Assembly: GCA_001899855.1 (NCBI GenBank)
Contig: MKWR01000001.1
Coordinates: 1-32,881, forward strand
DNA: 32,881 bases
Origin: Lysobacterales bacterium 63-13
Lineage (GTDB): Bacteria; Pseudomonadota; Gammaproteobacteria; Xanthomonadales; Rhodanobacteraceae
Direction: 5' to 3'
Shown here piece after piece: positions 1-32,881 of this stretch. The stretch's first letter is position 1. Each line of letters opens with the position of its first letter. A program made the position numbers and the translations under genes. The notes under the pieces are model-generated. The model ran no database searches. It was given only the letters and a program-made list of their open reading frames with translations, and was not told the DNA's origin.

Positions 1-110
1 CCCAACGCTCGGAGTTACACTCCGACCAAGCCGAAGGAGCCTTCCCTCGGCTTCCATCCCTGGTCAATTTTCAACGAGCAGAGATGGTCAGTTTTCAACG
101 AGCGCCAACA
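1..110. mobile_element. Right end of an IS21-like insertion sequence (partial)
   Basis: Two near-identical 18-bp direct repeats (GGTCAATTTTCAACGAGC at 62-79 and GGTCAGTTTTCAACGAGC at 86-103) lie 24 bp apart and are followed by GCCAACA ending at 110. On the opposite strand the terminus reads TGTTGGCGC, which fits the TG...CA ends and multiple internal transposase-binding repeats of the IS21 family. No istA/istB gene is in the window, so the body of the element must lie to the left. The family is assigned from end structure only. Confidence 0.6.
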
Positions 111-1001
111 ATTCAGCCGCTCAACTCCGGATGGGGAAACGGCCCGAAGTTACTATCCGAAACGGAATACTTTTCTCGCCTTCGGAATAGTCCGGGGCTG
201 CATGAGGCACTCGTTGTTCTTTACGGCGCCATAAGACTCGCAATCGGAACTCTCACAGCGCGCCGGAATGGTGAGCTTCAGGACCTAGTCGCAGGAGACT
301 GTCTGGACGGTACACGTACGAGACTAGTGTTTCGAAACAGAAAATCTGGTTTCGCTGATTTTAGAGAGTTGGAAGCACGACCCATTCCGCCTGTTGCCGT
401 GCGGTTCATTGAGCAATTAGAGAGGCTCCAGTCCGGCCTACTTTCCATCGGAGCAATCTCATCCCTAACATTTATATTTGCTCCACCTAGGCAGTTTGGC
501 AGTGGCGCTCTGTGCGAGCGAGCGGCTTGTTCCAGTGCCTACAACTCTACTCTAGACTTATTTTGTGATTGGGCAGAAACCGATCTCGATAGTGAAGGGT
601 GCAGGCACTACATTCGACATCATCAACTCCGTCGCTTCTTCTCGATGCTCTTTTTTTGGGGCGGTGGTTTCGGCGGACTGGATACGTTGCGTTGGTTCTT
701 GGGCCATACCGACGCGGAGCACCTTTGGCACTACATCACGGAGTTCACTCCGGGAGCCACGCTTCGTTCCGTCTCAGCGGAATGGACTGTCTACGCCGTA
801 AAACATGCCACGGTCGAAGCGGAACTCCTTGGTGCTGAGTTGGCTGAGCATTTCGGAACCACCGACTTCTCAATCATTGAAGAGGTTACGCTTCAGTCCT
901 ACGTTGAGGACTTGATAGAGAGTGGTCGACTTATCGTTGAACCGCAATTCCTCGACGGAGGCCGCCGTCATCGAATCGCAGTGGTCCTCAAACCCAGGTG
1001 A
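84..1001 (+). CDS. Tyrosine recombinase, N-terminus replaced by IS21-like end
   Basis: Catalytic half of a phage-integrase-type tyrosine recombinase, which cuts and rejoins DNA through a 3'-phosphotyrosine. Visible residues are Arg60 or 61 in TARRNGEL, the HxxR box at His180/Arg183, LGHT at 206-209 (His208) and a candidate nucleophile Tyr217 in LWHYI. The N-terminal DNA-binding domain is absent. The first nine residues are encoded by the end of the IS21-like element, and the frame stays open to the left window edge, so the ATG at 84 is probably not the native start. The gene is therefore most likely a disrupted 5'-truncated copy. Its stop is 3 bp before the next gene's ATG, so it once headed an operon with the coiled-coil protein and the second integrase. 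The catalytic family is clear; activity is doubtful. Confidence 0.75.
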   Translation: MVSFQRAPTIQPLNSGWGNGPKLLSETEYFSRLRNSPGLHEALVVLYGAIRLAIGTLTARRNGELQDLVAGDCLDGTRTRLVFRNRKSGFADFRELEARPIPPVAVRFIEQLERLQSGLLSIGAISSLTFIFAPPRQFGSGALCERAACSSAYNSTLDLFCDWAETDLDSEGCRHYIRHHQLRRFFSMLFFWGGGFGGLDTLRWFLGHTDAEHLWHYITEFTPGATLRSVSAEWTVYAVKHATVEAELLGAELAEHFGTTDFSIIEEVTLQSYVEDLIESGRLIVEPQFLDGGRRHRIAVVLKPR

Positions 1002-1004
1002 TCT

Positions 1005-1595
1005 ATGTCAGATCGTTCTGAAAAAATAGCCAATCGCCTACAGGCCGACGCGAAAAGTGTAGAGGCTCTATCTCATCTTCTCCGAAGCGTAGGTGATGGT
1101 CCAGAGTCGTATGCCGACAACGTGAGCCTCGGAGCCGCACTTCGATCGCAAGGGGCGCTCGCAAAGTATTCGGAAGCAACGCTAGGTATTACGCCGATGA
1201 GTCTGAATCATCAAAAACGTGTTGCCGAACGTTGCTTTGGGAGCTATGACATCTTGGATGCTCTCAGAAAGAACGCTCGCCGGTGCAGCCTCTCCGCAAA
1301 GGTGCGTCAGGATCGAACAAAGCAAGGCAGCAAAGCCGATCTTCAGGCGAAGGTAAAGGAGATAGAACACGAGCGCGTATTGCTTCTACAAGATCTGTTC
1401 ATTCTTCAGCGTGCCTATGATCTACGTTGCTTGCAGGCTCGAACTTACGCGCAGGCAGCAGACACAGCAACGCAGACCCGTTGCCTAAAAGAGCAGCGGG
1501 AGCTCGATGCGTCATTTTCTCTGCGACTTAAGCCCATTCCAGCGAGCAATGTCAGCTATTTACCTGGAGCGCACAAGAATGCGCACAATCGATAG
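1005..1595 (+). CDS. Coiled-coil protein of a recombinase operon
   Basis: A 196-residue protein without a domain I can name. The N-terminal third is helical with a segment (SLGAALRSQGALAKYSEATLG, then MSLNHQKRVAE) that resembles a small helical DNA-binding unit. Residues of roughly 105-135 (SKADLQAKVKEIEHERVLLL) look like a coiled coil, followed by a Cys/Gln/Ala-rich helix. It starts 3 bp after the truncated recombinase and its end overlaps the start of the next integrase, so it is translationally linked to both. Small accessory proteins next to two tyrosine recombinases are known from gamma-mobile-trio and Tn554-type elements. I infer a comparable accessory or targeting role but cannot assign it to either family by sequence. 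Confidence 0.6.
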   Translation: MSDRSEKIANRLQADAKSVEALSHLLRSVGDGPESYADNVSLGAALRSQGALAKYSEATLGITPMSLNHQKRVAERCFGSYDILDALRKNARRCSLSAKVRQDRTKQGSKADLQAKVKEIEHERVLLLQDLFILQRAYDLRCLQARTYAQAADTATQTRCLKEQRELDASFSLRLKPIPASNVSYLPGAHKNAHNR

Positions 1596-2994
1596 TCAGC
1601 TCCATGTTCTCTCGCGCGAAGACTATCTGGCACCGACGTTCGTTGATGTCTTCGGAGGAGTCCACACACGTCCCGCGAATAACTTGCCGCTTGTAATTTG
1701 GCCAGATGGGAGTTGGTGCCACTCCGGGAACTCCTTCATCCGTGACCTCTTTGAACGAAACCTCTCTCGTCGTAACCGCGGTGGTTCTCTTTCCGTTGCA
1801 GTTGCCAGTCTTTCCCATTTGCTCAGGTATTGCTGGGTACGGAAGATCGACCCACTGGATCTTTCTGATTCCCAATTTACCGAATTGATCGGTGAGCTTC
1901 TCGCAGAGAGACATCACACCCATCCAGATCGGCCAAAACGCGGAGCCAATCGAGTGATCGCGATTGGTCGGACGTGCCTACAATATTTGTTCTCCGTTTC
2001 TCAGTATCAAGGCGATAACTTTCTGGTCGGCCCTGAGGGTCGTATACGTGCTCAGCTTAAAGAGTTTCAAGTGTCTGTGGGGAAAGGTGGTCAAGGCAGA
2101 ACTAAGACGGTTCGGTTTTGGGATCACGCAGCCTTACCTAGTCCTGGCGCGCTGGGTACACGTTCGCCTATTTCGACAAAGAAAATTGTCGAGTTGCGCA
2201 GTGCAGTTTATGCACTCTCCAAATCACCGCATATTAGGCTGCGCCGTCATGTGATTTTGAAGCTTTTAGAGATAACAGGTGGTCGACGTGGCGAGATCGC
2301 GGAAATATCAGTCAAATCCATTTTGGAGGCAAGCAGAATGGAAAGACCGATGCTTTGTATCCCTACGCTGAAGACGAGGCGGGGTTGCACGCCGTATCGC
2401 TACGTTCCGATATCACGATCCGACGTTGCATTTTTACTTCAGTATGTCGAGGTCCATCGTCGAGCTGTCATCCGTCGCAGGAAAGCCGGCAAGCCTGATC
2501 ACGGCCTACTTCTGGTGAGCGAGGTATCTGGCGAACCATTGAAGGCGACCTCAATCACGCAAGAGATTCGATTCCTCGCTAAGGAAGCTGGAATTGCTGA
2601 GAAAGCATGTCCGCACATGTTTCGCCATCGCTTCATTACAAAGCTTTTCGTTGCGCTGATCGAACAGCACCGCGTTGCCAACCCAGAGGCCTTTCGCAGC
2701 ATGCTGCTCAGCGGGGAAGAGCTGAAAACGAAAGTATCTGAGTGGACTGGAACGCGCCCGGAGTCATTGGACGCGTATATCGATTTGGCGTTCGATGAGG
2801 TGGCGGGTTTCAAGAAGATTTTTGACTTGGTGACGGTCGGGCTGACGGTAGATAGCTTTCTTGGTAGCCTGGAATGCGAGATGCAACGACTTAGCATTGG
2901 TGATGATCCGCACTTGGTCGCCGGTCGTCTAGTAGATCTAGCAAGGGCACTGAAAGGAGACCTTTTGACCGCTCGCTCAAATAGAAGCGAGTAA
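1579..2994 (+). CDS. Tyrosine integrase (intact)
   Basis: A 471-residue phage-integrase-type recombinase. Counting from this start, the catalytic set is complete: Arg236 (TGGRRGE), Lys265 (TLKTRRG), the H-x-x-R box His346/Arg349 (PHMFRHRF), Trp389 at the usual His/Trp position and Tyr400 (LDAYIDL). The N-terminal half would hold the core-binding domain. The frame is open from 1507, but that start would overlap the upstream gene by 89 bp. The ATG at 1579 has GGAG nine bases upstream and overlaps by only 17 bp, so I prefer it; 1549 is another option. It is the only apparently functional recombinase of the left module and is the best candidate for mobilising the adjoining DNA. An attachment site is not visible. 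Confidence 0.85.
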   Translation: MRTIDSQLHVLSREDYLAPTFVDVFGGVHTRPANNLPLVIWPDGSWCHSGNSFIRDLFERNLSRRNRGGSLSVAVASLSHLLRYCWVRKIDPLDLSDSQFTELIGELLAERHHTHPDRPKRGANRVIAIGRTCLQYLFSVSQYQGDNFLVGPEGRIRAQLKEFQVSVGKGGQGRTKTVRFWDHAALPSPGALGTRSPISTKKIVELRSAVYALSKSPHIRLRRHVILKLLEITGGRRGEIAEISVKSILEASRMERPMLCIPTLKTRRGCTPYRYVPISRSDVAFLLQYVEVHRRAVIRRRKAGKPDHGLLLVSEVSGEPLKATSITQEIRFLAKEAGIAEKACPHMFRHRFITKLFVALIEQHRVANPEAFRSMLLSGEELKTKVSEWTGTRPESLDAYIDLAFDEVAGFKKIFDLVTVGLTVDSFLGSLECEMQRLSIGDDPHLVAGRLVDLARALKGDLLTARSNRSE

Positions 2995-3124
2995 CAGTTT
3001 TTTGGCGTAGACCGGAATTGCTTGTCCCGGCGAAGGGAATTTCATGCGTAAAACTCGATTGACAACCAGTATCGAAGTTCATGTGTAGGGTGCCAGTGCC
3101 TCGGTGGTCGAAATCGCACAACTT

Positions 3125-3144
3125 GTGCAGGAAATTTCCTACAC
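3125..3144. promoter_or_regulatory. 20-bp palindrome, candidate operator
   Basis: GTGCAGGAAATTTCCTACAC is palindromic except for one C/A pair (core AGGAAATTTCCT). It lies 55 bp upstream of the RHH gene start, where an autoregulatory operator would be expected. A copy matching at 18 of 20 positions is found at 19629-19648. No experimental motif is known to me, so the operator role is inferred from position and symmetry. Confidence 0.45.
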
Positions 3145-3198
3145 TCATGCCGTTCAAGAAGTGTCGACAGCGCCCGATAGTGGCACCACAATGGCACC

Positions 3199-3405
3199 AT
3201 GAATTTAAAATCTGGCAACGTTCGAGACTTTGATCGCATTAATCTGCGGCTTTCGGCCGAAACGTTTGCGGCGCTCGATACGGCACGCACCGTTCGTCCC
3301 GGTAGTGTTTCACGCAACACTTGGATCACTGAAGCAATCGCTGAGAAGCTTACACGCGAGGGAGTCGCGAATAGTCGACTCGAAAGAGAAGTCGCCAATG
3401 GCTAA
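3199..3405 (+). CDS. Ribbon-helix-helix DNA-binding protein
   Basis: A 68-residue protein with the RHH (Arc/CopG-like) pattern: a short beta strand (RINLRLS), a helix (AETFAALDTAR), a turn with SVSRNTWI and a second helix (TEAIAEKLTRE). RHH dimers insert the strand into the DNA major groove and often repress their own operon. It overlaps the methyltransferase start by 8 bp, so it is the first gene of the cassette and probably controls it. This would be analogous to C-proteins of restriction-modification loci, although those are normally HTH proteins. The bases just before the ATG hold a direct repeat (TGGCACCA twice, 3181-3198), and a 20-bp palindrome lies further upstream. Either may be its operator. 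Confidence 0.75.
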   Translation: MNLKSGNVRDFDRINLRLSAETFAALDTARTVRPGSVSRNTWITEAIAEKLTREGVANSRLEREVANG

Positions 3406-4546
3406 GTTCTATGAATTTTTCGCTGGTGGAGGCATGGCGCGCGCAGGGCTTGGAGCTGAATGGGAATGTGTCTTCGCCAACGACTTCGATCACAAGAAGG
3501 GCCTGACATACCAAGCGAATTGGGGGACGAATGGTGAGTTGAGAGTTGGCGATGTCAAGCAACTCACAGCCGCTGATCTACCAGGCACCGCCGATTTGGT
3601 GTGGGGTTCATTTCCCTGTCAGGACCTGTCGCTCGCCGGTGGCGGTGCAGGCCTTCGTGGCGAACGCTCGGGTACCTACTATCCCTTCTGGGATATAATT
3701 AGGGGGCTGATCGCAGACAATCGCGCCCCCAAATTGATTGCACTCGAGAACGTGTGCGGCACCTTGACGTCCCACGGCGGCAAGGACTTTCAAGCAATTT
3801 GTCAAACGTTTGCAGATGCAGGCTATCGTTGCGGCGCAGTGGTTATAAATGCAGCGCTCTTCCTACCGCAATCTCGGCCGCGACTTTTTGTGATCGGTAT
3901 TCATGCCGACGTGAAAGTGGATCCAGTGCTGATTGCGCCCGGTCCAATTGAGCCTTTCCATACGCGAGGACTTCAAAGCGCCGTAGACCGGTTGCCTGCC
4001 GGGCTGCAGGAAATGATGTTGTGGTGGAACGTACCCACACCTAGCCGACGCAACACCACATTCGCCAACATGATTGAGGAGAACCCGACGAGCGTTTCTT
4101 GGCATACGCCAGCGGAAACTCAGCAACTGTTGGCCATGATGTCACCGCTAAATCTTGCCAAGGTGAACGCTGCCAAGCGCGCAGGGCATCGTGTTGTAGG
4201 TGGCGTCTATAAGCGCACGCGGCTTAACGAGAAGGGCTTGAAGGTTCAACGTGCGGAGGTTCGTTTCGATGACATTTCGGGATGCCTTCGCACGCCATCT
4301 GGGGGATCGAGCCGGCAAGTGATTGTCGTCATTGACGGCACCAAAATTCGATCGCGTCTGATCTCTGCTCGCGAAACTGCACGCCTAATGGGCTTGGACG
4401 AAGGCTACAAGCTGCCTCGCAATTACAATGAGGCCTATCACCTTACCGGCGACGGCGTGGCGGTTCCGGTGGTCCGCCATATTGCCCACTACCTCTTGGA
4501 GCCCTTGTTGGACATGGCGAATGCGGTCGAGCGGGTTGCTGCATGA
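3398..4546 (+). CDS. DNA (cytosine-5-)-methyltransferase
   Basis: A 382-residue Dcm-type enzyme that transfers a methyl group from S-adenosylmethionine to C5 of cytosine. Motif I FAGGGMARAGL is at 8-18 (SAM binding), motif IV GSFPCQDLS carries the catalytic Cys74, motif VI ENV is at 117-119, motif VIII QSRPR at 158-162, and motif X (LTGDGVAVPVV) lies near the C-terminus. All key motifs are intact. The open frame reaches back to 3230, but that part overlaps the RHH gene; the ATG at 3398 begins exactly at MAKFYEFFAG, where the family starts. The stop overlaps the next start as ATGA. The target-recognition region (about 185-290) gives no hint of the recognised sequence. In this context it is presumably the self-protecting modification enzyme. 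Confidence 0.95.
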   Translation: MAKFYEFFAGGGMARAGLGAEWECVFANDFDHKKGLTYQANWGTNGELRVGDVKQLTAADLPGTADLVWGSFPCQDLSLAGGGAGLRGERSGTYYPFWDIIRGLIADNRAPKLIALENVCGTLTSHGGKDFQAICQTFADAGYRCGAVVINAALFLPQSRPRLFVIGIHADVKVDPVLIAPGPIEPFHTRGLQSAVDRLPAGLQEMMLWWNVPTPSRRNTTFANMIEENPTSVSWHTPAETQQLLAMMSPLNLAKVNAAKRAGHRVVGGVYKRTRLNEKGLKVQRAEVRFDDISGCLRTPSGGSSRQVIVVIDGTKIRSRLISARETARLMGLDEGYKLPRNYNEAYHLTGDGVAVPVVRHIAHYLLEPLLDMANAVERVAA

Positions 4547-5403
4547 GCGCCATACCCTGCGAGCAGGATAGCGATCTGCGAGCGCAAATCGAGTTGTTCG
4601 CCGAGGTCCTCAAGACCCAGGCGCATCGGCTAGGCAATCACGGGTTGAACGAACGCGACTTCTACAATTCAGGTCTTTTCCGCGGCGCCGTTGAGCGCGT
4701 GCGAGGGCAGTTCTCCGCATCAATGGGTGCCAAGCGTGAGTTCGTACAACATGTCCTCAATTACATGGAGGATGAGAAATTTATCGCAGGATGGGACCCG
4801 ACGGGAGATTCGAAACGCAACGATTATTTAGTGCGCTTGCTAAGTGGTCGCACCGCCGTTATCGACCTGAAAGGTTGCCTCGACGGCAACAACACCAACA
4901 TATTCGAGCGGCCGGCTAATGCCGACGAATTCGTAATCTGGAGCATCTGCACCAATCTTGGAGCCGATCCCAGGCGGAATGTATGGTCCGGGATTCACAC
5001 CCGTCTAAGTGCTGAGATGATCTCTCGAAATCAGCGCGTCGATGGCGTGATCGTATGGGCTATGGCCTGCGCTACCATTGGCCGCCCATGTCCCAAGGTG
5101 ATCGGTAGTCCCAACAAGGACCGCCACACAGAAATCGGGCCTTTCCAAGTTCCGCCCGCGTGTATCTACCTGTTTCCCAGCACACTGCCGTCGATCGGAA
5201 CCCCTACCGTCTCATCGCAACCGATCGAGAGTGTTGAGCTGCTTTCTGCCTTCCATCGCTGTTTCAACGGCAACGATGCAGAGTTGAACCATGTCGATTT
5301 CGAGCTACGGCAAACTGGGCCTGAGTTGATGAGAAAAACTACAATTCGGCGCGCGGGCACCATCCAAAAAGTGTCGGAGATGTCGGGTATTCGGCGTGTC
5401 TAA
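4543..5403 (+). CDS. Cysteine-rich putative restriction subunit A
   Basis: A 286-residue protein that I do not recognise by name, coupled to the methyltransferase by a 4-bp ATGA overlap. It is clearly paralogous to the second gene downstream (5529-6380): five cysteines align (Cys112, 136, 176, 183, 207), as do VDGVI near 166, RPCPK at 181-185 and PPxC near 205. A hydrophobic strand ending in IDLK (107-110) just before the first cysteine could be the (D/E)xK half of a PD-(D/E)XK nuclease core, with acidic residues at 85-94 upstream. This is inference from pattern only. The position directly behind a C5-methyltransferase is the classical place for a type II restriction endonuclease. An alternative is a zinc-binding regulatory subunit. 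Confidence 0.6.
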   Translation: MSAIPCEQDSDLRAQIELFAEVLKTQAHRLGNHGLNERDFYNSGLFRGAVERVRGQFSASMGAKREFVQHVLNYMEDEKFIAGWDPTGDSKRNDYLVRLLSGRTAVIDLKGCLDGNNTNIFERPANADEFVIWSICTNLGADPRRNVWSGIHTRLSAEMISRNQRVDGVIVWAMACATIGRPCPKVIGSPNKDRHTEIGPFQVPPACIYLFPSTLPSIGTPTVSSQPIESVELLSAFHRCFNGNDAELNHVDFELRQTGPELMRKTTIRRAGTIQKVSEMSGIRRV

Positions 5404-5528
5404 TTCTCGAAGAAACTGCTCTCAGACTTCGTCTGCCGTTCTGATTCGCTGGTCAAAGCACCCTTTGGGTCGTTGAACTTGGAAGGACATTCGTTCAGTG
5501 AGTCTTAAATCAACACGGGGAATTTCTA

Positions 5529-6380
5529 ATGCCAGGTGAAACAGCCGCGCCATGCCGACATCCAGGAGCTCCACCTGATGAGATTATCGATCTCGTGGCG
5601 ACTGCGGTTAAATCTCTCGCATCAGACGTCGCATACCTCAAGAGTCGAGGACTCACACCGCAAGACTTTGCGCTCGCATTACCGGCAGCAATCCAGCGTA
5701 TCCGCGGGAGCGCTGCTGCAAGCAATTCCGATCGTCGGGTGTTCCTAGCGGACGTGTTTCGCCACATGGCTGATGTCGGCGCGATCACCCGGTTTGAGGT
5801 GCCGCAATACGGGGACGACACGGTCTACCGTCTTTACGTCAAAGGCTTGGGTAGTGTCGCGATCATTCAGAAGGGATGCCCCGACGGCAGGCATAGTAGC
5901 GTGGCATGGTCTGCGCCCGACTGGGCTGAAGAGACCTACTTGTGGTGGCTTTGCGATAGCCTCCAGTATGAACCAGGCGAGCATGTCGCCAAAGGCGTGA
6001 ACCGGCTTCGGAACCGCTTCTTTTCCAAAGAATACATTGATGCGGTTGATGGTGTGATCTTTCACAACGCTACCTGCGGTACTGCGTTGCGACCGTGCCC
6101 AAAGATGGGACGCGCAATTGCGATAAACGAACGGATGGTACCTCCACCCTGTGTATGGGTCATGCCCGAGAGAGCGGACGGCAACGACTGGAATTGGGAT
6201 GGTTCCCGCATCCGAAAATTTCCTAGGTTATTGCTGTCGGCTTTCGGCGTTGGCGAAGAAGAGGTGCCGCTTTACACCGGCCATGTTGGATTTCTGAAGG
6301 GAACGAGAGGAACTCGGACCACCATATCATCCAGGTATGGAGCAGGGTCGACCACGACATACAGGAGTGACTCACGTTGA
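5529..6380 (+). CDS. Cysteine-rich putative restriction subunit B (paralogue of A)
   Basis: A 283-residue paralogue of the preceding gene, separated from it by 125 bp with a GGGGA box ahead of the ATG. The aligned cysteines are 117, 142, 183, 190 and 208, with nearly the same spacing as in subunit A. The strand before the first cysteine ends in IIQK, so a PD-(D/E)XK core would here have Gln in place of Asp, a change that is tolerated in Mrr-like nucleases. VDGVIFHNATCG, RPCPKM and PPPCVWV are the most conserved stretches. Its TGA overlaps the TTG start of the ParB-like gene. Tandem non-identical copies suggest a heterodimer, perhaps for an asymmetric target, or one catalytic and one regulatory copy. 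Function unproven. Confidence 0.6.
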   Translation: MPGETAAPCRHPGAPPDEIIDLVATAVKSLASDVAYLKSRGLTPQDFALALPAAIQRIRGSAAASNSDRRVFLADVFRHMADVGAITRFEVPQYGDDTVYRLYVKGLGSVAIIQKGCPDGRHSSVAWSAPDWAEETYLWWLCDSLQYEPGEHVAKGVNRLRNRFFSKEYIDAVDGVIFHNATCGTALRPCPKMGRAIAINERMVPPPCVWVMPERADGNDWNWDGSRIRKFPRLLLSAFGVGEEEVPLYTGHVGFLKGTRGTRTTISSRYGAGSTTTYRSDSR

Positions 6381-7702
6381 ATCCCGTAATTGATCAGGAA
6401 CGAGCCGACTTTCTCGCAACACGTGTTGCGGGTGCGAAACTCCAACTCTTGCCACAATGGATGCGCCCGGAAAAGGAATTGCCGGTCGTCAATTTGCCAG
6501 TTGAATGGGTTTGTTTTTCAACACTCAATCACCGCACACGTGCCGAGCAGATGCGGGTAATCATGACGAGTGGTGTTGGCGACCTTTTTAACGGTGACCC
6601 GATGGGCCAAGCCGCTCAGGCTGCCCAACTCAAAATTCTCTCCGAGCAAGAGGGATTTGAGGAACTAAAGCAGGATCTTCGCGAACGAGGTCAACAAGAA
6701 CCCGCAGTCGTCACGGCGGAAGGTGTTTTGATCAATGGGAACAGGCGATCTGCAGGCCTACGGAACTTGTGGCTCGGGGAGGGCCTACCTTCTGCACGAT
6801 ATGTGCGAGCGTATGTATTGCCGTCCGATGCGACGACGGATGAACTGATCGATCTAGAAACCGAATTGCAGGTCGCGAAGGACTATCGTGAAGACTATTC
6901 CTGGGTCAACGAGGCGCTCCTCATCGAGGAGATCTTCGAATCATCAAACAAGGATTGGGATCGGGTTGCTTCGCGAATGCGCCTCAAACCCTCGGAGGTC
7001 AGGGTGCAGTATGAAAAACTGCAGCAGCTCCATCAACTGGTCGCGATGTCGAACAGCACTCGGTACCACGCGGATTTTGTTGCGAACGAATCCGCGTTTG
7101 AAGAACTCTCCAAACACGTCAAGGACAAATCCCCGGCGGAAGCTGCCTCGGTTCGCAGCGTGTACTTTCTGGGCACGCTGGCGGGTGTCAACTACCGCGA
7201 CCTACGGCACTTACGGCGAAAAGATGCGAGTTCGTTTGTTCGCGCAGAATTCGCTAGCGACCCGACGCTGACATCGCTACTCACGGTCGTCAATTCCACA
7301 GAAGCCAATGCGACGGACGATTTGATCGAAGATGTTCTCGGTGATGACCGTGGTACTGCTGACAACGAAAATGCAGACCTGACGTCCGTCCTTTCCTTTT
7401 TGGCTCAGCGTAAGCCTGATGAAATCGTCCCCCTTCCAGGGGGCGGCGAAGTGCCGATCGACAATCTCTTGGCATCTGTCAAGAACGCTGTGAACGCAGC
7501 GGCTAACGAGGCCAATGAGGACAGCAAGGATGCGCAAGCTGTCGTAGTCCCGATCGTTCGACTTACATCCGCGCGTGATGAGTTAATCCGTGTCGGTACG
7601 TCCTTAGCCAAGGCGCGTTCACACTACGACTGGGATGAAGAGATTTTCAAGACGCGGTTGTACGAGGTGAAGGCAGCGCTCGCGCATATTGAGACCCTCT
7701 GA
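6377..7702 (+). CDS. ParB/sulfiredoxin-fold (ParB N-terminal-like) protein
   Basis: A 441-residue protein. Residues 103-130 carry the ParB/Srx signature: a stretch ending RGQQEPAVV, then VLINGNRRSAGL with GNRR at 121-124. In the superfamily this motif binds nucleotide or phosphate (CTP in ParB, ATP in sulfiredoxin; some members are nucleases). The middle is helical, like the HTH part of ParB proteins, and the C-terminal half is acidic. The start is TTG at 6377, supported by AGGAG at 6363-6367 nine bases upstream and a TTGA overlap with the previous stop. The stop overlaps the helicase ATG by one base. ParB-like proteins accompany phosphorothioation, deazaguanine and other restriction-type loci. 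Here it is probably a DNA- or nucleotide-sensing subunit of the cassette. Confidence 0.8.
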   Translation: MNPVIDQERADFLATRVAGAKLQLLPQWMRPEKELPVVNLPVEWVCFSTLNHRTRAEQMRVIMTSGVGDLFNGDPMGQAAQAAQLKILSEQEGFEELKQDLRERGQQEPAVVTAEGVLINGNRRSAGLRNLWLGEGLPSARYVRAYVLPSDATTDELIDLETELQVAKDYREDYSWVNEALLIEEIFESSNKDWDRVASRMRLKPSEVRVQYEKLQQLHQLVAMSNSTRYHADFVANESAFEELSKHVKDKSPAEAASVRSVYFLGTLAGVNYRDLRHLRRKDASSFVRAEFASDPTLTSLLTVVNSTEANATDDLIEDVLGDDRGTADNENADLTSVLSFLAQRKPDEIVPLPGGGEVPIDNLLASVKNAVNAAANEANEDSKDAQAVVVPIVRLTSARDELIRVGTSLAKARSHYDWDEEIFKTRLYEVKAALAHIETL

Positions 7703-9606
7703 TGATTTCGGTCGAACTTTACCGCCAAGGTCGACCGACAGTCATAGTCGAACGCACCGACGACGGAAATCTTGGTGCTTGGGCTCGCCTCCAGGAGGCT
7801 CTGGCCCGCGGAATCGAGTCTGGCTCGCCATCGAGAACGGTGGTTCACGCTGATGTCTTCCTTGCTGAACTTAGCGTTCTGCGAGAGCTTCGAACTGTAT
7901 TCGGAGAGCGCATTGCGCTAGGTCCGACGCTTTCTGGACACTTGCGATCGATGGCTGCGGACAGGAGGTCTCGCGAAGCGGTTGTTGATGCCGGCAACCC
8001 GGACCTCGAAGCGCTGGAAGCATTAGAAATTGAGTTGGCGCAGGCGGGGTTCAAGCGAACTCTGCGAGATTTCCAGATTAGAAATCTCTACCGTCTAGTG
8101 AGCCTTCCTCATGGTGCTGATTTTTCAGTTCCAGGTGCAGGCAAGACAACAGTGTCTTTGGCGGGATACGCGATCCTTCGGGCGCGAGGCATCGTGAGTC
8201 GCCTCGCTGTAATCGGCCCGATTGCCGCGTTCGGTGCGTGGAAGGAAGATCTCGTTGAATGCTTCCACGTACCCCCGAAACTAATCATCCATGCCGGAAC
8301 CGCGACGGTTATTCCCAAGAATACGGAGGTTTTGCTCTCCAATTACCATCGAGCCGCGAACGATTATGACGCTGTCAGAGAGTTCGTTGCTAAAGAACCG
8401 ACTCAGCTTGTGTTGGACGAGGCCCACCGGATCAAACGCGGCGCAGCTGGTGTTCATGGTCGTGCCGTCTTGGACCTCGCTTATGCAGCGCGACGCCGCG
8501 ACGTGCTTACCGGCACCCCGGCGCCACAGGGCGCATTCGATCTTGTCGCATTAGTCAGCTTTTTATATCCAGGCCAGGATCGCCAAATCCTTCCCGATGC
8601 AACGTACTTTGAGAAGCTAGGCCGCGATGAATCGGTCTTGATCGATACGAATGCGGCTGTCCGCCGCTATTTCGTCCGCACAGCCAAAGCCGAACTACGT
8701 CTCCCTGAAACCCGTTTTGAGGTAATTCGGGAACCGATGCCGCCCATCCAAGCCGCAATCTACGACGCCCTACTAGGGCAGTATCGGTCCAGCTTCATCT
8801 TGCCTGACCGAGGTCGTCATCAGATGCAGAGATTGGGCCGCATTGTGATGTATCTACTTGAAGCGGCAACGAATCCAATGCTGTTGACGGCAGGTTCTGA
8901 CGATGGCGATGACCCAGCGCTTGTCCATCCGCCGCTAGAGCTTCACGGCGGCGAAAGACTCGTTGATCTTTTGGCACGCTACAGTAGTTTTGAAGAACCC
9001 TGGAAATATCAACGTATCTCAAAAATTGTAGCGGATGCAGCGTCTCGCAACGAGAAGATCCTCGTCTGGTCGAGTTTTGTTCGAAACCTCAAATCCCTGG
9101 ACCGTCGTTTGGCAGAGTTCGAGCCCGCAATCGTGCATGGTGGTGTGCCGTCTGATGAACTCGCCGCGGTGGACGTCGTCACCCGCGAACGTGAGTTCGA
9201 CCGCTTTCGGCATGATCCGGCCTGCACGGTCCTTTTGGCGAACCCGGCGGCATGTGGAGAAGGCGTAAGCTTGCACCATTGGTGCCACCACGCTGTATAT
9301 CTAGACCGAACTTTCAACGCTGGACATTTCCTGCAGAGCCAAGATCGCATTCATCGGTTGGGCCTCGCCGACAACATTCTTACTCGTTTTACTCTGCTCC
9401 TAAGTGCTGGGACTATCGACGACTCTGTAGACGGGCGTCTGGTTGAGAAAGTCACAGCACTATCGAGACTGATGGACGATCCGGACTTGGTCCAGATTGC
9501 ACTTCCCTCTTCGGACGAAGGCTTAGATGGCGCGCCAGCATTCGATGACGACTATCAGGCTGTCGTCGCTCACCTAGCGGATACCAATGCGCGATCTGCC
9601 GAGTAG
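7702..9606 (+). CDS. SNF2-family (SF2) DNA helicase/translocase
   Basis: A 634-residue ATP-dependent translocase. It has an N-terminal extension of about 115 residues, then the SF2 core: Q-like RDFQ near 122, motif I PGAGKT at 144-149, motif II DEAH at 239-242, motif III LTGTP at 269-273, motif V (NPAACGEGVSLH) and motif VI QSQDRIHRLG at 545-554, which is typical of SNF2 proteins. All catalytic residues are present. It is translationally coupled to the ParB-like gene (TGATG) and overlaps the next gene by 20 bp. SNF2 translocases drive DNA scanning or remodelling in DISARM, Dpd and type I/III-like restriction systems. A similar motor role is likely here, working with the putative nucleases encoded around it. 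Confidence 0.9.
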   Translation: MISVELYRQGRPTVIVERTDDGNLGAWARLQEALARGIESGSPSRTVVHADVFLAELSVLRELRTVFGERIALGPTLSGHLRSMAADRRSREAVVDAGNPDLEALEALEIELAQAGFKRTLRDFQIRNLYRLVSLPHGADFSVPGAGKTTVSLAGYAILRARGIVSRLAVIGPIAAFGAWKEDLVECFHVPPKLIIHAGTATVIPKNTEVLLSNYHRAANDYDAVREFVAKEPTQLVLDEAHRIKRGAAGVHGRAVLDLAYAARRRDVLTGTPAPQGAFDLVALVSFLYPGQDRQILPDATYFEKLGRDESVLIDTNAAVRRYFVRTAKAELRLPETRFEVIREPMPPIQAAIYDALLGQYRSSFILPDRGRHQMQRLGRIVMYLLEAATNPMLLTAGSDDGDDPALVHPPLELHGGERLVDLLARYSSFEEPWKYQRISKIVADAASRNEKILVWSSFVRNLKSLDRRLAEFEPAIVHGGVPSDELAAVDVVTREREFDRFRHDPACTVLLANPAACGEGVSLHHWCHHAVYLDRTFNAGHFLQSQDRIHRLGLADNILTRFTLLLSAGTIDDSVDGRLVEKVTALSRLMDDPDLVQIALPSSDEGLDGAPAFDDDYQAVVAHLADTNARSAE

Positions 9607-10507
9607 AGGCCGGTGCCACGCCGCCTTCCTTCTTGCCTATAGCGCTCGAGTTCGAAATTGCGCGAACTTAACCGAGTGGGTTGCCGCAGCGTCGGAAAAG
9701 CCAACGCATATGGCGGCATCGTTGGATCTCCTTGGTACAGCCTATTTGCTTCTCGATACGAAATTAGCCCGCGCAAAGCATAAAATAGTGACCGGTCGCG
9801 ACCTAGCGCGTTTGGATTCGGTGGCCGATCTCACGACGTTTAAGGGGATTGCGCACTTGCTCTTGGGCCGGCGACCTCCTGATTGGCTTCGGGCCGTGGT
9901 GGCTGACGGGAAGCTCGCCATAGAGTTCATTCCAAAACAGGATCTTGAAGCAATTTCTTGGCTCGGCGACGACCTTGAACCAATCATAACTTCCGTATAT
10001 CGCCAACACTACGGCGAAGATGACGCTCTTCGCCGCAAGATGCTAGGAGATGCCGGGGAGTTGGCCGTAATGTCCGCGTTTCGTTCGAAAGGCTGCAATC
10101 CGCGACATGTTGCGTTAGTTTCTGATCGCTTTGGCTATGATGTTGAGCTTCAGAGCAACCACTTCCGCTACGGATACGAGGTCAAGACGGCAGTAGCGGC
10201 GACTGCTTCACGCATCTTGGTTTCAAGACACGAATTCGAAGTTGCAGCGGCAATGGGGGACAGATGGAGACTAATCCAAGTCACATTCTCAACCAAGATT
10301 TTCTTAGTCGGACGAGCAACTTGTAACGATATAGTTGATATTCGTGAGTTGACAAGCGAACGGCTCCGAAGTATTGCACCCATCGAACCCGCGACTTTCA
10401 GATGGACAGAAACTGCTGAATTTCGTCCTTTGGCGACTGATTGGTCTGCGAACGATCTCGCCGTCGGCAATGATTTCGAAGCTAGTCTCGAGCCTGGGAC
10501 CGCGTAG
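9587..10507 (+). CDS. DUF3883-like PD-(D/E)XK nuclease
   Basis: A 306-residue protein. The C-terminal half has a textbook PD-(D/E)XK arrangement: GDAGELA with Glu158 in the first helix, then FGYD (Asp185), then YEVK (Glu198/Lys200) at the end of the next strand, followed by a helix starting SRHEFEVA. This matches DUF3883/NERD-like nuclease domains found at the C-terminus of defence proteins. Residues 1-140 are helical and I do not recognise them. The ATG at 9587 overlaps the helicase end by 20 bp; a later start at Met42 is possible but would break the coupling. As last gene of the cassette with an apparently complete active site, it is the best candidate for the DNA-cleaving effector. Confidence 0.75.
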   Translation: MRDLPSRGRCHAAFLLAYSARVRNCANLTEWVAAASEKPTHMAASLDLLGTAYLLLDTKLARAKHKIVTGRDLARLDSVADLTTFKGIAHLLLGRRPPDWLRAVVADGKLAIEFIPKQDLEAISWLGDDLEPIITSVYRQHYGEDDALRRKMLGDAGELAVMSAFRSKGCNPRHVALVSDRFGYDVELQSNHFRYGYEVKTAVAATASRILVSRHEFEVAAAMGDRWRLIQVTFSTKIFLVGRATCNDIVDIRELTSERLRSIAPIEPATFRWTETAEFRPLATDWSANDLAVGNDFEASLEPGTA

Positions 10508-10694
10508 CCAGACTCCACGAGTGCCAGTTACGCGCGATCGGGCCGCCCGCTATCTGCGGCCAATGCGGCAAGGGTTGCGCCGGGCTGCATCAGGTCGGCA
10601 TCCGCGGCTATCTCTGCGCGCTCGGTACGTTCTACCACCGATCCGAATGGATCTATTTGCGAAACGCCAGCGAAGTACCCACCTTCGCCACAGC

Positions 10695-10725
10695 AACTGA
10701 CCAGCTCTGCCAAGGAAACTGACCA
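10695..10725 (-). repeat. IS21-like end repeats (remnant)
   Basis: AACTGACCA occurs at 10695-10703 and again at 10717-10725, 22 bp apart. On the minus strand this reads TGGTCAGTT, the same core as the end repeats at 62-103 and 19034-19107, with similar spacing. No transposase gene is attached, so this is an orphan or decayed IS21-type end. Confidence 0.45.
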
Positions 10726-10835
10726 CGGCCGGCTACCAAGCTGCCCATCATCGCCATGGCGTTGCCGATTCCTGACATCGAGTCTGGCCAACACCGCCAG
10801 TGGAACTGGCGATGCTCGTCAGCAAGGGGAGTCGA

Positions 10836-10865
10836 CGGACCGCTTTCGGCCAGAAGCGGACGTCG
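10836..10865. repeat. Hairpin repeat, copy 1
   Basis: The segment contains CCGCTTTCGGCCAGAAGCGG, an inverted repeat with a CCGCTT/AAGCGG stem. Related copies are at 14944-14967 and, more degenerate, at 18997-19022. All three lie between defence modules. Confidence 0.45.
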
Positions 10866-11144
10866 ATGTTCGGCACCGACCAGCCGGCCTTGGAACCGGG
10901 CAAGCATCTGGCACAGCTACGCCCTCTCGACGAACAGCGCTACGGAAACGACAGCTGGATGAGCGAATTCGTGCGCAAGGAGGAAAGCCGGTTTGACGAC
11001 ACGCAGTCTCGCGACCATAAGTACTTCCTCGAGCACGGTTACGAGTCGAAGAAGCAGCTGATCCTTCGACTGCTGGGCTTGTAGGCGCCGTCCCCCGCCG
11101 CCATCTGGACAAGATTACGCGGGTCCACAGGCATCGGAGGTACG

Positions 11145-14100
11145 GTGGCGATCAAGGCGGTTTTCGTCGGGGTGAGCAAGCACTTGGACCCCGCCATTAA
11201 TGAGCTGGGCGGCGCGCGGCGCGATGCGCAGGCGTTGTGGGCGCTGTTTTCCGACACCATCGACGGGTTGGCGCCGACGCTGCTGCTCGACGAAGCGGCC
11301 ACCCACGAACGAATCCAGCAATCCGTGCTGGGGGCGCTGGAGTCGGCCACGGCCGACGACGTGGTGGTGATTTCCTTCGCCGGCCACGGCTCGCCCGATG
11401 GGCGTCTGGTGGCGTTCGACACCGAGATTTCGAACCTAACGGCGACTGGCATTGCGATGGCTGACCTGGCCGACGCGTTCAAGGCGAGCCGGGCCCGGGC
11501 CGTGCTGTGCGTTCTGGACTGCTGCTTTAGCGGACAGGCGCCTGCTCGCGTGCTCGAGTTGCAGGCGACACCGCGCAGTGCGTTCGCATTGACTGGCATA
11601 CAGGGAGAAGGGCGCATCCTCCTGGCGGCGTGCGCGCCTAACGAAGAAGCTTGGGAGCAGCCGGGCACAGGCCACGGCCTACTAACCTACGCGGTCATGC
11701 AGGCGTGGACGTGCGGAGAGGCCGCCACGGTGAGCTTTCCGGAACTGGCGGGCGAGATCATCCGCATCACCCGCGTGGAGGCCGAGCGCCTGAGCCTCAC
11801 CCAGACGCCAACCTTTCTCGGTTCGATCCAAGGCGGGCTGGTATTTCCACGCCTGGTGCGCGGCGACAACTTCGCCGCCGTGTTTCCGTTGCATGCCATC
11901 CAGACGATGTCCGGCCAGTTCGCGGAGCTGGCGGCGCACGGCTTCCCGCCCGACGTGGTCGCGCAATGGACGAGCGACTTCCCCGACGGACTGAACGCGC
12001 TGCAGCTGCGGGCGGTGAACGAGTTCGGCGTACTCGCTGGCCGCTCATTGCTGGTGATCGCGCCCACGAGCTCGGGCAAGACGCTGGTGGGCGAACTGGC
12101 GGCACTGCGGGCGGTGACCGCCGGCCAGAAGGCGGTGTTCCTGCTGCCCTACAAAGCCTTGGTAAACGAAAAGTTCGAAGAGTTCACGGCGCGCTACGCC
12201 GCAGCAGGCCTGCGCGTCGTGCGCTGCAGCGGTGATGCCACAGACGGCGTCGGCCCGGTGCTGGCCGGGCGCTACGACCTGGCCTTCTTCACCTACGAGA
12301 TGTTCCTGAGCATGGCATTGGGATCACGGCGCCTGCTGCACCAGCTCGGTGTAGTGGTGGTGGACGAAGGCCAGTTCATTACCGATCCGCAGCGCGGCAT
12401 CAACGTGGAGCTCATCTTCTCGCTGTTGCTGCGCGCCCGCGAGCACGGCGTCGAACCCCAGCTGCTGGTCCTGTCGGCCGTGCTCGGCCAGCTCAACGGG
12501 TTCGACCAGTGGCTGGGCCTACCCCTGCTGCTGTCGCGCGAACGGCCGGTGCCTTTGGTCGAAGGCGTGCTCGATCGCCAAGGCCAGTTCCAGTTCCTGG
12601 ACACCGACGGCACCACCAAGATCGAAGCCTTACTTCCGCCGCAAGCCATCCGGGTGCGCGGTGACAAGCCCGGCTCGCAGGATGTGATCGTGCCCTTGGC
12701 CAAGAAGTTGGTCGGCGCCGGAGAGAAGTTGCTGGTGTTTCGCAATGCGAGAGGTCCCACGCAAGGGTGTGCGCGGTACCTGGCCAACGAGCTGGGCTTG
12801 CCGCCAGCCACGGCCGTGCTCGACGCACTGCCGACCCAAGACCTGCCCGGGGCATCGCTCGGCTTGCGCGCTTGCCTGCGCGGGGGCACCGCATTCCACA
12901 ACACCAACTTGCTGCGTCCCGAGCGTGAGGCCGTCGAGCGCGGCTACCGCGATCGCGCTGGCGGGATCCATGCCTTGGTTTCGACCACGACCCTGGCCGC
13001 GGGGATCAACACGCCCGCCTCTACGGTGGTGCTGGTGGAGCACGAGTTCTTCGGCGAGACCATCCAGCCGTTCACCGTCGCCGAATACAAGAACATGGCC
13101 GGCCGCGCCGGCCGCGTAGGTTTCAACGAAATCGGAAAATCCATCCTCCTGGCCGAAACGCCCATCGAGCGGGCGCAGCTGTTCCAGCGCTATGTGATGG
13201 GGCAGCCGGCTGAGGTTCAATCCTCCTTCCAGCCCCGCGATTTGCCGACGTGGACCTTGCGCTTGCTCAGCCAGGTGCGCGGCGTGCGCGAGGACGAGAT
13301 TCCGCGCCTGCTTCTGAACACCTTCGGCGGCTACTCGGCCTCGCGCGCTAACCCGCAATGGGTTGCCCAGGTGGGACAGGACATCGCGCGCCTAGTCACG
13401 CGTCTGTTGGCCACCGGCTTGGCCGAGCGCGAAGGCGAGCTGGTGCACCTGACCTTGCTGGGCCGCGCCTGCGGCGCGTCGTCCTTGTCGCTCGAATCGA
13501 GCCTGCGGCTGGTCGAATTGTTGCAGCAGGTCGAGGTGGGATCCACGCCGCCGTTCCACCTGCTGGCCTTGGTGCAGGTGCTCGATGAAATGGACGGCAT
13601 CTACACGCCGCTGATGAAGCGCGGTCAGAGCGAAAGCAAGCGCGTGGCGGAAGCGAGCCAGCGCTTCGGGCACGCCCGCGTGCGTGCGCTGCAGCGTTTT
13701 TGCCGCGAGAACACGGACCTGTGGGCGCGTTGCAAGCGCGCCGCCATGCTCTATGACTGGATCGAAGGTGACGCGGTCGAGGCGATCGAAAAGCGTTACT
13801 CGACCACTCCATACCAAGGCAGCATCGAATACGGCAACATCGTCGGTATCGCCGATGCCACGCGTTACCACCTGCGCTCGGCGCACCGGATCATCGCCAA
13901 CTTGCTGCTCGACCAACCCGAGTTCCTGCTCGGGCTCGACGAAATCTTGCTGCGCCTTGAATTTGGATTGCCGGCCGCCCTGCTTCCGCTCACCCGCTTG
14001 CCGGCCGCGCTCGCGCGCGGACAGATGCTTGCCTTGGCCCAAGTCGGTGTGCGCGATATCGATGCCCTGGCGGAACTGGACAAGGCCACCCTCTTGCAAT

Positions 14101-14150
14101 GCGTTGGCCCCGCAGTGCTGGCGCGGCTGCGCCCGCCAGCGGAAGATTAG
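11145..14150 (+). CDS. Caspase-like protease fused to Ski2-like DExH helicase
   Basis: A 1001-residue fusion. Residues 1-230 form a C14 caspase/metacaspase-like domain with the catalytic pair His81 (ISFAGHGS) and Cys127 (LDCCFSG). From about 270 follows an SF2 helicase: Gln277 (Q motif), Walker A APTSSGKT at 296-303, LPYKALVNEK (Ia), DEGQ at 397-400 in place of DEAD/DEAH, then TTLAAGINTP (V) and MAGRAGRVG (VI), the Ski2/Hel308 form. The C-terminal third is helical and ends in a helix-hairpin-helix-like segment (LLQCVGPAVLARL). The start is GTG with GGAGG four bases upstream. GC content is visibly higher than in the previous cassette, implying separate origin. I infer that nucleic-acid sensing by the helicase activates proteolysis, perhaps as abortive infection. 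The protease target is unknown. Confidence 0.88.
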   Translation: MAIKAVFVGVSKHLDPAINELGGARRDAQALWALFSDTIDGLAPTLLLDEAATHERIQQSVLGALESATADDVVVISFAGHGSPDGRLVAFDTEISNLTATGIAMADLADAFKASRARAVLCVLDCCFSGQAPARVLELQATPRSAFALTGIQGEGRILLAACAPNEEAWEQPGTGHGLLTYAVMQAWTCGEAATVSFPELAGEIIRITRVEAERLSLTQTPTFLGSIQGGLVFPRLVRGDNFAAVFPLHAIQTMSGQFAELAAHGFPPDVVAQWTSDFPDGLNALQLRAVNEFGVLAGRSLLVIAPTSSGKTLVGELAALRAVTAGQKAVFLLPYKALVNEKFEEFTARYAAAGLRVVRCSGDATDGVGPVLAGRYDLAFFTYEMFLSMALGSRRLLHQLGVVVVDEGQFITDPQRGINVELIFSLLLRAREHGVEPQLLVLSAVLGQLNGFDQWLGLPLLLSRERPVPLVEGVLDRQGQFQFLDTDGTTKIEALLPPQAIRVRGDKPGSQDVIVPLAKKLVGAGEKLLVFRNARGPTQGCARYLANELGLPPATAVLDALPTQDLPGASLGLRACLRGGTAFHNTNLLRPEREAVERGYRDRAGGIHALVSTTTLAAGINTPASTVVLVEHEFFGETIQPFTVAEYKNMAGRAGRVGFNEIGKSILLAETPIERAQLFQRYVMGQPAEVQSSFQPRDLPTWTLRLLSQVRGVREDEIPRLLLNTFGGYSASRANPQWVAQVGQDIARLVTRLLATGLAEREGELVHLTLLGRACGASSLSLESSLRLVELLQQVEVGSTPPFHLLALVQVLDEMDGIYTPLMKRGQSESKRVAEASQRFGHARVRALQRFCRENTDLWARCKRAAMLYDWIEGDAVEAIEKRYSTTPYQGSIEYGNIVGIADATRYHLRSAHRIIANLLLDQPEFLLGLDEILLRLEFGLPAALLPLTRLPAALARGQMLALAQVGVRDIDALAELDKATLLQCVGPAVLARLRPPAED

Positions 14151-14167
14151 CGGGCACGGAGAAAGAC

Positions 14168-14866
14168 ATGGCCATAGAAATTCTGGTTGACGTGCGAGGC
14201 GAAAGTTTCGCCAACGACGACGGTAGCTCGCGCCAGGACATCATTCGCACGCTGAAGGTGGGCGCACCGGTGCAACTGGTAGCCGATCCGCTCAATCCGC
14301 ACGATCGGTGGGCCGTGAAAGTGGTTACGCCCGCCGGACAGATTGGCTTCTTGCCCTCGGATGCGCGCGACGCCGATGCGGTGCTCAGGGGCGAACCCAT
14401 CAGCGCCACCATCCACGCCGTGCACGGCGGCACCAACTGGTTCCAGCAACTCCTCGGCAAACGCTCGGTCGGTGTCGTGCTCAAGGTGCGAAAGTCGGAC
14501 CCGGACTGGTCGCGCAGGGCGCAGTTGGAAGCACTTGCCGCACCCGTCGATGCCCAAGTTCAGGCGGCGCTGGCGCTGGAGGAAAGCGGCGACGCGCCAT
14601 CAGCGATTGTGGCGATGCAAGAGGCAATCGCGCGCATCTATGTTTTTACCCAAGCCGATGCCTGCGCGTCCGCGCACCGACGTTTGGCAGCTCCGATCGA
14701 CCGGCTGAGCCTGCTGCTGGAGCGGGCGCGACGTTTTCCCGAAGCCCTGGAAGTACTGGATGTATGGCAGCGCACCTTTGACCCCGTGCAGCCGGGGGCG
14801 CAGGTGGCGCAGACCTTGCGCAAACGTACCGAACGAATGCGCGCCAAGAGTGGCCAAACCAAGTAA
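14168..14866 (+). CDS. HIRAN-domain protein
   Basis: A 232-residue protein that begins 17 bp after the caspase-helicase, with GGAGA ahead of its ATG. Residues about 5-95 match the HIRAN pattern: VDVRGESFAN, VGAPVQLVADPLNPHD, WAVKVV and GQIGFLPSDAR. HIRAN domains (HLTF, Rad5 and many bacterial proteins) bind single-stranded DNA 3' ends or damaged DNA. The C-terminal half is helical, with TPR-like repeats (AALALEESGDAPSAIVAMQE and a later ERARRFPEALEVLD unit). It probably recognises unusual DNA ends and works with the helicase-protease as a two-gene system. The frame extends upstream to 14099 inside the previous gene, but the start at 14168 removes the overlap and gives a proper HIRAN N-terminus. 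Confidence 0.8.
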   Translation: MAIEILVDVRGESFANDDGSSRQDIIRTLKVGAPVQLVADPLNPHDRWAVKVVTPAGQIGFLPSDARDADAVLRGEPISATIHAVHGGTNWFQQLLGKRSVGVVLKVRKSDPDWSRRAQLEALAAPVDAQVQAALALEESGDAPSAIVAMQEAIARIYVFTQADACASAHRRLAAPIDRLSLLLERARRFPEALEVLDVWQRTFDPVQPGAQVAQTLRKRTERMRAKSGQTK

Positions 14867-14943
14867 CCAATGATGCGAATCCTCGCTGAGTTGACCACCC
14901 GCTCCGCGGCGTCGTAATTCGGGAGCTGGCGCTCACCCCGTCA

Positions 14944-14967
14944 GGTCCGCTTTCGGCCAAAAGCGAT
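14944..14967. repeat. Hairpin repeat, copy 2
   Basis: GGTCCGCTTTCGGCCAAAAGCG matches the repeat at 10836-10865 (GGACCGCTTTCGGCCAGAAGCG) at all but two positions. It lies in the 233-bp gap between the HIRAN gene and the STAND gene. The rest of this gap holds only a 36-codon frame (ATG at 15008) that I do not consider a gene. Confidence 0.4.
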
Positions 14968-15099
14968 CACTCGAAAAGTGTACTCTGACCCAATCATTCA
15001 GGTGACTATGAAGAATTCCCCGGTGAGGAAGTCCACTAAGAATCGGATTACGATGGAATTGCCCCTCAAGGCGTCCGAGCAATCCAATACGACATCCTC

Positions 15100-18000
15100 T
15101 TGGGTTGCATTCGCGTGAACATTCTTTGGGACGTTCCAATCACCTCGATCATCGCGCTCACTCCTGAGCATGCCGTAGTCGTCATGCGCGCGATTCTTCG
15201 AGCGGAGTGCGGCTACGCAAAGATAGGTCCAGCAGCACTGACGATCTCCGATCGTCTCACCGTGGCGGACGGCGGCATTGATGCCGAAATCAATTCACCA
15301 CCGGAACTTATCGTTCCAGCGGATTGCATTTTCTGGTCGGGACTCACAGGGTTTCAAATCAAGTCTGGAACAGCATTCAAACCCTGGACGAAAGGTGCGA
15401 TCCGCGGCGAGCTGCTGGACACCAAGGCGAAGCTGCATTCCGAGGTGGATCGCCTTTTTCGTCGGCAAGGGCGCTATACGCTGTTCTGCACGGGCCATGA
15501 CCTGACGCCGAAACAGCGCAGCGATTCGCGGGACCAGATTGCTGCAGTCCTCGTCGACGCAGGATTCGAGATAGACGAAGAACAGGTCGAGGTTCTCGGC
15601 GCTAGTCAGATCGCAGAATTTGCCGAATGCTATCCGGGAGTGGCGTCCCTGTTGATGACTGACCCAATTCAGGAGGCTTGGGTTCTCGCGGACTGGCAGC
15701 GTGACGTGCACATGGCCAACGCCTTCGAGGCATCCCCGGAGCAGTCCCACGTTATCGACCGAATTCGTGCGGGGCTGGCAGGTGAGAGCAAGCACATTCG
15801 TGTTCTCGGAGAGCCGGGCCTCGGGAAGACACGCATCGTGCTGGAGGCCGTCAAAGATCCCATCCTCGCGCCTTCCGTCCTTTACATACCGCACGGTTCA
15901 CAGTTCGGGCAGACGAAGCTTTTCCGCCAACTGCTCAAATCGGATCGTGACAAGCCGCTCGTGCTGGTCATCGACGAACTTCCGGAGTCTGAGCTGGCCG
16001 ACATATGGCGGCACCTGAAGCCACGTTGCGGCAGCTTGAAGATCGTGTCACTGGATCACGCCAGGGACGAAACCCATGACGAGGACATTGAGCGATTTGC
16101 CGTCCCCCGCCTGCCCGATGAAACAATAAGAAAGATACTTGCCAGTCGAGTCGGCGAATCACACGAACTCGATCGATGGGTCACGATCTGCGAGGGTTCT
16201 CCACGAGTAGCCCAGGCGGTCGCCGACAACCTGCGCGCGAACCCGGATGACATACTTAAACCGCCCTCGACGGTACCCATTTGGGCGAGGTTCCTGCACG
16301 GCTATGGAAGCCGCGATGAAAGCTCGGCAAGACAGATTGATTGCGTCACCCAACACATAGCCTTGTTCAGCCGATTCGGCTATGAGTCTCCGGTGGGTTA
16401 CGAGGCGGTGTATATCGCCGAACTGATTCGAGAGGTGGATCCGACCATTGGATGGGCGCGGTTCCAAGAGATCATCCAGAATCTTCGTGCCAGAAGGGTG
16501 CTGCAGGGAAGCCGGACACTCTTCTTCGTACCCAAGGCGCTCCACATCTATTTGTGGAAGCAATTCTGGAGACACTACGGGCGCGGGTTCGACTTCGTAC
16601 AAACCTTCAATGCCATGCCCGAATCCTTGCACGCCTGGTTCATGGGCATGTTCAAGTTTGCCGGAGATGCCGCAACCGCCCATGTCATCGACGACATCCT
16701 GAAGACAGACGGCATATTCGCCGACCGTACTACGCTGACGTCGGATAAGGGTTCCCAATTTCTTTCTACGCTCGCCGAGGCCAATCCGGCCGCCGTGCTG
16801 AAGCTTCTTGAAGCTACGATCGGTCAATGGACGGATCAGGAGCTACTCGACTTCACGAAGAATCGGCAGAGCCTTGTCTGGGCGCTGGAGAAGATTGCAG
16901 TCTGGCCACCCCTGACTGTGAGGGCTATCCATCTGCTTGCCCGGCTCGCGGTCAACGAATGTTCCGATCACTCCAACAACTCGACGGGTACCTTGATGGG
17001 ACTGTTTCGCATCGGTCCCGAGGCCGCTGTCACGGAAGCATCGCCCCAAGCCCGACTGCCAGCTATGCTGAAGCTTCTCCGCACCCCCAGGGATGCGGAA
17101 CGTCGTCTCGCACTCAGGGCCATGGACTCTGCGCTCGATAGTCGCGGCATGGGCATGCGCATGGTTGGGCCGGAATACCAAGGACTTCGGGAGCGAGCCA
17201 AGCTCTGGATGCCTGCAACTTACGGTGACTGGTGGCAGGCCCAGTTCGCGTATTTCCAAGCTCTGGTCAATGAAACGCAGGACTGGCCGCCCGTCCTGCG
17301 CACCGAGGTTTGCCAAACCTTGCTGAACGCTGTGGAGCAGCAGATCTGTACTCCTCCCTGTACCGAGTTGGCGTTCCAGCTGCTGAACGTACTAGTCGAC
17401 GACAAGGCCATGCTGCCGGAAAAGGTGAATGGCTTCTTCTCGAATTGGCAAGAGTACAAAAACGATGGCAAGCATCCCGAGATTGCAAAACGCCTTCGGG
17501 ATCTCGAACGCCACTACACAAAGCAAGATCTCGCAAGCAGATTCCGGCGCTACGTCATCGATGTGAGTTGGCAGGAGTGGGATGAAGATTTCCGTGAAAG
17601 CGCCGAGAAGCCCAAAAACCGCGCCAAGACACTGGTCACGGCTTTAGCCCATCGCATCGCGCGGCATCCGGAGACACTGAACCAGATTCGGCATCTCCTC
17701 GCTCCCGCATCAAATGCACCTGCACTATGGCATTTCGGATCGCAGCTGGCGTCTGCCGATACGTCGCGAGCGTTACTGCCAGTTCTCGTCCAGGTGACTC
17801 TGGAGACAAAGCACCAGACGTGCCTGCTCGGGTACCTATCAGACGTACTGATATGCGATCTTACGCTCTATCTCTCCACGGTTCGTAGCCTTCTGGACGC
17901 GGAGACCTCTGCGTGGCTTGGGGTCACCATCGCCCTTTATTCAGCCTATGACGATGAGCTGTTCGAGCGGTGCCTGGATGCACTGCAAAAGCGATGGGCC

Positions 18001-18891
18001 GACCCGCAGCTTTTCGGGATGCTCCGGTACGGCAAGGCCATCGAATCGGTTCCCCCGGAAAGAGCCCGACGCCTGTTTTGCCTGCTGAACGAATTCGACA
18101 CTCAAGAGGCGCTGTTTCTACTGGTCGAACTGCTGGACTCGATTCCGTTCAACGGCTCCTCGCCCTTCACTTCGGACTTCGTATTTCGGATCGTTTCGGA
18201 GTCTGTCCCTGGCGAGAATGGCCGGGACGTGATGCGTGGCTACCATTGGAAGAATATCTGCTTAAAATTGATCAATTGGGACGTGAGTCGAGCACTCCCG
18301 TTTCTGGATGTCTTGCTCACCCAGATGGGGAAAACGTACGAGTTGAGCTACGACACTGATGCAAAGCCATTGGCGGATGAACTCGTCCGAGCCGATCCGC
18401 AAGGCGCGTGGACTCTTGTGAAGAAGCATTTCGAAGATACTCTTCCCAAATGGCGGAGTGACATTCTGAGCTGGCTCAAGGGTGGGCTGCATACCTTCAA
18501 TGAAGGCACCCCTAGAGGGGCGATTGCGGATCTTCCGCTTTCGGAAATTCTTACATGGATCGAACAGGAGCCCGAGCCCAGGGCTGTGATGATGGCTCAC
18601 GCCGCTCTTCGAACACTTGACGATGAATCAGGTGGGCAATTGACTCGGGAATTGCTGTACAGATACGGACAGTTCAAGGGTGTTCGAAATGGCATCAGCG
18701 CCACTTTTCACTCCGGAGGATGGAGCGGTCCTACGAGTGTTTACCTGAAGCGAAAGCGTGACAAATTTCGTCACTGGCTGGCGGCCGGCTTCGAGGTCGA
18801 AATCACGCAGTGGATCGAAAGTGAGATCGAGTACCTGGATCGACGCATCGAGCAAGAGGAAATCGACGAGGAGCGTTCCCGATTCGATTGA
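15100..18891 (+). CDS. STAND-type NTPase with N-terminal PD-(D/E)XK nuclease (Avs-like)
   Basis: A 1263-residue protein. Residues 45-130 look like an Mrr/Cap4-type nuclease: ADGGIDAEI with Asp61, then FQIKSG with Gln86 and Lys88. Next comes a P-loop: Walker A GEPGLGKT at 237-244 and Walker B VLVIDE at 288-293, with a STAND-like winged-helix region behind. The remaining ~750 residues are helical repeats without a clear signature and would be the sensor. The plan (nuclease, STAND ATPase, long sensor) is that of antiviral Avs proteins, which oligomerise on binding a phage protein and degrade DNA; this one is shorter than the best-known members. The start is uncertain: TTG at 15100, GTG at 15115 or ATG at 15184, none with a clear ribosome site. 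It stands alone, with its own likely terminator. Confidence 0.78.
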   Translation: MGCIRVNILWDVPITSIIALTPEHAVVVMRAILRAECGYAKIGPAALTISDRLTVADGGIDAEINSPPELIVPADCIFWSGLTGFQIKSGTAFKPWTKGAIRGELLDTKAKLHSEVDRLFRRQGRYTLFCTGHDLTPKQRSDSRDQIAAVLVDAGFEIDEEQVEVLGASQIAEFAECYPGVASLLMTDPIQEAWVLADWQRDVHMANAFEASPEQSHVIDRIRAGLAGESKHIRVLGEPGLGKTRIVLEAVKDPILAPSVLYIPHGSQFGQTKLFRQLLKSDRDKPLVLVIDELPESELADIWRHLKPRCGSLKIVSLDHARDETHDEDIERFAVPRLPDETIRKILASRVGESHELDRWVTICEGSPRVAQAVADNLRANPDDILKPPSTVPIWARFLHGYGSRDESSARQIDCVTQHIALFSRFGYESPVGYEAVYIAELIREVDPTIGWARFQEIIQNLRARRVLQGSRTLFFVPKALHIYLWKQFWRHYGRGFDFVQTFNAMPESLHAWFMGMFKFAGDAATAHVIDDILKTDGIFADRTTLTSDKGSQFLSTLAEANPAAVLKLLEATIGQWTDQELLDFTKNRQSLVWALEKIAVWPPLTVRAIHLLARLAVNECSDHSNNSTGTLMGLFRIGPEAAVTEASPQARLPAMLKLLRTPRDAERRLALRAMDSALDSRGMGMRMVGPEYQGLRERAKLWMPATYGDWWQAQFAYFQALVNETQDWPPVLRTEVCQTLLNAVEQQICTPPCTELAFQLLNVLVDDKAMLPEKVNGFFSNWQEYKNDGKHPEIAKRLRDLERHYTKQDLASRFRRYVIDVSWQEWDEDFRESAEKPKNRAKTLVTALAHRIARHPETLNQIRHLLAPASNAPALWHFGSQLASADTSRALLPVLVQVTLETKHQTCLLGYLSDVLICDLTLYLSTVRSLLDAETSAWLGVTIALYSAYDDELFERCLDALQKRWADPQLFGMLRYGKAIESVPPERARRLFCLLNEFDTQEALFLLVELLDSIPFNGSSPFTSDFVFRIVSESVPGENGRDVMRGYHWKNICLKLINWDVSRALPFLDVLLTQMGKTYELSYDTDAKPLADELVRADPQGAWTLVKKHFEDTLPKWRSDILSWLKGGLHTFNEGTPRGAIADLPLSEILTWIEQEPEPRAVMMAHAALRTLDDESGGQLTRELLYRYGQFKGVRNGISATFHSGGWSGPTSVYLKRKRDKFRHWLAAGFEVEITQWIESEIEYLDRRIEQEEIDEERSRFD

Positions 18892-18963
18892 CTCCAAGCT
18901 CCACATTCAAGACCATCCTGCCAAGGCATCCATTGCGCGTGGCTCACGAGTCAAGCGTCAATC

Positions 18964-18977
18964 GGGGTCATGACCCC
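18964..18977 (+). terminator. Possible intrinsic terminator after the STAND gene
   Basis: GGGGTCATGACCCC is a perfect 14-bp palindrome followed by TTTT, 73 bp downstream of the STAND stop codon. The hairpin would have a tight loop and the T-run is short, so efficiency is uncertain. Confidence 0.4.
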
Positions 18978-18996
18978 TTTTGAGCCAAGCCGAGAA

Positions 18997-19022
18997 GGTC
19001 TGCTTTGGGTCGGAAAGAGACC
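18997..19022. repeat. Hairpin repeat, degenerate copy 3
   Basis: GGTCTGCTTTGGGTCGGAAAG followed by AGACC resembles the hairpin repeats at 10836 and 14944 and can pair GGTCT with AGACC. It marks the right side of the STAND module. The match is weaker than between the first two copies. Confidence 0.3.
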
Positions 19023-19033
19023 TTCAGTCTGAC

Positions 19034-19107
19034 GGTCAACTGCTTGGCACCGCTGGTCAGCTCAGCCGCCGGATTTGGTCAGTTGTGATGGCAATGAGTG
19101 GTCAGTT
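19034..19107 (+). repeat. IS21-like end repeats (remnant), four units
   Basis: The core GGTCA(A/G) recurs at 19034, 19055, 19077 and 19100, i.e. every 21-23 bp; the last two units read GGTCAGTT. This is the multiple-repeat architecture of an IS21-type terminus. No transposase gene adjoins it. The stretch from about 18900 to 19308 contains nothing else I can support except the hairpin and terminator-like palindrome. Confidence 0.45.
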
Positions 19108-19308
19108 CGCTGGCAATACGCACTATTCGACCCGTCCGGCTTGCAATGGCGCGGGCTGGCTGTGCGAGGCGTGTAATTCAGACAGCGTGATAGCAACCAG
19201 AAACGCACACTCCACATGAGCTGCTCTCAAAGACCGACTGCAAATCTATCCAGAGCCGGATCGATTAAGCCAATATTTCGCGGCTCGCATACTGGCGCGC
19301 AAAAGTCG

Positions 19309-19521
19309 CTACGGCCAGCAAATAGCAGCTTCAGGATCTTTTTCTAACATTGAATAGAAACCGACCATACACATTTCGCCCGTCCATCGATCTAGCCTCA
19401 CGCTCTCGGGACTACTATCAGCAGTATCGGATATTGGCGACATTTCGTAACGATTGATCCAGCAATAGACTGCAATGGCCAGGATAGCTACAACCAGCCA
19501 AGCCAATGAACTGGATTTCAT
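19309..19521 (-). CDS. Small membrane protein
   Basis: A 70-residue protein with one predicted transmembrane helix near the N-terminus (LAWLVVAILAIAVYCWI, about residues 6-22) and a short polar C-terminus containing VRLDRWTGE. The frame runs open to 19623, but the ATG at 19521 has AGGAG eight bases upstream and gives a clean Lys-Ser-rich N-terminus before the helix, so it is preferred. I do not recognise a family. It lies alone on the minus strand. Confidence 0.55.
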   Translation of the reverse strand: MKSSSLAWLVVAILAIAVYCWINRYEMSPISDTADSSPESVRLDRWTGEMCMVGFYSMLEKDPEAAICWP

Positions 19522-19628
19522 ACGACGAGCTCCTGACTTCGTGGAAGAATATGTGAAGGATCTATTGTATCGATTGATCCGAAAGGTCACGATCAATACC
19601 GCTAGTGCGCGGTCCGCAGACATGCTCA

Positions 19629-19648
19629 GCGTAGGAAATTTCCTACAC
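19629..19648. promoter_or_regulatory. Second copy of the 20-bp palindrome
   Basis: GTAGGAAATTTCCTAC (19631-19646) is a perfect 16-bp palindrome. The 20-bp unit agrees with the element at 3125-3144 at 18 positions. It lies about 108 bp upstream of the minus-strand membrane-protein start and 145 bp upstream of the plus-strand gene at 19793, so it could serve either as an operator. Confidence 0.4.
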
Positions 19649-19792
19649 GACGACGCGACGTTCCCCCATATCGACCAGACGCGCGACCAGGCAATCTAGC
19701 TCTGCCCGCGATGTCCTTGGCGCTCACGTCCTTCTTGGTTGGGGGAATGTCCTTTAGCCGACGTCGCGGGCATCCTCATTCTGGAGAGTACT

Positions 19793-20050
19793 ATGCCATC
19801 GATTCGCGAAGTCAACGCCAACGCACACGCCGCCGTGCAATCCCTTCATGCCGACCGGGTAATCTGCCGTGACCTGATGCCGTTAGATCAGCCGATGACC
19901 GCAGAGCAGCAACGCCAGCGGGCGAGGTTGATCCATTCCGCCCTTCTCGCTAGGAAACGCATGCAATTGCTCAGGGATCGTGCTGAAGCGTTAGCTGGGG
20001 CGTTGACGCGATTTCAGATTAGGGAGGCGCAGATTGCGAAGCGGGCGTAG
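19793..20050 (+). CDS. Small protein of unknown function
   Basis: An 85-residue, strongly helical, Arg/Gln/Ala-rich protein (REVNANAHAAVQSLHAD ... AEQQRQRARLIHSALLARK) with no recognisable domain. The frame opens at 19739, but the ATG at 19793 is preceded by GGAGAG seven bases upstream and is preferred. Its 3' end overlaps the putAbiC-like gene tail to tail by 32 bp. Helical charged character would suit a small DNA- or protein-binding factor, but there is no direct evidence. Confidence 0.5.
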   Translation: MPSIREVNANAHAAVQSLHADRVICRDLMPLDQPMTAEQQRQRARLIHSALLARKRMQLLRDRAEALAGALTRFQIREAQIAKRA

Positions 20051-20789
20051 GCGAATCTGGGACAACTACCCTCAGAGATCCTGGATTGAGGGACGCAAAT
20101 GTGGCTTCGTTAACGTCAATCAGTTTGAGATATTTCATTAATCGAATTGCTCTTTCTACTCTGCGGCGATAGAAGTCTGTCAATTTTCGATCATTCGTTA
20201 CTCGATCATAGTCGTCGCAATACTCTGCCAACTCCAGAAGGACTGTCATTCCGTCGAAAAAGATGCCCAGAAGATCTGACCTATGGGTGGGAGAAATTCC
20301 GTTTTCCTGCCAAGTCATAGCGTAGGCGAAGCAGTTCTGTTCTGAAATGATATCCGCCAGTTTATGCTGGCCGAATATCGGATTATTGAACGTCTCGAAT
20401 GCAAACTTTCCGACGATTGTTCGACTCTCAACAAAGTCATTCCATGTGTTGTAAGCGCCTTCTATTCGGCGATGCAAATCTTTCAGGCGGGCATCAGTTT
20501 TCAGTTGTTTTAGTTGCTCCTCAAGCGCGATGCTCGTCTCTAGTGCCGCCTTTCGAGTTGCACGCAGTGTGAGAACCACAAGAATGACAGTTGCCAACCC
20601 AAGAATCGGATTTGCCACACCACCGAAGTAGTCACCAAATTCCCCCCAAGTGGGCGGCCCACCTGCAGGATAGTCGGCGAAGCTGTTGTAGTAGGTGCCG
20701 CCGATCGCGGCAATCAGGAGGAGTGCGATGGCGGCGATAAGCCAATCGGCCCAGCCACTCGATGAGTTAGAGTTTTTGGATGTCTGCAC
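20019..20789 (-). CDS. putAbiC-like phage abortive-infection membrane protein
   Basis: A 256-residue protein from the GTG at 20789 (GGAAAG upstream; the frame is open to an ATG at 20909, whose extra 40 residues look non-coding). It has two hydrophobic segments (about 14-32 and 59-76) enclosing the WGEFGDYFGGVANPILG signature, then a charged coiled coil and a soluble helical domain with RRIEGAYNTWNDF. The FGD-x-x-GG-x-x-NP motif between or within the helices is characteristic of the putative phage abortive infection family (putAbiC). Members are thought to act at the inner membrane and limit phage spread, by an unknown mechanism. Its position in a defence island supports this reading. Confidence 0.65.
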   Translation of the reverse strand: MQTSKNSNSSSGWADWLIAAIALLLIAAIGGTYYNSFADYPAGGPPTWGEFGDYFGGVANPILGLATVILVVLTLRATRKAALETSIALEEQLKQLKTDARLKDLHRRIEGAYNTWNDFVESRTIVGKFAFETFNNPIFGQHKLADIISEQNCFAYAMTWQENGISPTHRSDLLGIFFDGMTVLLELAEYCDDYDRVTNDRKLTDFYRRRVERAIRLMKYLKLIDVNEATFASLNPGSLRVVVPDSPTPASQSAPP

Positions 20790-21085
20790 TTTGTTCTTTC
20801 CGGTGTTTGTATTGGAAAAGGGTTTAATGACGATTAGGTTACATCGTGGGACACCTGAGGGACACTGACCCCACGAATAGCCAACAATAAGCAATGCCGC
20901 GCAACACATAAACCGCTGATATCATTAACTATCAACACCATCCAACAACCCCGAAGCCTGACTTAAAAGCCCTCGGCCGCAAGGCCATGCGGGTTCGACC
21001 CCGATCGGGTTCTACCCCGATTAGGCGGACACTTTTGAACCGCCCCGGGTATTGAGGAGGCTCCAGCTCTTGAGAGAATGGAGCC

Positions 21086-21600
21086 ATGAACAAGTCGAAG
21101 GTGTTTTCCCCGGAAGTGCGTGAGCGGGCCGTACGCATGGTGCAGAAAAAGAGTTTGGCGAGTATCCCTCGCTGTGGGCTGCGGTTGAATCGATTGCGTC
21201 GAAGATCGGCTGTGTGCCACAGATGTTGTTGACCTGGGTGCAGCGCCCTGAAGTTGACAGACCCTCGCGATGGCATGACCACCGCGGACAAACAGCGCGT
21301 CAAGGATCTGGAGCGCGAGAACAAAGAATTGCGTCGGGCCAATGAGAACCTAAAGCTGGCCAGCGCGTTTTTTGCCCAGCGGAGCTCGACCGCCGACTCA
21401 AGTCCTGAGGGACTTCATCGACACACATCGCGATACGTTCGGGGTCGAGCCGATCTGCAAAGTTCTGCAGATCGCCCCGTCGGGATATCGTCGTCATGTT
21501 GCCTGCCAGCGTGATCCTTCGCGTCGTTGCGCTCGTGTGCGTCGCGACGCCATGCTGGTGCCAGAGATCCGACGCGTCTGGCACGCCGACTTGCGTACAC
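21086..21600 (+). pseudogene. IS3-family transposase remnant (orfA plus start of orfB)
   Basis: Starting at ATG 21086 the sequence encodes the N-terminus of an IS3 orfA ([20 protein letters not shown]). It continues in other frames through [17 protein letters not shown], then [19 protein letters not shown] (coiled coil) and LASAFFAQ. At least three frameshifts are needed to read it through. An orfB start follows ([18 protein letters not shown], then [17 protein letters not shown]), ending abruptly after VWHADLR. The DDE domain is missing. A sequence GGCGGACACTTTTGAACC near 21023 may be the left terminal repeat. This element cannot move on its own. Confidence 0.8.
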
Positions 21601-21837
21601 CGGTACACAATGATCAGCGCACCGACGCAACATGATCAACTCGCCGACCAGATTGATCAGGCGAATTCGTAGGACCGCTTCCGGCCACTATGAGAAGTCC
21701 CCAGTTATGAGAAGTTCTGAGGTGGCGTAGACCGACGGGCCTTGTCAGCGCTTGCGATCCGAAGTTTGACGTCGCGCTGCGCTGGACATAATTTTGCTGG
21801 TCGGGCAGCACTGACGACTCCACTACTGGAGACCGTC

Positions 21838-21945
21838 ATGACCAAGATCCCTGCGTTGCACCCCACGATTCGCGCCTGGTTGCTTGAAGGCCCACTGGCT
21901 GCTCACGTTTCGGCGTATGTCGCGCGACTCAGTCGCGGCGACTGA
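21838..21945 (+). pseudogene. Tyrosine recombinase N-terminal fragment cut by IS3 insertion
   Basis: Thirty-five codons (MTKIPALHPTIRAWLLEGPL then AAHVSAYVARLSRGD) resemble the SAM-like N-terminus of recombinases from mobile recombinase operons. The reading frame runs straight into the left end of the IS3 element at 21943, where a TGA is created. Nothing continuing this protein is found beyond the right IS end, so the rest was lost. Upstream, ATGAGAAGTCC and ATGAGAAGTTC (about 21690-21720) form a direct repeat that may belong to the end of the same lost element. Confidence 0.55.
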
Positions 21946-21971
21946 CCTTGCCCCTGAAATTCGTATCCCTT
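21943..21971 (+). repeat. IS3 terminal inverted repeat, left
   Basis: TGACCTTGCCCCTG then AAATTCGTATCCCTT. It pairs with the right end at 23204-23232 at 24 of 29 positions. Confidence 0.85.
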
Positions 21972-21979
21972 AGGTGGTC

Positions 21980-22876
21980 TTATGCGCTGGCTTGTCGGGC
22001 TAGATTCGCCAGCCAGTTATCTTCGAATTGCAGAGGGCTGATGTAGGCCAGCGTCGAATGCAGTCGTGATCGGTTGTACCACAGTATCCACGCGACGATC
22101 TCGTCTTTGGCTTGGCGACGGGTCGAGAAGCGCTGTCCGTTCAATCGCTCCACCTTCAACGACCCGAAGAGCGACTCGCAGCAGGCGTTGTCCCAACAGT
22201 TCCCGCGACGGCTCATTGAAGCGCTGATGCCGTACTCGGTGAGCAGGTCGCGGAAGTCCTTGCTGGCGTATTGGCTTCCCCGGTCGCTGTGGAAGATCAG
22301 CCCAGTCTGCTTGCTTGGGTGGCGCTTGAACCACGCCATGCGCAGTGCATCGATGACAATGTCTCGCGTTATGTCCTTACGCAGGCTCCAGCCGATGACC
22401 TGGCGGCTGAACAGGTCGATCACCACGGCCAGAAACAGCCAGCCTTCGTCGGTAGCGATGTAGGTGATGTCGCCCGCCCAGACCGTGTCAGGCGCATTGA
22501 CGGTGAACTGCCGGGCGAGAAGGTTGGGGGCGATTGGCAGGTCGTGATTGCTGTCGGTGGTGACCTTGCATCGCTTCTTGCCTTTCGCTCGTATGCCGTG
22601 CCGTTGCATGAGCGTTTGCACCCGCTCCTTGCCCACGCGCAGACCTCTGGCCAGCAATTCCTTCCAGGTGCGCGGCCAACCGTAGCCGCCGTGAGACTCG
22701 GCGTGAATGGCTCTGATATGCACCAGCAACGCGTCGTCACTCAGATGCGGTCGCTGGGCCACGCTGGACCGACGAACGATGTGCGAATGGAAACCAGCGA
22801 CGCTGGCTCCCAATACCCGGCACTGCACCGAGATCGGCCATACACGCCGGAGGCGGTGCATAAAGGCGTACTTCAC
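21980..22876 (-). CDS. IS3-family transposase OrfB (DDE integrase domain)
   Basis: A 298-residue catalytic subunit with an HTH_21-like N-terminal part (IRAIHAESHGGYGWPRTWKE) and an rve integrase core. The DDE triad is visible as Asp in WAGDITYI, Asp in FHSDRGSQY and Glu in CCESLFGSLK. It begins with GTG at 22876, overlapping the orfA stop (GTGA). In this family OrfB is usually made as an OrfAB fusion by -1 frameshifting, but no A6G-type slippery run is present at the junction. A hairpin covers the junction instead, so translational coupling is also possible. All catalytic residues are present, so the element may be active. Confidence 0.92.
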   Translation of the reverse strand: MKYAFMHRLRRVWPISVQCRVLGASVAGFHSHIVRRSSVAQRPHLSDDALLVHIRAIHAESHGGYGWPRTWKELLARGLRVGKERVQTLMQRHGIRAKGKKRCKVTTDSNHDLPIAPNLLARQFTVNAPDTVWAGDITYIATDEGWLFLAVVIDLFSRQVIGWSLRKDITRDIVIDALRMAWFKRHPSKQTGLIFHSDRGSQYASKDFRDLLTEYGISASMSRRGNCWDNACCESLFGSLKVERLNGQRFSTRRQAKDEIVAWILWYNRSRLHSTLAYISPLQFEDNWLANLARQASA

Positions 22877-22900
22877 TTCGCTTCCTTTGCGAAGTACGCC
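22865..22900 (-). promoter_or_regulatory. Hairpin over the orfA/orfB junction of the IS3 element
   Basis: GGCGTACTTC (22865-22874) is perfectly complementary to GAAGTACGCC (22891-22900), giving a 10-bp stem with a 16-nt loop. An alternative inner stem ACTTCGC/GCGAAGT (22875-22881 with 22889-22895) would exclude it. The structure contains the orfA stop and the orfB GTG start and could set the OrfB level. Confidence 0.45.
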
Positions 22901-23169
22901 GTCGCTTTTCCCAAGATGTCACGCTCCATCTTCACCCGTGCCAACTCGGCTCGCAGCCGGCTGATCTCCATCTGCTCAGCGCTCACGACCGTCTTGTCCG
23001 CAGCTGTGAGCTTGCCCTCTCGGTGCGCCTTGACCCAGTTGAACAGCGTCTGGTCCACCAGAGCCAACATGCGTGCGGCCGCCGCGATGCTCTGGCCGCC
23101 TACGACAAGACGCACAGCCTCTTGCTTGAACTCGAGCGTGTACCGCGCTCTTGATGTTTTCGTTGTCAT
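22873..23169 (-). CDS. IS3-family transposase OrfA (HTH)
   Basis: A 98-residue DNA-binding subunit from the ATG at 23169 (MTTKTSRARYTLEFKQEAVR). The HTH pattern SIAAAARMLALVDQTLFNWVK is followed by a leucine-zipper-like coiled coil (EISRLRAELARVKMERDIL) typical of IS3 OrfA. It recognises the terminal repeats and multimerises with OrfB. The frame extends to 23205 inside the right repeat without a better start. Confidence 0.9.
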   Translation of the reverse strand: MTTKTSRARYTLEFKQEAVRLVVGGQSIAAAARMLALVDQTLFNWVKAHREGKLTAADKTVVSAEQMEISRLRAELARVKMERDILGKATAYFAKEAK

Positions 23170-23203
23170 TTTCGTTCTGCTTGCTTGGATTAAACCATCC
23201 AGC

Positions 23204-23232
23204 AAGGGATACGTTTTGCGGGGGCAACGTCA
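23204..23232 (-). repeat. IS3 terminal inverted repeat, right
   Basis: AAGGGATACGTTTTG then CGGGGGCAACGTCA is the inverse of the left end at 21943-21971 with five mismatches. Confidence 0.85.
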
Positions 23233-23282
23233 AACAGCCTCCACGAAATCCGGGGCCGTTCACTTTCGCTAAGAATACGTGT

Positions 23283-23507
23283 CTAGAGCGAGGCATCAGC
23301 TAGGAGTTGGGAGAGGGACATCTTCAGCCCCCCCGCCAAGCGGGCCAATGTCGAGAGGGTGACGTTTCGCTCGCCTCGCTCGATGGCGCTGTAGTAGGCC
23401 CTGTGCATGCCGATAGCGTCGGCAAAAGTATCCTGGCTGAAGCCAGATTCTTGGCGGTGCTCTCGCATTGCCGCTCCCAACTTAGTTTGTAGGGTCACTT
23501 TGTCCAT
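23283..23507 (-). CDS. XRE-family HTH transcriptional regulator
   Basis: A 74-residue protein consisting of one Cro/C1-type HTH domain: LGAAMREHRQESGFSQDTFA, then IGMHRAYYSAIERGERNVTL and LARLAGGLKMSLSQLL. Such single-domain repressors regulate mobile-element, toxin-antitoxin or restriction genes. It is transcribed divergently from the unknown gene at 23563, with 55 bp between the starts. A 15-bp palindrome lies 12 bp upstream of its ATG, suggesting autoregulation and control of the divergent partner. Confidence 0.88.
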   Translation of the reverse strand: MDKVTLQTKLGAAMREHRQESGFSQDTFADAIGMHRAYYSAIERGERNVTLSTLARLAGGLKMSLSQLLADASL

Positions 23508-23518
23508 GACGCGACCGT

Positions 23519-23533
23519 AAGTAGCTGCTACTT
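23519..23533. promoter_or_regulatory. Candidate XRE operator (15-bp palindrome)
   Basis: AAGTAGCTGCTACTT is a perfect palindrome around a central T, in the short intergenic region between the divergent XRE gene and the gene at 23563. The size and place fit a Cro/C1-type dimer site. Confidence 0.5.
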
Positions 23534-23562
23534 TTAGGTCTACGCCTTTATATATAGACTAC

Positions 23563-23955
23563 ATGTATGTATCACGCAGTGAGAGCGCTGTGTCTATTCG
23601 ACTAGTCGACGATGAACTGGATTTATCTTGGGAATTCGCAGTGAGCTGGGACGTTCGCCACGCTCTGCGAATTCAGCTACAGCGATGTTTGTGTCCTAGC
23701 GGCGTAGCGCGGTTTGAAGATCGATTCGTCTCCTCCCTTGGGGAGCTTCTGGACGAAGATTTACAGCTTCCCACAGCGAGTCAGGTTTCTTACGCGATGG
23801 CCATAAGCAAAGGACTCGGTATCGCACTTCCTGGAGAAGCTCTCCAGTTCAAAGGCTCTATGCACGAATTTCTTTCGAGAAATGCGCCAATCTTTAAGGC
23901 GCAAGGAGTCGAAATGAAATCACGAAAGCCTCTTCGCTCTCATGCTCGAAAGTGA
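23563..23955 (+). CDS. Protein of unknown function divergent from XRE regulator
   Basis: A 130-residue protein with no recognised domain. The first half is beta-rich and acidic (VSIRLVDDELDLSWEFAVSW); the second contains a helical region (ASQVSYAMAISKGLGIALP) and a basic C-terminus (MKSRKPLRSHARK). The start ATG at 23563 lies 55 bp from the divergent XRE gene and follows an AT-rich TATATATA stretch that could be its promoter. A partner in a small regulator/effector pair is possible but unproven. Confidence 0.5.
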   Translation: MYVSRSESAVSIRLVDDELDLSWEFAVSWDVRHALRIQLQRCLCPSGVARFEDRFVSSLGELLDEDLQLPTASQVSYAMAISKGLGIALPGEALQFKGSMHEFLSRNAPIFKAQGVEMKSRKPLRSHARK

Positions 23956-24586
23956 TTCGGAAAGGTCACACGAGGCGCACTTTCGTCGGAGCAACCAAAC
24001 GGACGCTAGATTCTAGGGAAGGCAGTCTTCGTCGACGAGCAACCTTTCGATAGCGTTGAAGCGCAATTGTGTGTGGACGGGACCTGAGAAATCTGTCAGC
24101 CGAAGAACAGATTAAAGACCAAAACACAATGCTATCGTTGCGCTTATGCTACGGTCGGACTTCTCGAAGTCTGATAGGTGAATCGAGCGAGACCCAACCA
24201 GTGCTTCCGTCAGCCAAAATCTCTAAGCCACTGGCTGAGGCAAATCCAGCAAGGTTTAGGGACAGCTTTACCGACTCGTTGCGGACTTGGGAGAGGTCGA
24301 GAACACACGTTCGATCCCGCCATGCGAAACGTACCAATGAGGAAGATGCAGCTGCGAAGAAATGACCCCAATTTCAACAGGGTCAAGGGTGAGAACGGGC
24401 GTTCCAGGCATATCGAGCATGAGTAGCACCGAATCCGGACGGCATACGTAGGATTTGTTCGGGGTTTGCAGACCAAACATACGCTAAGTCATTGATCTGC
24501 TGGCCATATGCAGCTAGAGCTTCTCCGCGACCCGCAAAAATTCGCGTCGTGACAAGATTTGCCCTGTAATGATGCATCACCGCTAA
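23956..24586. other. Gene-poor right end of the island
   Basis: A 631-bp segment without a convincing gene. Short frames on both strands show no domain. On the minus strand a frame ending at 24383 (AYGQQINDLAYVWSANPEQ ... AWNARSHP) faintly resembles the C-terminus of a transposase, but is in phase with a long antisense frame through comM and is too weak to call. The right boundary of the island falls at about 24586, where comM homology begins. Confidence 0.4.
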
Positions 24587-25177
24587 ATGCCGGAATTCGA
24601 CCGGCGCGTGCTCGAGGTCTTGCGCGAGCCAATTGAATCGGGCCACCTGACCATTTCGCGCGCGGCACGGCAGGCCGATTTCCCGGCGCGCTTCCAGCTT
24701 GTCGCAGCGATGAATCCCTGCCCGTGCGGCCATGCCGGCGATCCCGGTGGACGCTGTCGCTGCACGCCCGATCAAATTGCCCGTTATCGGTCGCGGATTT
24801 CCGGGCCGCTGCTCGACCGCATCGATCTCAAGCTGGAGGTGCCGCGGGTCAATCATGCCGAACTGCGCGCCAGTCATGCGGGGGAAAGCTCGGCACAGGT
24901 GCGCGAGCGCGTGTGCGCGGCGCGCGAGCGGCAACTGGCGCGATCCGGCAAGGCCAATGCCTGGCTCAGCAATCGCGAAACCGAGCGGGATTGCGCGCTT
25001 GGAGAAAGCGAACACAAGCTGCTTGACCGCGCGGTGGAACGCCTTGGCCTCTCGGCGCGCGCCTATCACCGCATCCTGCGCGTGGCGCGGACCATTGCCG
25101 ATCTGGCGGCGAGCCGCGACATCGACGCCGTGCACCTGTCCGAAGCCATCCAGTACCGGCGTTTCGACCCCGCCTGA
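24587..25177 (+). pseudogene. comM: ComM/YifB (Mg-chelatase-like AAA+ ATPase), C-terminal fragment
   Basis: The 196 codons match the C-terminal part of ComM, the AAA+ helicase that promotes branch migration in natural transformation. Visible are the region just after Walker B (PEFDRRVLEVLREPIESG), the family Cys cluster MNPCPCGHAGDPGGRCRC, the arginine-finger segment ISGPLLDRIDL and the C-terminal Mg_chelatase_C domain ending AIQYRRFDPA. About 300 N-terminal residues, including Walker A, are missing. Homology starts abruptly at 24588: the usual Leu before Pro-Glu-Phe is replaced by the fortuitous ATG at 24587, and island sequence lies upstream. The gene is therefore interrupted and should be inactive. 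The first part should lie at the other end of the island, outside the window. Confidence 0.88.
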
Positions 25178-25265
25178 AGCGCCGAGCACCAAGCATTGTA
25201 CCTTCGTCGAAATCGCCGCCCGCAAGCAGCGCCAAGCGGGCATTTGTGCGTACACTTGCAATTGT

Positions 25266-26336
25266 ATGGCGACCTCCCTTTCCCCGGCGCTGCCCTTGCG
25301 ATCCGCTGTTGCCGCGGTTTCGGCCTATGGCGGCATGCGCGGACTGATCGAATCAGCCCTCGCGCTGGCCGCACAATCCGTCGACGGCGTCCTTGCCGTG
25401 CTCGTGGAAACCTCCGGATCGGCATCACGAAAACAGGGTGCGATGGGCTTGTATGCCGAAAGTGGCCATGTCGCCGGCGCGCTCGCTGGCGGTACCCTGC
25501 AGCAACGCCTGCATGAAGCGGCACGCACGGTGCTGGCCAATGGCAAGGCCATCGCAGTCACGCTGGATTCGCGGCAGGACAGCAGCCATACCGCGATGGA
25601 AGCCGATCGCGGCGGCGGCATCCTGCACATCCTGCTCTTGCCGCTGCCGAGTCGCGCGGCGCCCCTGCGCGATGCCCTGGGCAAGGCCTGCACCAGCAGC
25701 GCCTGGTTGCGCCTGCGCCTGGAACTGGGCGATGACGGCGAACGCAATGTCAGCTTCGGCGCCGGTGAAGCGCGCATCGGCCAGGAAATGTTCGCCTTCG
25801 ACAACCACGGCAGCCCCTGCGCCTTCGCCCGCCATTTCGTTCGACATGTCAGCCTGACCTTCGCGCCACCGCCACGCCTTGCCCTGCTCGGCAGCGGCGT
25901 GGAATCGCTGACCATCGTGCGCCTTGTCCATCTGCTCGGCTGGTATGTGGAAATCGTCGATGCGCGCGCGGGCAGCCTGGGCCAGGCGGCGAGCCGCGAT
26001 GCCGACCAGCTCCACCGCCATCTTCCGGATGACCTGCCGGAGCTGCTTGCCGAACGCCATTTCGATGCGGCGATCATCGGCGGCAACGATTTCGAGATCG
26101 ATCTCGGCTATCTGCGCCACCTGGCCACGGCCGGCATCGGCTACATCGGCCTGCTCGGCCCGCCCGAACGCCGCGACGCCTTCCTCACCCGCCTCGGCGA
26201 CATCATCGCCACCCAGCTGGAGCCGCGTTTGTATGCTCCGGCCGGCTTGCGCCTGGGTGGCGACGGCCCTGAAGTGACCGCCCTCGCCGTCGTCGCCCAG
26301 TTGCAGTATTACCTCGCTCATGACGCACACGCTTGA
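25266..26336 (+). CDS. XdhC/CoxI-family protein (divergent)
   Basis: A 356-residue protein from the ATG at 25266; the open frame reaches back into comM but that part is a shadow. The N-terminal XdhC_CoxI domain (LAVLVETSGSASRKQGAMGL, then GALAGGTLQQRL) is followed by a C-terminal Rossmann-like XdhC_C domain (RLALLGSGVESLTIVRLVH, IVDARAG, then AIIGGND and IGYIGLLGPPERR). XdhC proteins bind molybdenum cofactor and sulfurate it for xanthine-dehydrogenase-type enzymes. Here the usual GG-Cys-x-Glu motif is GG-Thr-Leu-Gln (Thr77, Gln79), so the key cysteine is absent. No molybdoenzyme gene is in the window. It converges on the SagB-like dehydrogenase, 25 bp apart, and may belong to the RiPP locus. 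Confidence 0.8.
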   Translation: MATSLSPALPLRSAVAAVSAYGGMRGLIESALALAAQSVDGVLAVLVETSGSASRKQGAMGLYAESGHVAGALAGGTLQQRLHEAARTVLANGKAIAVTLDSRQDSSHTAMEADRGGGILHILLLPLPSRAAPLRDALGKACTSSAWLRLRLELGDDGERNVSFGAGEARIGQEMFAFDNHGSPCAFARHFVRHVSLTFAPPPRLALLGSGVESLTIVRLVHLLGWYVEIVDARAGSLGQAASRDADQLHRHLPDDLPELLAERHFDAAIIGGNDFEIDLGYLRHLATAGIGYIGLLGPPERRDAFLTRLGDIIATQLEPRLYAPAGLRLGGDGPEVTALAVVAQLQYYLAHDAHA

Positions 26337-26361
26337 GCCAGCCGGGCGCTGGTGCCGGCCT

Positions 26362-27537
26362 TCAGTCTGAGCGCGGCCAGACGCTGCCCAGCGGATCGAA
26401 CTCGACCTCATCGACCAGCTCGCCGCGCCAGCCGAATCCGCTGACCGCGAGCACGCCTTCGAGCATGGGATCGAGGCCGAAGATCTCCTCGATATCGCGC
26501 TCGTTCACGGCGGCGGTGATGAACGCGGCGAGACCCCGTTCGGCAGCGGCGAGATACAGCGCCTGCGACAGATGCCCGGCATCGAGAATGATGGCGCGAT
26601 AGGCCTTGGCGTGATTGCGATATTTCCAGAATGTGCGCCGAAACCTGCTGGCCAGGATGATGATCACGTGCGCCTTCATGAAATGACGTTGCCCGGCGAC
26701 GATGCGCAGGGCCAGCGCCTGGCTGTCCTCCGCGGCGATGTCGCCCAGCGGCTCCAGCGCGTGATCGATCGGGTGGTAGTGATACAGCCCCGGCGTCACG
26801 CCCTCGACGTTCTGCACCAGCAGATAGGCCTCGGTCGGATGCAGGCCGCCGGCCGAAGGCACGGCACGTTTCATCACCGTGATGCCCGGCTCGTCGCTGA
26901 CCGCGCGTGCGGCAAACGTGCGATAAAGCGTGCTGGCAAAATCCTCCGCCGAAAGCGGCCTTGAAACATCCCAGTTGCGGCAGGTGACGCGCTGCCGGAT
27001 CAGCGCCTCAAGTGCGCTATCCGTGGGTTTGCCAAGGGCAATGCGCTGGTTCGACTCGACGCGCTCGCGCACCGGTGTCTCCGGCTCGCCCAGCCGCTCA
27101 AGAAACGGCCGATCTGTTTCCTCACCGAACCGACGCTCGGCCTCCAGCGTGTCGACGCCACTCCAACGCGTATGCCGATGCACGGTGGCGGCCAGTCCAC
27201 GCCAATGGCTGGTGCGCACCTGCTCGTCGCGTTCGCCCGTGCCGGCGTTTTCGTCGCCATCGCCAAGCAGCAGGCCCTTGTCGAGCAGGCGCTCCAGCAC
27301 CTCGCGCGGCAGCGTGCGGCAAGCGTCGTCGAAGTCGATCCATTCTTCCAGCGACAGCGCGCCGAGGGCGGTGACCTCGGCTGTATCCAGCGCAATCTCG
27401 TCATCCAGGTGGGCGGCCAGGGCGATCCATTCGCGCACCATCTCGACGCCCGTGCCACCGGTGACGAGGCGGCCCAAATCGAAATCCAGACGCTCGCGGG
27501 GTTCGATGAAGACGACGGCGCAGCGTCGGATATGCAT
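26362..27537 (-). CDS. SagB-like peptide maturation dehydrogenase
   Basis: A 391-residue FMN-dependent nitroreductase-fold enzyme of the SagB branch. The N-terminal 190 residues are a family-specific region. The dehydrogenase domain begins at CRNWDVSRPLS and shows the SagB signatures KRAVPSAGGLHPTEAYLLVQ, GLYHYHPIDHALE and LDAGHLSQALYLAAAERG, plus a C-terminal LAVSGFGWR. SagB enzymes oxidise azolines to azoles in RiPPs. This branch corresponds to the 'putative peptide maturation dehydrogenase' model (TIGR04511 as I recall it), found with the precursor and cyclase families next door. The frame opens at 27651, but the ATG at 27537 (MHIRRCAVVF) gives the usual family start. No YcaO cyclodehydratase is seen nearby, so its substrate bond is unknown. 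Confidence 0.85.
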   Translation of the reverse strand: MHIRRCAVVFIEPRERLDFDLGRLVTGGTGVEMVREWIALAAHLDDEIALDTAEVTALGALSLEEWIDFDDACRTLPREVLERLLDKGLLLGDGDENAGTGERDEQVRTSHWRGLAATVHRHTRWSGVDTLEAERRFGEETDRPFLERLGEPETPVRERVESNQRIALGKPTDSALEALIRQRVTCRNWDVSRPLSAEDFASTLYRTFAARAVSDEPGITVMKRAVPSAGGLHPTEAYLLVQNVEGVTPGLYHYHPIDHALEPLGDIAAEDSQALALRIVAGQRHFMKAHVIIILASRFRRTFWKYRNHAKAYRAIILDAGHLSQALYLAAAERGLAAFITAAVNERDIEEIFGLDPMLEGVLAVSGFGWRGELVDEVEFDPLGSVWPRSD

Positions 27538-27684
27538 GTGCGGAATCCGCGGAATGAGATCTGCTAGTGTAGTGCACGGCCCGGCCAACCGGCCGTCATT
27601 CCGGGTTACGCCAACGCGGCATTGACGGGCACGGCGCGCATGCGTCGGCACCCGCCCAGGCGCCGCCTTTGATCAACTTTTCTG

Positions 27685-27696
27685 CCAAGGGGAAAC
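27685..27696 (+). promoter_or_regulatory. Ribosome-binding element shared by both RiPP precursors
   Basis: CCAAGGGGAAAC lies 5 bp before the ATG of the first precursor and recurs ahead of the second precursor (30866-30878). GATCAA is also found 7-14 bp upstream in both. The AGGGG part would act as ribosome-binding site. Confidence 0.55.
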
Positions 27697-27700
27697 TGCA

Positions 27701-27985
27701 ATGAGCGGAGCACGCCTGCCGAAAGAACACGAATTGAACCTGCTGAAGAAGCTGTCGAGCGATGACGGTTTCCGCGCCCGCTTCGAGAAAAGTCCCGCTG
27801 CAGCCCTGAAGGAAATCGGCGTGCCCGATGCTGCCGTTTCCGCACTCGATGCGGCCAGTCTGAAACCGGGAAAGCTTGCCGAGAAATCGGCCATTGCCGA
27901 TGCCCATGCCAAGCTTGATCAGGATGCCTTGCTTGGCCATGCCTGCATGGTGTTTCCCATGCTGCGCCTGAACTACGGCGACTGA
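27701..27985 (+). CDS. NHLP-related RiPP precursor peptide 1
   Basis: A 94-residue precursor. The leader (about residues 10-50) carries the Nif11/nitrile-hydratase-like pattern LLKKLSSDDGFRARFEKSPA then ALKEIGVP, as in the 'putative modified peptide' family of Lysobacterales (TIGR04509 as I recall it). The C-terminal core candidate is short (HACMVFPMLRLNYGD), with a single Cys and no run of Ser/Thr/Cys. There is no clear Gly-Gly cleavage site. Its 3' end overlaps the cyclase/TPR gene by 13 bp tail to tail. The leader would recruit modifying enzymes; the product and its modification are unknown. Confidence 0.82.
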   Translation: MSGARLPKEHELNLLKKLSSDDGFRARFEKSPAAALKEIGVPDAAVSALDAASLKPGKLAEKSAIADAHAKLDQDALLGHACMVFPMLRLNYGD

Positions 27986-30684
27986 CTTTCTGCCAGCGCT
28001 CGCTGCAGCGACTCGATCCGTTTCTGCCAGGCCGGTTGCTGCGAGGCATCCGGCCATGCCTTGAGGAATTCGCCCAGCATGCCGCGTGCGCTGGCCTTGT
28101 CCTTGCTGTCGATGGCCAGCTCGGCGCCGCGCAGCAAGGCAAGATTGGCTTGCTCGATGTTGTAGGCGGTGAGGATCTGCGCCGGGTAATACTCGGCATA
28201 GGCGCGGCCGCGATGCTCGCTCAGCCAGCGCGCTTCCGCCAGGGCGAGCGCGGAATTCCCGGCAGCAGCATAGGCGTTCATCAAGGCGACATGGGCGAGA
28301 TACGGTTCACTGCCATCCAGCAATGCCTTGATCCGCGTGATGGCCTGTTCGGCATGGCCGGCACCGCGATCGAGTTCGGCGGTGGCGATGACCTGCAGTT
28401 TGCGGCTGATCGAATAGGCCGGGCCGCCAACCTGGCCGACCAGGGCCAGCGCGGTGCCGGCCAGTGGCCGTGCATCGATACGGGCAGCGAGGTAGGCGAG
28501 GACAAGCAGCCGGCTGTTGATCATGTCGCGGTCTGCCGATGAGCTGTCCTTCAGCGCCTTTTCGCTCTGCTTGATGGCCGACTCGATCCTGTCCAGGCGT
28601 GCCTTGCGGTCGAGGTCACGCGCCTCCAGGCCGAGGCTGTCTGCCGAGGTGGCAAACGCCTGGCCGACGATATTGTCCAGCGGAGCCTTGCCGGCGGCGT
28701 CCATGAGGATGCGACTGGCCTCCTTGCCATCACCCCGATCCAGCGCGATGGCGCTGCGCAAGGTCACCTGACTCGCCGCAACGATTGGATTCTCGGTGAT
28801 GGTCGTGTCTGCCGAGCGCGCCAGCGTCTGCGTGGCCTGTGCATGCCTGCGCTGTGCGGCGAATGTTGCCGCATGGATTTCGGTACGCACGAAACCGGTC
28901 GCTTCGGCCTGCTCGAAGCTGGCAAAGGACTCGTCGAAACGGTTGTTGCCCAGTTGCAGGATGCCGAGCAGGTGCAATGCCGGCAAGCGCGAGGGATTGC
29001 GCAGTGATGCCGAGGATTCGGCAAAGGCCACCACCGATGCGTCGAAGCGATTGGCATCCCGCCAGCTGACGTAGGCATAGCCACCGGTACCGGCGAAGAA
29101 ATCCGGATAAGTCTTGGCCAGTGCCGCCCAGCGCGACAGTGCGTCGGACTTTCTCTCCACCGTGGACAGCATCACCTCCGCATACAGCACGTCGCGGGGA
29201 GAAAGCCGGTCGCGCTCCGCCAGCGCCTTCTGGAAAGCCGCCGTGGCTTCTGCGCCGCGCCCGGCGGAGGCATGGATGACGCCGATCTTCAAGGTGGCCG
29301 ACGCCAGCCCGGGGTCAATCGCCAGGGCCTGCTGGTAAAGCGCCAGCGCCTCGCTGAACTGGCCGCGCATGTTGCTGCCGATGCCCAGCGAATACGCCTT
29401 CAAGGCATCCAGATTTGCCGTTGTCACCTTTTCCAGCGGCATCGATTCGTTTGATACCGTCGCCAGCGCTTCGCCCAGGCGCACACGCAGGCGCTCGTTG
29501 ATCTTGTCCAGCGAAGGCAGGATGGATTCCTTGCCGATGCCGTCGGCGGTCTCCGAGTAGACCGTGGTCTGCGTCCGCGGATCGATGACCTCAGCGGTGA
29601 TGCGCACGCGCCCGCCGATCTCGGCGATGGTCGGCAGGATCAGGGCGCGCGCGCCGTCGCGGATCGCCACTTCCGAGCCGACCGCGCGGTCGACTTCGGT
29701 GGCATCCGGATCGCGCTGCATGCGCGTGATCGTGTCGCGCACCTTCAGATCCGGCATCACGTTGACGTAGCGGGATTGTTCTAGGCCGATGCGCAAGGCG
29801 CTTTCAAGCGCATCATCGAACACCGTCTCGCCGGTCAGGTTGTGCAGGCTGCCGACCACCACCCAATCTCGGTTGGCAAAGGCGATCGCCGGGTCCGGGC
29901 GCAGGAACATAAACAATGGAATCGTGATCAGGGCGACCACGACAAGAGCCTCGATGACCACCGTCGCCGGGCGCCGCCAGAACGGCACTTCGCGATGCGC
30001 CTTGCTTGACCACGGAGGCGCCTTCAGCGGTGCCAGGCCTTCCTCGCCGACCTCGAATACCGCCACCGGATCCGGCACGCCACGGAAACGATAGCGGCCG
30101 TGCGTGCGCCAGCGCGTGGTTGGCAAAAAGTCGGCGAGTTCGCCTTGCGCGCGATGGGCGAGGTCGTAGGCGATATTGGAAAGCAGGATCTGCCCGGGCT
30201 GGGCCAGGTTCATCAGCCGCGAGGTGACCGGCTTGACCAGGCCTTCGACTTCGACCGGCTTGGCGCCCTTGGCAATGTCCTCGCTGTTGTTGTCCCAGAC
30301 CACGACATCGCCGACATGGATGCCGACGCGTGCCGCGAGGGTGGATTTCTCCGCCGCATTGAGCTGGCGCAAACCACGCTGGTAATCGAGGGCGAAGGCG
30401 ACCGCCTGGATCGGGCGCTCGAACATCATCAGGAAGCCGTCGGTCTTGTCGATTTCCTGGCCGCCATGGCGATCGGCCAAAGTACGGGCGAGGCGATCGT
30501 GCTTGCGGATCAGTTCGGCGGCCTCGCGGTCACCGAGCCGCTCGACGAGGGCAGTCGAATCGACCAGATCGCAAAGCAGCAACGTCCGCAGCAAGGAGTT
30601 GGCGGCGATTTCGGTACCAGTATCTGGGGAAGTCGAAACGGTCACGCGCTCGAAGGATCCACTACGGAAATCACATTCAGGCAT
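27973..30684 (-). CDS. Peptide modification system cyclase: nucleotidyl cyclase-TM-TPR protein
   Basis: A protein of about 903 residues. Counting from this start, residues 33-175 are a class III nucleotidyl cyclase domain: LCDLVDST with Asp39, DKTDGFLMMF with Lys80 and Asp82, ARVGIHVGDVVV, and Arg156. A single transmembrane helix follows (about 242-261), then a TolB-like segment (NRDWVVVGSLHNLTGE) and many TPR-type helical repeats to the end. The architecture matches the 'putative peptide modification system cyclase' (TIGR04510 as I recall it), which occurs with NHLP-related precursors. The substrate-determining Lys/Asp pair suggests ATP use, but whether it makes cAMP is unknown. The frame is open to 30771; ATG 30684 or GTG 30645 are both possible starts. 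Cytoplasmic cyclase with periplasmic TPR is the expected topology. Confidence 0.85.
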   Translation of the reverse strand: MPECDFRSGSFERVTVSTSPDTGTEIAANSLLRTLLLCDLVDSTALVERLGDREAAELIRKHDRLARTLADRHGGQEIDKTDGFLMMFERPIQAVAFALDYQRGLRQLNAAEKSTLAARVGIHVGDVVVWDNNSEDIAKGAKPVEVEGLVKPVTSRLMNLAQPGQILLSNIAYDLAHRAQGELADFLPTTRWRTHGRYRFRGVPDPVAVFEVGEEGLAPLKAPPWSSKAHREVPFWRRPATVVIEALVVVALITIPLFMFLRPDPAIAFANRDWVVVGSLHNLTGETVFDDALESALRIGLEQSRYVNVMPDLKVRDTITRMQRDPDATEVDRAVGSEVAIRDGARALILPTIAEIGGRVRITAEVIDPRTQTTVYSETADGIGKESILPSLDKINERLRVRLGEALATVSNESMPLEKVTTANLDALKAYSLGIGSNMRGQFSEALALYQQALAIDPGLASATLKIGVIHASAGRGAEATAAFQKALAERDRLSPRDVLYAEVMLSTVERKSDALSRWAALAKTYPDFFAGTGGYAYVSWRDANRFDASVVAFAESSASLRNPSRLPALHLLGILQLGNNRFDESFASFEQAEATGFVRTEIHAATFAAQRRHAQATQTLARSADTTITENPIVAASQVTLRSAIALDRGDGKEASRILMDAAGKAPLDNIVGQAFATSADSLGLEARDLDRKARLDRIESAIKQSEKALKDSSSADRDMINSRLLVLAYLAARIDARPLAGTALALVGQVGGPAYSISRKLQVIATAELDRGAGHAEQAITRIKALLDGSEPYLAHVALMNAYAAAGNSALALAEARWLSEHRGRAYAEYYPAQILTAYNIEQANLALLRGAELAIDSKDKASARGMLGEFLKAWPDASQQPAWQKRIESLQRALAESQSP
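29521..29702 (-). repeat. Near-identical block shared by the two cyclase genes, copy 1
   Basis: These 182 bp match 32700-32881 with only three mismatches, whereas the adjacent 60 bp (29461-29520 against 32640-32699) differ at about a quarter of positions. The block encodes the segment from AVGSEVAIRDGARAL to SETADGIGKESIL. The second copy reaches the window edge, so the true length may be greater. Confidence 0.85.
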
Positions 30685-30865
30685 TGTGCGCTGCACACGT
30701 CGCGTGCGCCACCCGGGAGTCCGCTCGGCTTCTGCCGCGCAGGTTCCTGGCTTCCCGGCATCAGTGCGCAACCGGCCCCGGGCTGGCGACGTCGGGACTT
30801 GTTGTTGGCATGATTTCTGCTAAAACTCTGCATCGATACACGCCATGATGGCTTGTTCGATCAAA

Positions 30866-30878
30866 CCAAGGGGAAAAC
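30866..30878 (+). promoter_or_regulatory. Ribosome-binding element, second precursor copy
   Basis: CCAAGGGGAAAAC lies 3 bp before ATG 30882 and is nearly identical to the element at 27685-27696; GATCAA precedes it at 30859. Confidence 0.55.
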
Positions 30879-30881
30879 CAG

Positions 30882-31160
30882 ATGAAGGATTCCGAGCTTA
30901 CCGAGAAGCAGGCGACCGAACTCGTGCGCAGGCTTGCCAGCGACGACGCGTTCCGCGCATTGTTCGAAGCCAAGCCTGCCAAGGCACTCGTCGAAATGGG
31001 TGTGCCCGCGGAAACGGTCACTGAACTCAACGCCAAATGCCTATGCCCCGCGCAACTTGCAGACAAGGACCAGTTCAGGCTCGCCCTGGAAAGAATGGAT
31101 GCGGAAGTCCTCGCTGTAGCCGGCAAGATGACGCCTCCGAAGATGTCCATGCCGGGCTGA
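30882..31160 (+). CDS. NHLP-related RiPP precursor peptide 2
   Basis: A 92-residue paralogue of the first precursor. The leader reads LVRRLASDDAFRALFEAKPA then ALVEMGVP, clearly homologous to precursor 1. The C-terminal part diverges completely: two Cys in AKCLCPAQLAD in mid-protein and a basic Pro/Met tail (AGKMTPPKMSMPG). A conserved leader with a hypervariable tail is the hallmark of RiPP precursors. It is divergent from cyclase 1 and abuts cyclase 2 end to end (its stop ends at 31160, that gene's stop begins at 31161), which repeats the arrangement of the first pair. Confidence 0.8.
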   Translation: MKDSELTEKQATELVRRLASDDAFRALFEAKPAKALVEMGVPAETVTELNAKCLCPAQLADKDQFRLALERMDAEVLAVAGKMTPPKMSMPG

Positions 31161-32881
31161 TCACTTCTGCGGAGTCTCGTGGCTATCCTGTTCAAGACGG
31201 GTGATCCAGCCGAGCAGCGCGCGCGGCATGTCCTGTTGTGGCCAGGCGGCACGCAATTCGGCGAGTGCCTTGCGTGCCGCCGCCTTTTCTTCCAGTTGCA
31301 ACGAAAATTCGGCCTGATGCGCCTTGGCCAAGGTTGACTGATAGAGATTGAACGGCACGAATGCATCGCTGGTCGCGGCTTCCGTGTAGGCACGGCCGCG
31401 ATGTGAGGCGAGCCATGCTGCTTCGTGGCGGGCCGCTTCAAAATCCTTGTTCTCGGCGTGCAAGATCATCAGTGCCAAATGGGTTGCGTAGTACTCGGTA
31501 CCATCAACGGTGGCCTGCAGGTTCTGGATCGCTTGCGCAATGTCACCCCTGCGTGCGTCGAGGATGGCTTCCACGAGCGTCAGTCCCTTGGTGAGCGCCG
31601 GGAACTCACCACTACGCGCCGAATTGCCCAGTCGTTCGAGTAGCCGCGTGGCCGTGGCGGTCTGTTTGTAGTACGCGGCAAGCCAAGCATGGAACAGCAG
31701 GCGCTGGTCCATGACTGCGCGTACGTGGATGTCATCCGTGGTGGTCGATTTGCGCAACTGCTCGATCGCACGGTCGAGTATCGCTTTGCGGTCTGTTGCG
31801 GGCGCCAGCGCAACTTGCATTCCGGTCACCACATCGGCGAGCGTGTCGGCGTCGGTAGCATCGAGCCCCGCCTTGTTCGGAACCGGGACGGCGAGCGAGT
31901 CCTGGACCTTCCCCCATTGCCCTTGGGCGAGCGCCAAGTTCAATTGAAACAGACGGTCTTGCAACTTCGCCGAGGACGTTGCAGGTGCCGGCGCGGCGCG
32001 CTTCAGTTCGAGCGCCTTGTCGAACTTGCCTTGGACGACAAAGACCGCCGCATAGAGGTTGTCCTGGAATCGCGTTCCGGCCGCCTTGGATTTGGCGAAT
32101 TGCTGCTCCGCCTGCGCGTAGTCTTCCATGCCCAGGTAGAGCGTTCCCAGCAAGTAGTAGCCTGATCCATTGTTGGGATTCTGCGCGACGGCATTGCGCT
32201 TGTCCGCTTCGATGGCCGTCGCGAAATCGTTGGCGTGCATCCACAGGTTGTATGCGTACGCACCCTGCGCAGGAAACAGGTCGGGTTCAAGGCTGGCGAG
32301 GGCCTTCCATTTTTCTAGGGCGTCCCTGGGTGAGCGCACACTCGCCAACCAGGCTTCGGCGAGCATCTTGTCGGTTTGGGTCAGACGATCCCCGGATTGC
32401 AGGGCGGTTTCGAATTGCTGCTCCGCATCTCTGGCATGGTTCATGTCCAGATACAGTGTTCCCAACTGGATTCTTGCTTGTGCAAAGCCGGGATCGAGTT
32501 CGATCGCGTGCAAGTAGAGCGTCCTGGCCTGGGCGGTGTCGTCGAGGTCGTGCGCTTTGTAGGCCAGGGAGAACGCTCTCAATGCGTCCAGGTTGCTTGT
32601 CGCGGCCTTTTCCAGCGGCATCGACTCTTCCGATACGGTCGCCAGCGCCTCGCCCAGCCTTACGCGCAGGCGATTGTTGATCGCATCGAGCGAGGAAAGG
32701 ATGGATTCCTTGCCGATGCCGTCGGCGGTCTCCGAGTAGACCGTGGTCTGCGTCTGCGGATCGATGACTTCGGCGGTGATGCGCACGCGCCCGCCGATCT
32801 CGGCGATGGTCGGCAGGATCAGGGCGCGCGCGCCGTCGCGGATCGCCACTTCCGAGCCGACCGCGCGGTCGACTTCGGTGG
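31161..32881 (-). CDS. Second peptide modification system cyclase (TPR part), truncated by window edge
   Basis: At least 572 residues; the frame is open to the window edge, so start, cyclase domain and transmembrane helix lie outside. The visible part is the TolB-like segment (IRDGARALILPTIAEIGGRV) and the TPR region (ALRAFSLAYKAHDLDDTAQA, LYLHAIELDPGFAQARIQLG, YLLGTLYLGMEDYAQAEQQF). It is a paralogue of the gene at 27973-30684: the first part is almost identical, the TPR part strongly diverged. It probably pairs with precursor 2, which it meets tail to tail. Divergence of the repeats with conservation of the upstream part suggests the TPRs recognise the specific partner peptide (inference). 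Confidence 0.82.
   Translation of the reverse strand, partial: TEVDRAVGSEVAIRDGARALILPTIAEIGGRVRITAEVIDPQTQTTVYSETADGIGKESILSSLDAINNRLRVRLGEALATVSEESMPLEKAATSNLDALRAFSLAYKAHDLDDTAQARTLYLHAIELDPGFAQARIQLGTLYLDMNHARDAEQQFETALQSGDRLTQTDKMLAEAWLASVRSPRDALEKWKALASLEPDLFPAQGAYAYNLWMHANDFATAIEADKRNAVAQNPNNGSGYYLLGTLYLGMEDYAQAEQQFAKSKAAGTRFQDNLYAAVFVVQGKFDKALELKRAAPAPATSSAKLQDRLFQLNLALAQGQWGKVQDSLAVPVPNKAGLDATDADTLADVVTGMQVALAPATDRKAILDRAIEQLRKSTTTDDIHVRAVMDQRLLFHAWLAAYYKQTATATRLLERLGNSARSGEFPALTKGLTLVEAILDARRGDIAQAIQNLQATVDGTEYYATHLALMILHAENKDFEAARHEAAWLASHRGRAYTEAATSDAFVPFNLYQSTLAKAHQAEFSLQLEEKAAARKALAELRAAWPQQDMPRALLGWITRLEQDSHETPQK
32700..32881 (-). repeat. Near-identical block shared by the two cyclase genes, copy 2
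   Basis: Matches 29521-29702 at 179 of 182 bp and runs to the window end. The sharp loss of similarity at 32699 indicates a conversion or duplication endpoint. Confidence 0.85.

Follow-up and report, generated by a model that had tools for sequence, protein, structure and literature searches.

The seven open reading frames at positions 3199..10507, all on the + strand of the window (the whole stretch of 32,881 nucleotides that was analysed), are best read as two modules, with genes 1 to 3 forming a type II restriction-modification (R-M) system and genes 4 to 7 a separate, conserved module. It is probable, if not strongly so, that genes 4 to 7 encode an ATP-dependent restriction machine in which the specificity subunit is a type II restriction endonuclease (REase) that has been killed. 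A wider proposal, which we rate at a little below an even chance, is that this is a new class of R-M, in which a portable ParB-SNF2-nuclease core recruits killed type II REases of at least four families (c1/c2, BglII/BstYI, HNH and Sau3AI/MutH) for specificity, with a nucleotide-gated ParB-fold clamp coupling recognition to a motor-driven nuclease. Type II REases fuse recognition and cutting, and ParB-fold proteins are known from chromosome partition. If the proposal is true, the repeated recruitment of dead REases would show that recognition is separable from cutting and reusable, the REase would become an exchangeable DNA-recognition subunit and ParB-fold proteins would be linked to restriction; unrelated bacteria appear to have built similar machines around other disabled REase families.

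The first gene (3199..3405) encodes a CopG-like ribbon-helix-helix (RHH) protein of 68 aa that is probably the regulator of the type II system. The ORF that precedes the methyltransferase (MTase) gene on a Sphingomonas naphthae plasmid (L055) shares 68% identity with it over 66 aa, relatives in Kozakia and Azospirillum 67% and 60% over 42-43 aa, and the CopG gene at the equivalent position in Xanthomonas hyacinthi and Methylomonas only 29% (E 0.041); the window protein has no Pfam match. The second gene (3398..4546) encodes a C5-cytosine DNA MTase of 382 aa (PF00145, 1.5e-46) that matches the PADLOC models PDLC00028 DruM2 (2.7e-159) and PDLC03243 MTase_II (5e-106), and it overlaps by 4 bp the gene for c1 (4543..5403, 286 aa), the first of two Cys-rich proteins. 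c1 is a type II REase homologue (PADLOC PDLC03501 REase_II, 2.3e-120) with an intact D-x13-(D/E)-x-K motif, the residues being D94 (4822-4824), D108 (4864-4866) and K110 (4870-4872), and the acids at positions 94 and 108 are present in 10/10 aligned c1 sequences. The pairing of MTase and REase genes is that of a type II system, and cleavage by c1 is predicted from its sequence.

This pair also travels by itself. A tblastn search of plasmids with c1 gave 18 records, two of them c2-level matches only, and MTase-c1 was found with no annotated ParB or SNF2 gene nearby in Xanthomonas hyacinthi, Methylocystis, Phaeobacter, Desulfosarcina, Methylomonas, Paracoccus tegillarcae and Roseobacter, some of these records (Xanthomonas, Methylomonas) having an RHH/CopG gene in front of the MTase. 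None of them is among the 8 plasmid records with a ParB match, and a search of viral contigs found no relative of c1. In the window a gap of 125 bp (5404..5528, from the ORF coordinates) separates the R-M genes from genes 4 to 7; the module sits behind a complete type II system that probably shares its target. Promoter-like sites number 5, close to the shuffled mean of 3.7, and terminator-like sites 14 where shuffling gives 9.1 (sd 3.5); neither is used as evidence.

The module begins with c2 (5529..6380, 283 aa), the second Cys-rich protein, which is a paralogue of c1 without the catalytic acids. The original prediction gave the Cys-rich pair a sensing role, this has been dropped as both proteins are REase homologues, the motif being intact in c1 and lost in c2. 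V99 (5823-5825) and I113 (5865-5867) replace the two acids and K115 (5871-5873) is kept. Within one alignment of 10 c1 and 17 c2 sequences, from which the c2 of L011, L014 and L060 were left out, every c2 has lost both acids (D94 in 0/17, D/E108 in 0/17) and every c2 keeps the lysine (17/17), and the two proteins form two clades on a tree with support of 100/100. The sequence of c2 gave only chance-level matches in the PDB, and Foldseek returned nothing at E <= 0.001. These substitutions show that c2 has lost its catalytic acids, and it is proposed to act as a site-recognition adaptor.

Gene 5 (6377..7702) encodes a protein of 441 aa for which a ParB fold is predicted. As a search of the PDB with its sequence gave no ParB match, the identification uses the predicted fold, in which a nucleotide-pocket domain is followed by an HTH domain, the arrangement of the ParB superfamily, and by long C-terminal helices. 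The canonical ParB box is GERR; here it reads GNRR (6737-6748), with G121, N122 and R124 present in 24/24. The protein is a probable clamp or switch, proposed to depend on a nucleotide. Gene 6 (7702..9606) encodes an SNF2-family ATPase of 634 aa (PF00176, 6.4e-12; Helicase_C, 4.7e-6), the proposed motor, with the Walker A pattern in 54/56 homologues and the DEAH-type pattern in 49/56. The last gene (9587..10507) encodes a NOV_C/DUF3883 nuclease of the PD-(D/E)XK type (PF13020, 9.1e-7) with E158 (10058-10060), D185 (10139-10141), E198 (10178-10180) and K200 (10184-10186) making up an E/D/E-x-K site, all four residues of which are kept in 41/41 homologues, although both the 41 NOV_C and the 56 SNF2 sequences include near-copies. 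Judged by motifs, no protein of the module other than NOV_C has a complete nuclease site, and the conservation of the NOV_C and SNF2 motifs indicates that the adaptor lost its site while the nuclease encoded with it kept its own. NOV_C also matches parts of the TmtA, PDC-S36 and PD-T4-1 models, which is read as a shared domain only.

A search for co-occurrence, as the original prediction called for, found genes of the cassette kept together in other genomes. Plasmids of Rhizobium, Kozakia, Mesorhizobium and Azospirillum carry c2, ParB, SNF2 and DUF3883 in this order by annotation, with different R-M sets beside them and, in Mesorhizobium, an IS481 transposase gene before DUF3883. Prevalence is low: 37 ParB loci came up when 84,980 species genomes were scanned with a single peptide pattern; among 398 Pseudomonadota genomes 4 had one at E <= 1e-6, a figure that counts the genome of the window itself and a lone ParB with no SNF2 beside it, and in the window's family the figure is 5/197 at E <= 1e-3, again counting the window's genome and with two marginal. 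Removal of ParBs more than 97% identical reduced 62 loci to 54 distinct ones; these counts omit copies from the window's own genome together with L049 and L050, which gave the two weakest matches of the window-family search, and take five short loci from longer regions. A dead-REase-type adaptor lies beside ParB in 37/54, namely c2 in 18, a BglII-type protein in 13, an HNH-type protein in 4 and a Sau3AI C-domain in 2; a further 4 have a protein related to the Priestia one (below) outside its REase part and in 13 none was recognised. SNF2 is present in 48/54 and NOV_C in 34/54, several of the absences being contig ends.

The adaptor classes cluster on a ParB tree built from 47 of the 54 loci, where 11 changes are needed and shuffling gives 25.7 on average. 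c2 forms one group (98/97) and the HNH type another (87/79); the BglII class needs four changes because L026, L039 and L080 fall inside it, L039 having its 5' end cut and L080 a neighbour that resembles a GHKL ATPase. On Gram-positive plasmids ParB-SNF2 follows a type III R-M system in Enterococcus sp. DA9 and Lacticaseibacillus, and HTH-type or uncharacterised proteins of ~815-870 aa in other enterococci. This branch is under-sampled: a ParB of the L. plantarum type is carried by 71 plasmid records, of which the analysis covered seven regions beyond Lactiplantibacillus plantarum (Exiguobacterium included). A dead REase beside the core is thus the rule in the NOV_C branch, where exceptions are few, and in part of the Gram-positive branch.

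The core adjoins, beyond c2, three further types of REase homologue without catalytic residues. The BglII type (group B) is a protein of ~154 aa between an N4/N6-MTase and ParB, that aligns to OkrAI, BstYI and BamHI; of four scanned against BglII PF09195, two lie above the curated cut-off and two below. The catalytic Asp and Glu are absent in 13/13, the Glu being replaced by Gln, or by Cys in two, whereas three comparison BglII/BstYI REases keep D...E-V-Q (Asp and Glu in 3/3). A search of plasmids for live relatives of the adaptor returned Paracoccus itself only. Such relatives were reached through the MTase, of whose nearest plasmid matches H110, H112 and H113 were opened and H111 left out: an annotated BglII/BstYI REase follows the related MTase in Sphingobium (68% identical), Acinetobacter (58%) and Spirosoma (55%), and the Sphingobium REase matches BstYI over its full length (5.7e-90). 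The neighbours of nine group B loci give the operon as MTase-adaptor-ParB-SNF2-NOV_C, with SNF2 seen as two overlapping ORFs in L037, and no further REase was recognised beside it in those nine. This compact operon is the only restriction machinery recognised there, a point in favour of the module being able to restrict on its own.

The HNH type (group C) is a divergently transcribed protein in loci of Streptomyces and Streptosporangium. HNH-like proteins gave no Pfam match, and their identity was resolved through two relatives, annotated HNH endonucleases beside C5-MTases in Rhodococcus and Acidithiobacillus. In 3/3 aligned sequences His is replaced by Arg and Asn is lost, both being kept in the 2/2 comparison proteins; a fourth locus (L031) is ambiguous, as read by eye it seems to keep His and not Asn. 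Group D in Lactiplantibacillus is the C-terminal domain of Sau3AI alone (3.6e-42 to 2reu; PF02976), and in Priestia it is a protein of 512 aa with this domain in its N-terminal part. MutH-type enzymes carry E-x-K, and both group D proteins read I-x-x-K at this position. No NOV_C gene was found in the two group D loci; instead, the N-terminal region of their SNF2 protein resembles PLD proteins (seen for L. plantarum) and carries an HKD motif in 2/2 (L. plantarum and Priestia).

In three of the four adaptor groups the MTases are closely related to MTases that in other loci accompany a REase with every appearance of being live. Eighteen non-Actinobacterial MTases, from loci with c1 only, c1 and c2, or c2 only, are 53-82% identical to that of the window, those of Actinobacteria being 33-35% identical. 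The MTase tree mixes c1-linked and c2-only loci: L015, with c2 only, groups with three plasmids that have only c1, and the c1-only Methylocystis is a neighbour of the window and Kozakia. Five c2-only MTases (L005, L012, L017, L022, L060) nevertheless fall outside the clade to which the c1-linked MTases belong; the row and long branch of L009 were disregarded as its slice is out of frame. Four BglII-group MTases, from the 13 loci, share 49-68% identity with the MTases next to the three comparison REases, and in two dead-HNH loci the MTase shares 57-59% identity with the one next to the HNH gene of Rhodococcus. This sharing of MTase families with live REases is the main, if indirect, basis on which we infer that the dead proteins recognise the site of their MTase. 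BstYI recognises RGATCY, and specificity of the RGATCY type is predicted for the BstYI-like group.

A mechanism can be proposed in which the four proteins of the module act together. c2 would still bind the target site where it is unmethylated, the same site that the MTase protects on the host, and its binding would load the ParB-fold protein on foreign DNA or switch it, presumably with nucleotide bound. The ParB-fold protein would then engage the SNF2 motor, the motor would bring DNA to NOV_C, and NOV_C would cut it, the order of steps being itself part of the proposal.

Other readings of the dead REase have to be weighed against this. It may be a brake, with c2 competing with c1 for sites or forming heterodimers with it and so limiting self-cleavage, and with ParB-SNF2-NOV_C repairing or clearing cut DNA. 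The two proteins are homologous and are encoded together in the window, in Rhizobium (L002) and in Kozakia (L003/L051), as a brake would need. However, c2 modules also occur where no c1 was found (L010, L016 (GIY-YIG gene instead), L015 and L017), no live partner was recognised beside the dead protein in the nine BglII-group loci, and the Kozakia annotation splits c1 into two partial ORFs but gives the module as four ordinary ones, all of which makes a brake rather unlikely. It is also unlikely, in our judgement, that the module is a suicide or addiction device, where loss of methylation lets the dead REase bind the chromosome and NOV_C kill the cell, thereby stabilising a mobile element and the R-M genes. 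The tyrosine recombinase gene that precedes the cassette in the window, the occurrence on plasmids and the linkage to MTases all fit with it, but the module is also found in a complete chromosome record (L037), and such behaviour is compatible with restriction, as any R-M system can act in this way.

That all seven genes form one interdependent machine of modification, sensing, motor and nuclease, as was originally predicted, now appears very unlikely. The seven ORFs themselves were confirmed and they lie on one strand with near-continuous overlaps; the overlaps are nevertheless broken by the gap between c1 and c2, MTase-c1 stands without ParB on other plasmids, and c2-ParB-SNF2-NOV_C is found with other R-M sets, with other REase candidates or with none recognised, and so the single unit was given up. 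Very unlikely too is a multi-nuclease restriction complex in which c2 and the other adaptors remain nucleases by means of substitute residues. The motif lysine is kept in every c2, and BstYI-type sequences already carry a variant E-x-Q motif, which is catalytic in these enzymes. Against this, an aliphatic residue replaces the acid in every c2 aligned, Gln or Cys replaces Glu in every BglII-group sequence, Arg replaces His in all three aligned HNH proteins, and unrelated families have lost their motif in the same gene context. The reading of genes 4 to 7 as a restriction machine guided by a killed REase is preferred over these.

As a set the genes match no named system in the libraries scanned, as the original prediction had it, and the exclusion of DISARM, BREX, Dpd and Dnd/Ssp proved right when membership was tested. 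Among the matches listed there is no DrmB or DrmC of DISARM (the SNF2 protein matches DrmD and DrmA models at helicase level only, with 26.6 bits against a DrmD cut-off of 610, and the match of the MTase to DrmMII, at 1.4e-31, is much weaker than that to DruM2), no DndC/SspD-type sulfur-transfer gene of Dnd/Ssp and no ZorA or ZorB of Zorya (the SNF2 protein against ZorD models reaches 1.1e-12 at best in PADLOC, and in NCBIfam scores 23.6 bits where the cut-off is 1500). Nor, among the matches listed for the window proteins scanned, is there PglZ or BrxC of BREX, the SNF2 protein giving weak helicase-level BrxH matches; of Dpd there is no TGT-like DpdA, the SNF2 protein matching DpdE weakly and at helicase level only. 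The window MTase resembles DruM2 of Druantia type II, this being the only such match, with no DruE, DruF or DruG among the matches listed for the window proteins scanned. Genes 4 to 7 are not a type II R-M system either, with no complete REase motif in c2. A published description of the gene set, or of ParB combined with a dead REase, was not among the papers listed, which is weak evidence of absence, most subscription journals and bioRxiv preprints being outside the scope of that search.

Several known systems are similar in part. Sau3AI is a type II REase with a MutH-like C-terminal half that is non-catalytic and reads I-V-V-K at the E-x-K position in the alignment; in group D, by contrast, this half is a protein of its own or lies N-terminally in a larger one, with ParB and a PLD-SNF2 protein nearby. 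The R-M systems with paraMORC/HEF_HK, as far as the available parts of two papers describe them, resemble the cassette in having accessory ATPase genes on a C5-MTase type II R-M with Vsr, and ParBc is among their neighbouring domains, but their accessory ATPase is GHKL and no dead-REase/ParB/SNF2/NOV_C module is described in those parts (PMC8011034, PMC2292703). BREX-related (BR) systems are DUF499-centred in the available text (PMC12839542), and an account of a DUF499 R-M operon notes SNF2 fused to DUF3883, which it calls a REase domain (PMC3710099). The likeness is a Swi2/Snf2 motor and a REase-fold nuclease beside an MTase; the 'inactive REase' of BR is, in the passages available, a helicase domain (a nucleotide sensor for BrxHII) and not a separate type II homologue (PMC12839542, PMC3710099), and the window proteins scanned had no DUF499 match.

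Nearest in logic are CglI and NgoAVII, where, in the portions of the papers available, an MTase is accompanied by an NTP-dependent complex of a nuclease subunit, the R-protein, and a helicase-like ATPase of the DEAD family (PMC4267653, PMC5737866). Membership was rejected, as NOV_C and SNF2 stand in place of the PLD-family nuclease and DEAD-family ATPase. Unlike CglI and NgoAVII, the module has an SNF2 motor, a NOV_C nuclease, an added ParB-fold protein and, it is proposed, recognition by a dead REase.

Immediately upstream of the seven-gene island lie three ORFs of 305, 196 and 495 aa, all on the plus strand (window 84-2994), the third of which encodes a tyrosine recombinase (PF00589, 2e-12), with no Pfam match being found for the first two. 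The three may form a set of recombinases responsible for mobility of the island. Downstream, a single fused protein combines a Peptidase_C14 (caspase) domain with a DEAD helicase and is matched by HamB models (window 11145-14150), and its gene is likely to be a separate defence gene. The end of this gene is overlapped by a gene for a HIRAN-domain protein (window 14099-14866), which is followed by a 1263-aa protein (window 15100-18891) that is related to PD-Lambda-4_A (8.7e-29) and has no match in Pfam.

In other genomes and plasmids the neighbours of the module vary. The c2 module of locus L021 is adjoined by a DUF4928-Shedu SduA_C domain fusion (14063-15532), and a ParB-SNF2-NOV_C-MTase set in L080, within which no adaptor (the catalytically dead REase homologue) was recognised, by a divergent protein that by eye appears GHKL ATPase-like (6233-7756). 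On other plasmids c1 is seen as partial ORFs, with the Kozakia gene split by annotation into two (L051 2093-2951) and a partial c1 ORF following an IS256 transposase gene in Sphingomonas naphthae (L055 7732-9489).

In Collinsella (L040 8513-12834, L044 8516-15521) ParB-SNF2 is preceded by a ~400-aa relative of the Priestia adaptor protein, the next protein in line in L044 being of 881 aa and, as judged by eye, PglZ-like. ParB relatives were found in 52 Enterococcus plasmid records, and in the enterococcal plasmids L065, L067 and L069 an HTH-type or uncharacterised protein of ~815-870 aa precedes the ParB-SNF2 pair. In Enterococcus sp. DA9 (L070) and Lacticaseibacillus paracasei (L071) the pair directly follows a type III R-M system, consisting of methyltransferase and endonuclease.
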